A stretch of DNA of 64,000 nt from Sphagnum magellanicum (lineage: Eukaryota > Streptophyta > Sphagnopsida > Sphagnales > Sphagnaceae): positions 310,001-374,000 of the forward strand of contig CM038916.1 in NCBI GenBank assembly GCA_021904315.1. The letters run 5' to 3'. Each line of letters opens with the position of its first letter. The stretch's first letter is position 1. The translations under genes were made by a program, and so were the position numbers. Below are positions 1 to 64,000 of this stretch, piece after piece. Below the pieces are notes generated by a model. The model ran no database searches and was not told where the DNA came from. It saw nothing but the letters and a program-made list of their open reading frames with translations.

Positions 1-1671
1 GCTTTCTACTCAAACTCATGGAGGTGGACGAGGAAACTTTGGAGGAAGAGGAAGTCGTGGAGGTCGTGGTGGAAGCCATCGAGGTCAACAACCAAATAGC
101 GATTCAAATTGCTACTACTTGCGGGAAACCTGGGCACATGGCCAAGAACTGTTATCAAAGGGAGCATGATGCACGAAGTGGAAAGCTGCAACAAGGGAAT
201 TATGCATCAACTAGCAATCAAGGTGATGAGCAACTGTTTGTGATGCAGCACATGGCAAATTCAATGATAGGAGGTGTATAAGACAACAATGTCTAGTATG
301 TGGATTCTGGAGCTTCAAACCACATGACTAGCCATGGAGAATGGTTTAGAGACGCAAAGGATTTGAAGACACCAGGGTTTGTGGAAACTGGTGATGACAC
401 TACACATCCCATCACACAAATTGGCAAGGTGCCATTGTCCATGCAAGATGGGCAAACAAAGTACCTGAAAGATGTACTTCATGTTCCAACCATAACAAAA
501 AATTTGGTCTCCGTAGGCCAGATGGTGGAACAAGGTTTACAGGTGACATTCAACCCAAATGGATGTTTTGTGGAAAACATGAAGAACCAAGGCAAATTGA
601 TTGCAAAAGGAGAAAGGAATGGACGAATGTTCACCTTGGATGTGAACATGCCTGAGGTGAATTCCATGTTATTCACACATGGAAAAGGAGTTGGAGACAT
701 TGGAATTTGGCACAAGCGGGTTGGCCATGTTAATCTCCAACGTTTTAAGCTCATGGAGAAACAAAATCTTGTTGGAGGTCTTCCCACATTTGGATGCAGT
801 GAGGCGCATACTGAGGTACATAAAACATACCTTGCAGTGTGGAATTTTTTATGAAGCCAAGAGCCAGCTACAAGTACATGGATACACAGATGCTAATTGG
901 GCTGGCAATGTTTCAGATAGAAGATCAACCAGTGGTTTCATGTTTTCTTTTGGAAGTGGTGCTATTAGTTGGAGCAGTAAGAAACAACCAACAGTTGCAC
1001 TATTAAGCACAGAGGCAGAATACTGAGGTGCAGCAATTGCTGCATGTGAAGTAGTTTGGTTACAAAAACTACTCTCAGATTTGGGACAGTCAGTGGATGC
1101 TCCTGTTGTCATCTATTGTGATAACATTAGTAGCATACTACTTGCTAACAACCCGGTCTATCATGCTAGGACAAAGCACATTGAGGTGCACTATCACTTC
1201 ATTAGAGAAAAAGTTCTAGCAAAAGAAATTGACCTTATTCATGTCAGTACCGAAGATCAAGTTGCTGACATTTTCACAAAGGCTTTAGGTACAGACAAGC
1301 TAAGGAAGTTTAGAAAAATGCTTGGTGTACTAGAAGTGGATTTGAGCTTGAGGGGGAGTGTTGAGAATTCAAGTTCAACTAGTTAGGTTTCATTAGTTAC
1401 TGGAATAAGAAAGTAACTAGGTTACTTTCACAAGGTTGAATTACTTTCGTTACTTATTTTAATTTGGTTATTTGTGGTTTGGTCTTGTAGTTAAATACCT
1501 TGGTGTTGATGGTTTGCTTCTCTTTTCTTCATTACACAAGTTTTTGTATTTCATGTGACAAGAACCTTGGAGAGTTCTTAATGATGTGCTTTGTGTTGTG
1601 AGCGTTATGTTGTAGTTTCCTTTCAATAAAGATTTATGTTTGCACTTGAATAGATCTCCTATTTGTTAACA
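1..1671 (+). mobile_element. Copia (Ty1) LTR retrotransposon fossil, 3' portion
   Basis: Recognisable parts in order are a gag CCHC zinc-knuckle segment (CGKPGHMAKNC near 120-160), an aspartic protease active-site region with DSGASNHMT at about 300-330, a pre-integrase GAG segment (IWHKRVGHVNL near 700-735), and an RNase H block (YTDANWAG to STEAEY, about 880-1023, then on to about 1330). A purine-rich tract precedes the 3' LTR at 1359. The element is broken and internally incomplete, with several interruptions; the 5' end lies outside the window. Family assignment rests on the Copia-type protease, pre-integrase and RNase H motifs. Age cannot be set because the 5' LTR is absent, but the state of decay suggests an old copy. 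Confidence 0.9.
1359..1671 (+). repeat. 3' LTR of the Copia fossil
   Basis: This 313-bp LTR begins TGTTGAG directly after a GAGGGGGAG polypurine tract and ends GTTAACA, giving the usual TG...CA ends with a short inverted repeat (TGTT/AACA). An AATAAA polyadenylation-like signal lies at about 1625. No 5' partner is available in this window. Confidence 0.75.
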
Positions 1672-2360
1672 CGCCTAACCCTCAAAGTTGGCATCCCTGT
1701 TATCTTATTAAGAAATCTCGATGCGGCCTCAAGATTTTGTAATGGGACCCGTTTAATCATTTGACGCCTGGCACGGAGATTAATCATCACACAGATCATT
1801 GGTGGCGCGCATGTGGGGAATATTGTCAACATACCGCACATCACCATAACAACAAACCGTTTGAAGTGGCCATTCACCCTACAAAGGCGCCAATTCCCCT
1901 TGCAATTGGCATTCGCTATGACCATTAACAAGGCATAAGGTCAGACCATGAAAATCGTTAGCATTTACTTACTTGAACCTATCTTCACCCATGGCCAATT
2001 GTATGTAATTCTGTCATGAGTTATGCGTGTGAATGACGTCTATGTTTTTTGCCCAAATGGTAGGATGACGACCAATGTTGTTTATATGGAATTGTTGCGA
2101 TGATCTCTCTTCTCTATCTCTTGCCTACTTTTCTCTTTCGATGGGTCGAAATTCCCACATTCAAATCACGGGTTGAAATTCCCTACATTGGATGCAAAAA
2201 TGGCTGCAACGAAAGCTACGTTCATGATATGCGACTGTTGAAAATAGATTGCTTCCTAAATTCTTACTGTCCCATCGAACGAAAATTATCCCAACTTAAA
2301 ACTATTAATTAAACAATTTTCAAGGTTGTATCAATCCTTTCTCCTAATCATTTTGTTTAC
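1672..2360. other. spacer, no gene recognised
   Basis: This is unremarkable sequence between the Copia LTR and the palindromic element. Short open frames such as 2100-2312 show no recognisable motif and are treated as chance. Confidence 0.6.
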
Positions 2361-3935
2361 AAAATGGGTGTCCATGTGCTTGATTTGGTAATTCGGGATT
2401 GGTGAATCCTCCAAAATGTTCGCATTCATCAACAAATTGTGCCAAAATTTTGGGCCAAAACTAATTTGATTGGCCCATTGTTCCCAAAAGAATGAAACTA
2501 TGGAGGCTCCTCAAAATAGAAGGTTTTGTTTTGATGTATATAGTTCCTCCCCTTAGGCCCACTTATATAAGTGAAAATGCCAAAGCATATGGGCTAAAAG
2601 TGAGGTGCTTATATATGGAGAACATGTTGGGGAACACATTGTGAACTTGGGGAACATTATGGGAACCCATTAAGAACTTAAAAGGAACATCGTGAGAACA
2701 CATTAAGAAACATGGAAAATTGAAAAAAAAATCTTCCCTATCCCCCCCTAACTTGGGCCTTCCTATTGGTTGAAAGGAAAATAAATCCTTTCCTCTCACC
2801 CCCCCCCCCCCTGCGGCCGCCCGCAATAAAACTTGCATGGAAAGTCCAGTGTCCACTCTTGATAGTCCACTCTCCACACCAAATACACTTGAAAAAAAAA
2901 ACCTCCCCTCTAACCTGCAACCTCCCAACCCTAAACCCAAAAGTTAAAACAAAAAAATCCAAGGCACCCTAAAAGCATGATTGCATTTCCCATTGATTGG
3001 ATGAAATTTCTCTCTTCAAAAAGGTTCATCACAATTTTTCGCTTGGGCTATTACCCGTTGTAAAGAACACCTCGACTATATAGGTGAGAAGGGGAGGATT
3101 TTGGGCAAAACATATGGGTTTGATATTAGGTGCTATTGGGAACACCCTTGGGGAACACATTGAGAACTTGGGGAACAACTTGGGAACATGGTAGGAACAC
3201 ATCAGCAACTCATGAAAAAAAAAACCTCCCCCCCTTTCCCCCTCCCCCCAAAACCAAAATTAAAAAGCCGGGGTGCCTGAATGGATGTTACACCTTCCCA
3301 TCGGCTACATGCAATTTTTATTTCCAAAACTGTTAGTTACCTTTTTAGCCTAGGTTAATGGCAAGGAAATAAATTTGGGGAAATAGTCACCTCTCCTATT
3401 AATTAAATGAGGCGCTTCCCAAGTTTTTTTTTGGGGCAACGTGCTAATTTGATTGGCCCATCACTCCAAAAAAAAGAAATAATGGAGACTCCCCAAAACA
3501 GAAAGCTCTATTTTGAATTGTACAGTTCCTCCCCTTTGGCCCACCTATATAGGTGAAAGGAGGACACCATTTTCCAAGGCATATAAAAGTGAGGAGGTAT
3601 GGAAAAAATGTTAGGGAAAATATTGGGAACCCATTGGGAACTTGAAAGGAACATAATGTAAACACATTGGGAAGTCAGGAAAAATGAAAAAAAATCTTTC
3701 CTCCCCGCCCCATCCCAAAACATAAAAGGGAAAAAAACAAGGCACTTTGAGTGCATGTTCGGGCCTTCCAAATTGGCTGCATGAAATTTCTCTTCCCAAA
3801 AGACTTCATCACCATTTTTGGCATGGGCTAACGCCCCTTGCAAAGAACACCCCACTTATTCAGTGTTGGGGCACATTTGATTTTTTAAAATAATTGATGG
3901 TAGAAGTGGACAAAATGGACTTTAATACATATTGG
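2361..3935 (+). repeat. left inverted arm of the palindromic element
   Basis: Contains three diverged tandem units starting near 2465, 3000 and 3447. Units 1 and 3 share AATTTGATTGGCCCAT, the C-rich box and the TATATA palindrome, about 980 bp apart. The boxes ending in GTAAAGAACACC (near 3060) and GCAAAGAACACC (near 3840) recur about 780 bp apart. Open frames read in this arm are low-complexity shadows. Confidence 0.8.
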
Positions 3936-4316
3936 GGGTGGGGTGTCCTAGAAAAAATCTACCTATTCAAAGTTTTTTTCAAATTTCTTTACCATCTCAT
4001 TCATGTTTACTGTCTCATCACTGCCAATATTCAGTGGCTCCTGGAAGTCTGATTTTGTCAACCTGCAAATGGAATTAAGGATCTCATAACCTAAGAGAGA
4101 CATTATCTTTTCCCATAAGAATCACTAACTGATTCAAGCAAAAAAATTGCAAAAATCTCCACTCAACCCTGTGTCTACATACATACTTTCCTGCCATGTC
4201 CACTTGAAAAACAATAGAGGAAAGAATTGGGACATTATTGAAGTAGTTCACAACTGGCTGTACAACTGATTGTACAAACCTTATCTCCATGAATCTTATC
4301 ACCCCCAACTTCAGAG

Positions 4317-5026
4317 TCAGGGGAACCCATCATTGTACTTATAATTTCCCACAAACATCAACATGTTTTGATCTAGAGAATCACTTAGTGAAACGTCCAA
4401 ACTACTATAGTTGTTCTCAACATCAAGTTGCCTGAGCATTTCATACACCCCAACACCTGCTGACACTGAAAGATTCAAGGAATGCACAAATGTGTCATTC
4501 ATTGGAAATCGCATAGTACCCCTTGCATATGGCCCACAATGGCACTCCTCTAATGCTGCAAGAGGAAGGCCATCAACTTCAGATCTAAACAAAAGCCAGT
4601 CACCTGGCCTGTACTTAACATCCTGCACCCACTCAACCCTTCATCCTAACTTCAGAAAATATCCTAGAGAACACAAACCTTGCATCACATATTTCATCAT
4701 GCTGGATTTCCGTCATTGGAACATTGTCCATGGTTAGAAGACTTATTCACCTTTCAAGTGCTCAGCACACTCATTGATTAGTCTAGCCTTTAACCCCATT
4801 CTTTGAAGGAGAATCAAAAGTCAAAGTCTTTTTAGAGTGCATATCTAGCTTCAGAAATCTATAACTTTTTGAAGATTCTGTCTCCTCTCACCAAAAAAGA
4901 TTCAGTGCTAAAATCATGTCATCTATCGTTTGCTGGTACAATGCTTGCAGAATAGGTGGAAGGGAAACAAACCGTGTGAACATGTTTACCATGTTTTGTG
5001 AATGCAAGTAGTCTCTTCTCCCCCTC
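4317..5026 (-). pseudogene. captured fragment of a TrmL-like SpoU tRNA/rRNA 2'-O-methyltransferase gene (two exons and intron)
   Basis: Two minus-strand exons join in phase 0. Exon 5026-4973 encodes EGEKRLLAFTKHGKHVHT. Exon 4622-4317 continues DVKYRPGDWLLF and carries GTMRFPMNDTF and SLNLSVSAGVGVYEMLRQL. These are C-terminal motifs of the SpoU/TrmL trefoil-knot family, which transfers a methyl group from S-adenosylmethionine to a ribose 2'-OH, in TrmL at the tRNA wobble base. The intron (4972-4623) has GT...AG ends, so genomic DNA rather than cDNA was captured. The N-terminal half of the enzyme is absent; the homology stops near the right arm at 5153. Family-typical FGSE reads FRSE, RIPM reads RFPM and VRSLNLS reads VHSLNLS, which suggests decay. 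Lying wholly between the arms, it looks like transposon cargo, not a working gene. Confidence 0.8.
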
Positions 5027-5152
5027 CTGCAATTGCACCACAATCTATGATCCTAAAACAAACATAACTACACTCAATTAACACTGCATGATCAATCATC
5101 AATGATAAAATTCAGGCAACTAATTACAACATCAAAATGTCCAAAAGACTAA

Positions 5153-6727
5153 AGTGTTATGTATCAAAGTCCATTTTGTCCACTTCTACCCATCAATTAT
5201 TTTTAAAAATCAAATGTGCCCCAACACTGAATAAGTGGGGTGTTCTTTGCAAGGGGCGTTACCCCATGCCAAAAATGGTGATGAAGTCTTTTGGGAAGAG
5301 AAATTTCATGCATCCAATGGGAAGGCCCAAGCATGCATTCAAGGTGCTTTGTTTTTTTTCCTTTTATGTTTTGGGGGGGGGGAGAGATTTTTTTTCATTT
5401 TTCCCGACTTCCCAATGTGTTCGCACTATGTTCTTTTCAAGTTCCCAATGGGTTCCCAATATTTTCTCCATACCTCCTCACTTTTATATGCCTTGGAAAA
5501 TGGTGTCCTCCTTTCACCTATATAGGTGGGCCGAAGGGGAGGAACTGTATAATTCAAAATAGAGCCTTCTATTTTGGGGAGTCTCCATTATTTCTTTTTT
5601 TTGGAGTGATGGGCCAATCAAATTGGCACGTTGCCCAAAAAAACTTGGGAAGCACCTCATTTAATTAATAGGAGAGGTGACTATTTCCCCAAATTTATTT
5701 CCCTGCCATTAGCCTAGGCCAAAAGGTAACTAATAATTTTGGAAATAGAAATTGCATGCAGCCAATGGGAAGGTGCAGCATCCATTTAGGAGCCCCAACT
5801 TTTTAATTTGAGTTTTGGGGGGAGGGGGGAGGGGGGAAAGGTTTTTTTTTATATGAGTTGCTGATGTGTTCCTACCATGTTCCCAAGTTGTTCCCCAAGT
5901 TCTTAATGTGTTCCCCAAGGGTGTTCCCAATAACACCTAATATCAAACCCATATGTTTTGCCCAAAATCCTCCCCTTTTCACCTATATAGCCGAGGTGTT
6001 CGTTGTGAGGGATAACAACCCAGGCGAAAAATTGTGATGAACTTTTTTTAGGAGAGAAATTTCATCTAGCCAATGGGAAATGCAATCATGCTTTTAGGGT
6101 GCCTTGGATTTTTTCTTTTTAAGTTTTGGGTTTAAGGTTGGGAGGTTGCAGGTTGGAGGGGAGGTTTTTTATTTCAAGTGTATTTGGTGTGGAGAATGGA
6201 CTATCCAGAGTGGACAATGGATTTTCCATCCAAGTTTTATTGGGGGCGGCCAGGGGGGGGTGGGGAGGAGAGGATTTATTTTCCTTTCAGCTAATAAAAG
6301 GGCCCAAGGTGCCTTGCTTTTATTCCTTTTAAGTTAAGGGGGGGATAGGGAAGATTTTTTTTCAGTTTTCCCTGTTTCCTAATGTGTTTTCACGATGTTC
6401 CTTTTAAGTTCATAATGGGTTCCCACAATGTTCCCCAAGTTCATAATGTGTTCCCCAACATGTTCTCCATATAAGCACCTCACTTTTAACCCATATGTTT
6501 TGGCACTTTCACCTATATAGGTGGGCCCAAGGGGAGGAACTATATACATCAAAACATAACCTTCTATTTTGAAGAGCGTCCATAGTTTCATTTTTTTGGG
6601 AGCAATGGGCCAATCAAATTAGTTTTGGCCCAGAATTTTAACATAGTTTGTTGATGAGAGCGAACATTCTGGAGGATTCACCAATCCCAAATTACCGAAT
6701 CAAGCATGTGCGAACACCCATTTTTTT
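5153..6727 (-). repeat. right inverted arm of the palindromic element
   Basis: Reverse complement of the left arm, in mirror order: the inner unit starts near 5153 with the GTCCATTTTGTCC box shared with 3906-3930, and the outer end lies near 6727. Overlapping open frames here mirror those of the left arm and are not genes. Confidence 0.8.
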
Positions 6728-9189
6728 AGATAGTGAAGGTAATTCTTTTTGTGGAGTAATAAGGTGTTGACCTTGTCCCCTAGTCTTACCCCCTAGAGAA
6801 TAATAATGATCAAGGGCTGCAATTTCACCTTTTAACACAAATTTTTAGTCCCATGGAGCACAAAATTTTGCTTATTGTTGTAATGTAACGAGTTGTTAAC
6901 AAAACTCAAAAGAAAATTTGGTTTATTATATTTGTTAATTGATGAAGAACCAAAAACAACAATTGTGGATGAAGGTACATCACCATTTAGAAAGGCAAAC
7001 TATTTTAGGTTGTTGGGGCTTTGTTCACCATTTCAAACTACAAGAAAAAAATGTATTTAGGATGAAAACACATTAAGGTGGCTAAGTTTCAACAGATTAA
7101 AGTCCCTTTTCAAAGTCCTTTTCTTATGTAATTAAAAATTGATTTAAAATATGAATATTTAGATTATATTGAAAATAACATTTTTTTCCAATTTCAAGTC
7201 ATGATGCTATAAGACATATAAAAAATACCACAAAAGAAAAATTTCAAAAATAATTTTAAATTTTAAAAAAAATTTAAAAAATTATAATTTTGGGATTTTG
7301 AAAGGTTCATAATATAATATATTAAAATCACATTTTATTTTTTCAATGGATCTTTAGTTTTTTAAACATAATTCATCTAATATACCAAAGTTTCAAACAC
7401 ATAAGATTAACACATTGTAAGATAAAATTCCATATCCATGAGTTTTGCAAGGCATGATAGAATTTGTCACCAAGATTCAAAAGTCCAAAAACTCATTAAA
7501 TATCTATGATTTTGATGTGTTGTTTTGCATTTTTAAAATGCCAACTCTATTAGCATTGTATATGCGAGTCCTTTTTTTTGGTATTTCAATGAAAATTTTA
7601 ACATTTTATATTTAAGTTTCAAATAAATGCAAAAAAAACTACAAGTGTGACACCTAAAAAAGGATTGTGAACTGTGCTTTCACCCTTTAGATTTTTCTTT
7701 TTACATCCTTTTTTTTAAAAAATAATTCCCCACACACACACACAAATTTTAGTTGAAAACCTTAACTATTTGCCCACCTATAAGTGCTGGAAAACTTAGT
7801 CTTGTTGTTGGACACACACACACCTTAATTAAAAGCCTTAATTGTTAGAAACCCAATGTTGTTGCGACTAGTTCGAAACACCACCTTAGCTAGAAACCTT
7901 AGTTGTTCACCAACCTATGGGTGAATTCATTATAAAAGGAGCCAAAAACACCAGGGATTCAATGTTTTGTAATGACTGGGTTTAATCATATTTTACACCA
8001 TTCATTTTGAAATATATAAAAAATTTCACCCAACTTTTGGCAATGTTATCTACTTATATACATTTATGAATTTCAAGTATAGAAAACTAAATGTGTAGAC
8101 AAAATGATTATCCTTTGAATATAAAAAGTGATTACATTTCCAAAATAAACTACACATCCCAAAATTGTATATTAAATTGAACTTTACATTATTTAAACAA
8201 AGATAATCACATAAAATCATTTTTTTAACATACAAAAGTTTTAAATTGAAAATAATTTATGCATTTCTCAAGACAACATGATAAAAATCAATGAAATAAA
8301 ATATTTAATTAATATTGTTTCCTCCATAAATCTATCCATGCCTTTCACCATATAAAAAATGAACAACTTTTGTTAAAGACACATCATGAAATTTTGTAAT
8401 TTAGAAGGCCAAAAGCACATTTGAACCAAATGTGTAGATATGTGTAACAAATAAGTTTTTTATAAATCTCAACTCCTTTTGCACTTTTAATCATCAATAT
8501 GAATCTCCCTTCAAATTTTAAGAATGAATGGTGCACATTTGATAAACAAAAAGGATGTTCAAAACTAAAAGCACTATTTGACGACTACATTTTAAGTGTT
8601 TTATGTGCATGAAAGGACTTTCAAAACTTAATGAAATGACTTTAAATTTGTGGAAGATCAAAATCATTAGCAAATAAATATAATTGCAAAAAAAAAAGTA
8701 ATTTGAATAAATACATTACACAAACTTATCTTTCAAAGTAGACATGGTACAATATCACATTGCATTTAACAACTACTTTGGCTCTTTTTACTATGAATGC
8801 ACCCCTATAATTCCAAAAAACCCAATGTTGTTGTTGGAAACAACATTTTAATTAAAAGCAATTCTCCACACACACACACAAAACACACATAGGAAATTGG
8901 AAACACAAATTGGAAATGAAACCTACTTTGCTAGGATCTTAGGACTTACTAATGGATGAACTGGAAACCTATTACAACTCGAGCTCTTGTTGACATGTTG
9001 ATCATTAAACCTTATTGTATGTCCTACTTGACTTGTTATTGCCACTTGATTTGTTACAAGTCCAGTTTGAACTTTTGTAGTTGGCATGCAATTTGTTGCA
9101 AGTCTTGTTCAAATTGATGTTGCCCTTCAACTTGCTACTATAACTCATTGTTGCTAATTCATTATTTGTTTGACAACTTGGTAAACACC
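6728..9189. other. AT-rich spacer with short (CA)n tracts
   Basis: No gene recognised. (CA)n runs occur near 7732, 7812 and 8870, embedded in a loosely repeated module containing CCCAATGTTGTTG and AACCTTAGTTGTT-like strings (7740-7930 and 8820-8890). Open frames are short and unlike known proteins. Confidence 0.6.
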
Positions 9190-9740
9190 CACACATAAAG
9201 ATTATGAACTTGGGAACTTGAACATGAATTGCTAAAAATTTACCTATTCAACAACCTAATGCACAAATTAAAGACTTGAACATTGGAAACATTAAAACTA
9301 TTTGGATCATGAACTTGGAACACACTAGAAACTTGAGCACCATGAACACAAACGTGGAACACCTTGGAAACATGAACACCATTACACCCACACATTGGAA
9401 ATTTAAGCATGAACTTGGAGCACACTAAAAACCTAGAAACTTAAGCAAAAACTTGGAGCATGCTAGAAAATTGGAAACTTGAACAAGAACTCAAAACACA
9501 CAAAACACCTAGAAACTTGAACATGAACTACTTGGAACACATTGGAAACTTGAAAACCTGAGCAAGAATTTAGAGCACATTAGAAACTTGGAAACGTTAA
9601 CATGAACTTGAAGCACACTCGAAACATGGAAACCTAAGCATGAACTACTTGAAGCACATTGGAAACTTGAACATGAACCTTGGAACACATTAGAAATCTG
9701 AACATGAAGCTAAAAACTTGAGCACAACCCTAGAAATTGG
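9190..9740 (+). repeat. degenerate minisatellite
   Basis: About 550 bp built from loosely conserved copies of a motif of roughly 25-40 bp: ACTTGGAGCACATT followed by GGAAACTTGAACATGA. Variants such as GAACTTGGAACACACT (9311) and GAACTACTTGGAACACATT (9524) recur many times. An open frame across it (9240-9425) is a by-product of the repeat. Confidence 0.75.
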
Positions 9741-10547
9741 ACACCTTGCACAATGATCTTTAAAATCAAAGGCAAATGATTGTAGGGTTTAAGCTTTGAT
9801 TTTAGGGTTTGGGTGCTATTTATCCTAATTAATAATTTACCTGAGTTTGAGAACATATCCAAGGTTGTGAAACAAGTATATTTTTTCAGATTTATATTTT
9901 TTGAATATGCATTGAATTAAGGAATATTGATTTTGGAAAAAAAAAAAAAGGTAAGATAAATAATATGCCTCATTTGTACCTGGTGGGTATATATTCAGGT
10001 AAGTGATATACCTGCACAACACTGGTCATGAGATCTCTTTTTAAGAGTAATCGCTTTTTGGCAGGGTGCTAGGGATAGGGGGGTTCTTGGTTTGATGTCC
10101 TGTCTAGGTTTGGAGAACGGTGCAGAGGAGGAGAGGGGGAGGCAGGGGGATGAGATACTTGTCTTGAGTTACTCTTAAGATAAGGACATCTTAATGGGCC
10201 ATCTTAATCCCTAACTTGATCTAGGGACATCCCTTTTGGCAACCTTTCTTTTTGGATTGGCAAGGATTTAGGGTTGAGGGTGAGCTGAAAACACACATCC
10301 ATACATACAAAGGTTGTGCAATTCATATAAAGATGTGAATCAATCCACTTGAAAGATGTGGATTTCTGTAACCAAACCCAAAACCCAACTACGTCATCAA
10401 GAAAAAGAGATTACAGTAACCTCTCTATAAATTATTCAAGTGTGCACAAGCACATCATCTGATAAAATTACAAGCTTGCGCAAGCATCTACCTGTAATCT
10501 GGTGCTCCAGATTGCTTACAAACTGGCAAAAGGGGAGGTGCGCAACA
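9741..10547. other. spacer with a possible small inverted-repeat element
   Basis: Mostly anonymous sequence. TTAAGAGTAA at 10041-10050 and its reverse complement TTACTCTTAA at 10169-10178 bracket a 118-bp G-rich interior, suggesting a MITE-sized element of about 138 bp. No transposase gene is present. Confidence 0.35.
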
Positions 10548-10660
10548 ACATCCTACCCATCACCAGTTCCTTCACCATGTATATCCACCATGCATATGCG
10601 AGATATGGATATCTTTCTTTCTACACAAAGTGTTGAGTTGAATACTCTTTCTGGAAATGA
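10548..10660 (-). repeat. tandem duplicate of the last ATXR5/6-type exon end
   Basis: On the minus strand this block encodes FQKEYSTQHFV followed by a stop, and continues into sequence matching that downstream of the true terminal exon. The second copy is at about 10706-10818 (FQKEYPTQYFV). The two lie about 158 bp apart in direct orientation, so part of the exon plus its 3' flank has been duplicated. Confidence 0.75.
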
Positions 10661-10687
10661 TTTAGGGTTTAGGGTTTAGGGTTTAGT
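10661..10687 (+). repeat. interstitial telomere-type TTTAGGG repeats
   Basis: About three and a half TTTAGGG units (plant telomere type) sit exactly between the two copies of the duplicated exon end. Single TTTAGGG or GGTTTGGG strings also occur near 9800 and 11060. Confidence 0.85.
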
Positions 10688-10779
10688 ACTAGTACAAGCA
10701 CTTACCTACATCCTATCCATCACCAATTTCTTCATTATGTATATCCACATGCATATGCAGGATGTGGGTGTTTTTCTTT

Positions 10780-12852
10780 CTACACAAAGTACTGAGTTGG
10801 GTACTCTTTCTGGAAGGCATTGTAATCGTAGTACAGGTGCTCCCCTTGGTGGATATCTCAGATAGCAATGAGAAAGACTAGTGCCTCGCCATCAACATCA
10901 TACCATACCCAACGCAAGTTCTGCTTCTTTTTCCCCTCCCTGACATCATCATCATCACCTTTTCTCTCAATATCAGTAAATTGTAATCTGTATTTGAGAT
11001 CTGCATGATCATGCAGATCTCAAATGTTTTTAGCAATTTGTATGCAGGTGGGGTGATATGGGTTTAGGGTTTGGGCAACATCCTTAGAAGATCACTACAA
11101 TATTTGTTCCCTGTATTATTGTAGATCACTACAATAGCTGATAAACTTTATAGCAAAGTGTGCAACTTCTGCCATGTAGCTTAAGGGGTGTCAACAGACT
11201 TACTGTGAGCGATTGTTAATGCCAGAGACAAAGTGGGCAATGTTGCTGCACTTGTCTGGACATATAACAAGCTCTTCAGAAGGGTCCTCTGTAAAGAGCA
11301 GCCCCATTATGCTGTTACCTGCATCATGCGTACGACAGCGCATAAAATCTACTTCGCCTGTGTACTCACAGATGATGGCCATGTCTTTTATAAGAGTATC
11401 TGCTTCCACAACAAACCCACATCCTCCTCCCAGGGCAACTTCTTGATTTCAGCTTTTTAACTTATACGTCTCCTTTCACTTTAATTGTTCGCTGCATTCA
11501 GTCTCTCATCAAGCCATTCTTCTCTCAATAACACTTTCTTGACCACTTGAGTCATCTTCCTCTGAAAATTGGACCTTCAAACATTGGTATTTTTCGGGCA
11601 AAGGTGACACATGATTTTCCCCTAGGCTTCTGTCAATTGCTAGAGAGGCATGTCATGTTGCAAAAATAATACAAAAACCAGGCCATCCTAATTACAAGGA
11701 TCCAGTTATCTATGAAATTGGTGAGAAATTTCCCACAAAAACAATTTGACCATAACAGAACAATGAGTGCAGTCATAACTTTATGAGAGTTACTCATAGA
11801 GTGACAGACCATACCTTCATCAGTGGGTACTCATAGCAGTGACAATCTGCCATGACTACCTAACCTCTAACCTTCACCAGCTCCCAGTGGTGGGTGCAGA
11901 TAGCATAAAATAATCAAGCCTTAATCTGGGCAAATCATTATACAAAATGTGCAACCTGAGTCTCTGTCACATTTCCAGAAGGAATGTGCGGAAGCTCAGT
12001 CATGATGTTGGATAGCACTCAAGAGACATAGCTGATAAAAAAGTCAATAGTATCCTCATTCAAGATGCAACGAACTTGCAAGGAGACAAGAATTTAGAAG
12101 GATCAAATGTATATGGAATGAATCAATGGGTTAATTCAAAGCCAATTCAGGAGAGGGCAAATACATACCCTTGGCAAGAGTCATGTGTGACCATCAAGGG
12201 AGGCCATTCACCACAGCTACACATTGCCTTACATGCTTCCATTGTGCCCTTGTCTTCCTTCCCCATAACCTGATGAGACCCAAATTCTTCCTGTCACTCT
12301 CCTTTCTTGCAGTGCACTTCATTTCATGTGTAATATAGTATGCTTCACAAAGGAGAAAGAGATACCAGTTTTATCAAACACCCAAATCAAGGAAGCAGAA
12401 GGGAATGACTAACCTGCATTCTGCCTTTCTCTAGCTTAGCATTGTTCGCTATTCAATGAGCTAAGCTGTATAACATCTTATCACTAAACACAACACCCAC
12501 AGTAGTGAGTGCAGTAGCCAATGAGGCCATTTGTTCAAGCCACCAATGAGGGTCAAAGCACAGGGTGTATGGCAACAACTGCCGGTTTTTCTTTTGCCAG
12601 CACAAGCTTCCTCCACTTTGTCTATGCCGCTTCCCGTACCTCCCCACATCCTACCTCTGAAGCCTCAACACAACAAAAATACAGGAGATCTAAGCATAGC
12701 TGAATCCTTCAGATTGAACTTCCCCAAGTAAAAAAGTAGCAGTCTTTCTTTCTAGCCAACATCATGCCAAGTATGAGTGAATGGAGCATTACCTGAAAAT
12801 GGCTTTAGAATGCAAAAAAAGTCATTAATTCTCTTCTGCACCTTTGGAAATT
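10780..12852 (-). pseudogene. ATXR5/6: ATXR5/ATXR6-type H3K27 monomethyltransferase (SET domain), 5'-truncated pseudogene
   Basis: Five minus-strand blocks follow the plant ATXR5/6 order. 12852-12793 has a PCNA-interacting box (VQKRINDFFCI, pattern QxxIxxFF). About 12656-12414 has LEQMASLATALTTVG and ANNAKLEKGRMQ. 12269-12169 has VMGKEDKGTMEACKAM and PPLMV. 11423-11204 has VVEADTLIKDM and LVICPDKCSNIAHF. 10939-10780 has EGKKKQNL and HLYYDYNAFQKEYP. ATXR5/6 monomethylate H3K27 and repress heterochromatin. No PHD-finger exon is seen upstream. In-frame TGA codons at 12455-12453 and 10860-10858 each sit where the family has arginine, as expected from CGA to TGA change. The family NNHS/NNHT reads NNRS. 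The junctions into block 2 and between blocks 3 and 4 are not cleanly in phase. Introns are retained, so this is a decayed genomic copy, not a processed one. Confidence 0.82.
10992..11025. repeat. 34-bp perfect palindrome
   Basis: Each 17-bp half reads ATTTGAGATCTGCATGA into its exact complement, centred between 11008 and 11009. It lies in the intron between the last two blocks of the ATXR5/6-type relic. Confidence 0.9.
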
Positions 12853-13376
12853 CTGCATTCCAAGACGAATCATGTAAAAGATCAAAAATGTGCATGCAGC
12901 ACCAGCCCTGTCATTAGGGCCACTGAAAAACGTAGCTGGATTAATTGCATTACACTACTACCCTTACCCAGTACACAGAAAACGTCCAAGTAATATTTTC
13001 AGATTTGAAGCCAAAAAGATCACATGATATCTGATTGACTTGTATCGATTCATACCCATTTAAGAGATAAGGAAAAAGAGACTCAACTAGCCAAAAGTAT
13101 TATGGGGAAGGAAGACAAGGGCACAATGGAAGCATGTAAGGCAATTAATCTGAAAATATTACTTTTGAAAAGATTTTTGAGTCTTGACCCAGTCCTAACG
13201 CTTATCTGGTTGAATTGTATTCAGATGATATCTGGTTGAATTGTATTGATTCATACCCATTTAAGAGATAAAGAAAAAGAGACTCAATTAGCCGCGCGCT
13301 CAGTGGACTGGTGACGGGTGACGGGTCTCAGGCTCAATGACGGTCAGTCGCATTTTTGCCCATGATCCAACGGGCA
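12853..13376. repeat. rearranged region upstream of the ATXR5/6 relic
   Basis: Contains a 45-bp exact inverted copy (13101-13145) of part of relic block 3 (12223-12267), and a direct repeat of about 73 bp (13020-13093 and 13205-13283, sharing GATTCATACCCATTTAAGAG). No PHD finger or other upstream exon could be found. Confidence 0.75.
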
Positions 13377-14264
13377 GCTTTAAAAACACATTTTACTTAC
13401 ATTATTCAAAGAACACGTCTCTCCAAGCTTTTCTTCAAATGCATTCTCTGAAAAAAAGTTCAAAAAAATCATTTCTCTGAAAGGATGCATAGAATCACAC
13501 CCAGTGATTTTCTTTTTAAAAAATCGCCAAAAAATAAAATAAAATGATTTTAACATGTTGTCAAAATATAGGAAAAATCCAAAAAAAAAAAATCTACTTT
13601 CCTTTCTTAAGTATTGCCACATTTGGCTAAGTTCACTTGTGGATGATGAACAACCCACATACCGCACAAATTTGGAAAAAAAAAAAAAACTACTTATATC
13701 CATTAATAACTATTGTGACTTGTGATGTTGGCCCAGGTGTGAACTCAATACCCAATTAATCTAATTTTTATTGAATTTATAGTGATGAAAATTACTCAAA
13801 ATTAACATCTCCTACATTATAATTATAGGTCTAAAATGTACTAAATCATTTCCATAAAATCCTTCTCATTGAGCACATTTTGACAATATCAAAAATGTGC
13901 CCCAATTTTTATTATTTTAAAATTATTTTTGATTTCACACATTTTTTAACAATAGTATTGTTCAATTATTCCATAACTCTTGCATTCTAAAGTTTAAATA
14001 TTATAAAGTCACCTTTGCTCGTCAAGAGTTTTTCCAATGATATTAGGGGCGCCATTGTTTGGGGGGAAATCTCAACATGACAAACACAATTAACTAACTA
14101 CCTTCCTTAATAGATAGATGACTCTTCTATGTGCTTTGTGGACTCACCTTACACCTACATAACCATAGGATGCAAGGTAGGTGTGAGGTGTTTCACACTT
14201 AGTGTGAGGCGCAAAGTATTTCTACACCCAAGGATTGGCCACCTTGCCTAGTTGTGTTGCGATT
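13377..14264. other. AT-rich spacer with a dispersed-repeat fragment
   Basis: No gene. 13600-13690 (TTGCCACATTTGGCTAAG, then TGTGGATGATG) resembles sequence repeated at 53430-54440 and 55915-55980. Confidence 0.5.
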
Positions 14265-14270
14265 TACCAA

Positions 14271-14640
14271 AGCCTAGTTCATAGTTGGCCTTACATTGGG
14301 TTAACAATTATCACCTTGCTTTGCATGAATGTCTAGTTCATGGTCGGTCTTACATTGGGTAAACAATCAATACCTCACTTTGTCATGTGATTTTGTTATT
14401 ATCTATGAATGTCTAGTTCATGGCTAGCCTCTTGTTCATGGTTAGCTTTACATTGGGTTAACAATTACCACCTCACTTTGTCATGTGGTTTTGTCATCAT
14501 CCTATGAATGTCTAGTTCGTGGTTAGCTTTACATTGGGTTAACAATAAACACTTGACTTTGTCATGTGATTTTGTCATCATCTATGAATGTCTAGTTCAT
14601 GTTCAAGGTTTACATGGAGTTAACAATTAACAACTTACAA
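14271..14640 (+). repeat. ~80-bp tandem repeat array
   Basis: Unit landmarks ATGAATGTCTAGTTC occur near 14325, 14405, 14504 and 14584, each followed by TTACATTGGGTTAACAAT and CACTTTGTCATGTGATTTTG. A more diverged copy precedes at about 14271. The period is about 80 bp, with one 99-bp unit. Confidence 0.85.
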
Positions 14641-16650
14641 AAGAAAGACATTCCCAAAGTTGGAGATATGAAGCTTATCTACAAGTCATTTAGGATACTT
14701 CTATTGGAACCCCCCCCCCCCCCCCCCCCCAAAACTTAGGGCATTGTGCTACACTAATTCATAACAAAATTTTATTAATCCTTGGAACCCGAAAGATAAA
14801 TAAAAATCCAATGAATCTTTCTGTCTATAGCAAAGGTTTTTTTTTCCCAAAATTCTCAAGTAGGTCCATTGGGGAGAAACTTGGCATTAATTAACATTAA
14901 ATGGTGACTATCCTAGGTGAGTTGTAACATTTTTACAAAATTGCTATTGCAAGTGCTGATGATTTAGAAAATGCCTAGATCTAGATTTGACTAATTAATC
15001 ATTTGTAGTTCAATAAATGGCAAAAACTTTCTAAGAATCACAAATTTTTCATTTTTTTATTTTTTGAATCACAAATTTATCAATTAATGAAACTTTTCAA
15101 AAAAAAAAAAAAAAACCATTGATCTATAGGGTACTTTAAATGAAAGATGCTTTGAAACATAGTCATTAGATGCATATGCATTATATAGAGTATTGTCCAA
15201 ATTGTGTCACCTTTTCTCCCTCCACATCATGAATTTCTTTTCAAGGGAAAATTTTAATCAAAAACTTCTTTGTGTTTTTTGAATTTTTTGATTATGGAAA
15301 AGTGACAATCATTTTTTTTGGCTAAATAGACAAATTTTATAGCCCAAGAAAAAAAAGTTTTTTCAAGTTTTCCCAAAAACACATTTGCCAAATAGACTAA
15401 TTTTTCACTAAAATCATCACCTATTTCACTGTGAAAGGCATGATTGACAATAACTTAAAGATGGAAAGGCAAGGGCAATCCATGCACTCCAAATTCTATG
15501 CCCATTCCTTTGGACAACTAAGGACAAGGTGTTGGACCCCATGGTCAAGAAGTGCACCTTGTCCTCCCCTCTTCTTCCATCTTTTCATACCTACCCATCT
15601 ATTGTGACAAGGAGTGTGTTGATGATAACATTTTCAAAAGAGCACAAATGATTGTAAGAATAATGAAACAAAAGTTATCATAATTTTTAAAAAAAAGAAT
15701 ATCAAAGTAATACACCTATAATGAAGACCATTGGTGCCAAGTGAAGAAGAGAGAGGAAGAAGAAAAGGGAGATCCTTGAACTTGAATTAGGGTATGTTGT
15801 GGATCGCATGTTTGGTGTATTTAACTTGTAGGTTGAAAGTGATGCAAAAATGATTTTGATGTGCTAAGTGTGAGCATCATAATAAGTGTGTTCATATTTT
15901 TCAAACCCAATAATGCGAATGATTAATAACGTGTCACAATTTAAATGTTCCAATAATTGCACTCTTCTCAAATAAATAGGTGATTTAAATGACTTAATTA
16001 TAAGGTAATGTGCTTGGAACAAGGTGTTTTAAAAATAAACCCCGTATTTTTATTTTGAATAAACATGTATTTGAAGAGCTCTATTTTAAGCTTCTGTTTA
16101 TTTTGAGAACACTTTGCTCGAAATGTGTTACCTTGCATGAAGCATTAGGCACAAATTTTTTATTGTTTTTAGTGGCATTTAATGAATAAAGGTCTAAACA
16201 ACATATAATGAATCATTTTTCAATTTTTCATTATGGTAAATGATAACTTAAATTCATGCTAATTTTTTTGGATGAACTTGTATAATAATATTGTTAATGC
16301 ATTATGAAAATTATTGAATAAAATTTAAGTAAATTTAATAAATATGAAATATTCATAAACATTTTTAAACAATGTAACAATTTCATATTATCATTAAAAT
16401 TAAAAAAGGACTTGAAACTATGTGTAAATGAATTTTTGAATTTTTGTAAGCCCACCTGTACATAAAAATATAATGCAACACATTTTTGAGACATACAAAT
16501 TTTGTAATTTATTTTTAAATTGTGATTTTAGAAATACTTTGCTTAAATAATAAATATTGTTCTTTCACATTAGTTTGATTGGTTAATCCATCATTTATTA
16601 AGATTCACATCATCGGCTCATTATATTGTGAAACACCTATACCTTGCTAT
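14641..16650. other. AT-rich spacer with a poly-C tract
   Basis: A run of 21 C lies at 14710-14730. Otherwise only AT-rich, low-complexity sequence up to the Gypsy LTR; no gene recognised. Confidence 0.6.
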
Positions 16651-17211
16651 TGTTATGGACCGACTACAAATAAATGGAAAATTACAAGACAAAACAAGTT
16701 TTATTGATCCATCAACTGGTGTTGATTTGCTGAAAGGTTGTTCCCCAGACTATCTCCTTTTATAACCCTGAACCATACTAATCCCAAAATATCCTAGGCC
16801 ATGATATTGCCAAAAGTATCCCAAAATATCCTAGGACATGACATTGCCAAAAGTATCCCAAGTATCCCAAAATATCCTAAGCCATGATATTGCCAAAAGT
16901 ATCCAAAAATATCCTAGGACATGACATTGCCAAAAGTATCCCAAGTATCCCAAAATATCCTAAGCCATGATATTGCCAAAAGTATCCAAAAAATCCTAGG
17001 ACATGACATTGCCAAAAGTATCCCAAGTATCCCAAAATATCCTAAGCCATGATATTGCCAAAAGTATCCAAAAATATCCTAGGACATGACATTGCCAAAA
17101 GTATCCCAAGTATCCCAAAATATCCTAAGCCATGATATTGCCAAAAGTATCCCAAAATATCCTAGGACATGACATTGCCCAAAATATTCCAAAATATCCT
17201 AGGCCATGACA
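16651..17211 (-). repeat. left (3') LTR of the Gypsy fossil, with internal tandem expansion
   Basis: This 561-bp LTR starts TGTTATGG and ends CCATGACA, next to a purine tract on the coding strand (GAGGAGAGGATAA). It holds four to five copies of an ~83-bp unit made of CCAAAAGTATCC, CCTAGGACATGACATTG and AGCCATGATATTG. The right LTR carries only a short version, which explains the size difference. Confidence 0.88.
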
Positions 17212-20200
17212 TTATCCTCTCCTCAAGCGACATCTTCCAGATGGAGCCGGTTTGTTAGGATACCGTTGGTGAAACCGATTAACTAAGTCTTGGGCATGAA
17301 CTAGGTTGCCAACAGGCTCCCAAGTAGCTTCAGAAGGAGGATAACCTCGCCAAAAGACAAGGTACAGGAGCTTTCCACGAATCTTCTTGGAGTCCAAGAC
17401 CTCTTGAACTTCAAACTATTCTTGGCCTTCAATTTCGACTGGAGCTGGGGGTTCTTGATGACGTTCTAGGATCGGGTTTTCATGATAGGGCTCAAGCAAG
17501 GAGACATGGAAAACATTGTGGATTTTGAACTGGGGTGGAAGCTCCAACTTGCAAGCCACTAGACCAACCAATTTGGCGATTTTGAAAGGTCCGAGGCGCT
17601 TGTAATCCAACTTGGCATATGGGCGAGTGGTAGCAATGTTCTTTCTGAAAAGCCAAACCTTGTCTCTAACCTTGAAGTTTGGATGGTCCTTGCGTCGGCG
17701 GTCTGCTTGCTTCTTTTGCCACTCCTGTGTTAGCTTGAGTTCTGCCATAAGGTTCTGTTGAACCTGTCCAAGCCTCGTGGCCCTTTCTTCAGCCGAGGGG
17801 TTTACGGAGTCTCCAGGAATTTCAAGGCTGAACTTGGGATGAAAACCGTAATTGGCAAATAATGGACTGATCTCGGTTGATGCATGTGTTGTGTTGTTAT
17901 AAGCAAACTCTGCTTGAGATAGTAGGTCCAGCCAATCGTCCTGTTGATAGTTCACAGTGTAGCGAAGGTATTGTTCGAGTGTCTGGTTTGTCCGTTTGGT
18001 TTGTCCATCTGTCTCGGGGTGGAAAGCTGAAGATAGCCGAATGTCAACTCCAAGAAGCTCGAATAGACGATGCTAGAACTTGGATGCAAATTGAGGACCT
18101 CTGTCGGACACAATTTCCTCGGGGAGTCCATGCAGTCGGATGATCCCGTCCAGAATTAACTGAGCTGTCTCTTCTGCCGTGATTGACTTGGAACAAGGGG
18201 TGAAATGGGCCATTTTGGTGAGTCAATCAACCACAACCAGTATTGAATTCTTGGTTCTGACAGTAGGGAGGTCCGTGATGAAGTCCATTGTAATAGATCC
18301 CCAAGGTCGGCTAGGAATCAATAGAGGTTGTAGGAGTCCAAACAGGTGATGTTTGGGAGCCTTGGATCGAGCACATGTATCACAAGAATTGACATACTCC
18401 CGTAGCAGCTTGTTCATTTTGGACCACCAGTAAGTCCTTGACACTAGTTCGTGAGTTCGTGCTATTCCAAAGTGACCCGCCAGGGTGTTGTCGTGACATT
18501 CTCTTAGGATTTTTAGGCGTATAGGTCCTTCGGGTACATAAATCAGGTTATTTCGAAGGAGAAGTCCGTCTTGCTGCTCAAACTAATCGAGGTCATCACG
18601 ATTTGGGTTCCTTGGTCGTTCCTGGAGTTCCTTCTTGATGTTGGTAGCCCAGGTGTCTTCCTTAGTTGCCATCTTGATGTCCCTGACAAGGTATGAGTCT
18701 GGGAGGGTGCTGATTGTTACTGCAACTCAAAATTGCTCGGGGTTGAATAAAGTATGGTTCTGCTGACCGTAGGCCTCATCCCCCGCTCGAAATTCATATT
18801 TTGAACGACAAGATAGCGCGTCAGCTTTCCCTTGCTGGGTGCCGAGTTGATACTGAATCTCAAAGTCGAAATCAGCTAGGAAGATAGACCAGCGTGCCTG
18901 GCGACGATTTAAGGTTCGAGTAGTTGTGAAATAAAGAAGATTCTTGTGATCTGTCAGAACTTAGATTCGATGTTGAGCTCCGACAAGATACAGTCTCCAC
19001 TGCTCGAATGTCGTGATGATTGCCAGGAGTTCCTTATCGTAGACCTGGTAATTGATTTCGGCATTGGTTAACTTCTGTGAATAGAAAGCAACTGGATGCA
19101 GCAACCCATCTATTCCAAATTGAGATAGAATAGCTCCCAAGGTAAAATCTGAAGCGTCCGTTTCCATAATGAATGGCTTGGCAGGATCGGGATGTATCAG
19201 GATGGGTGCAGAGGTGAATGCCATCTTGAGAGTATCAAAAGCAACTTGGGCCGTTGGGTTCCACAAAAAGGGCTTGCCTTTGCAAGTCAGGGTTATTAAC
19301 GGTGTTGCGATCTTGGAGTAGCCTTTGATAAACCGACGATAGAAGTTGACAAACCCCAGGAAGCGTTGAATGTCCTTGACTGAGGATGGAGTAGCCCAAC
19401 ACTGGATGGTCTCGACCTTTGATTTGTCCATGAAAATGCCATTTGGAGAGATCATGTAGCCGAGGAACGCCACTGAAGATTTGTCGAATTCACATTTTTC
19501 CAACTTGGCGTATAAACCATGCTCTCAGAGCGTCGCAAGCACCAATTGTACATGTTTGTCGTGGATTTCCTGATCCTTGGAAAAGATTAAAATGTCATCC
19601 AAATAGACCACGACAAATTCGTCCATGTAATCCCGGAAGATATCATTCATCAAATGCTGAAAGACTGCGGGTGCATTGGTGAGGCCGAAGGGCATGACCG
19701 TGTATTCGAAGTGGCCGTAACGTGTGCAGAAAGTTGTCTTCCATTCATCACCGGGACGAATCCTGAGTAAGTTGTAGGCTCCACGGAAGTCAAGTTTGGT
19801 GAAGATCTTCCCAATACATAGTCGATCCAGGAGACCTGAAATCAAGGGCAAGGGATATCGATTCTTTTTGGTTATCTTGTTGAGTCCACGATAATCCACA
19901 CAGAATTGAAGGGAGCCATCTTTCTTCTTGACAAACAAGATTGGGGCGCCGGTTGGAAACTTGGAATGCTGAATGGACCCCTTGGCAAGATTTTCAGTAA
20001 GGTAATCACGCAGGGCTTGAAGTTTCGGTTTTGATAGGCCATAGATAGGACCAAAGGGTGGTGAGTGTCCTTTTAGATCAATCGGGTAGTCATATGGACT
20101 ATGGGCGGGGAGCTGATCAGCATTAATTTTTTCAAAAAATCAACAAAATCCTTGTACTTTTCGAGAAGGTTAATAGGTGTTGGTTCTGATGGGGGGTTTG

Positions 20201-22672
20201 TGTTGTTGGCTGGGTTGACATGGATGGTGAAGACTTGAAGATTCTTAGCAGCCCAATAGAAAGGGACAACTCTATCAATGAAGATCTGGACAGGGTTGGT
20301 TTTCTGGGCATGATTCTTGACAAGACAAGGTTTAGTTCTGACCAACTAGGGGTTCTTGATTGCAGGACTTGACATAACAGACTTAAGAAAACTGGAATTG
20401 GTTCTGACCCTCTTTGGGTTCTTGACCACAAGGTTCTTGGCAGGACTGGACAAAATGTTTTTCTGAGCGTGGGGTTCTTGAGAGGTGCACTGTTGTGCGC
20501 TGAAGGTGAGGGTTCTAAACCGCCAATCAATGATAGGGTTGTGTGCTTCTAGCCAAGGCAGACCAAGGATGATGGGATGGTGAGGGGTGGAAATGATGTT
20601 GAGAACAATCTTCTCCGTGTGCTTGCCGATACAGAGTTCTAGAGGGGTTGTCTCGTGTGTGATTGCACCAGAAGCAATGGTTTTCCCATCAATAACCTCT
20701 ACCAGAACAGGGGTTGACTTCTTAATCACAGGGATGTTGTGTTGAACGACAAATGTTTGGTCGATGAAAGAAGAGGTGGCGCCGGAGTCCACCAAAGCTG
20801 ACACTTGTGGTATGTCTTCTGGAATACGAATGATGTCCACATACTGAGTGAAACTAGGACTGGGACCAACAACTGAACAGGAGCCTTTGCAAAGGTGGTG
20901 TTGGGTGAGATCCAATCGCACGGCTCCTACTGTGACTAGATGTTCTTGTTTTCCAACTCTGGGGGAATTTCCACAGCTTGTACTTGAAGTTTGACAAACT
21001 TTTGAGGGCATTGACGAGCTATATGCCCTGGGTTGCCACAGTAAAGACATAGATTGTTTGTCCTTTGGCGAAGTTTCTCGGCTTCTGTCAAAGATTTAAA
21101 TTTAATTGTGTCAATCTGCATCGGAGCAGGTCGAAAAGAGGCAGGTCGGGCAACTGGTGTTGTTTGAGGAACTGAGGGGAGCGTAGTAGGCCGACTGTTC
21201 CAAAGCTGGGCATTGGAGGTGACTTTCTTTTCCTAGTGACGTTTAAACAAACGATTATCGCACTGAATTGCCTGGGTGATAGCTTCGCTGAAGGAAGAAG
21301 GGTCTGCGAGTGTCAACAAAAGATCTTGAACATCATCACGAAGCCCACAGCGAAACTGATCAATCAAGGCAGCTTCTCCCCAATTGATGTCGCAGGCAAG
21401 CTGCCTGAATTCTAAGGCGTAGACGATGGCCGAACGTGTCCCTTGCTAGAGGCGACGCAACTTGTTGGCTGAAGTCCTCGCCTTGTCACTGTCCCCAAAC
21501 ACTGCTTCAAATTCCGCCATAAAGGCGTTGAAATCTTGTAGGAGAGGAGATGATGTTTCCAGGATGGGAACAAACCATGCTGCAACTGTCCCAGTGAGTA
21601 GGGTTCCAATGAATCCTACACGAGTGGTGTCATCAAAATAATGACGGGGGTGTAGTTGCATGATCAGGCGTACCTGGCTACAAAGCCTCGAAATTTGAGG
21701 CGTGTTCCATCAAACTTTTCTGGCAAATTGATCTTGGGCTCTGGGGCGACCATTGCAAGAGCAGGAAGTACTTAGGCAGGAGGTGGTGGCTGATTCTGTA
21801 GGCAGGTCACCGAGTCGGCATTTTCTTATTGAAGGTGTTGAAGGGCGGCGAAGATTTGAGTGAGATCGATGTTTGATTCTGAGTTGTCCATGGTGGTAGT
21901 TCTGACACTTTTGCGCTTCCCAATCTTCAAACTCCTTCCTTCAAGATCTCCCAAGTTGTATTTGCTCCACTTCAAAACTTTGGCTTTGATGTCTTTCAAA
22001 ACAAACTTCTGTCATAGCAATTTTGCAAAGCTACACTGCTCACATATGACCTTGGATCGTTCTAAAATTTTGGTAAAACATGAGCAACTATGTCTACTAC
22101 CTTCTCACAAAATCTCAGCTCATTTAACTTCGGAAAGTGAAAGATCTTGCTACTTCCTTGAAGCCACCTCAAACTGGGACCTGAACACAAAATGACTTAC
22201 AACTCGCTCTCAAAAACTCCAAAATCCTTGAGATTTTGGGAGACACATAAAATATATGTCTTCTATATCTATTCAAAATTTCAGCCCTATTGATGATGAC
22301 CACAAAGAGATATCACTTTCAAAAGAAACTGATTTCAAAACTGAGATTGAAACTTCAGATGCTTGGATCTCTCACAATACAAGTCCAAATGACATGAAAT
22401 TTCTCTCACACATATATTCCTATATGATCTATAAGATCACAAAGTTACAAACCCAAAAAAGCTTAAACAAAGGAGATATGACCAAAACACCAGATCTAAC
22501 ACAAAGTTTTTAAAAGCTCTTAACTCTCACAAAACATATCCTTTTCTTTGAAACTTTGAGAGTAGAAGCGTCCTATAGTCTTCTATAACCTTTCCAAGTT
22601 TCACCCCAAGATACCTCTAGCTACTTATTGAAACAACAAAAAAAACAAACAAGAAGAAGGAGCAAATCAAAC

Positions 22673-22939
22673 TGTTATGGACCGACTACAAACAAGTGGA
22701 GAATTACAAGACAAAACAAGCTTTATTGATCCATCAACTGGTGTTGATCTGCTGAAGGGTTGTTCCTCAGATTATCTCCTTTTATAACCCTGAACCATAC
22801 TAGTCCCAAAATATCCTAGGCCATGATATTGCCAAAAGTATCCCAAAAGATCCTAGGCCATGATATTGCCAAAAATATCCCAAAATATCTTAGGACATGA
22901 CATTGCTCAAAGTATCCAAAAATATCCTAAGCCATGACA
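22673..22939 (-). repeat. right (5') LTR of the Gypsy fossil
   Basis: This 267-bp LTR has the same TGTTATGG...CCATGACA ends as the left copy and a shared TTATAACCCTGAACC block. No standard methionine-tRNA primer-binding site was recognised just inside it. Confidence 0.88.
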
Positions 22940-24719
22940 ACTATTGCTAAATATAACAAGATAAAAGAAAAACAAAAAACAATGAGTTTCAAAAAGGAAA
23001 TTACCTGTTCCAATGGTCTTATCATTCATGGAGGACAAATTTCATTTGATAATAAAGACTAATGTGAACCCATTACAAAATAAGGAAACTCAACATGTGA
23101 ACATTGTTTTGAAATGTATGTATCGATTTTTTGAACAACCAAATATGAAAGGAAATCATGTTTGAATCGAATGATTTTCAAGTGTTACCACATTCTCAAC
23201 TGATTTTCCTTTCCAAAACCTCAATTTTTGAAATTTATTTGAATTTTCATTGGCATAAATCACTTACAAATCAATATTTCTCACATTTTGAATCCAAATC
23301 TTACGAAATAAATTATGTTAAAATCTTGCTCATCAAGATTTTTCCAACACCAAAGGCACATTCCAATTCCTTCAAAATTTTCAATTATAATTTAATTTAA
23401 TTTTCAATGAAAAAATCATTCAATATTCAAAAACTTTTGCACCAAAATCCAAACATCATGGAACCACACTCATGCACCCTTCCTTGTCAAAAGCTTTCGA
23501 AAGACACCAAAAACACAATCTAAAACATCCTAGTTTGGGGGATTTCATGACTATAAAATAAAACAAAACAAACTACCCTTTTTAATAAATAGATATATGT
23601 AAAATGACCCCTTTTTAGCCATTCTTTCATCCCCTAACTCCTTTTTCAACCTTTAAGCATTGTTATTGACAAAATAATATAATTTTATTAAATATGGGTA
23701 TAAAATGTTATAATTCATAATTAAAATGCACAAGATTCAAGAATTTTTTAAAGATATAATACATGCAACAACAATGATGGTTGAAAACAATAAGGACAAA
23801 AAAAGACAAGATAAATTCATATTTGTCCAAATTTGGTGTTAATTTTAACTTCAATTCCTATTGAAATTCAATGTATTTTTTTCACTATTTTGAGAGATTT
23901 CACCCCTTTTATGACCAAACAAAGGGTATTGGTGTTATGTTTTCCTTAGTTTGCAGATATTTTTAGTTTTTTTTCAAAATTAAAATTAATTTTTTTGGTT
24001 TAAACTATAGGAATCTAACTTCAAAACAAACCAAAAAATAAATTGTGTGCATGTTTTCATGCGTGTAATTTTGTTAGTTTCAATAATGTTGGGTGTTGAT
24101 TTTGTAAAATGTAACATATTGATTTTCATTTTTTTGAATGTAATGATGTGCTAAAATGTTTGAATATTTATTATCATTTTTTTTTTCATCCAATGATGTG
24201 ATCTATTCTCATATTTTCAAATCCCAAAATATGGATTTAATGTTTTTTTGAAAAATCCTTTTTTTTTTTTTTTGGTTTAGCCAAATATGACATGGGAATG
24301 ATTTTTAATGTGTTAAGATATTTAAATTTATTCATTAATCATCTTGTCAAATCTAATGATATGATGATTGTTAATTTGCCAAATATATATATATATATAT
24401 ATAATATCATCTTTTCAAATCCAATAGGTGTGAATGTGCTAAAATTAATGTGTTTTTTTCATGGAATTGTTTTTTCAACATATTGATAAAGACATGAATT
24501 ATTTTTTCTCAAGATTTTCACCATTTTAATTTTAATGATTGGAATTATTTTGCGAAAAATATGAAAAACATGCTTAAGAAACATCTACAATTTGAGTAAT
24601 TCATTATGCCAAAAACTAGTTTTCCAACTACATATACATGATTCTAAATTTGTAAAATTGTTTATGACATTTTGATTTGCATGATTAATAGTCAATTCAA
24701 ACTAGTTGTTTTTAACATT
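22940..24719. other. AT-rich spacer
   Basis: No gene recognised. Contains an (AT)n tract near 24384-24402 and many poly-T and poly-A runs; short open frames here have no recognisable motifs. Confidence 0.6.
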
Positions 24720-25377
24720 AACGAGTGAGGGCAACCCGTGGCTACACCACTCCAGCCACCTGTGGCATCTCGCCCGACCCCCCGCAGTGGCTGCCCTGGC
24801 CTGTTTTTTCAAAGATCAAGAAGCAGGCGCTCTTAGGGTTTAAAATATTTAAAAGACCTGAACCGATGGTTCTTTAAAGACTCAAAAGCACCACCCAACA
24901 TTGAACCGGACTTGTGTTCGGTTGTCAGTTCTTTTTCAATATGTCCGAAACCGAGAACTGCCAATCGCGGCGCTTTGAAAAACAAAAGAACCTCCGGTTC
25001 TCTCTCATTGAAAAACATCAGAATCAAAGAACCGTCGGTTTAGGTTTTTGTTTCAAACTTCTTTTGAAAAACAGGAACAGACCCCCGATGGTTATCAGGT
25101 TGGTTCCCAAGATTCATAACAGGCGTTCTCCCAAACAAATCAAAGACGGCTGTTATGAATCCCTAAAAAAAACAAATTCAGTGTTGGTGAATAAAAGAGT
25201 GCACGTGTATAGGGTCTAGGTCAAGGCCCTAGAAAAATAATTTAATTTTCTCTCTGAGGACCTCGTTTTAGGTCCCCAACGACGGGTTTTCTTTCTGGGA
25301 ACCTCGTTTCAGGTCCGTCTCGAGGTCTGGACCGGGTACTTAGAATCTCGATTCAAGTCCTTTATTGAGGTGGTAAG

Positions 25378-25408
<31 letters not shown>

Positions 25409-25500
25409 TTCTACAAAGCACACCATAGCAGCGTCTGTCTGTTTGTCCGGGTAGTGCCCAGGCACTGCCCGGACAGACAGACAAACAGACACCACTGTAG
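24720..25500. repeat. dispersed low-complexity repeat, poly-C tract and hairpin
   Basis: 24830-25150 is rich in GGTTCTTT/GAACCG strings and shares blocks such as GAACAGA(C/T)CCCCG and ATTCATAACC/AACAGGC with 44335-44700. A 31-C run lies at 25378-25408. It is followed by an imperfect inverted repeat (25433-25490) whose arms share GTCTGTTTGTC and CCGGG.AGTGCC. Confidence 0.6.
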
Positions 25501-27756
25501 CTTTAATATATAAGATTGTTTCCATGGTTGTATTCATAAATATCATATTCATGTTTTTCATAACCATAATCAATGGGGATGCAATCATGGAGGATATATC
25601 AAACCTAAATACCTAGCCTAACCTATTCACATATACCTACCCATTAACCTACCCTACCTCAAGGTTATTAGTGTCACACCTTGTCACATTGCTTCAGTTT
25701 AAATGCTAGTGTTAACATCACGTTAGTTTAAGATCAACTTAAGTCAAAACAATAAATTTTTGCAAGGGCAAAGTCTTTATTTCAATGGTGACCAAAATTT
25801 AATCATCGCATAATTTTGGGAAATAATAATGATTAACTAAACTTGGGGTCTTGGTCCACATGGTGATTGAAATTTAGTTATAAATAAATAAATAAATCCA
25901 AACTATGAAGATGTGGTAATTAAATTTCAATTTTCATTTCAATGGTTAAAGTTTTTTTTTTTTTTTTTCCAAAGTTCATTTCAAAAATTTGGTCATCACA
26001 GGGATCGGGTGTCCACAATGACTAAAACCAAGTCCACCTTGGTCATAGTCTTGTGGCAATTGGATTCCAATCTTGACCTTCAAAAATAAAAATAAATCCA
26101 CGATGGTCAAGATTGATTTTATGATTTTTTTCTGTCCAAAATTGAACCCTCTTCACCTTTGGTGACCAAACTCTAATCACATTTGAATTAATAGTGAATA
26201 ATAAAATACAACTTATTTAATTACTTAAAAAAAATTTATGAGAATTAATGTTCAACATAATCATTGATTTGACAAATTGATGCATTTGTTACGATGTTGA
26301 CAAATTGGGTAACATAAAATAACAAGGGAACACATTTATGAATTTGTTTTTCTTGTTTTTTCACAAATGAAGGGATGATGAGGATGCTATGGCACATTAT
26401 GCAATGCTAAAGACACATAAAAGGATGTTAGGTAATGCCAAGAAAATGTTAATGGATATTGAATTATTATTTTAAATAAAATGATAAAGGGACAAGGGGA
26501 AAACATTACGGGATGATGAGGACACAAGCAATGTCGAAAGATGTAAGGGGATGCTAAACAACTTTTTAAAAAATGAAGGAATGTTGATTTTTTTTTTGCA
26601 TGTGATGAAGGAAGATGTTAAAGGTTGATTAGAACATTAAGCAATGTCAAGAAAATGCTAAGGAAATGTTGAGGGATGCTAGGCAACATTGGGAAAACTC
26701 TATGGACGTTATAAATGCAATTAGTTGATTTTTGTGTCCTATTCAAACATTATTATAGGTGTTTTCTTAGGTGGGATAAGTAGCCATTCACTAGCTATAT
26801 TTTTTGGTGTTGTCAATGTTAGTTTTAATGCAAATTGCTTGAAATGTGAATTAACAATTAAAAATTTGATTACATTTTGAAATGGGCGTCAAAATAACCC
26901 TTTATCACCTAACATAATGATGATTCACCTTATTAGGCTTTTCATGTTTCTAGGTGGAACAATAACAAGCTTATTTTATCATTCGTGATGACAACAATAG
27001 TGGGCTTCTTGTGAATTCCTAAATGGAATGATATCGGGCTTGTTCCATAATATGTGATAACAATAACAATTTATGGCAATGAGGTGCCGTTATGGACCCA
27101 ATAATTGACAAAAGGTTATCAACAATAATTTATTGTAAAAAAATCAAAATGTCTTTTTTTCATCCATATTAGAATGACCATGAAATTTTCATCCAAAAAT
27201 GAAAGGTTACATATTCATTGTTAGGCCAATAAGAGTTGTTGTTGATACGTTGTGCTAACTAGTTAGGTTGCTAATGGCACAAAGGTTGCCAAAGGTTATT
27301 ATGGGGGTATAACTCACAACTTGATAACCAATTAGACCATGGTTGAAATTCTCATTACGCATTCCAAAATGGGCACACCCTTTAACCATTGTGTCAAGGT
27401 CACTTGCAATAAATAACACCTCACACAATGGTCAAGCTTTCCCCATTCTTTTAAGTAGAAAATTTTGCGTCACTTTAAACTAAATAAATAAATAAATAAA
27501 ATGAAAAGAAAATTCCATTTTTTACCCATTCTCTTAAGTGAAAGATTTTGCCTCACCTTAAAAAAAAATGAAAAAAAAAAATGATTCCATTTTTGAGAAG
27601 GGAGGATTTTGTTTAAGTTATAGGTGGGTCCCTAACAAGGAAAAGAAGACAAAGGACACATAAATTAATGATAAGATCTTAGATGAGATTTCTACAATTT
27701 AAGGGCTCAAAATTGGCATAGTATTCTCTCCAAATCCTTAATGCTCACTTATGTGT
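25501..27756. other. AT-rich spacer upstream of the MOM1-like gene
   Basis: No gene recognised. Contains AAAT microsatellites (near 25880 and 27481) and diffuse GGGATG/AATGCTAAG-type repetition at 26370-26700. Confidence 0.6.
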
Positions 27757-28926
27757 GTAAACCCTAAACCCTCAAAACCCATCATTTAGGCAAGTACCTA
27801 GTACTTACCTTACCTACCTCCCATTCCCTAACCCTGGGTTCAAGGTACCCAGTCTAGTCATAGGGTGCCTAGGGTCGGTGTCGTCGCTTGCCCTTTGCGT
27901 CGTCGTCGTCGTCGTCGCTTGGCGGTGAGTGCGTGTGCGTCTGTTGCGCGATTTTGCGTCTTGTTTTTGCGCTTCTTGGGTTCTGAATTGCTGCACTTTT
28001 TTGGCTCAACTTTCTTATTCTCTGGCTTCTTTATTTTCTTTTGGGTTATTTTTCCCCTTTCTTTTTCTTGGGGGGGGTGTACTTGAAGAATGCTCGTTGC
28101 AGAGGTTTTGGGTTGTTTTTTTGTGTCTCCCTGTGTTGTTTTCTGGATTGTGATTGAGGTTGCTGTGTGAGGACGGAGGGGTGGACACGGCAGGGTAGGG
28201 TAAGTGGTAGCATTTTTTTTTGGAGCTTATTGAGTGCTTCTCGCGGCGTCAATTCTTGCAGTGAATGTGTGGATGATGCGGCAAGCGGAACTGTGCACCT
28301 GAATTAGGGTTTGGAGTTACGCTCGTCAACAGCAAGCATCAACAACTCGATGTCAGATATATAGTTCTTTCTTGCTGCCTTGTAAGTGCTTGCAAAATGG
28401 GTTTCTAAAAACGGATTTCAAAGTAGAGATTTCAGTATACTTAATACAGTGGGAATGTGTGGATGTGGCAAGTGGAACTGTGCACCTGCATTAGGGTTTT
28501 TAGTAACGCTCATCACAGCAGGCATCAACAATTGGATGTCAGACATATAGTTCTTTCTTGCTGTCATGTAAGAAGTCCTTACAATGCGGATTTCTATAAA
28601 TGGATTTCAAAGTAGAGATGTCAATAATACATAGACAGCGGGAATAGTTCTTTCAATGTGTGGATGATGCGGCAAGCAGAACTGTGCATCTGAATTAGGT
28701 TTTGGAGTAATGCTAATCACAGCAGGCATCAGTAACTGGATGTCAGACATATATTTCTTTCTCACTGTCATGTACGAAGTGCTTCTAAACGGATTTCAAA
28801 GTAGAGAGATGTCAGTAATGAGTAAGTATACAGGGGGTATAGTTTGGAGGTGTATTACAGTCCTTGGCACCCTGCTGTGCATGCATGTTTTCAGTTTGTG
28901 AAATTGTGGAATTTTGGATTTTCCAG
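27757..28926 (+). promoter_or_regulatory. probable promoter and 5' leader of the MOM1-like gene
   Basis: Two overlapping telo-box motifs (AAACCCTAAACCC, 27759-27772) precede a locally GC-richer stretch with (GTC)n at about 27898-27917 and a T-rich segment to 28225. Telo-boxes are known plant promoter elements bound by TRB/AC-type proteins. The start codon at 28927 directly follows TTTTCCAG, so the leader is probably spliced. Transcription start is inferred, not seen. Confidence 0.5.
28263..28825 (+). repeat. three tandem ~190-bp units in the leader of the MOM1-like gene
   Basis: Units begin near 28263, 28453 and 28655 with GAATGTGTGGATG. Each includes GGAACTGTGCACCTG-like, GGATGTCAGACATATA-like and GGATTTCAAAGTAGAGAT strings. 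They occupy the inferred 5' untranslated region or first intron. Confidence 0.85.
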
Positions 28927-31900
28927 ATGGTATGCAGCCCATTGCAGTTGTGGATGGATAGGGGAAATGCATTGGAGGGGACTCAACAGACGAAGAGTAG
29001 CAACTATGTGGTTGGCGAGGTCATCCAGGGCTGGAAGGGAGAAGAGGATGAGTATGTGGATATTGACTCATCTGATGATGACAACAACAGTGGAGACAAC
29101 AAAAAAGGCACCACCAATCAGTCCTCTAGAGACCTGATAGGTACAGCCCTACCTTCTTCTACTATCCATTTCTCAAAGGGGGCCAGAATTCAGGAATGCT
29201 GGGAACCTTAGGGTAATTTCTTTTGAGGGCTTTACACATGCATTGAATTGCAATATGGTTGATAAGGGTGCTCTATATCATCATTTGGATGCATGCAAAC
29301 TGGTTGTGAAGAATCCACACAAACCGGTTGCGAATCTCCATCTCTTGCAGACTCATGCTGGAAATAACCCTAATTGCCATTGCAAGGCAGGAGCCATTCT
29401 AGACATATGCAATCTTTGAGAGACTCCCAATCTATGACTTTTGCATGAAGTCAGCCCTGTAAATATATGAAGACAGTGATTGGTTCCCCTCATCCATTAG
29501 GGTTTGACATAAGTCTCATCCTAGTACATTGGTAGTGAATACTGTCACGCCTTTCATTGGGGAAGTCTTCAGGGCCAGAAAAATTTGTGGGATTTTTCAT
29601 CTTTCTGCTTGTCTGCAGATGGGGAATATATAGCTTAGGATCTTCCTCCATCTGGGCTGTTGTTAGGCAGCAGCATTTAACTGCTTTTTGGCACCTTACC
29701 GTACAAGTCATGGCCAGGGTTTGTTGGTTTCCCGATCAATTTCAGTATTATTACTCTTCTAATTCTGATGCCTTGCGTCCAAGTGTAGGTGAGGAGTGGC
29801 ATCAAGAGGATGGTGTGGCAGAGTCCCAAGCTTCTATTGGACCCTCCCACTGGCCTTCCGAGCATGGGAGATTGTTTCAGGGACCTATTAGTGTCATGCA
29901 TGTCAATGAGCGGGTAATACCATGTGAATCACATAAAAATGTTGGTCTTTCCCATGATGGCAGCAGCAAGTTGGAGTCAGGTGACAAAAGGGAATCAAAA
30001 GCAGAAAGAAACTTGCAGGTCTTTTGACTTGTTTTCCACACTTCACATGTTTTGTTTATTCCAGCTTCTTCTGATTATTCTTTGTGGATTAGACACTTAG
30101 GCAATGAATGTTTGGCATTTAGGGTTTTAGGCTTTATGTGTGTTTTTAAGACTGGATGTGAGTTGTTATTTTTGTTTCGTTCAAAACTCAAAGAACCCAA
30201 CAGGATTCTGAATTGCTAAACCTGAGAATTTGCTCCCAGATTAGCACAAAACGGAAGATGCCGGATTCAGACCACCCTTCAACTTCAAATGTAGTCAAGC
30301 ACCTGAGAACAGGCACATCTGGTATCAGGGGAGCCAATGATAGGGCAAGGAGCCAAAATTGTGATCAGACGGAGAGGGAAGCTTCCATGGTGCTGGGGAA
30401 GAGAAAGTTGCCATCGGGAAGCTTTAGTAGTGAGCAGGGGTCTCCTCCTACAAGAAAGTTGCCAGGTGGCAACAAACTCAAGGGGTTTGCTGTTGGTGAG
30501 AAGGAGCAGGAAGCTATGAACCATAAATACCAAGTTGAAGTCTCTCCGTCACTTGAAACCACAATGACAGAATCCAGCAATATCCGTTCAAGGCTTGTTT
30601 GGGTGAAGGTACAATTTGTCTTAGTTTGCTTATCTCAAGGAACAGAAAACCTTTATAGAATGAGTCTTTATGTACATGCATATTGCTGGTTTGTATACAT
30701 TCTTCTTTTCTCTCCACCATCATCTCTTTGTCAAGTGCCTAGCCTTTTTGCCAGGCAAGTTTTCTTGTTACTTCCAGAAATACAGTGCCAAGCCTGGTAT
30801 GCAGATCTTTGTGCAGCAACAGTGTTCCCAGTACTTTGAACTTGCAGTCCCTCCTGCTCTTGGTGTTTTGCGAATTCTTGCTTGGATGATCTTTGACTCT
30901 GTCCTCCAGAATGTAGTCTGTGTACATTGTTGCATGTCGATCACATTCACATATATGCCTGTACTTCTCCACAGTGTGCAGTAAATGGTGAACTTTGGTG
31001 GCCTGCAATGAGAATTACGGAGAAGGAAGTGCCAAGCGAAATTGTCAACCAGCTCTCACCAGTTGAGGGCAAGATTGTATCTCTGTTCTGTGTTTCCAAG
31101 GACCTGCAGTTCCAGGTCATTGCCAAGCGGAGGTGCACATTTTTGACTTTTTGTCTCTCATCTAATCTGCAGCTTGGAACATTATACCCCTTAGGTCTCA
31201 GCCTTCATAACAACCAGGCTTCAAATATCCTTTGATAGTTGCATTAGAGAGAATGGTCTTATTGCAGTTGGTAGAAGACAACTTCCAGGAGAGAATGGTC
31301 TTGTTGCAGAATGAAGAGAAACTTTACCAGTGCTTCTCTTTCTCTCAAAGCAGGTGCATCCGGCCTTTTGGGCATTTCTACAACACTTGGAAGAGTCAGA
31401 CAACCAGTCTGGGTTTTGTAGCTGCTGTCAATGAGGCTCACAGGCTGTTCTCATCATCAAGCGATCACTGTCTGAGTGCCTCTGCTAATGAGATTGCAGA
31501 TGGAAGGGATAACATGCTGGGGGAGATGCCTGAGATGATCTCTGGGAGGTCTGAAGACATATCTGATCAAGGAAGAGAAAAACAAGAAGTTGTAAAATAT
31601 TGTCTGGTCAATGGGGAAGATAGGTCTTTGGGAAATGCTGATGTGCATATTGAGAATGAAGATGAGCGCTCATCTGGGCAAAATTCATTGCCACTCCCTC
31701 AGGAGCTATCAGTTGCTGCTAATAAGGCCCAGGTTGGGGAAAGGGAGGAGGGAGAGATGTGTTCAGGGGAACAGATGCATAAGATGATCTCTGGGAGGTC
31801 TGAAGACATATCTGACCAAGAAAGAGAAAAACAAGAAGTTGAAAAGTATTGTCTGGCTTACGAGGAAAATCGGTCTTGTGGAAATGCCAATGGGCATATT

Positions 31901-34900
31901 GAGGATGAAGAAGAGTGCATATCCAGACAAAATGCATTGCCACTCCCACAAGAGATATCAGTTGCTGCTGATAAGGCCCAGGTTGAGGAAAGGGAGGAGG
32001 GAGAGGTGGGTTCGCAAGACATGAATGAGGTTGAAAGTGCACAGGCTTCAGGAGAAAGAGATGTTCAGGTTAAGAGCAATGGGTGCACGCAGACCCAGCG
32101 ATTTGCTCTTGCCAACAGGAACATTATGAGTGGTGATGAGATTGAGTACACCAGAAATCCTGATGGACACATTGAGAGTTTAGAAGAGTATTCAGGTGTA
32201 CAGAATCCATCATCACTTCCTCAGGAGATTTCAGTTGCTGGTAATGGGGGCCAGCTCAAGGAAAAGGCAGAGGAGGTAAAGGGTTCACAAGACATGGATG
32301 AAGTTGGAATTGCATGTGCATTAGGAGGCAGGGATGTTGAGAACAAGAGCAATGTAGATACCCAAGATATGGAGTTTGCTGAGGCCAACACTAGGATTGA
32401 CAATGAGATTGAACATGCATTGAAGTTGAATAGTAGGAAGGCCAACTTAAGCAATGACATATTGGGCATTGCAAGTAAGCAAACTATGAGAAGGTCAGAG
32501 GATGGCCTTAATAACAAAAATGACATTGGTTGTCCACCAGTGGGTGTTTTGCCTCAAATTGTTCAACACATGAATCCCACCCAACTGGTCAGCAATTCTG
32601 AACCAAATGTGGCTAGTCTTCCACTTGCTCCAGATCTGGATTCTGAAGGTAGCAAGGATCCTAATGTCGAGTTGGAGGAAGGGGAGCTAGTACCACAATG
32701 GCAAGATAGCTTCTTGGATGATCAAAGCACAGGATCAGAACTTAAGCATCCCATAGAGAAACCCTCACCTGGTGCCTCACAACTGGAGCCTTTGGTTAGT
32801 GCAGATTTTCCTGTTTGCAAGCAGTTACAGAATAGGAAGCACCAAGGACAATCAGTGGTTTCCTGGAAGGATGGTTGTAGTAGTCACGAAGTGGCCAAAA
32901 CCAGAGCAGAAATGAGGTAAAGACTTCTCCTTTGGCTACTCATACTTCCATTGCACACCATTGGCCTTTGGTAGTGATTGTTCCCTTGCAGTCCATGAAT
33001 GCTACAGTACAGAGATCTTTTCTCTGAGGTCCAGCTGAAGTCCTCCCTTATGAACTTGAATGTCATTGCTACACTCTGAGTATATGTTTCAATGATGATT
33101 GGAATGCTTGTGCTGGATCTTTGGTGGCAGGACATGTGACAGTGATTCTGGGGGTGTGCAGCGAAAAGGAAACATAGTTGAGAAGATCTGGGCAGTGCGG
33201 GAGGTTGTTGCAGGAGCCTCTAGCAACAGGTTAGCCTATTGCAGTGGAATAGGTGAGCCCCTGGGAGAACAAAGTGGCCTCCTGAGCATTGATGAGGATA
33301 GAACCAAGGGTGATAGTAATGTTACCAAACCTGTGGAAGAGGTGACCACTTGTACTCAACTCCAGAGAGTAACACAACTACATGTCATGAACAGACCCAA
33401 GGCAGGAACTAGGCTGGAACAGCTAAGAGAGCCAAATAGGCCTCAGCAGATTGTGCGATGCTACTTGGACTCTCATTGTGAAGCTCTAAGTGGAGGCAGG
33501 GCAAAGGAATACTTTGTGAAGTGGAACTCACTCTCTCATGCTCACAATACATGGGTGTCTGAGGCAGAGCTGACAAGGTTCTCACCAAAAGAGCTGTCTC
33601 ATTTCCAAAATCTGTTGGCACAAGAGGAGGCAAGATTCTTATTGTTTTCTCTTAGTTTTGCTTTCTCTCTCTGTTATCACAATACCTCTTATGGCTGTGA
33701 GTTTTGTTCATTAGAAGTTAGAAGTTGTTATGATCAATGACAGCTTACACATTCTTCAGAAACAAAGTGTGGAACACCTCCTTTTCATGTCTTCTTAAAG
33801 GGCATGACCAAAGGCAATCTAAAACTCTTACAGCTCAGTTTTTAAACCTGACTTGTATGCAGGTCATAAACTGGAATCCTGAATGGGCTCGGCCAGAATG
33901 TGTCTTGCTGAAAAGGAAATGTCGGTCTCTGGAACATAATCATGGAGGGGCAGAAAGTACTTGCAGGGACAAGGAGATGAAAGACACATTTGAATGGTAT
34001 GTAAAGTGGATAGGTTTGGGGTATGAGGATTGCACTTGGGAATGCGAACACAGTGGTGTTCTTGCAGCCCCTGGTGCAATCAAGCTCTTCTCTGCATATG
34101 AGAAGCGGACAGAGGCAGCAAGGCAGAGAACCACACCTGAAAGAGTTCAAGAGGTGCATAAAAATTTGACAGTGTGCAGCTTTTTCATATTTGTTTCTTC
34201 ACTTATGATTGGAAGTTAACTCTCTGGAACCATTGACTGGAAGTCTACTATAAGTGAATCCAGGAAATGCCATATCACTTGTCTTTGGGTTTAATTTGGT
34301 GAGCAAGTTGAGATATGGTTCCAATTTCACTTTTTTTATGGAGACAGGCTGAGAAGCTTCGTAAAAGGCCACTTGTCAATATAAAGAGCCAGCCAGATTG
34401 GATTCCTGGGAGGCTGTGGCACCAAAATCATCTGCAAGCTCTTAATCAATTACGAGAGTGGTGGCATGGCCACAAGAATGCCATCATGATTGACCAGTCC
34501 AATCAGGTGATTAACTTTAAAGCCTGAAACTCCAAAATGCCCAGCAACCTGCCAAGAGTTTTCCAACTTGATGGTTCCACTTTGCCAATCCCAAAAGGTC
34601 CACTGCACAGTTCTTCTTTTGTTCTTTAAAGATTGTGTTGTAAGAGTTCTCCCTCATGTTCCCCTGTCTTTTCTTCCTCTGTTCTTGTAACTTTTCCTGT
34701 TGTCAGGTACATTTTTTGACCATATTCAGCTTCAATGTCTCAGGTTGCCATGCTGAAGAGCAACTAGCCCTGCATATGGTAATGTGGGTTCCAAGTGTTC
34801 CCTGACATCAACCCTCATAGGACAGTACCAACATACCAGGTCTCTAACTATTCTCTGTTCAATGCAGGAGAATATTGTAGCAACAATCCTATTTTTGGTG

Positions 34901-37900
34901 TCCCTGCTAGAAGAGTTCCAGGTGGTGTTGCCTAATTTGATTGTGGTTGATGCGGGGCTGATTGCAAGCTGGGAATCAGAGCTTAAGCTCTGGACTACAC
35001 AAGTGGATTTCATTAATTATACCTCAGAAAGCACAGATGCAAGAGAGTTCATTCAACAAGCTGAATTCAACTTTCCAAATGGACCCATCAAACCACAGAT
35101 GATTTTGACCACCTTTGAAGTGTTAAATTCTGTAAGAAGGAAACCCAAATTTTTTACCACCAGGGACTTGTCTTATTACATATTGTTTGCACTTTGTTAC
35201 CAACCTGCAAAGAGACTTAGCAGGACTCAGATAATTTTTAAGCCCTAAGTGATCTGATTTTAGTGAGGAGGTTGTATTTCACAGATTTGGCAGTATGGAT
35301 ATCTTACAGACATATATATACTTGATGATGCAGGACATGGAGATCTTGAAGATGTTGCATTGGGAGGTTTTAGTAGTCAGTGAACTCAAGTCTTATTATC
35401 GACCCTTCAGCCAGATCAAGGCTGAGTTCCGCCTCTTGCTTTTGAGTGAACCTTTGAAGGTAGGCCATGGCTCTCAATCTACCATAAAACACACATCCCA
35501 AGAGGGACCTTGGTTGATGCTGTGGTCAGTGTATTTACAACCAGATCAGGACTTCTGTTTGCTGGTAGGAATACACCATTGGGGGACTGTGGGATTGCTG
35601 ATAATTGGCATCTACTGCTACCTTCTGTTGTCTCTTTTTCTCCTGATGATGATGATGATGATGTTGATGATGTGCTTTCATTTTGGCTGTTTCTAACTGG
35701 CTGGTTAACTGTTGGGAGCTGTCAACTGAATGCATATTCTTTTCACCTCAATTTCTCTTTTTTATTTCTTGCAGACCAATGTTGAAGAGCTGTCGCAATA
35801 TGTTTCGTTTCTGGAGCCATGGAAAAACCTGGTAATGCATGGCCAGGATGAGGGGACCCAAGTAGCTGAACTCCAAAGAAGATTGAGTGGACGGGTATGC
35901 TGACCCACCTATAAACACTGGTGACAAAATCCCTGTAACTTTTGCACAGAATGGACTCAAAGGCCTTCATGGAAATTGTGACTCTTAAAAGGAGATAGAG
36001 CAGAACTTTGATCTCTCTTGTCATGGCTTGGAGGGTATAGGTACCAAGTAAAGAAATCTACAAGTTGATGAGGATAATCCTTGCAGTTCCAAAGACATCA
36101 CTTGGTTGAAAGGACCCCAGATAACAAGAAGGGTCATAGGAAAACAATCTGAAATTGTCTTAACTTGTCAAGTGTCTATTATTTTGTTCGTAGGTGGCCA
36201 TGCGCGGGACAGGACTTCCAGAATTGAAAAAGGTGACAGATGCTGAATTGCTCAAGACCCCCCTTGTTTCTGACAAACAAAGGAATGAAGGAAAAGAGAC
36301 TGGGGCCCCTGAAGTAAATGGTGCTGGAGAGTCCCACCAAGGGATGGATCCCAAGACTTTGGATTCCATGCCTATGACCACTACACCTGCTGATCCAGGA
36401 GTCTCTGACAATACAGGATCTACAGAGGCAGAGGCTGGTGGACAGGAAATGAAGAAAATGACAGAGAAAAGGGAAAAGGCTATCAATGATAGAACTGAGA
36501 GTTTTCATGAAACCTCCCCTCGTATATCCTTCCCTCCAGATGCACTCAAGGTGACTACAAAAGAACCAGAGAAAACTCCCAACAGAAGTGACGGGCTTTC
36601 TACGGAGATGGCAATTAATCATACACAAAAGCGAAAGGAGGTGATAGGACGAGAAGGCCAGAGTAACTACATGCTTGAAATGAAGAACTTACTTACCAGG
36701 CTTTGCAACATTCTGCAGCTTCCGGTATTTCAGATGAAGATTACTTTCACTGCAGAACTGAGTGCATGTGAATGTCTTTGATTGAGTTCTTTACTGATTT
36801 TCCTTTGTGGCTTCTTGTCTCACCCAAAGGACACTCCTTTCAGCTTCTTCTATGAATGACCTCTTCTATTGACTTTGCAGGAAAATGTTACAAAATGGGC
36901 ACATAAATTATTGGTGCATATCTCTCAATCTTCCCGGCTCCTTAAGAAGGAGAAGTCACTCTATGAGATTGTTGCCCTTCATCTGTGTCTGGTATACACC
37001 TCCATTCATCATCTCTTTTTGGTGACTTTCTTTTTGCAATCCATTCATGATTTGCAGATGCTCATGGGAAAACTGTGTAGTTCTTTGTAGAGTTTCCTTA
37101 CTTTGTAACTGCAGTGTTGGGTGGCAGGCAATGACCTCCATTACCCACTGGATATATCTGGAACGATTGCTAGTGCAGAAGCAGAGTGGAAATTTGTGTA
37201 TTCAAATGTACAACTGCAGCAACTGATTTTCCAGAAGGTGAAAAAACTGTGTGCTACATACAGGAGGCCTTTGCCATCTGAGCTTGTTCCGTTGGCGCCC
37301 AACAATCAGTGTGTTTCAATGTGTAAGGCTGAGCCTCTGATCCTTCCATTGAATCCCACAGCTGCTGTGCAAGAGATTCTGCCAGCTCCATCAACCCTGG
37401 TCACGTTTGCACCCAATTCCGTCAGTGGAGAGAAAAACAGGCAAATGCCTTCTCCAAAACCAGAAGCCAATCATTCTTCAGACATGACATTGAGGCAACT
37501 GCATTCTTACAGTGCAGGGTGCGCAGAATCTCTTCAAGCCCATAGAGATACAAATCATGTAACCATTGTGCAAGAGCTTGAGAAGGGTTGTGCCCAACAG
37601 CCTTCACCTTCTCTGAAGCCTGGATCTGAAACCACATTAATGGTGCGAGAATCTCAACCAGACTGTGGGTCACAGTTGGTTGAGGAATCTCAACAAGAGT
37701 CTCTCGGAGTTTTGAACATACAGCCATCAAGCTTACAACCTGATATTTCAAGTCTTTTGCCAACTTCAGCAAGCATGGGACCATTATCTCAAGCACAGCA
37801 AGTGGCTACAATGGCAGGAGATCAGCTTGCTTTTGGAACATCAAATCAGCCACCTTCCCTGTCTTGCTCTGCTGTGCTTGCACCCCAAGCAACAATTTGT

Positions 37901-40900
37901 GAAACTCTGCAAATTGAGGTATAGGGCCTTACAGTTCTTGCACAGGATGAGAATTTTCAGTTGGTGGGTTCTGCAGTTGAGATTAAAAAGCTGGTTTCTC
38001 AGGCTTCCTTGTATTCCTGTTTTTCTGCAGTTTCCTGAGGCAATAACTTCTGAAATTCAGCAACTTGAGGAGGCACAGGTCATTACAGTTGCTGCACAGG
38101 AGGATGATGCCCAGCTGGTACAGTCTGCAGCCGATGAGACTGAAAAGCTGAACTCTCAGCCTTCTGTTCAGTTGCCCCAAGCAAGGTCTGAAACTCAGCA
38201 CCTGGAAGTAGAGGGTCTTACAGGTGCTGCACAGCAGGAGGATGCTCAGTTGATGTGTTCTATTACTTATGAGAGCGAAGAACTGAACCCTCAGCCTTTA
38301 CTTCCTTCCTCTTTTACACAGTTGCCTCAGACAGCACCTTCTGAAACTCAGCAGCTGGAAGTAGATGGTCTTATGGGTGCTGCACGGGAGGAGAATTCTC
38401 AGGTCATCTGTCCCATAGTCACTGGGACTGCAAAGCTGGACTCTCAGCCTTTATTGCCTTCCTCTTTTATTCAGTTGCCATGGGCAACGACTTCTGAAAC
38501 TCAGCAACTGGAACTGGAGGATCTTACAGCTACTGCACAAGAGGAGGATGCCCAGATTATGTGTTATAGAGTGTGTGAGACTGAAACACTGGACTCTCAG
38601 CCAACCACGCAGCTCCTGGCAACCATGTCAGGCAAAGTTGATGTCTCTAAGGAATTGGATGTGCAGATTACACGTATCAGCAAAGAAGGAATACCTTCAG
38701 CAAATGATACTGTCACTCGTGCAGATGCTTTGCAATCACAACCTCCATTGGTTTCAACCCAACCTTCTGTATCTTGCTTACCTCAGTCCCAGGTGACTTT
38801 TCTCTCATTAGATGTGTATTAGACTCCCAATATGTCACTTGAAAGATCTCAAGCATCTGTTGTTGCATCTAGACAGGACTTCTATAGTTGTTAGATTCCA
38901 AAGAGTTTGCCAGTTGGGAGAGCCTGTGTACATCAAGCTATACAGTAAAAAGTTCTAAGCTGTAAAACATCTGGATTCAATGACTGGTATTGCCTGCAAA
39001 TGGTGTGCAGCTTGATGCACTTCAGCATGAATTCATTCGCATACTAGGGAAACAATTGCGAGATGATCGGAGATTGATACTGAAGGGTCAAGAGAAAGAG
39101 GGGGAGATGCTCAGTTGTTGGCTTGATCATGAGATGGCACTACTGCAGAGAGTGTTTGACAGAGCCTGTCTTGACATCCGGGCTATGTATTCCACTCCTG
39201 GTCCACTCATCAAGGCACAACACAAACAGTTTGAGGGGCAAATGAGTGCATTGCAACTGCGAGGGGCTAATGACAGGAAAACAGTGGAAGACAGACACAG
39301 TAGTGACCTTCAGAAACTCCTGAAGTTGTACAAGGCACAGGCAAGGCATGTTCGCGAGGTTCGGGATCCAAATAATTTTCCTGGCAGCAGTGCTGGGCTT
39401 GTGGACGAAGTGAATACACTCCGGGATTATTATATTAGAATTTTGGCTAGTGGGCAAAAGGGGGATGAGTCTACTAATCATTTGGCAGCTTGGTCAACAT
39501 TGTTATGTGACCAGCAGCCAGCAACCTCTGTGCTTCGAGCTACTGAGTACCAGCCACCTGTGTGTGTCCCTCCATCAACAGGGATTTCCCCAAATGCTCC
39601 TCCTCCCAGTCTGCAGCACCTTGCTCAGTATCCAAGAACCCATCAAGCTCAAGTTTCACCATGGGTGCATAACAATCAGAATGCTCAACCATTTACAAAC
39701 ATGGGCCCTTCTGGATCTTTCTTGCATGTTGCAAGGCCCACGAGTTCTCCATCACTGGGTTTTCCAAGCCCTCTGGTGTGTGTGCCAAATTTCCATCTTC
39801 CCCACTGCTTTTTGGATATACCATGACACTTTCATGTTGTGGAGAGCCTTTCCAAGTCTCTGATCACTTTTTCAGGCAGACAAATTTATGTTTCTGAGAT
39901 TGCTTTCCTTTTTATCACCACTGTCTTTGAAGTTGTAGCAGTTGATTCTAAGATTCATCCTTTCATGATTAGGAGATTGAATCAACTCAAGGCACTAAAG
40001 AGTACACAGCCATGAGTTCTGGGGTTTATGGGACATATGTTAATGTGGGTCCCTTTGATGGCAAAGTTGAAGTGTTGGGGAAGGGTCTATGGATTCGAAA
40101 TGCTGTATGTAGTTGGTAAATGTTCACATGTACTGCTGTGATTTGACAAATTCAATGGGTTCTGTATTTGGGGTCATGTTTGTAGGTGGCTCCAGATGCA
40201 CGCCCATCACACATCTTGATTGACTCATTGTTGAGAGCAAGAGAAAAGCTATGCAAAGAGTTGGAGCAACTCAAATGCTTATACGATGAACAGGTAAATA
40301 CTATGTCTCTTGAGTGCTAGCCAAAATCATGACTGAGTCTCTTATCATTGCTTCCAGAAATGCAACAAAAACTTGGGACACAGATTTTGTATATTGGGTT
40401 GCCAAAATTTTGGGCTGATTCTTATATTCTTATCTACACCCAATTAGGAGCTGATGAAGTCAGTGGGTAGTCATGGCAACTCATCACTGCTGTTAATGAT
40501 TAAGGTAATGGTCTGAGACTTTGTGAGTGACTCTCATAAGGTTAAGACTGCACTAATTTTGGTGCTACCTTGCAAATTGTTGTTGTGGAACTTTCTCTGC
40601 AATTTGATAGATATGTTTGGTTGATTCCAGTCGCAGAAAATCAAAGGAGAGTATGACACGGAGGCAGATCTCCTTCACAAGAAATATGAGGCACTCTTGA
40701 CAGAGGAACATCGCACATTCTCTTTGAAGCAACAAGTCATCCAACAAAACATTGCCAAAGTGGAGCGTAACCGTCAGCTAGCAGAAGCTCTCAAGCTGCG
40801 AGAACTTCTTGTACAACCCGGTAATTCCTCAGAACAGGGGGTTCACTGTTTGAGACCAGTCAAGATTTCAATATGGTTTTTTGATCATTGGTTTTATCCT

Positions 40901-41963
40901 GGATCTATCCTTATTACATGCAGGACAGCATCAGTGGTTTTTGTGTGCTGTAACAACTTGGAGCATGAAGAGGGTTTTGAAAGATGTCAACGATTTCACA
41001 TTTTCTTTCACTAACTGGGACAAATTGTGTAGTTACATCAGCTGTGTTTTCTTACACTTTTGTCTCTACCACCCATTTGAACATGGATCCAATTGTTGGT
41101 TTTCTCAAATGAGATTGATGTGGTGGTGATAGAAGATGCTTATCAAGAGCAGCAATTTTTGGACTATCTACCTGACTCTAGACCAGCATGATCATTGCAC
41201 TTGTGAGAGGGGCCATTTACTTACATTTTTACTGTGGGGTGTTCAATCAGTAGATTTGGAAGGAGCACCCACATGGCCGGTTTCACCAATGTATAGACCC
41301 ACTACTGGTTCACAAGTCTCACCTACTACTGCACCTGTGCAACAACTGCCTCACCAGCAACTGTCTTCTGCAAGTATCAGACAAGGTGACTTTCATTTTG
41401 CATTTCTCTGTTTGCAAAGAACAGAAGTCCAGTTTGTGCTGCTGCTATGATCAAGTGTTAAGTATCATTTCTATATACTGAGGGGACTGCATACCACAGC
41501 ACTCCTAGAGTTGCTGCTAGCAATAAGTTCTGTTCTGAGAAGCATGTCTCATCTGATGAATAGAATTCTTTTTTTTGGGCTCATTGTCACAGGTCTTGTT
41601 GCCCCCATGCCTACACTGAGGGCAATGCATCGAAAGCAGGCATCCAGAACCATATCAAGAGGACCAGATCAACTGAGAAGGCTTGAAGATAGTGCTGTGA
41701 TGATGGCAGGGGTAGTTGTGCCATCAGCAAGCCCAAGAGGACCAACAGACCAACCAAGGGTGATGAGTATGCAAACAGAAACCAACCCAGAATCTGTGCA
41801 ACCAGCCAAAGCACAGAGACCTGCTCAGAGGCCTGCTGCAGTTATGGAACTACCTGATCTTGACAGAAGAGATAGTAGCATCACAGCAGCCCAAAGGGCT
41901 ACTGGCCCTTCATTTTGGTCAGATGCAGTTTTAATTGAGTTATCAGATTCCGGGGAAGAATAA
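28927..41963 (+). CDS. MOM1: MOM1-like silencing factor: PWWP, two chromodomains, half SNF2, coiled coil (22 exons, ~2651 aa)
   Basis: In Arabidopsis MOM1 is a nuclear, CHD3-derived factor that silences transposons without major loss of DNA methylation. Here the joined exons give a protein of about 2651 residues. Order: acidic N terminus; PWWP (about 265-355); acidic repeat region (360-840); chromodomain 1 (about 949-1000); chromodomain 2 (about 1012-1085); N-terminal SNF2 lobe (1109-1331); spacer; MOM1-type helical block (about 1490-1610); Gln-rich repeats (1814-2020); coiled coils (2068-2160 and 2367-2485); and C-terminal acidic tail. HKNAIMIDQ stands where a SNF2 Walker A would be, so ATPase activity is unlikely. 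MOM1-like anchors include ICLCWTA-type HLCLCWVAG and an EYDTEADLLHKKYEALL-type coiled coil. No PHD finger or helicase C lobe was seen. The start ATG follows an acceptor site; an alternative ATG lies at 28954. Transcript support is needed for exons 1, 2 and 21. Confidence 0.88.
30588..31460 (+). other. PWWP domain of the MOM1-like protein (end of exon 3, exon 4, start of exon 5)
   Basis: SRLVWVK at the end of exon 3 joins CAVNGELWWPAMRI in exon 4, giving the PWWP signature as WWPA, then GKIVSLFCVSKDLQFQVI as the beta-barrel core. Exon 5 adds IRPFGHFYNTWK and GFVAAVNEAHRL, matching the helical end of PWWP domains. PWWP domains bind methylated histone tails and DNA, so chromatin targeting is the likely role. 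Confidence 0.8.
31534..32300 (+). repeat. ~83-codon internal repeats in exon 5 of the MOM1-like gene
   Basis: MISGRSEDISDQ begins copies at 31534 and 31783 (249 bp apart, in frame), both followed by REKQEV.KYCL and LPLPQE.SVAA. A third, weaker copy covers about 32110-32300 (SLPQEISVAGN, GSQDMDEV). The region is acidic and probably disordered. Confidence 0.85.
33440..34090 (+). other. tandem chromodomains of the MOM1-like protein
   Basis: Chromodomain 1 in exon 6 has EYFVKWNSLSHAHNTWV; chromodomain 2 in exon 7 has EWYVKWIGLGYEDCTWE. The paired arrangement just before an SNF2 module is the CHD3/PICKLE layout and supports descent from a CHD3 remodeler. Aromatic cage-type positions (Y/W in YFVKW, W in TWV/TWE) are kept. 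Confidence 0.85.
34348..36991 (+). other. degenerate SNF2 N-terminal lobe and following MOM1-type helical block
   Basis: Exons 8-11 give LREWWHGHKNAIMIDQ, ATILFLVSLLEEF, LPNLIVVDAGLIASWESEL, WEVLVVSELKSYY and EFRLLLLSEPLK. These align in order with the MOM1 SNF2 remnant, in which the ATP-binding loop and DEAH box are lost; here the DEAH position reads VSEL. Exons 12-14 then give LTRLCNILQLPENV and IVALHLCLCWVAG, like the MOM1 block that follows the helicase remnant. No helicase C motifs were found between them. Confidence 0.75.
37919..38030 (+). other. intron derived from a coding repeat unit
   Basis: This 112-bp GT-AG intron lies beside tandem coding repeats. Read in the flanking frame it gives a stop and then GLTVLAQDENFQLVGS and EIKKLVSQ, plainly homologous to the downstream units GLTGAAQQEDAQLMCS and LDSQP/LNPQP. 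Its acceptor region (TTTTTCTGCAG then TTTCCTGAG) aligns with CTTTTACACAG then TTGCCTCAG inside the next exonic unit. Confidence 0.75.
38031..38600 (+). repeat. ~50-codon tandem coding repeats in exon 15 of the MOM1-like gene
   Basis: Four units share SETQQLE...L...AAQEEDAQ, and two share PLLPSSF.QLP. Units start near 38031, 38180, 38330 and 38480. The encoded segment is Gln, Glu and Leu rich. Confidence 0.85.
40186..40820 (+). other. coiled coil resembling the MOM1 CMM2 segment
   Basis: Exons 18-20 encode LLRAREKLCKELEQLKCLY and KIKGEYDTEADLLHKKYEAL, ending in NRQLAEALKLRELL. In Arabidopsis the CMM2 coiled coil dimerises MOM1 and binds the PIAL SUMO-ligase-like proteins. An earlier helix-rich stretch in exon 16 (39011-39300) resembles its N-terminal part. 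The assignment is by pattern, without alignment. Confidence 0.65.
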
Positions 41964-42950
41964 TAAGAATGATACTTTCGGTGACTTCTGAATCTTTTAT
42001 GGATGCAAAAGGTGCTGCTCCTGCTTTGTTCATAGTGGGATGCTATGTAGGATGGTATTCCCCAGTTTTGTCTGAAATCTCTGCCTGTAGATAACTAAGT
42101 TGTTTCAAAGTCTTCACATAAATAAGTCTGAGAGTTTCAGAGTGTACAGTGTGGGTCATATTCTTGGCCACTGACTCTTTTGTAACATAGATTTGAGAAA
42201 CTCAAGTGAAATCTACCCCAAAACTCACAAAGTTGATTTCCCAGTTGATTGTTTTTTTTGACCATAGGGTTGTTGCGTCAGGAGAGAGAACTCAGGTGCT
42301 GTGGTTGATGTCGATACATCTTCCTGCAACAAACTTTGCCTGGCCTTGGTTTTTTGGTGGTGTGCTAGACAGGAGGGGTGAAGCAGGTGAAGTCGCAGAA
42401 TTTGAGAAAATAGCAGAATGGGAGTCAGCTTGAACAAGAGAAGCAGCGAGCTGGGTTTACCAATGATCATTAAGCAACAAGGCTCTTAGTCCTGACATGG
42501 ATGTCTTCAAGAACAGGGGCTTGCTAGCCTCTTCCAATACATGCACCGGCCAACGACTCACAAATGTGACACTTGCATACCACAGCACAGTACTGGTAAA
42601 GAAGATGCCAACTTCCTTATGTTTGTATTGTCATATTGCATGGTATATAGATATGTATAATAGCAAAATGGTTGGAATTTCAGGGTTTCAGGGTTTAGGA
42701 TTTAGGCTTTAGGCTTGAGGCAAGTCTATTTATTGTTCGGAATATATCAGCTGTGGAAAGATATATATTAGGTTTCAATTTAAATTCAATTCCAAACCTG
42801 AATTGAATGATCTTTAAACACAAACAAACAAGTAGGTTGACAACTGTCCCACCCAAAAAATAGAATAATGAATCTCATGGTGTTTGATATGAAGTTAATT
42901 ACAAACTAAAATAGTCCACAACTATGATAGTTATTGGTTGAGAAAATATG
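41964..42950 (+). other. probable 3' untranslated region of the MOM1-like gene, then spacer
   Basis: No further exon was convincing. An open frame at 42206-42433 lacks recognisable motifs and is more likely untranslated. Confidence 0.5.
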
Positions 42951-43990
42951 ATTTTGGGAAATGTTAAACACATTTGACAATAATAATCTAATATTGTCCT
43001 CAATTGTGTTGCTATCAGGTTATTGTAATGGTTCTGATATTTGATCATTTGGAATGGTATTATTGCTCATATTAGACTAGCTGAGAAAAGAAAGATTTTC
43101 TGAAATTAAATACAGTCAGTTTATTTTACTCTTTGACCTATGTAACAGGCATACTACCTTGATATTAATTAAATATTTAATTAATCACTTAATTTACTTC
43201 TTTTTTTTTCCCCTATCAGGTTATTGTAGTGGGGTCTGCTAATTGGTTATTTGTGAATATTATTACTCATATGTAATAGCTGCGAAGCACCAAAATTTTC
43301 AAGTTAAATTGTAGCCAATTTATTTTCTTGTACAACTTGTGTAATAGTTTACCTTGATGTTAATTAATTAAGTAACTGATTAATTGATTGAATAATTAAT
43401 TAATTAACTTATTAGTTCAATTTTGGAAAATGGGACAATTGATGCACATATTCTATGTATACAGGTACGGTGGTACTCATAGCTGCCAATTTAACCTCTT
43501 TTGGTCACTTCATTTCTGAAGTAGTTTGTCTTTAAGTCGGAAAACAGGTTTCTTTAAAATCAACAAGGTTGTCATAATTCAATGCTAAATTTAAAGGTTT
43601 TAGCATTGATAATATTTAATTAGTTTACTAGTTTAATATCAAAATGGGTATGTGGATGCACATTTTGTCTATTGGTATTCTACTCAATGCTCATACACTC
43701 CAAATTGAACCACTTTTTTTTCGTACTTGTGGTACCGAAGTAAATTTTGTATAAATTGGAAAATGTGTTCTTAAACTCAACAAGGGTTTCAACTTTCAAC
43801 TTTCAATGCTAACATTAAGGGATGCTATTTATTGTTGATATTAATTAATTTACTAGTTTAGTTTTGAAAATGGGTATATTGCTGCACATTTTAAACCAGT
43901 TAGTACTCATACCTCCAATTTGAACCTCTGTTGGTTTAATTTTTATTACTAATGTAATTTTTTTTTTTTTCAAGTCAAGAAATGGGGTTC
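42951..43990. repeat. ~200-bp AT-rich tandem repeats between the convergent genes
   Basis: GGTTATTGTA(A/G)TGG recurs at about 43018 and 43219. Blocks like ACTCATA..TCCAATTTGAACC with a preceding AAAATGGG...GCACAT recur near 43475, 43689 and 43906, about 215 bp apart, interleaved with TTAATTAA-rich stretches. Confidence 0.7.
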
Positions 43991-44334
43991 TTAAAATTGG
44001 GTTCAGTAAGGTTTTTTGAATTTGCTATAGCCTTGAAATGTTTTTACTGTTGGATGTTTTTGGATTCTCCAAACATAACTTTGATTATTTCCACTGAAAA
44101 GCTGCCCATTTCCTTAATAAAGTCTGCAGTTGACAGAAATCGTTTGTATTATTTGGAATATGGAGTTCAAGAATTTTTAATTTAGGGTTTAATTTGCTTA
44201 ATTCTGAAAATTGTTAATCTTCTAATTCTGCAACCTATCTTGTAGGTACAAAATGTTTAGGTCCTGTAGATTGCTAGGTAGATAGGATAGTAGGTGCGCA
44301 CTACTAGGCAAGTACATGCCCGTAGTACCAGTGT
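43991..44334. other. spacer with nothing recognised
   Basis: AT-rich single-copy-looking sequence; an open frame at 43982-44185 has no recognisable motif. Confidence 0.5.
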
Positions 44335-44700
44335 CGGCGGTTATTAGAAATCAGGAACAGATCCCCGGCAGTCATCAGGGCAGCTCTTAGTATTCATAAC
44401 CACAGATTCCCCCCCCCCCAAAAAAGAAAACAAAAATCAAAAAACCGGTCCTAATATATAATAACCACAGTTCAAAAAATTGCAAAAAACACAAATATTT
44501 AAATAACCGCCCACGAAACCGCTGGTTTTCCCATGAAAACCATTGGTTTCTTTAAGGTTTTGAAATTAACCAGGACCCCGTGGTTCTTCCAATTCTGATT
44601 AATTCTCAACGAACGGAAAACCCGGGGATTCTCTAGTTCTGAAAGGTTTTGAAAGCCTGGATCCGGCGGTTCTTTATGAATTGAAATAACCACACAGCAA
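44335..44700. repeat. dispersed GGTTCTTT-type repeat, second locus
   Basis: Shares ATCAGG, CAGGAACAGA(C/T)CCCCG and multiple GGTTCTT/GAACGG-type strings with 24830-25150, in similar order. Related GGTTCTTTGAAA repeats occur at 55130-55560. Confidence 0.6.
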
Positions 44701-46056
44701 TGGTTAGTTAGTAATCTACACAGGTAAAGGGATAGTTGGTTTGTCAGTAGGTAGGTAGATAGGGAGCTAGGTAGGTAGGAAAAACAGTGGCAACAGAGAA
44801 ATGGCAGTCGTCTCACATAATGATGATTGCATTTTGTTGCCTTGTGTTCTCAACGGTGTAAATCCTTCTCATCAGAGTTGTCACCACCCTGCTGTCTCTC
44901 TCTCTCTCTCTCTCTCTCTACTGGGGGCTGAGAGACCCTTTCCCTCTCAGCTGGTTGTTGGTGGCCAGGTCCACCGCTCCAAATCTATGGGTTGCTCACA
45001 ACGGTGGGATTCTACAGAGCGCCCTATGCAAGTCCTGTTGTAAGAAGCTCACACCGTTGTTGTGTTAATTCCTAGCATTCATGGATAAATGGTTGGTAGA
45101 GCAACAATCTCAAGATTGACACAGCCTGTTTCAATAGTTCTATTTTGGTTTTGAACTGCTCTGCCTAAATGGCATAATAATGTTTGCAGAAGTCCATGCC
45201 CCGCTGCTCTTGATGAGTTTTGTCCCTGACTCAAAAGATCCTGAGCCTGACTGGGAGAAAGATGTAAATCATCCTTTGTGGATTACAACGGGAAGTAGCA
45301 AAATCACTGGTTTTGTGGAGGAATATGCTTACCTCAAATTGGGGCTTGTTATGGGCTTACGCAATTTGGATCTGGTGCAAGGGACAAGTCTGAGGAGAAG
45401 TGACTTTCCTTTAGCTCGTTGACCACGTGACTTCCGCTGCAAGACAATACAACAATTGTGATCAGCATCTCCCGCTTAAGTTTACAAATACAAATGAGAT
45501 TGAAATGTGCAAGAGGTACTTTGTCCCAACCACCCCTTGTTTTTCCCATTACAATTTTCAGAGATTTTGTAGAGTTGTACAAGCACACTACATGTATCTA
45601 AGAAAACTACCTGAATTTGAAATTCAATGTTTTAGCTCTTACAAAGTCAAAAATGGGAAAGGAGAAAAGTGGGTTTTATAAAGGTTGATGTTTCACCTTA
45701 TGCTTATCAGAGTAGGCGATTTTCCAACAGAGGATTGATCTGTGATTTTCCAACAGAGGATTGATTTGTTCGAACCTCCTGATTGTTGGTTTGTGTCAAC
45801 ACTCCAATTGAAAGAAGGAAGACAATTGAGAGAGAGAGCAGATCAGATGACGAAAATTGTTAGTATCATCATTAGTGCAGTTGATGCAAAATTTGTGCTT
45901 CAGAACAAACTTCTAATTCATATGCGAATCTGACATGAAGTTGGTCACATTATTTGTGAGGATGTATGGAAGAGATTACACAAGTGTTGCGATTTCTGTT
46001 TTGAGTGTTGATTGTTTGCAGCATTTCAGATGTCCAATCTATGTGAAGTTCAGCAC
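44701..46056. other. spacer between the convergent genes
   Basis: Holds GTAG microsatellites (44748-44780), a (TC)n run (44894-44919) and a 26-bp tandem duplication (GATTTTCCAACAGAGGATTG) at 45718-45769. An open frame at 45180-45422 (starts MFAEVHAPLL) is not recognised and has no supporting exon structure. Confidence 0.5.
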
Positions 46057-49000
46057 TTACAAATTCCATAATGGCTCAGAGATGGATGTAAGACCAACTC
46101 CACCACTTGTTGTTCCTGGCTTATGTAGAGTTTGCTTCTCATGCAACTTCTGCATTTTCTGCCTTTGACACTGCTGTTTCATCACCTTCTTTTCCCCCTG
46201 ACCTTGTGGGTCCTTAAAGGTTTGCCGTTCTGTGTACTCACCACCAAAGCTTCTGGAACCTGACTCCTTTATCCTAGGGAAGGAGTTGCTCAATTGCCCT
46301 GCTTTTTCACTCTTGCTCCTAGCTCTGCTTCTATTCAATCGTTTCTCCTTTAGTAGGATGACTCGTGGGTGGAAGTCGTTGGACTGCTCTACCATCTCCT
46401 CCTCACTCCTAAGTCTGCTACAGCTTGCTCTCGGGGTCCCTTGGCTCTTGGTATACTCAGCCTCTTGCATCCTGGCAAAGGGATATGCAATTTCTTGTTG
46501 AGTAATGATCAAGGACTGTTGATGCTTCTGTCTAGGGCGAAGATCATGGTCATTATGTGAAGAAAACATCATTTGTCCAGTGCTTGAGTTCTCTACTGCC
46601 ATACCCTTGAGCTTCATGTCTTTCAAGACACTTGTTGTGGAGAGGTGTGCAGAGTAGTTGCCAACTACTAACCTTGCAATTGATGAGTCATTGGTGTTGA
46701 GGGTCGGTGGTCTTCCCAGGAGGCTGATTTGAAGCTCAACAGGACAGTTGAGCACCATTTGAAGAGCATGGCAAATTTGACTTCTGGATCTCTCAGCCTT
46801 CAGTTTGTGATGTAGCTGCTGAAACTCCAATTGTGTGATTGCATGAGTGTCATCTGCAAAAACAAAACCGCAAACCCACACCAAAATCTCCTCTTGTATA
46901 TAAAGATCCACCTTTCTGAAAATACTTTTTTTTCCTTTGAGTAAAAAGCATGGCATTGTCTTCAATGATGGAAATCACTGAAGAGGAATAGGAATTCCTG
47001 AAGAGAATGAGACTCAGACCAATCAGTAAAGAGAAGAATATTGGAAGAAAAGAATCATACCATTGGCAATGCTGATAGCAAGTAAGTTGCCATGATTCAG
47101 CAGAAACTGTTGCATTGAATCTGAATGGATCAATTGAAGGACTTGATTCCAAATGCCCTTCAATTTCTGACGGTGAAGCCTTTGGAATCCACTGGAATAT
47201 ACAGGCTTGGATGAATCAGACATGCACAATAATACATCATTGGTGGCTGGCATATCATCTGCTCCCACCCAATGCTTCTGCTGTTGCAGCCACCAATCTG
47301 ATGATCGAGGCTTGCTCCAGTAGACATTATCCAATGGCAACTCAGCAGGGTGCACCTTGGCATCTGCTTGAATGCCCAATGGATGACTTCTGCTCGTCCT
47401 CTTCCTCCTCTTTCTCTCCATGCACATGGCAAGAGTTGGCACTGATGTGGATATAGTTGATTGTTGAGAGATGTTAAACTTCTGACTAGCTGAGAGTTGT
47501 TCATCCTTGGTTTGGAGTCCCCTTGATTGCAATGATTCTTGAGCTGTCTCCTCTTTGCCAAATCCAGCCTTGAATGAAGAAAGACGGCTTATCTGCTGGG
47601 TACTAGTGTTTGCAGAGGAGGGTAGGAAGCAGTGATCGGGTGCAAATTGCAATAGTGCAGCTGTTAACCATGTGGGTCGATCACCTGAGACTCGTAGCTG
47701 CTTTTCTGCCTCTGACAACACCTTCAGTGCTTGACGAAGCCGTTGTAGTTCTTCCTTTCTTGCTGCAATTTTACACAACCTAATCAGATGTGGTTTGTGG
47801 ATGTTGAAACCCATTGGCAGCTGCTAACCCTGAAATTCTGGATGCTGGATTTCTCTGCTGACATCTTGTAAAATTGTAGCAAATCAACTTCTCCATATTT
47901 CTGGGGACACTCAATTCTCTCATAATTTCTATCTGTTGTTTTTTTTGTCTTCACAAGCACCTCTTTGTCAAGTGTAATCCTCAAAATGCCAAAAAAGACC
48001 ACAAGGACTTCATAAAAGTATTGCACTTACGAAAATCTCTTTTGAAAAAACCATCTTCACGGATTTCACACTGGTGCATGTTGAAGCTTCCAGCAAGAAG
48101 GTTGGTTATGAGTGATGCCAATTGTGACACCAAGGACAAAGGATCCACGCCTAAATCCAAAACCTGCCGCATCTGTCTTACAGTGTGCACTGTATCGGCA
48201 GAGAGTGCCACATCCAGTAAATCTAATAGCTTGTTCTCTGGAATCAATCCTACCTGCAAATTGAATGGTGAAAAATAAATACACCATTGTCATCACTACT
48301 TTAGAAAACCCGTGCTAAATGAAAATACTTTAAAAGCACTAATCACCTCTTTTAGCTACTAATTGAGGAAATACTTGAACAGATACCACATTCTCTACTA
48401 CTGGTATACATATATCATTAAACAATTTTGTACGCATAAAATTTGGATTAATTTGCCTCTGCTCTGCCAGACTTACAAGCTCTTGAACCATATCTGAGGA
48501 GATTGTTTTGTCCAAGAGACTGAGTTGATCCAGCAGCATCTCTGCATCACGAAGAGACCCATCTGCTCTTGATGCAATTGCTGCAAATGCATCGTTGTCA
48601 ACATTCAAGCTTTCCTTGAGCGCAAGTGATTGAAGACGTTTGATTATATCAGACTCCTTCAATTTGTTGAATGAGAATCTCTGACACCTGCAGGGCTGGT
48701 TTAATTGTCATTCCACAAAGAAAGGCAAGGGGATTAGGGTTTTGTTACCCAGAAATTTTTTATTTATTTTATTATATGTAAATTTCTTTTGTAATTGCCC
48801 CAAATTAGGGAATTAACCCTAAACCCTAGACCCTAAACTCATGACAAAAGAAGGAACTTGTATCACAGTCAATAGGTAGCTGCAGGGTGTCCCTGCCACT
48901 CGCACAATCCCCACAGTGATTAGCCACCCGTTAAGAAGTACAAAATTTCTATTTTCTCCGGACAACACTTTAGCAGGTCAAAAAAAGAGTAAGAAAAAAA

Positions 49001-52000
49001 TTTGGGTCTATAGTTGGTTGTAAATGGAGCAACCTGGTTTAGGGTTTTGGGACCCAGTGTGAACTTGATGGTTGCAGATTTCTACAATGTAGCCACAGAT
49101 GTGAAGAAGAAAAACAATTAGATGCAAGGAAGAAAAACAACCAAATGTGAGGAAGCAGAAAAACAACCAAATGTGAGGAAGAAGAAAAACGACCAGATGT
49201 GTGGACGAACCAGATGCAAGGAAGAAAAACAAGAAGATGTGAGGAAGAAGACAAACAGCCAGATGTGAAGAAGAAAAACACTGGATCTGAGGAAGAAAAT
49301 AACAAGATCTGAGGAAGAAAAAAACCAGCCAGATGTGAGGAACATAAACAAACCAGATGTGAGGAATAAAACACTGGATGTGACGGGAAAAACGGCATGT
49401 GAGGAAGGAAGAAAAACAGAGGATGTGCAGAAGAAAAAGAACAATCAGATGCAAGGAAGAAAAGCCTATCAGAGGATGGGAGAAGAAAGGGAAAGAAAAA
49501 GCATGAAAAGGGATGCGTTGGTGTGTGATACCTGGAAGTGACAGTCAAAGGAAGTTGATCGGATTCAGTAGTAATGAGAATGAAAACAAGATAGGCAGGA
49601 GGTTCTTCCAAGAGTGTGAGAAATGCATTCCAAATCTGACTACTCAAGAGATGGCAGCCTTCAACAATCAACACTTTGTAGCGGTGGCGGTGGTGGCAGC
49701 AGCAACAGGAATTTGGAGAAGAAGAAAAACTAGAAGGTGATGACAAGTTTCTTTGCCTCATCAGCATGGATTGCTGCAGCATATGTTGCAGATCCATGTT
49801 ACTTGCAACAGCAGCATCTATTTCCTTCACATCATCAGCATCATCATCAGAAGAACAAGAGTCTTCTTCTTTATCATCATCATCATCTTTCTGACAAGCT
49901 CTGGCTGCACATTCTTGAAAAGAATTTCTTCTACAGTTTCCACATTCTTGTGATTCCACCTCTGAGGTGGCAACAACACTACAACTGATGGCAGCAGCAA
50001 AGATTCTTGCTGCTGTGGTCTTTCCAGTTCCTCTTGGCCCTGTGAAGAGATAAGCAGGTGCAATCTTGTGTTTGCGAATTGCCATAGTCAAGGATTTCAC
50101 CACCATGGTGTGACCCATGAGCTCATTGAAGCTTTTGGGTCTGTATTTCTGGCTTAAAGTTCTGCACTGCGCAAGAAGTTTCTGCTCATCTTCAGAAGCT
50201 TGAGCCATTCTTGTGTGCATCATCATCATCATCTTTGGCTCCTTCAATTGCTGCAACGATGATTCACCACATCGAGCTTTCTGTTGTTTGTTTTTCATGC
50301 CATGTTTGTCTGAATGTAACAAGCTCTGGTTTGCATGTAACTGCTCTCGAGCAGCAGCATGAGACAACACAATGCCATGATTGGGTTCCGAAGGTTTCAA
50401 AGCAAACCTCATGGAACTGTTGCTGCTGCTGCTGCCATGGCCAGAGTCATCATCATCATCTTCTTTTCTCATCAAGAAGGGGAAGGGAGGACTGACTTCT
50501 GGTGAATCAGAAGAAGAGATCATTGTTGTTGAGTCTGTTGCTGCTGTTGCTACATTTTGTTGATTGTTGTATTGATCTTGCGGCGATGCGGCTGCAGAAA
50601 CCAATTCTGATCCGTTCCTTGAGCTTTGCTGCTGCATTGACACTAGTGTCATCATCACCTTTCTCTTTGTTCTTCTTGCAGGTTCCTTCAGCAGTCCTGC
50701 AGGTGGATCCGTCACTGGATCAGGACCTCCTGGCTTCTTCTTCCACGCTCGCTCTCCTTCATGGAAGTTAGACTTCTTTGACACAAGCTGCTGCTGCTGC
50801 TGCCGATGATGGTGATCGTGATTCCATGGCAGTCTTCTTCCATAACCCTGTAGCAAAGGCTCCAGTTCCTTGTACACAACAAGCTTGCGTGGAAGCTCAG
50901 GTCGTTGTTGTTGTTGATGTTGTTGGTCTTCGTCGCCCCTGTTTTGTTGTGAACTTTTCTGACAAGCTCTCACTTCTTGTCGTTCTTCTGCTTCTTCTTC
51001 TCGCGAATCAATGCGAGTCTCCTTGATCTGCATTGCTGCTTCTGGTTTCCTAAGATTACTGGTGTGACGAACCGCCTTGAACCTTCTCGTTGTTGTTTTC
51101 GAACTTGATCGCTGTGTGCGGAGGAGGATTGGAACGTGACCGGAGTGGGTGTTACCTTCACGGTGTCGTGAAGACGATGGCGCACGACGCAGGCTTCTGG
51201 TCGACATTGTCTCTCTCCTCTCTGCTGGACTGAGCTCGTCGTCGTCGTCGTCCTGCTGCTGCTGCTCCTCCTCCTCCTGCTGCTCCTCTTCGGTTTGAAA
51301 TCTGCTCTCACCGAGATCATTGCCCTGCAAGCCTTGATTCCTCCGGTAATTCGACAACAGACAAGCACGATTTCTGGAATTCTCGCAAACAAACTCTTTC
51401 GTGAGCTTCGAGTCTCTTGTTGCAGCAGCAGCAGCATCCGCTTGACATTCTTCTTCTTCTTCGTCTTCTTCACGTACAGAGGTAGACTTAGCTTTCTCTG
51501 TATCCATCCATTTCCTCCCACTTGCTCGATTGTGGCTGCTGCTTCTTCTTCTTGCGTCTCTGTTCTTCCCCTGAACCGGTGCCATTGAATCTCTTCTTCT
51601 TCTTCCTAATCCATCGCCCCACGATTCCTTCTGCGCCGATGAATCTCTTCTATTCCTTGATCCATTACTCCACGGTTCCTTCTGCGCCGATGAATCTCTT
51701 CTATTTCTTGATCCATTGCTCCACGATTCCTTCTTCACTGCCTTGCTCGAACAGTTCTCATCCCGAGCTCCACCGACGTCTCTTGAATCGTCACCGTCAT
51801 CGAGCCCGAGTCCCCGAGACAAAAAGGAGGAGGAGGAGACCAAGGGATTAGTGGTGATGGCGACGGGGTCCTGAAAGGACTTAGCTTTCTGGAGAGCTCT
51901 AAGCTCTCTCGTGAACTGGAGATGATACACTAATCGCGGCCTCTGCACCTGGTTACGGATCCGGATCGAATTACTCAAGCGCCAAGACTCGGAATGAGAG

Positions 52001-52044
52001 GAAGTCGTATGATCCGTCTTGACGACTCCGAGACCACGCGACAT
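46057..52044 (-). CDS. STI: STICHEL-like protein, DNA polymerase III gamma/tau-type AAA+ module (5 exons, ~1481 aa)
   Basis: Exons 52044-49532, 48687-48477, 48253-48031, 47762-47061 and 46853-46057 join in phase into about 1481 codons. Arabidopsis STICHEL regulates trichome branching; the family carries a clamp-loader-like AAA+ module whose biochemical role is unclear. Seen here: an N-terminal FTRELRALQKAKSFQDP block like STICHEL relatives; Walker A GPRGTGKT (about residue 668); a Cys-rich zinc-like segment (CGNCRRNSFQECAARAC); SRC arginine-finger motif at the exon 1/2 join; and DGSLRDAEMLLDQLSLL, ALKVLSEAEKQLRVSGDRP and VELQISLLG downstream. The Walker B site reads VLIVEGCHLL instead of a DE pair, so ATP hydrolysis is doubtful. 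The start at 52044 (MSRGLG) matches the family; upstream ATGs at 52107 and 52140 share the frame. Low-complexity Gln, Ser and Asp runs are frequent. It converges with the MOM1-like gene. Confidence 0.88.
48688..49531 (-). other. first intron of the STICHEL-like gene with a minisatellite
   Basis: From 49095 to about 49460 the plus strand repeats a 20-30 bp motif (CAGATGTGAGGAAGAA then AAAC) some fifteen times. The minus-strand frame of exon 1 stays open through it to 49039, about 164 codons of a Ser-, Phe- and Leu-rich peptide. Splicing at 49531 (GT) is supported because it restores family homology. The part from 48700 to 49000 contains TAAACCCTA-type motifs. Confidence 0.8.
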
Positions 52045-52443
52045 AGTCTGATGAGGAGCTTTAATTCGAAGCCTCCTCCGCCTCATCCTCCTCCTGCTGC
52101 TGCTCATATGTAATAATGCAAAGCAAAAAACAATAAACACTCTTCAAACCTTTTTGCACAGCCTCCTCTTCCTCCTCCTTCTGCTCCTCCACCTGCTGCT
52201 GATAATAAGAATAATCCTGATACAAAGCAACAAAAAAAAAAAGCTCTCCACCTTCAGGACAAGCGTTTCTTCACCTTCTTCGACGCGACAAACAAACAAA
52301 GAAACAGACAGACATGGTTTCTTCACCGTCTTCGTCGCGACAAGGACGTTGCAAAACCAACACAACGCGAGAATAGTAGTGCGCTGCGCTTTCTCTCTCT
52401 CTCTCTCTCTCTCGCTCTCTCTGTGCGCCAGCGTTCTTTTCGC
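52045..52443 (-). promoter_or_regulatory. probable 5' leader and promoter region of the STICHEL-like gene
   Basis: A pyrimidine-rich region with a (TC)n microsatellite at 52391-52413, a common feature of plant leaders and core promoters. The transcription start was not determined. Confidence 0.4.
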
Positions 52444-53375
52444 TGGCTATTCATAGCCAGAAAGCTACTTGAAAAAATTAAAAGTGCTAAAATCACCTGG
52501 TATTTGAGATTTTCAATAGCCACAATTCGATCAAATTTTAAGAAAACTCGCCAGATCTCTATGCATGGTTCAATGCTGGCTATATATCGCCAAAAAGCTA
52601 CATGAAAAAATTAAAAGTGCTAAAATCATGTGGTATTTGAGATTTTTACTAGCCATAATTCGATCCAAATTTTAAGAAAACTCACCAGATCTCTATGCAT
52701 GTTTCAATGCTGGTTATATATCGCCCAGAAAACTATATGAAAAAATTAAAAGTGCTAAAATCAAGTGATGTTTGAGATTTTCAATAGCCATAATTCGATC
52801 AAAATTTCAGAAAACTTGCCAGATCTCCATACATGGTTCAATGCTGGCTATATATCGCCAAAAAGCTATATGAAAAAAAATAAAATTAAAAGTGCTAAAA
52901 TCAAGTGGTATTTGAGATTTTCTATAGCCATAATTCGATCAAAATTGAAGAAAAATCACCAGATTTCTTTACATGGTTCAATGCTGGCTATGTATTGCCA
53001 AAAAGCTATATGAAAAAATTCAAAGTGCTAAAATCAAGTGATGTTTGAGATTTTCAATAGCCATAATTCCATCAAAATTTCAGAAAACTTGCCAGAATTC
53101 TATATATACTGCCAAAAAGCTATATGAAAAATTAAAAGTGCTAAAATCAAGTGTTATTTGAGATTTTTCATTAGCCATAATTCGATCAAAATTTAAGAAA
53201 ATCGCCAAAATTCTATACATGGTTCAAAAGATGGCTATATATTGCCAAAAAGCTATATGAAAAATTAAAAGTGCTAAAATCAAGTGGTATTTGAGGTTTT
53301 CAATAGCCATAATTCGATCCAAATTTAAGAAAAATTGCTAGATTTCTATACTTGGCTCAAGTGCCTAGCCAAACA
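52444..53375. repeat. seven-copy ~134-bp tandem array upstream of the STICHEL-like gene
   Basis: The landmark ATTAAAAGTGCTAAAATCA (one copy with TTCAAAG) starts near 52477, 52609, 52745, 52884, 53018, 53129 and 53262. Each copy includes TTTGAGATTTTCAATAGCC, ATAATTCGATC and GGCTATATATCGCCAAAAAG. Spacing is 111-139 bp. Small open frames across it are by-products. Confidence 0.9.
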
Positions 53376-55129
53376 AAAATTATAGAAAAATGTTTATATT
53401 TTTCGTACTTTCATAAATTTTAGCTTGTAGCCAAAGTTGGCTAAATCTTCTTGTGGATTGATGTCACTTTGGCTACATCCCAAAGTAGACCCCCCAAAAA
53501 AAAAAAACTACTCTCCACTTTGTTTGTCCGCAAAGTGTGTTTTTCTTTTTCAAATTTTGTGAAGAGGTAGGTCCTCGGCACAATCATCCACAAGAGGACT
53601 TAGCCAATTTTGGGTACAAGTCCCGGAGGAAAGTAGAAAAGTTTGGGAATTGTGCCATATTTCAGTGAATTATTTTGTGGTAAATTTTCGCCATTTTCAG
53701 TAAAATATTTTGAAAAAAATATTTTGTTGCAAATTCCCTTTTTTAAATCGCCAAAATATATATATATATGCCAAATTTTCCCATGACTGCCTATAACATG
53801 AAAGCTTGCTTAAGACTATTCTACTTTCATATTTTGAATATTGCCAAATTTGGCTAAATACTTTTACAGATGATTGCCACTTGAGCAACATCACAAAATT
53901 TGGGGGGAAAAACCCACTGGCTATAGTAGGACTGGCTGTCTAAATATGGCGATTTCAAATGTATTTCCTCATAATGTGACGACCTTTGGGCCATTTTTTC
54001 CAAAACATAAAGCCTTTGTATGTTTCCCACTGACTTTTTTTTTTTTTTTAAATTATTTATTTATTATTATTTTGCTGGGATGTGAAAGTTCACCAAAAAC
54101 AAAACATTGCTCGACATTTTTTTTGTTTTTTGGTGATGAAGTTTCGCCATTTTGGAAAATGAATATTGTGTCACAAATTCCCTTTTTTGAAAAATAATAA
54201 AATTGCCAATTTTTCTTTTAAAACTTTGCCATAACGGCCTACAACATGAAAGGGTGCTTAATGTTTTTCTACTTTCATATTTTTAATATTTATAAATCTG
54301 GCTAAATATTCTTATGGATGATTGTCACTTGAGTGATATCAAAAAATTCCTTCCCCCATTAATATTTATAAATTTGGCTAAATATTCTTATGGATGATTG
54401 CCATTTGAGTGATATCATAAAATTCCTTTTCCCCCCCCTCCAACAAAAAACTCCACTGATCAGGCAATGCTGTATTCTTATTTATTTTTGTCAATTTTAT
54501 GATGTTGCCAAAATGGCAATAATTCCATAGGAAAGATTTAACCAAATTTGGAAATAAATCAAATATGAAAATAAACAAGCAATACATGGTTCAGATCCCA
54601 TTTCAATTTTGGCAAAATTATGAGCCTCTAGTCCAAATACCCTAAAACAACGCCTAAAACCAACCAAAGAACCTAAAAAATCTACCAACACTAATTAAAA
54701 CTCAAGCTTCCCTTTTGAGATGAATATGAAAAAAATTCTGAAATTTTTTGGCTATAAACCAAATATGAAAATTAAAGAAAATTAAACCATCTTTTTTATA
54801 TTTTTGGATATGGATTGTACAAAGAAAGAAAGAAAAGAAAGAAAGAAGACAACCATTTTAAAGATATGGATATTTTTATTTTTATTTATTTCTAATTTCT
54901 AATCTTGAAAGTCAATTCATGTTCACATTTTCAAATTCTAAATTTCTCATTTTGGCAAAACTTCACCAAATCACCAGTAAAAAAAAAAAATCAGTTGGCT
55001 TTTTCTGCTTATAATTAAGTGAGCATTTTGGGGAATGTTCACAGGTTGTTATTATTGTGAACAAAACTATCGGTGAGTTCATTTCTTGAGAACTTCATGG
55101 GAACATTTCCTATTTTAAACTGTTGATGG
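53376..55129. repeat. spacer with copies of a GCCAAATTTGGCTAAAT-type dispersed repeat
   Basis: Related blocks (TTGGCTAAAT, then GATGATTGCCACTTGAG and ATCACAAAATT) occur near 53435, 53845, 54295 and 54372; the last two form a direct duplication about 77 bp apart. More distant copies lie at 13620 and 55915. AAAG microsatellites lie near 54823-54847. Confidence 0.65.
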
Positions 55130-55670
55130 TTTAAACCAGTGTTGGGTGGTTTCTTTTAATTTTTAAAGAATTGTTGGCTTGGGTTCTTTGAATATTGTAA
55201 ACTCAAAGAATTGTTATTTCGGTACTTTGAAAAAAAAAAACTCAATATCAAAAGAATAGTTGATTTTGATTCTTTTTTTAAAAAACTCAAAATGGAAAAA
55301 TTGTTGATTTGGTTCTTTGAAAAAAAAACTCAAAATCAAAGATTCATTAATTTTGGTTTTTTGGGAAAAAAAAAACTCAAAATCAAAAAAATCGCTGATT
55401 TTGATTCTTTGAAAAAAAAAAACTCAAAATCAATGAATCATTGATTTTGGTTCATTGAAAGAAAACCTCAAAACCAAAGGATCATCAGTTTTAGTGAAAG
55501 AATTGACAATTTTTTGACCCATTCTTCAACTTTTTCAGATTGTTAGAGAACCGCAATTATATGCCAGTATTGATTCTTTGATTTTTTAAATAATCAATAG
55601 GTAAAATATATATATATACCCAGCTTGATAACCGATGGGTATTTGTCCTTCATTTTAAAAACCCACCCAA
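55130..55670. repeat. GGTTCTTTGAAA-type minisatellite
   Basis: Repeats of about 50-60 bp composed of TTGATTTTGGTTCTTTGAAA, poly-A and AACTCAAAATCAA recur at least six times from 55195 to 55500. The unit resembles the repeats near 24830-25030 and 44500-44700. Confidence 0.7.
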
Positions 55671-57139
55671 CACTGGTTCAAACTTTGAACTTGTCGTAAA
55701 GGGGAGGCAAAAAACCATTACCCAAAGTGACTTCACTTATTTGTTGTTCCCAAAGCAAATGAAATAGTAGCATGAAACATGATTTTATTAATTTATTAAT
55801 TTATTCATTGATTTTATTTTATTTTTCAAATCACCAGCTTTTGTGATAAGATTTCAGTCCATAACCAAGAATATAGAAGGATTATTTTCTTTTTTTTATA
55901 AATTTTGTATGTAGTATATAGCCAAATTTGACTAAATTATTTTCTGAATGATCGCCACTTTGGCTACATCACAAAATCCTTAAAAGGAACCCCGATAGGG
56001 GGACCCGGGGTTCGGGGGAGGGAGGTGGGGTGGGTGAGGTGATTTACATCTGATAACTTGGGAAAGTGATGAGCTCTTTTAATATGAACTTTTGACACAT
56101 CCAACTATTACTCCACCGCAAGACTGAACTGAACTGAACTGAATTTCTGGAATAGCTTTGGTGGTGTGGTCGGATCTGGTGGGTCGGGTTTGGATCTATG
56201 CGTTTGTCACTTCCATGCATGTTTTGTTTTAACTATACAGTTTTATTTACTTATTTATTTAAAATGTGAACTTGCTTGTTTGTTTTGTTTGTTTTGTACT
56301 TTTAAAAAAAATTCTTTGTGTTGTTATTTTTGTATTCACTTTAGTTATTAATATTTTCCTCTGTACCAATAATGGCTTATTAACGATGCGTGAGTACAAC
56401 ACTGCAACACCGTGTGTTATGCATACTGTATTTATTTTCTTGGAATTTCTTGTTGTAAATGCAATTGCAACTAACGACATGATCAGACGGACGGCTGGCG
56501 GAGAAAGAGAGTGTCAATAATTCCCTCTGATGATTCAAAAAGCCATCAATATGGCTCATTAATCCTCGTTAATTGATTAAAAAATTTATGGATCTAAAGA
56601 ATGAATCAATCAATGAACAAAGGAACGTTTCAAAGAATATGACACAAATGATGTCAATGCGAACCTTACCGGTTAAGGTAACGCTTAACGCCATTGTTGG
56701 ATGCGATAGTCGATAGTCCATCTTCCTTTGGAAGTAGGTCCGCTTCTTACATATGAAAAGCTTGCTCGCACGAAGGAAAGTAAGTGGGTGTGAATGAAAC
56801 TAAATAAATTACGTACACATTTTTTTAATTATTAAAAAAGCCCCATTTGTTTTCAATCATCAAACGGGGTAAAATTTAATTATTTTTTTTGCCATTTTCT
56901 TCAAATCATTAATTTATTAGTTTCCATTATTATTTTTGGCCTTGCTCTTCAAATCATCAATTAAATAAGTTTTTCTTTCTTTTCCTCTTCATAATAATTT
57001 TTTTTCTTAACAATTATTATTATTATTATTGTTATTATTTTTAGGGGTTGTCTTGTATTCATGGCAGTATTTTCATTGGGCTTAGTTAACCAATAACTGA
57101 AGATGGGATATCAGAGTTTTTAGGCAAGCAAAAGAGATA
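55671..57139. other. spacer with a G-rich patch
   Basis: 55998-56035 has seven G runs (potential G-quadruplex). The rest is AT-rich with ATT microsatellites near 57013; small open frames (56166-56520) are not recognised. Confidence 0.55.
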
Positions 57140-58817
57140 ATAAGGGGTGTGTCACACTATGGCCTTGCTATTTACATGAAAAAAAAGTATCTTAAGGCAA
57201 AAGAAGAACTATGGTGAAATTAAAATATTTCACCATGCAAAAATATAATCTTTTTATAAAAAAAAAATCCTCTAAAAGAAACCAAAATCCTTCAAGATAT
57301 TCACAACTCTATAACTAATCTCAAGTTTCAACAGGAGCCAAAATATCATCTTTCAGAAATCTTGGCAACAAAATAGACCTACTACGACTACTACTACTAC
57401 TACCTAGGGGCCAAAATCCATTAAGCTAGTAATACTCTATAATGAGTCTAATAAACAAAACATCCTTGGCCTTGGGAGGCAAACCCAACAAAGAAGCTTC
57501 ATAATGGCAAGTCAGAGGCTACTATGAAAGAATTTAATGTACTCATAATCTCAGGTGAGGTGGGTTCAGAGTTAAGATGGGGTTTTCAGTTCAGTTTAGA
57601 AATAGTTTTCCCTTATGATTTTCATTAATTAGGTCACACTAAGTTACGTGTGCTTTGATTTCTGTGCAATGTTGTGCAGACTGTCAATCCAGATAGCAAT
57701 CTCCAAGAAGAGGAAATAGCCTATTGCACTTATATATATTATTAGACTCATTCTTCTTTCATTCTTCTTCTTCTTCATTTAATTACACTCTACATCGTAT
57801 TGTAGACTCAAAACCTACAGGGATAGTGATACTACTAGGCTACTCATAATAGTTGAGGTTAAAAATAGTTTAAGAGCTTACCCACCAGTACTTAGTATGT
57901 GACCGTGCAAACATATTTTTCACATCCAAGTTTAGTTACTTACTTTTTTTGTAACCACACCCATAAAACTGAAACTGGGTACTGCAAAAATGTGCGAACT
58001 ACTACTAATCGCAAACCACCACTCAACCACCACTCAATTATGTTTGGTCAATCAAAAACAGGGAGCAGCAGTCATATCATATTTATTACACTCTTCACTA
58101 GTAGGTGCACAGTCCCTCTTGCGCCTTTTACTAGCCTCAGCAAAGAGAGCACATATGCAGGAGCAAAACCATTTTCCTAAGATAAACCGGCATATTTGGA
58201 CTTTTCTTCATCTGATTTTAATGTGCAGGGTCACATATTGAGCACCCCTGGTGGTGCTCTAACACATCTGAATGGAACCACAACCACACCATGCATCCAT
58301 CCATCCATCCATTCATTCATTTCCAGCATGGTCAGGTCTGGGGCTGGGTCTGGTTCTTAAAGCCTGGCCCGGCAGTTGTAAGACTGACCACAAGACCCGT
58401 CCCAGAACGGGGCCAGTACATAAAGCCTAAGAGCATCTCCACCAGGGTACATTAAGACCTTGGCAATGGCTATTGCCATATGAACAGTTTTTGTTTGTTG
58501 GCCTTGCCTACCAAGCAAGGATATTGTGTTCAGATTCATTATAGAATATAGTAGCTTAAGGGATTTTGGCCCCTAGGTAATAATAGGTCTATTTTTATAT
58601 GAGAATTTTTTGAAATATGATATTTTGGCTAGTGTTGAAACTTGAGATTAGTTATAGAGTTACGATATCTTGAAAGATTTGGTTTCTCTTAGAGGGTTTT
58701 TTTTTAAGATTAGATTTTTGCATGGTGAAATAATTTAATTTGCATAATTCTTCTTTTGACTTAAGATATTTTTTAATGTAAATGGCAAGGCCACAATGTG
58801 ACACACCCCTTGTTACA
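57140..58817. mobile_element. non-autonomous inverted-repeat element (~1.68 kb)
   Basis: The segment 57140-57500 returns as a reverse complement at about 58470-58817: AAGGGGTGTGTCACA (57142) mirrors TGTGACACACCCCTTG (58797), and CCTAGGGGCCAAAATCC (57403) mirrors GGATTTTGGCCCCTAGG (58560). The interior shows no transposase. Part of it (57888-58100) is repeated directly at 59763-59945. This is MITE or foldback-like; superfamily unknown. Confidence 0.75.
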
Positions 58818-60679
58818 TAAGTAAGGGCCACTGGGTTTTTTGTTTCCACTACATAGATATTCAACAACAAAAAAAGGTCTTCAAGAAAACTACTAAACCA
58901 GTTTTGCAATCAATAGTTGTGCTCTTTATATATCTTTGTGAATCTATGTTGCTAACACCTAAAACAAACTTCCTTCATGATATGATAATTTGTGTTACAT
59001 GAGACTCATTCGTTACAAGTGCATGTTTTGCATTATTACTTACTTCATGGCTCCAATAGTTTTATGGCAGGATATCACATATGACATTTAGATCTCCCAT
59101 TTGAATGTTTCAATAAAGAATGAGTTTTCTCCATTTGAATTGCCAATAGGCAAGAGCTTTTAATAATTCTACTTGTTCAACACATTATTGTAAGTTTTAA
59201 TTAATTATCAAATCTTCAATCTTCAATGGGTTTAACTATCATCTAGAGCCTTGGGGGAAAGGCAGGGGAGGGAACTCCCCTATTGAAACTTGAAACCGTG
59301 CCAGTATTACACCATAGTACATAGGCTGGTTAGGCATTAATTATTATTTTTGGAAGTGTTGATATTTCTGAAAAATAGGTGCCTAACATGCCAACACTCT
59401 AAATGAAGCTCTCAAGCACAATACCTTCATTATCTAATATAATGTTGAATTGTAATTTTATTTTATTTTACTGCCGAACACAACTAACAAAACATAATCA
59501 ATTATTAGGCAACTTGTTGTGGAACTAGCCTAGGTACTAGGGTAATTGCAAATTTCAAGGACACAGCTTTTTGAGTGAGAAGTTCCAAATTCACACTCTA
59601 GATCTTTCAAATACTATATAAGTGAAAGATACTTTCTAAATGTGAAATTCAGTACAAGATTTTGGATGAAGATTTGGGTCTTCATCATTCTACTATTGAT
59701 CAATGGCTTTGGGAGTAAGTTTTCCTTCAGATTTTATGTCCTTACGTGCATCTCCAGCTGTGCTCAGTATGTGACCTGCAAAAATATTCTGCACATCCAA
59801 GTTTAGTTATTTACCCCACTAATAAAAACTGAAACTGGGACAAGAGATAGGTCTGGAACTGCAACTAGCAAACCACCTGGATCAATCATTATGATAGGCC
59901 AATCAGAAACACTCATCAGAAGTCAGGTCATATTTTCTAGACTCTTGTCTGCTGAATTTTTTTTGAGAAAAAGATGGATCAGGCCAAGGCCAGATAATGA
60001 AAAAAGAAGCAAGCATTACTTTTGTACTTCCTTACAATAAGGACCCATTGCTGATTTAGTGTCTTGCTTTGAAACCTTAGTTAGAAAGCTAGTCCAATCT
60101 ATCTACTCATCAATTAATGGGATTACAAAACCAGGTGCTGGATGCAAAGTTTACACACTCACAACTCTTTAGTAGAAATTTCAGCTAAAATCAAGCCAGC
60201 AATGATTATAGAGCAAAGCTAGAGTGACCTCGTGGGAGATCCAGCAGGTGTACTAGCCAAGGTTGGATCTCAAGTTTCATGGGACCAAAAAGATTTCTAA
60301 CATGACACACTCATGAGGCAGTATAAGTACACTCTCAATAACCAAGTTAGGTGTACAGTAAAATTAGGCCAAGATATGATTCTTCAAGTAAGAATGAGGC
60401 ATTTTTTGAAATTGTGAACATAAGTAGCTTTGAAAATGGGCACCTAACAAGAACAAAATTTGAGCATATTTCATTCATATTGGATTGCATGATTGAGTTC
60501 TTCTTAATGTCACCTTGTCTTTGAGCCTTAATTTCATTCTTTTATCCCTAGTTCATCCTTAAATGAGGGTTATCTCTAAAGTGGGCAAAATTTGAAAAAA
60601 AATCATCAATACCCAGGATGAACTTGACAAGATTTAAAGGCCAAGGCAAAAACAAAAGATAAAAATCGAAATGTGGAAT
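58818..60679. other. spacer with a second copy of the element interior
   Basis: 59763-59945 matches 57888-58100 (AGTATGTGACC, CACATCCAAGTTTAGTTA, AACTGAAACTGGG, GGCCAATCA-like). No gene recognised elsewhere. Confidence 0.6.
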
Positions 60680-61040
60680 AATTTTCAGAATTCAAATATC
60701 AAGTTCTAAATTTAAATAATAAAATTTTCTCAGACTCAAATATCAATTTTCAGAATAGAAATATCAATTTTTAGATTCTAATATCATATTTTAATTCGAA
60801 TATAAATTTTTAAGAATGCAAAGAACAATTTGCGGATTGAAATAACAATTTTTAGCTTCAAAAATAATAATATTTATATAATGATTTATATAATTGAAAA
60901 TCAGTTTTTTATATTGAAATTATAATTTTCAGAATTGAAATATGAACTTTCATATTCAACTAGAAATATTCAAAATTAAAGTATAAATTTTCCATTTCAA
61001 AATAACAATTTTGAAAATTGAAATATGAATTGATTTCAAG
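60680..61040. repeat. AT-rich minisatellite
   Basis: Loosely repeated AATATCAATTTTCAGAATTCAAA-like units of about 20-25 bp, many copies, slightly diverged. Confidence 0.65.
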
Positions 61041-64000
61041 TTCATGTATCGTGTTTGAAACTCTAATTGAAGTTTTAGAAAAATTGGGTGTAATGGGTAT
61101 GAATCACATATTCCATTGCATCTTGCATTGTGATCATTGTATTTTTTTGTCATGGAACAGGGGTGTCAGACTATACTTGATGTTTCAAGGACAAAGAAAG
61201 GTGAGAAGGTTGTTGAGAATATCAAAACCAAAATAAAGGTTTTGTTTTTTTGTAAAACAATATTGCCAAATGGCAAAAATTCACCACAAAAATCACGTTG
61301 ATAAAACGCTTAATATGTCACAACATATAATTAATCTACCCATAATTAATGTATAATGTACTCTTAATAAACTCTTTAAATATACCTTTAATGCAACCCT
61401 AATACATCATAGAAATGCACTTCAAATTTAGTTATAATACATTTTGGTGTATGTCAAAGGGCATGTATATGGCATATGGTTGCAAGTAATTTGATCCCAA
61501 ATGCAACTAATGGAACATATGAGCCTATTCTTGGATGAAAACAATCCAAAAAGTTGTCCAAACAAAAAGATGAATATGTCAATAATTGCATGGTAATTGC
61601 AACATAATCACATTTCACCATGTAAAGTGTGAACATTGATAATTAGTTGCAAAAAAAAATCAAATATAGTCACAACCAACACATAGTTGCATGTAATCGC
61701 AAAAAGAATGGTTACATATAATAAATCTTGGTAATTTAAATATTCTAAGAAATATATATAATGAAAAAAATTAGCATTGATTTTTTTTCTCATACACCAA
61801 ATGAATAACATGGGAAAACAAATTTAAAATTATTTTTGGGGTCTTTTGGTGTGGATCATGAACATTCATAATAAAAAACTTGTCCATGATACTTAAAATA
61901 AACTAGGGGAAAAACATACATTCTAATTTACATAATTATACAAGAATTTAATATTGTAAATATCTATAATTTAGAGGTAAATATGCACTTTAGAATTTGC
62001 AAGCATGAACATTTTGACCTAATTAGTAACCCATTCAAATATAAATATGAAGTATTAAATTGTATGTGTTTCAATATATATTGATAAATACAATATGCAA
62101 CATTTGAATAATGATTTAAATAAGTTCAAGGTGTATAGATGTGAAAAAACTCATTAAACTATTCAAATATAATTATAATAAATATGAGTTATGTGTATTA
62201 ATTTTAACATATTAAAAGTGTATGGTTCAACTCATGTACACATGTCAACAATTGAAAAAATGTGGAAAAAATCACTAACGTAATATTAATCTCAAGTTTT
62301 AAGTTATTACATGTGTTTTAACAAATTATTGTAATGGTAAAATGCAACCCATGAACAATGGTTTCAACATGTTAAAAATGGATGGTCCAATTCATGTACC
62401 ATGTTGACAATTGAAAAGATGTCGAAAAAACCATTAACCATTATAATGCATTGTGTAAATAAAGTTAAAGGCTACCTCAATTTACACATCAACAATTTGA
62501 AATAATAATAAATAAATAAAAAGGTTCAAATTATGCTCATAAGTGCAATGTAGTGAATGTTATAAATATACACAATATTGACCATTAACTAATGCAACAA
62601 GTCATTTGCAAAATTTAACTCTAGTTATCCATTTATGGTTGATGAAAGTGATGTTATTTGCATAAGCATGTTTAGCTGAACAATTCTCATGAACAAAATA
62701 ATTTTCTTTTTATGACATGTATCAAATGTCATTAAAATGTAATCAAATAAAGAAGCAGTTGAAATGTGTGAAGGTGAAAAATGACAAGATTTCTTCTTGT
62801 GATGGTTTAAAGCATTTTTAATCCATCATAAAATGAAAATAATGCAAAATTCATGGATTAAAAACCTCTACTTGTCACTTATGAAATTAATTGTGTGGTT
62901 AGATTTAATGTTGTTAATGTAAACATAAATAATAATATAACACACCATGTAAAATCATTTACATTTTCACACTCAAGTTTTACACTTAAACTTTTTCCTA
63001 GGCATAGTTTGGGCTTTACATTTGCATGGCATGCATAAATACATTTATTAAATACACTCACGTGATCTTGTGTATTTTTTTCTTCCTATAAGATCATGCA
63101 AGTGTAAATTATCATATAATACCTTTATTTTTATTTTTAAAACCATAATCTTAATGACATTAGGAGATGAAATGCCTTATTCTATTACAAACTTTTATCT
63201 TTTGTTGAAGAATGAATGACTTAACACAATGCACAATACCGTTTACATATGCATATTGCATTTTCTTTTTTGTTTTATCTTTTCACATGATTCAAGATGA
63301 TAACTATGGAACCGTGTTGAACAAAGGAAAAAGGAAACAAAAGGGTGAAAGGAGGAGGGAAAAGGGACTAGGTGTGAAGGAATTATATTTTGCAAAGACT
63401 TCTATGTTGTGATCATACAACAATGGATAGGTCTTACTTTAACAACATGGGGTTTTGGAAGGTGTGGTGATGACTAAGTTAAACATCAATCAAGGTTTTA
63501 AAATAATCATGGGGAAGTCATTTTTTGTATATTTTATAAATCATGTGATATAACAAAGTTTTTTTGGTGTGCTTTTTTAATATATATAATTAATTATATT
63601 ATTTAAATCAATTTTAAGCACCGTATTTACATTTAAATAAATTTTTTTTTTATTTTAAAAAACTAGTTGCACCTTTCCTTTGGTACATTGTTTAAAAAAA
63701 TGAAAAAAAATTCCCCAAGCAAATCATATATGGGGAGATGTCAAACCCTAATGTGCCAAATTGATTACATTTAACATATCAATAACTTTATGTTAACAAA
63801 AGTATAATATTTCAATCTAGTCATTGAATTGTCACCAATTGAAACAATTTTGATTGTTGTTGCACCTTAATTGAACATTTGCCTCTTCAATACTTGTTGT
63901 GTCTTTTTCTTTTTCTTTTTTTTGTAAAAGTGGTTATCATCTTCAACTAATTCACATTTCACTAATTTTGTATTCATCAAATTTCATGAACATAATCCAA
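61041..64000. other. AT-rich spacer to the window end
   Basis: No gene recognised. A direct repeat of about 72 bp (62207-62280 and 62369-62440; TTCATGTACCATGT and AATTGAAAAGATGT variants) lies about 162 bp apart. Short open frames lack motifs. Confidence 0.55.

Follow-up and report, generated by a model that had tools for sequence, protein, structure and literature searches.

The gene contained in this 64-kb window probably encodes, as far as can be read from its sequence, a land-plant member of the MOM1 family, perhaps from a seed-free species, that would act as a non-enzymatic, chromatin-bound silencing scaffold devoid of ATPase, and we propose this as the explanation of the locus as a whole. 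The N-terminal PWWP domain and the paired chromodomains would anchor the protein on nucleosomes or DNA. The surviving lobe 1 of the SNF2 module, in which the catalytic motifs have been lost, would be a structural remnant that presumably hydrolyzes no ATP. By homology, PF25029/CMM1, a CMM2-like helix and a C-terminal SUMO-interaction motif may hold PIAL- and RdDM-type partners as in Arabidopsis. In published work, CMM2 is reported to interact with PIALs and miniMOM1 to target silencing.

Gene model and coding evidence

The gene structure is predicted from the DNA alone, with splice sites chosen to keep the reading frame. Twenty exons on the forward strand (30204-41963) form 2515 open codons, and with exons 1 and 2 (Table 1) joined to this frame, the reconstruction by splice sites and reading phase comprises 22 exons (28927-41963) running from ATG to stop over 2663 codons. 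The 22-exon frame of the original prediction, which came without an exon list, has the same exon number and end points. In a leave-one-out codon score 20 of 20 exons are positive, each scoring best in the predicted frame; among the three frames of the 19 introns, which were also included in the background table of this score, one frame of one intron is positive (0.02). When the table is trained on exons 7-22, exons 1-5 score 0.24-0.30.

The weak points of the gene model are the acceptor of exon 2, exon 19 and CMM2. The acceptor of exon 2 is compatible with exon 1 in phase 1. A stronger-looking acceptor at 29619 was rejected, as it leads to a stop within a few residues. The Pfam search of exon 1 gave no match. 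Tandem repeats are present in two linkers, as two copies of 83 codons in exon 5 (period 249 nt) and as a series with a period of 153 nt in exon 15 (38187-38602).

Table 1. Predicted exons and domains discussed in the text (positions within the window)
Feature	Position	Strand	Remarks
Exon 1	28927..29140	+	ATG immediately 3' of AG; acidic stretch; in-frame codon score 0.26
Exon 2	29789..30018	+	Acceptor picked by phase, polypyrimidine tract weak; codon score 0.25
Exon 3	30204..30608	+	Ends inside first PWWP strand (RLVWVK)
PWWP domain	30594..31441	+	PF00855; spliced across exons 3-5
Exon 5	31354..32916	+	End of PWWP, then acidic linker; codon score 0.30
Exon 6	33131-33629	+	GC-AG donor
Chromodomain 1 (best stretch)	33495..33611	+	PF00385; exon 6
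Exon 7	33863-34153	+	
Chromodomain 2	33983..34153	+	Exon 7; approximate limits
SNF2, lobe 1 only	34438..35819	+	PF00176; exons 8-11
MOM1-like domain (CMM1)	36656..37267	+	PF25029; exons 12-14
Exon 15	38031..38792	+	Linker with 51-codon tandem repeats
CMM2-like helix	40240..40789	+	Exons 18 and 20, exon 19 skipped
Exon 19	40448..40504	+	19 residues; doubtful or alternative; interrupts CMM2-like helix
CMM3-type SUMO-interaction motif (predicted)	41931..41960	+	C-terminal LIELSDSGEE

Domains of the predicted protein

The PWWP domain that had been read from motifs is recovered by the Pfam profile PF00855 over nearly its full length (positions 3-90 of 93; E 2.1e-5), though its 25.4 bits lie 0.2 bit below the Pfam cut-off of 25.6; within a longer piece of 709 aa the match scores 21.3 bits (E 3.9e-4), i.e., 4.3 bits below the cut-off. 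The VNGELWWPA core and the match to this profile range are features in common with the PWWP domains of LEDGF and DNMT3B, whereas the identity with LEDGF is 22% and a two-residue insertion precedes the core. Tyr18, Trp21 and Phe44 of LEDGF are the three usual aromatic cage positions for methyl-lysine. In the alignment the first is E and the second W, while the third is F in one alignment and in one of four settings of another, the other settings leaving Phe44, or the whole pair, unaligned. Since one cage position is clearly non-aromatic and a second is alignment-dependent, reading of methylated histones by this domain is uncertain. In the literature searched, a PWWP domain in connection with MOM1 was not found, unlike other parts of the architecture, and a narrow phrase search for the Morpheus molecule together with a fern genome retrieved nothing.

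The other two modules of the N-terminal half also agree with the original prediction. PF00385 matches two stretches (E 2.6e-16), as expected for paired chromodomains, and PF00176 (SNF2-rel_dom) is matched over profile positions 5-180 of 290 (E 5.3e-11), corresponding to half an SNF2 module. Its ATP-binding loop is indeed not credible: in alignment with CHD1 and CHD4, the P-loop MGLGKT is replaced by SNQENI, VDEAHRLKN by VSELKS and TGTP by LSEP, meaning that SNF2 motifs I, II and III (P-loop, DEAH, TGT) are lost. Helicase lobe 2 gave no match in the window with seven queries at an E-value of 1 or less; in a protein-to-protein control, three CHD queries detected lobe 2 in three of three Brassicaceae MOM1 proteins (E 3e-12 to 7e-26). 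What is present is a degenerate SNF2 without intact helicase motifs, as in MOM1, whereas a CHD3 remodeller has an ATPase with both lobes, P-loop and DEAH included. A PHD-like pattern is absent from the unspliced six frames between 26 and 43 kb, a search that an intron-split PHD would escape, and Pfam gave no PHD match in exons 1-5, with exon 2 taken inside a longer reading frame.

Of the MOM1-type helical and coiled-coil blocks that had been proposed, the CMM1 part and a CMM3-like end stand, and a helix resembling the coiled-coil CMM2 emerges only when the doubtful exon 19 is skipped. PF25029 (MOM1) is matched with 54.4 bits (E 1.4e-14), twice the cut-off of 27, and our own CMM1 profile, built from 31 Brassicaceae sequences, gives 23.7 bits vs. 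4.3 for the best of 500 shuffles. Behind CMM1 the Brassicaceae proteins have a long coil, of which a profile detected no counterpart here (0.2 bits; best shuffle 5.4). The CMM2-like helix scores 13.9 bits without exon 19 and 3.5 bits with it (6.9 reversed), the skip having been chosen after the alignment was known. This score of 13.9 is reached by none of 5000 shuffles (4992 reported; maximum 12.4), none of 1863 CHD windows (maximum 7.0) and none of 86 other windows of the same protein. A further CMM2 comparison gives 9.3 bits for the whole protein and 6.0 for the best domain, the latter being exceeded by at least 4 of 2000 shuffles. In local alignment to the Arabidopsis chain, the score is reached by 41 of 2000 shuffles with exon 19 included and by 5 of 5000 with exon 19 omitted (reversed 53 vs. 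60). A comparison of the CMM2 region with solved structures yielded no MOM1 match. At the C-terminus, LSD lies within the last 14 residues of 30 of the 32 MOM1 proteins compared; a SIM-like pattern occurs in 157 of 20000 random 12-mers and five times in the whole predicted protein.

Alternative readings of the locus

Our model might have joined what are in fact two neighbouring genes, one for a PWWP protein (exons 1-5) and the other for a chromo-SNF2-MOM1 protein whose start would be the first Met of exon 6 (33387). This is improbable: the intron between exons 5 and 6 measures 214 nt with phase 2 matching on both sides, and coding-like composition extends up to the donor (0.23 for the last 240 nt of exon 5) as well as upstream of the would-be start (0.25 for the first 257 nt of exon 6), yet the same intron is neutral in one frame (codon score -0.00), the model is built from genomic DNA and the available part of PMC2507757 describes MOM1 homologues with no mention of a PWWP domain. 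That the locus is a pseudogene of a MOM1 gene is still less probable. Many motifs are degenerate, but the chosen model is stop-free throughout its codons and the periods of both tandem repeats are in frame; the stop-free frame is not independent of the model, because the splice sites were selected to preserve it.

A possible, though rather unlikely, reading is that the PWWP has decayed or been repurposed, binding neither histones nor DNA, and that only the C-terminal MOM1 part matters, as in Arabidopsis. The E at the first cage position would fit such decay, while the retained Trp21, the F at Phe44 in some alignment settings and the match over nearly the whole profile argue against it. For AtMOM1, the accessible part of PMC2507757 reports SNF2 as dispensable, silencing staying intact after deletion of the N-terminal and SNF2 parts, which would also fit. 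An active CHD remodeller instead of a MOM1 protein is hardly credible. In CHD1 and CHD3-4, as in the predicted protein, two chromodomains precede SNF2 lobe 1, and in a protein search with the chromo-SNF2 part that excluded proteins above about 2140 aa, the best 32 of 7994 scored candidates are CHD-type proteins (named organisms: fungi, Histomonas, Schistosoma). Unlike these remodellers, however, the predicted protein lacks P-loop, DEAH and lobe 2 and carries a MOM1 domain instead; in precomputed domain assignments, PF25029 is found in 0 of the 32 CHD-type matches listed vs. 31 of 32 MOM1 proteins. Among solved structures, the chromo-SNF2 part is matched best by CHD1 (100 bits) and CHD4 (79 bits), and as CHD1 scores higher, the alignment by itself does not establish descent from CHD3. 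In a chromo-SNF2 tree of 13 rows the predicted protein forms an end branch of length 10 without supported placement, giving no evidence either way, and in a protein search with the C-terminal region none of 3562 candidates matched.

Comparison with MOM1 proteins of other plants

We compared the proposed MOM1 scaffold with 32 of 90 candidates from a protein search with the Arabidopsis CMM2, 31 of them Brassicaceae; these MOM1 comparisons are restricted to Brassicaceae, no other family being among the MOM1 proteins retrieved. Shared features are PF25029/CMM1 (31 of 32), the C-terminal LSD and a partial, dead SNF2, to which a CMM2-like helix would be added if exon 19 is skipped. In contrast to the predicted protein, PWWP, Chromo and SNF2-rel_dom are missing from the precomputed domain assignments of all 32, and the three of three compared for this feature carry lobe 2 without lobe 1. 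The statement that Arabidopsis MOM1 keeps more of the helicase was thus mistaken, since the other lobe is kept instead, as is also apparent from the available sections of PMC2507757. Both lobes may be leftovers of a helicase that decayed differently in each MOM1 lineage.

A MOM1 relative that unites possible readers with lobe 1 only, as a mirror image of Arabidopsis, would indicate that neither helicase lobe is required as such and would represent a natural experiment on MOM1 recruitment. With low confidence, we suggest that the earliest MOM1 carried its own chromatin anchor (PWWP and paired chromodomains) in the silencing chain, that flowering plants might have lost this anchor and recruit via separate MOM1-complex proteins such as PHD1 and AIPP3, and that the dead helicase may have been trimmed from opposite ends in different lineages.

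Regarding the link drawn between CHD3 ancestry and MOM1 silencing, membership of the MOM1 family is supported by PF25029 and the CMM3-like end, with the domains in one frame, but the CHD3 ancestry of MOM1 had been published in 2008 (PMC2507757), as had altered key SNF2 residues and the finding that several homologues of MOM1 possess PHD and chromodomains. PtMOM1 of poplar and SmMOM1 of Selaginella were compared by their descriptions in the available part of the same paper, where a PWWP is unmentioned. PtMOM1 is described there as having a PHD finger and an SNF2 that is complete, whereas neither a PHD-like pattern nor lobe 2 was found for the predicted protein. SmMOM1 is described with the structural features of PtMOM1, and common to both and to the predicted protein are chromodomains preceding an SNF2 with altered key residues, followed by CMM motifs.

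Opposite halves of the SNF2 helicase

In the MOM1-like protein of Sphagnum magellanicum, the helicase half that is kept is the front one (lobe 1). The Pfam SNF2-rel_dom profile is matched with an E-value of 5.3e-11 over positions 5-180 of 290, in agreement with the original prediction of an SNF2 N lobe without a credible ATP-binding loop: in alignment with the remodellers CHD1 and CHD4, the P-loop MGLGKT is replaced by SNQENI, VDEAHRLKN by VSELKS and TGTP by LSEP. A search of the 64-kb window for the back half (lobe 2), using seven CHD or MOM1 proteins at full length as queries, matched no part of it at E ≤1, and the end of the SNF2 match is separated from CMM1, the MOM1-like domain, by only ~840 nt, of which 299 are intronic.

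Brassicaceae MOM1, in contrast, keeps lobe 2. In a protein versus protein control, three CHD proteins matched lobe 2 in all three Brassicaceae MOM1 proteins compared (E 3e-12 to 7e-26) and lobe 1 in none of the three. Pfam reported Helicase_C in two of the four Brassicaceae MOM1 proteins scanned, once barely above and once below the cut-off. According to the sections consulted of PMC2507757 and PMC6084981, Arabidopsis MOM1 likewise retains the second lobe only. Thus, opposite helicase halves have been retained, and the earlier statement that Arabidopsis keeps more of the helicase has to be corrected. The same parts of PMC2507757 describe the SNF2 region of MOM1 as having replaced residues and as dispensable.

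Reader domains and MOM1-type parts

At the front of the protein, a PWWP domain and two chromodomains had been proposed; profiles match both, the PWWP just under the cut-off. The Pfam PWWP match (E 2.1e-5) spans profile positions 3-90 of 93 and scores 25.4 bits, 0.2 bit below the cut-off of 25.6, falling to 21.3 bits when a longer piece of the protein is scanned; the Chromo profile is matched in two stretches (E 2.6e-16). We take Tyr18, Trp21 and Phe44 of LEDGF to be the PWWP cage positions. In the alignment with LEDGF, W stands at Trp21 and F at Phe44, the latter pairing varying with gap costs, and Tyr18 is replaced by E; a short match to DNMT3B also sets E opposite an aromatic residue of that protein. 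Because of this E and the gap-dependent Phe44, methyl-lysine reading would be an uncertain property of the predicted PWWP.

The MOM1-type blocks of the original prediction are recovered as well. PF25029, equated with CMM1, scores 54.4 bits (Pfam cut-off 27), and against a custom profile of 31 Brassicaceae sequences the region scores 23.7 bits, the top of 500 shuffles being 4.3. The C-terminal LIELSDSGEE resembles the VVCLSDDE end of the MOM1 proteins fetched, with LSD lying within the final 14 residues in 30 of 32. The MOM1 C-terminal end was found in 2018 to bind SUMO in yeast two-hybrid assays and to be unnecessary for silencing, as far as the consulted part of PMC6084981 goes.

For CMM2, the coiled-coil helix whose structure is reported in the available part of PMC3276543, like fragments were scored against a Brassicaceae profile with or without the 57-nt exon 19. 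Omission gives 13.9 bits and inclusion 3.5 bits, the omission being a post hoc choice made once exons 18 and 20 were seen to equal the Arabidopsis chain length. No sequence among 5000 shuffles (4992 reported, highest 12.4), 1863 CHD protein windows (highest 7.0) or 86 further windows of the MOM1-like protein attains 13.9 bits, and the reversed fragment scores 6.9 bits. The whole protein scores 9.3 bits against the profile, its top-scoring domain, at 6.0, lying below several shuffles. A putative CMM2 is likely to be present, contingent on the omission of exon 19.

Relation to published MOM1

The descent of MOM1 from CHD3 is already published and rests here on the consulted sections of PMC2507757, not on the present search. 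These sections also state that several MOM1 homologues carry PHD and chromodomains and that MOM1 is found in vascular plants and absent from Physcomitrella. In our search, CHD1 outscores CHD4 as a match to the chromo-SNF2 part, and a tree of such parts (13 rows) gave the MOM1-like protein no supported position. The MOM1 proteins available for comparison came from Brassicaceae, and the PWWP may have been either retained or gained. PHD1 and AIPP3 are histone readers. Both are named as partners, alongside an account of the MOM1-PIAL-MORC6 route, in the part of PMC10338684 consulted; PMC11371177, as far as seen, touches on MOM1 only in passing. A literature search for MOM1 and PWWP as whole words, with most subscription journals outside its reach, found no paper. 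None of the sections consulted describes a layout with lobe 1 alone.

Gene model and surroundings

Splice sites were picked on GT/GC-AG, phase and open frame. The rebuilt model has the exon number (22) and end points originally predicted and gives 2663 codons from ATG to stop.

Features in the window (window positions)
Feature	Position	Strand	Remarks
MOM1-like gene	28927-41963	+
Intron between the two chromodomains	33630-33862		Probable GC-AG, GC donor of exon 6
STICHEL-like gene, in pieces	46060-52143	-	DNA polymerase III delta-type region, STICHEL DnaA_N-like domain
Tandem array, ~133-nt units	52442-53360		Adjoins STICHEL-like gene
Retrotransposon remains	17419-21095	-	Protease, reverse transcriptase, RNase H, SH3-like domain; Ty3/gypsy type
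Retrotransposon fragment	297-851	+	Pol_BBD, GAG-pre-integrase; Copia type

With each exon tested against a codon table from the remaining exons, the score is positive and highest in the predicted frame for 20 of 20 exons from exon 3 onward; with training on exons 7-22 only, exons 1-5 score 0.24-0.30. Tandem repeats have periods of 249 nt in exon 5 and 153 nt in exon 15, both divisible by three. Exons 1 and 2 are the part of the model held with least confidence. An AG immediately precedes the ATG that opens exon 1, and the weak acceptor of exon 2 at 29789 was taken because the stronger-looking one at 29619 reads into a stop.

Within exon 5, an acidic EEGE recurs at 31740-32010 and 32660-32700 (GEREEGEM, EEREEGEV, LEEGEL). 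Just before exon 1, the presumed 5' leader holds a unit in three diverged copies (28264-28784) at spacings of ~187 and ~204 nt.
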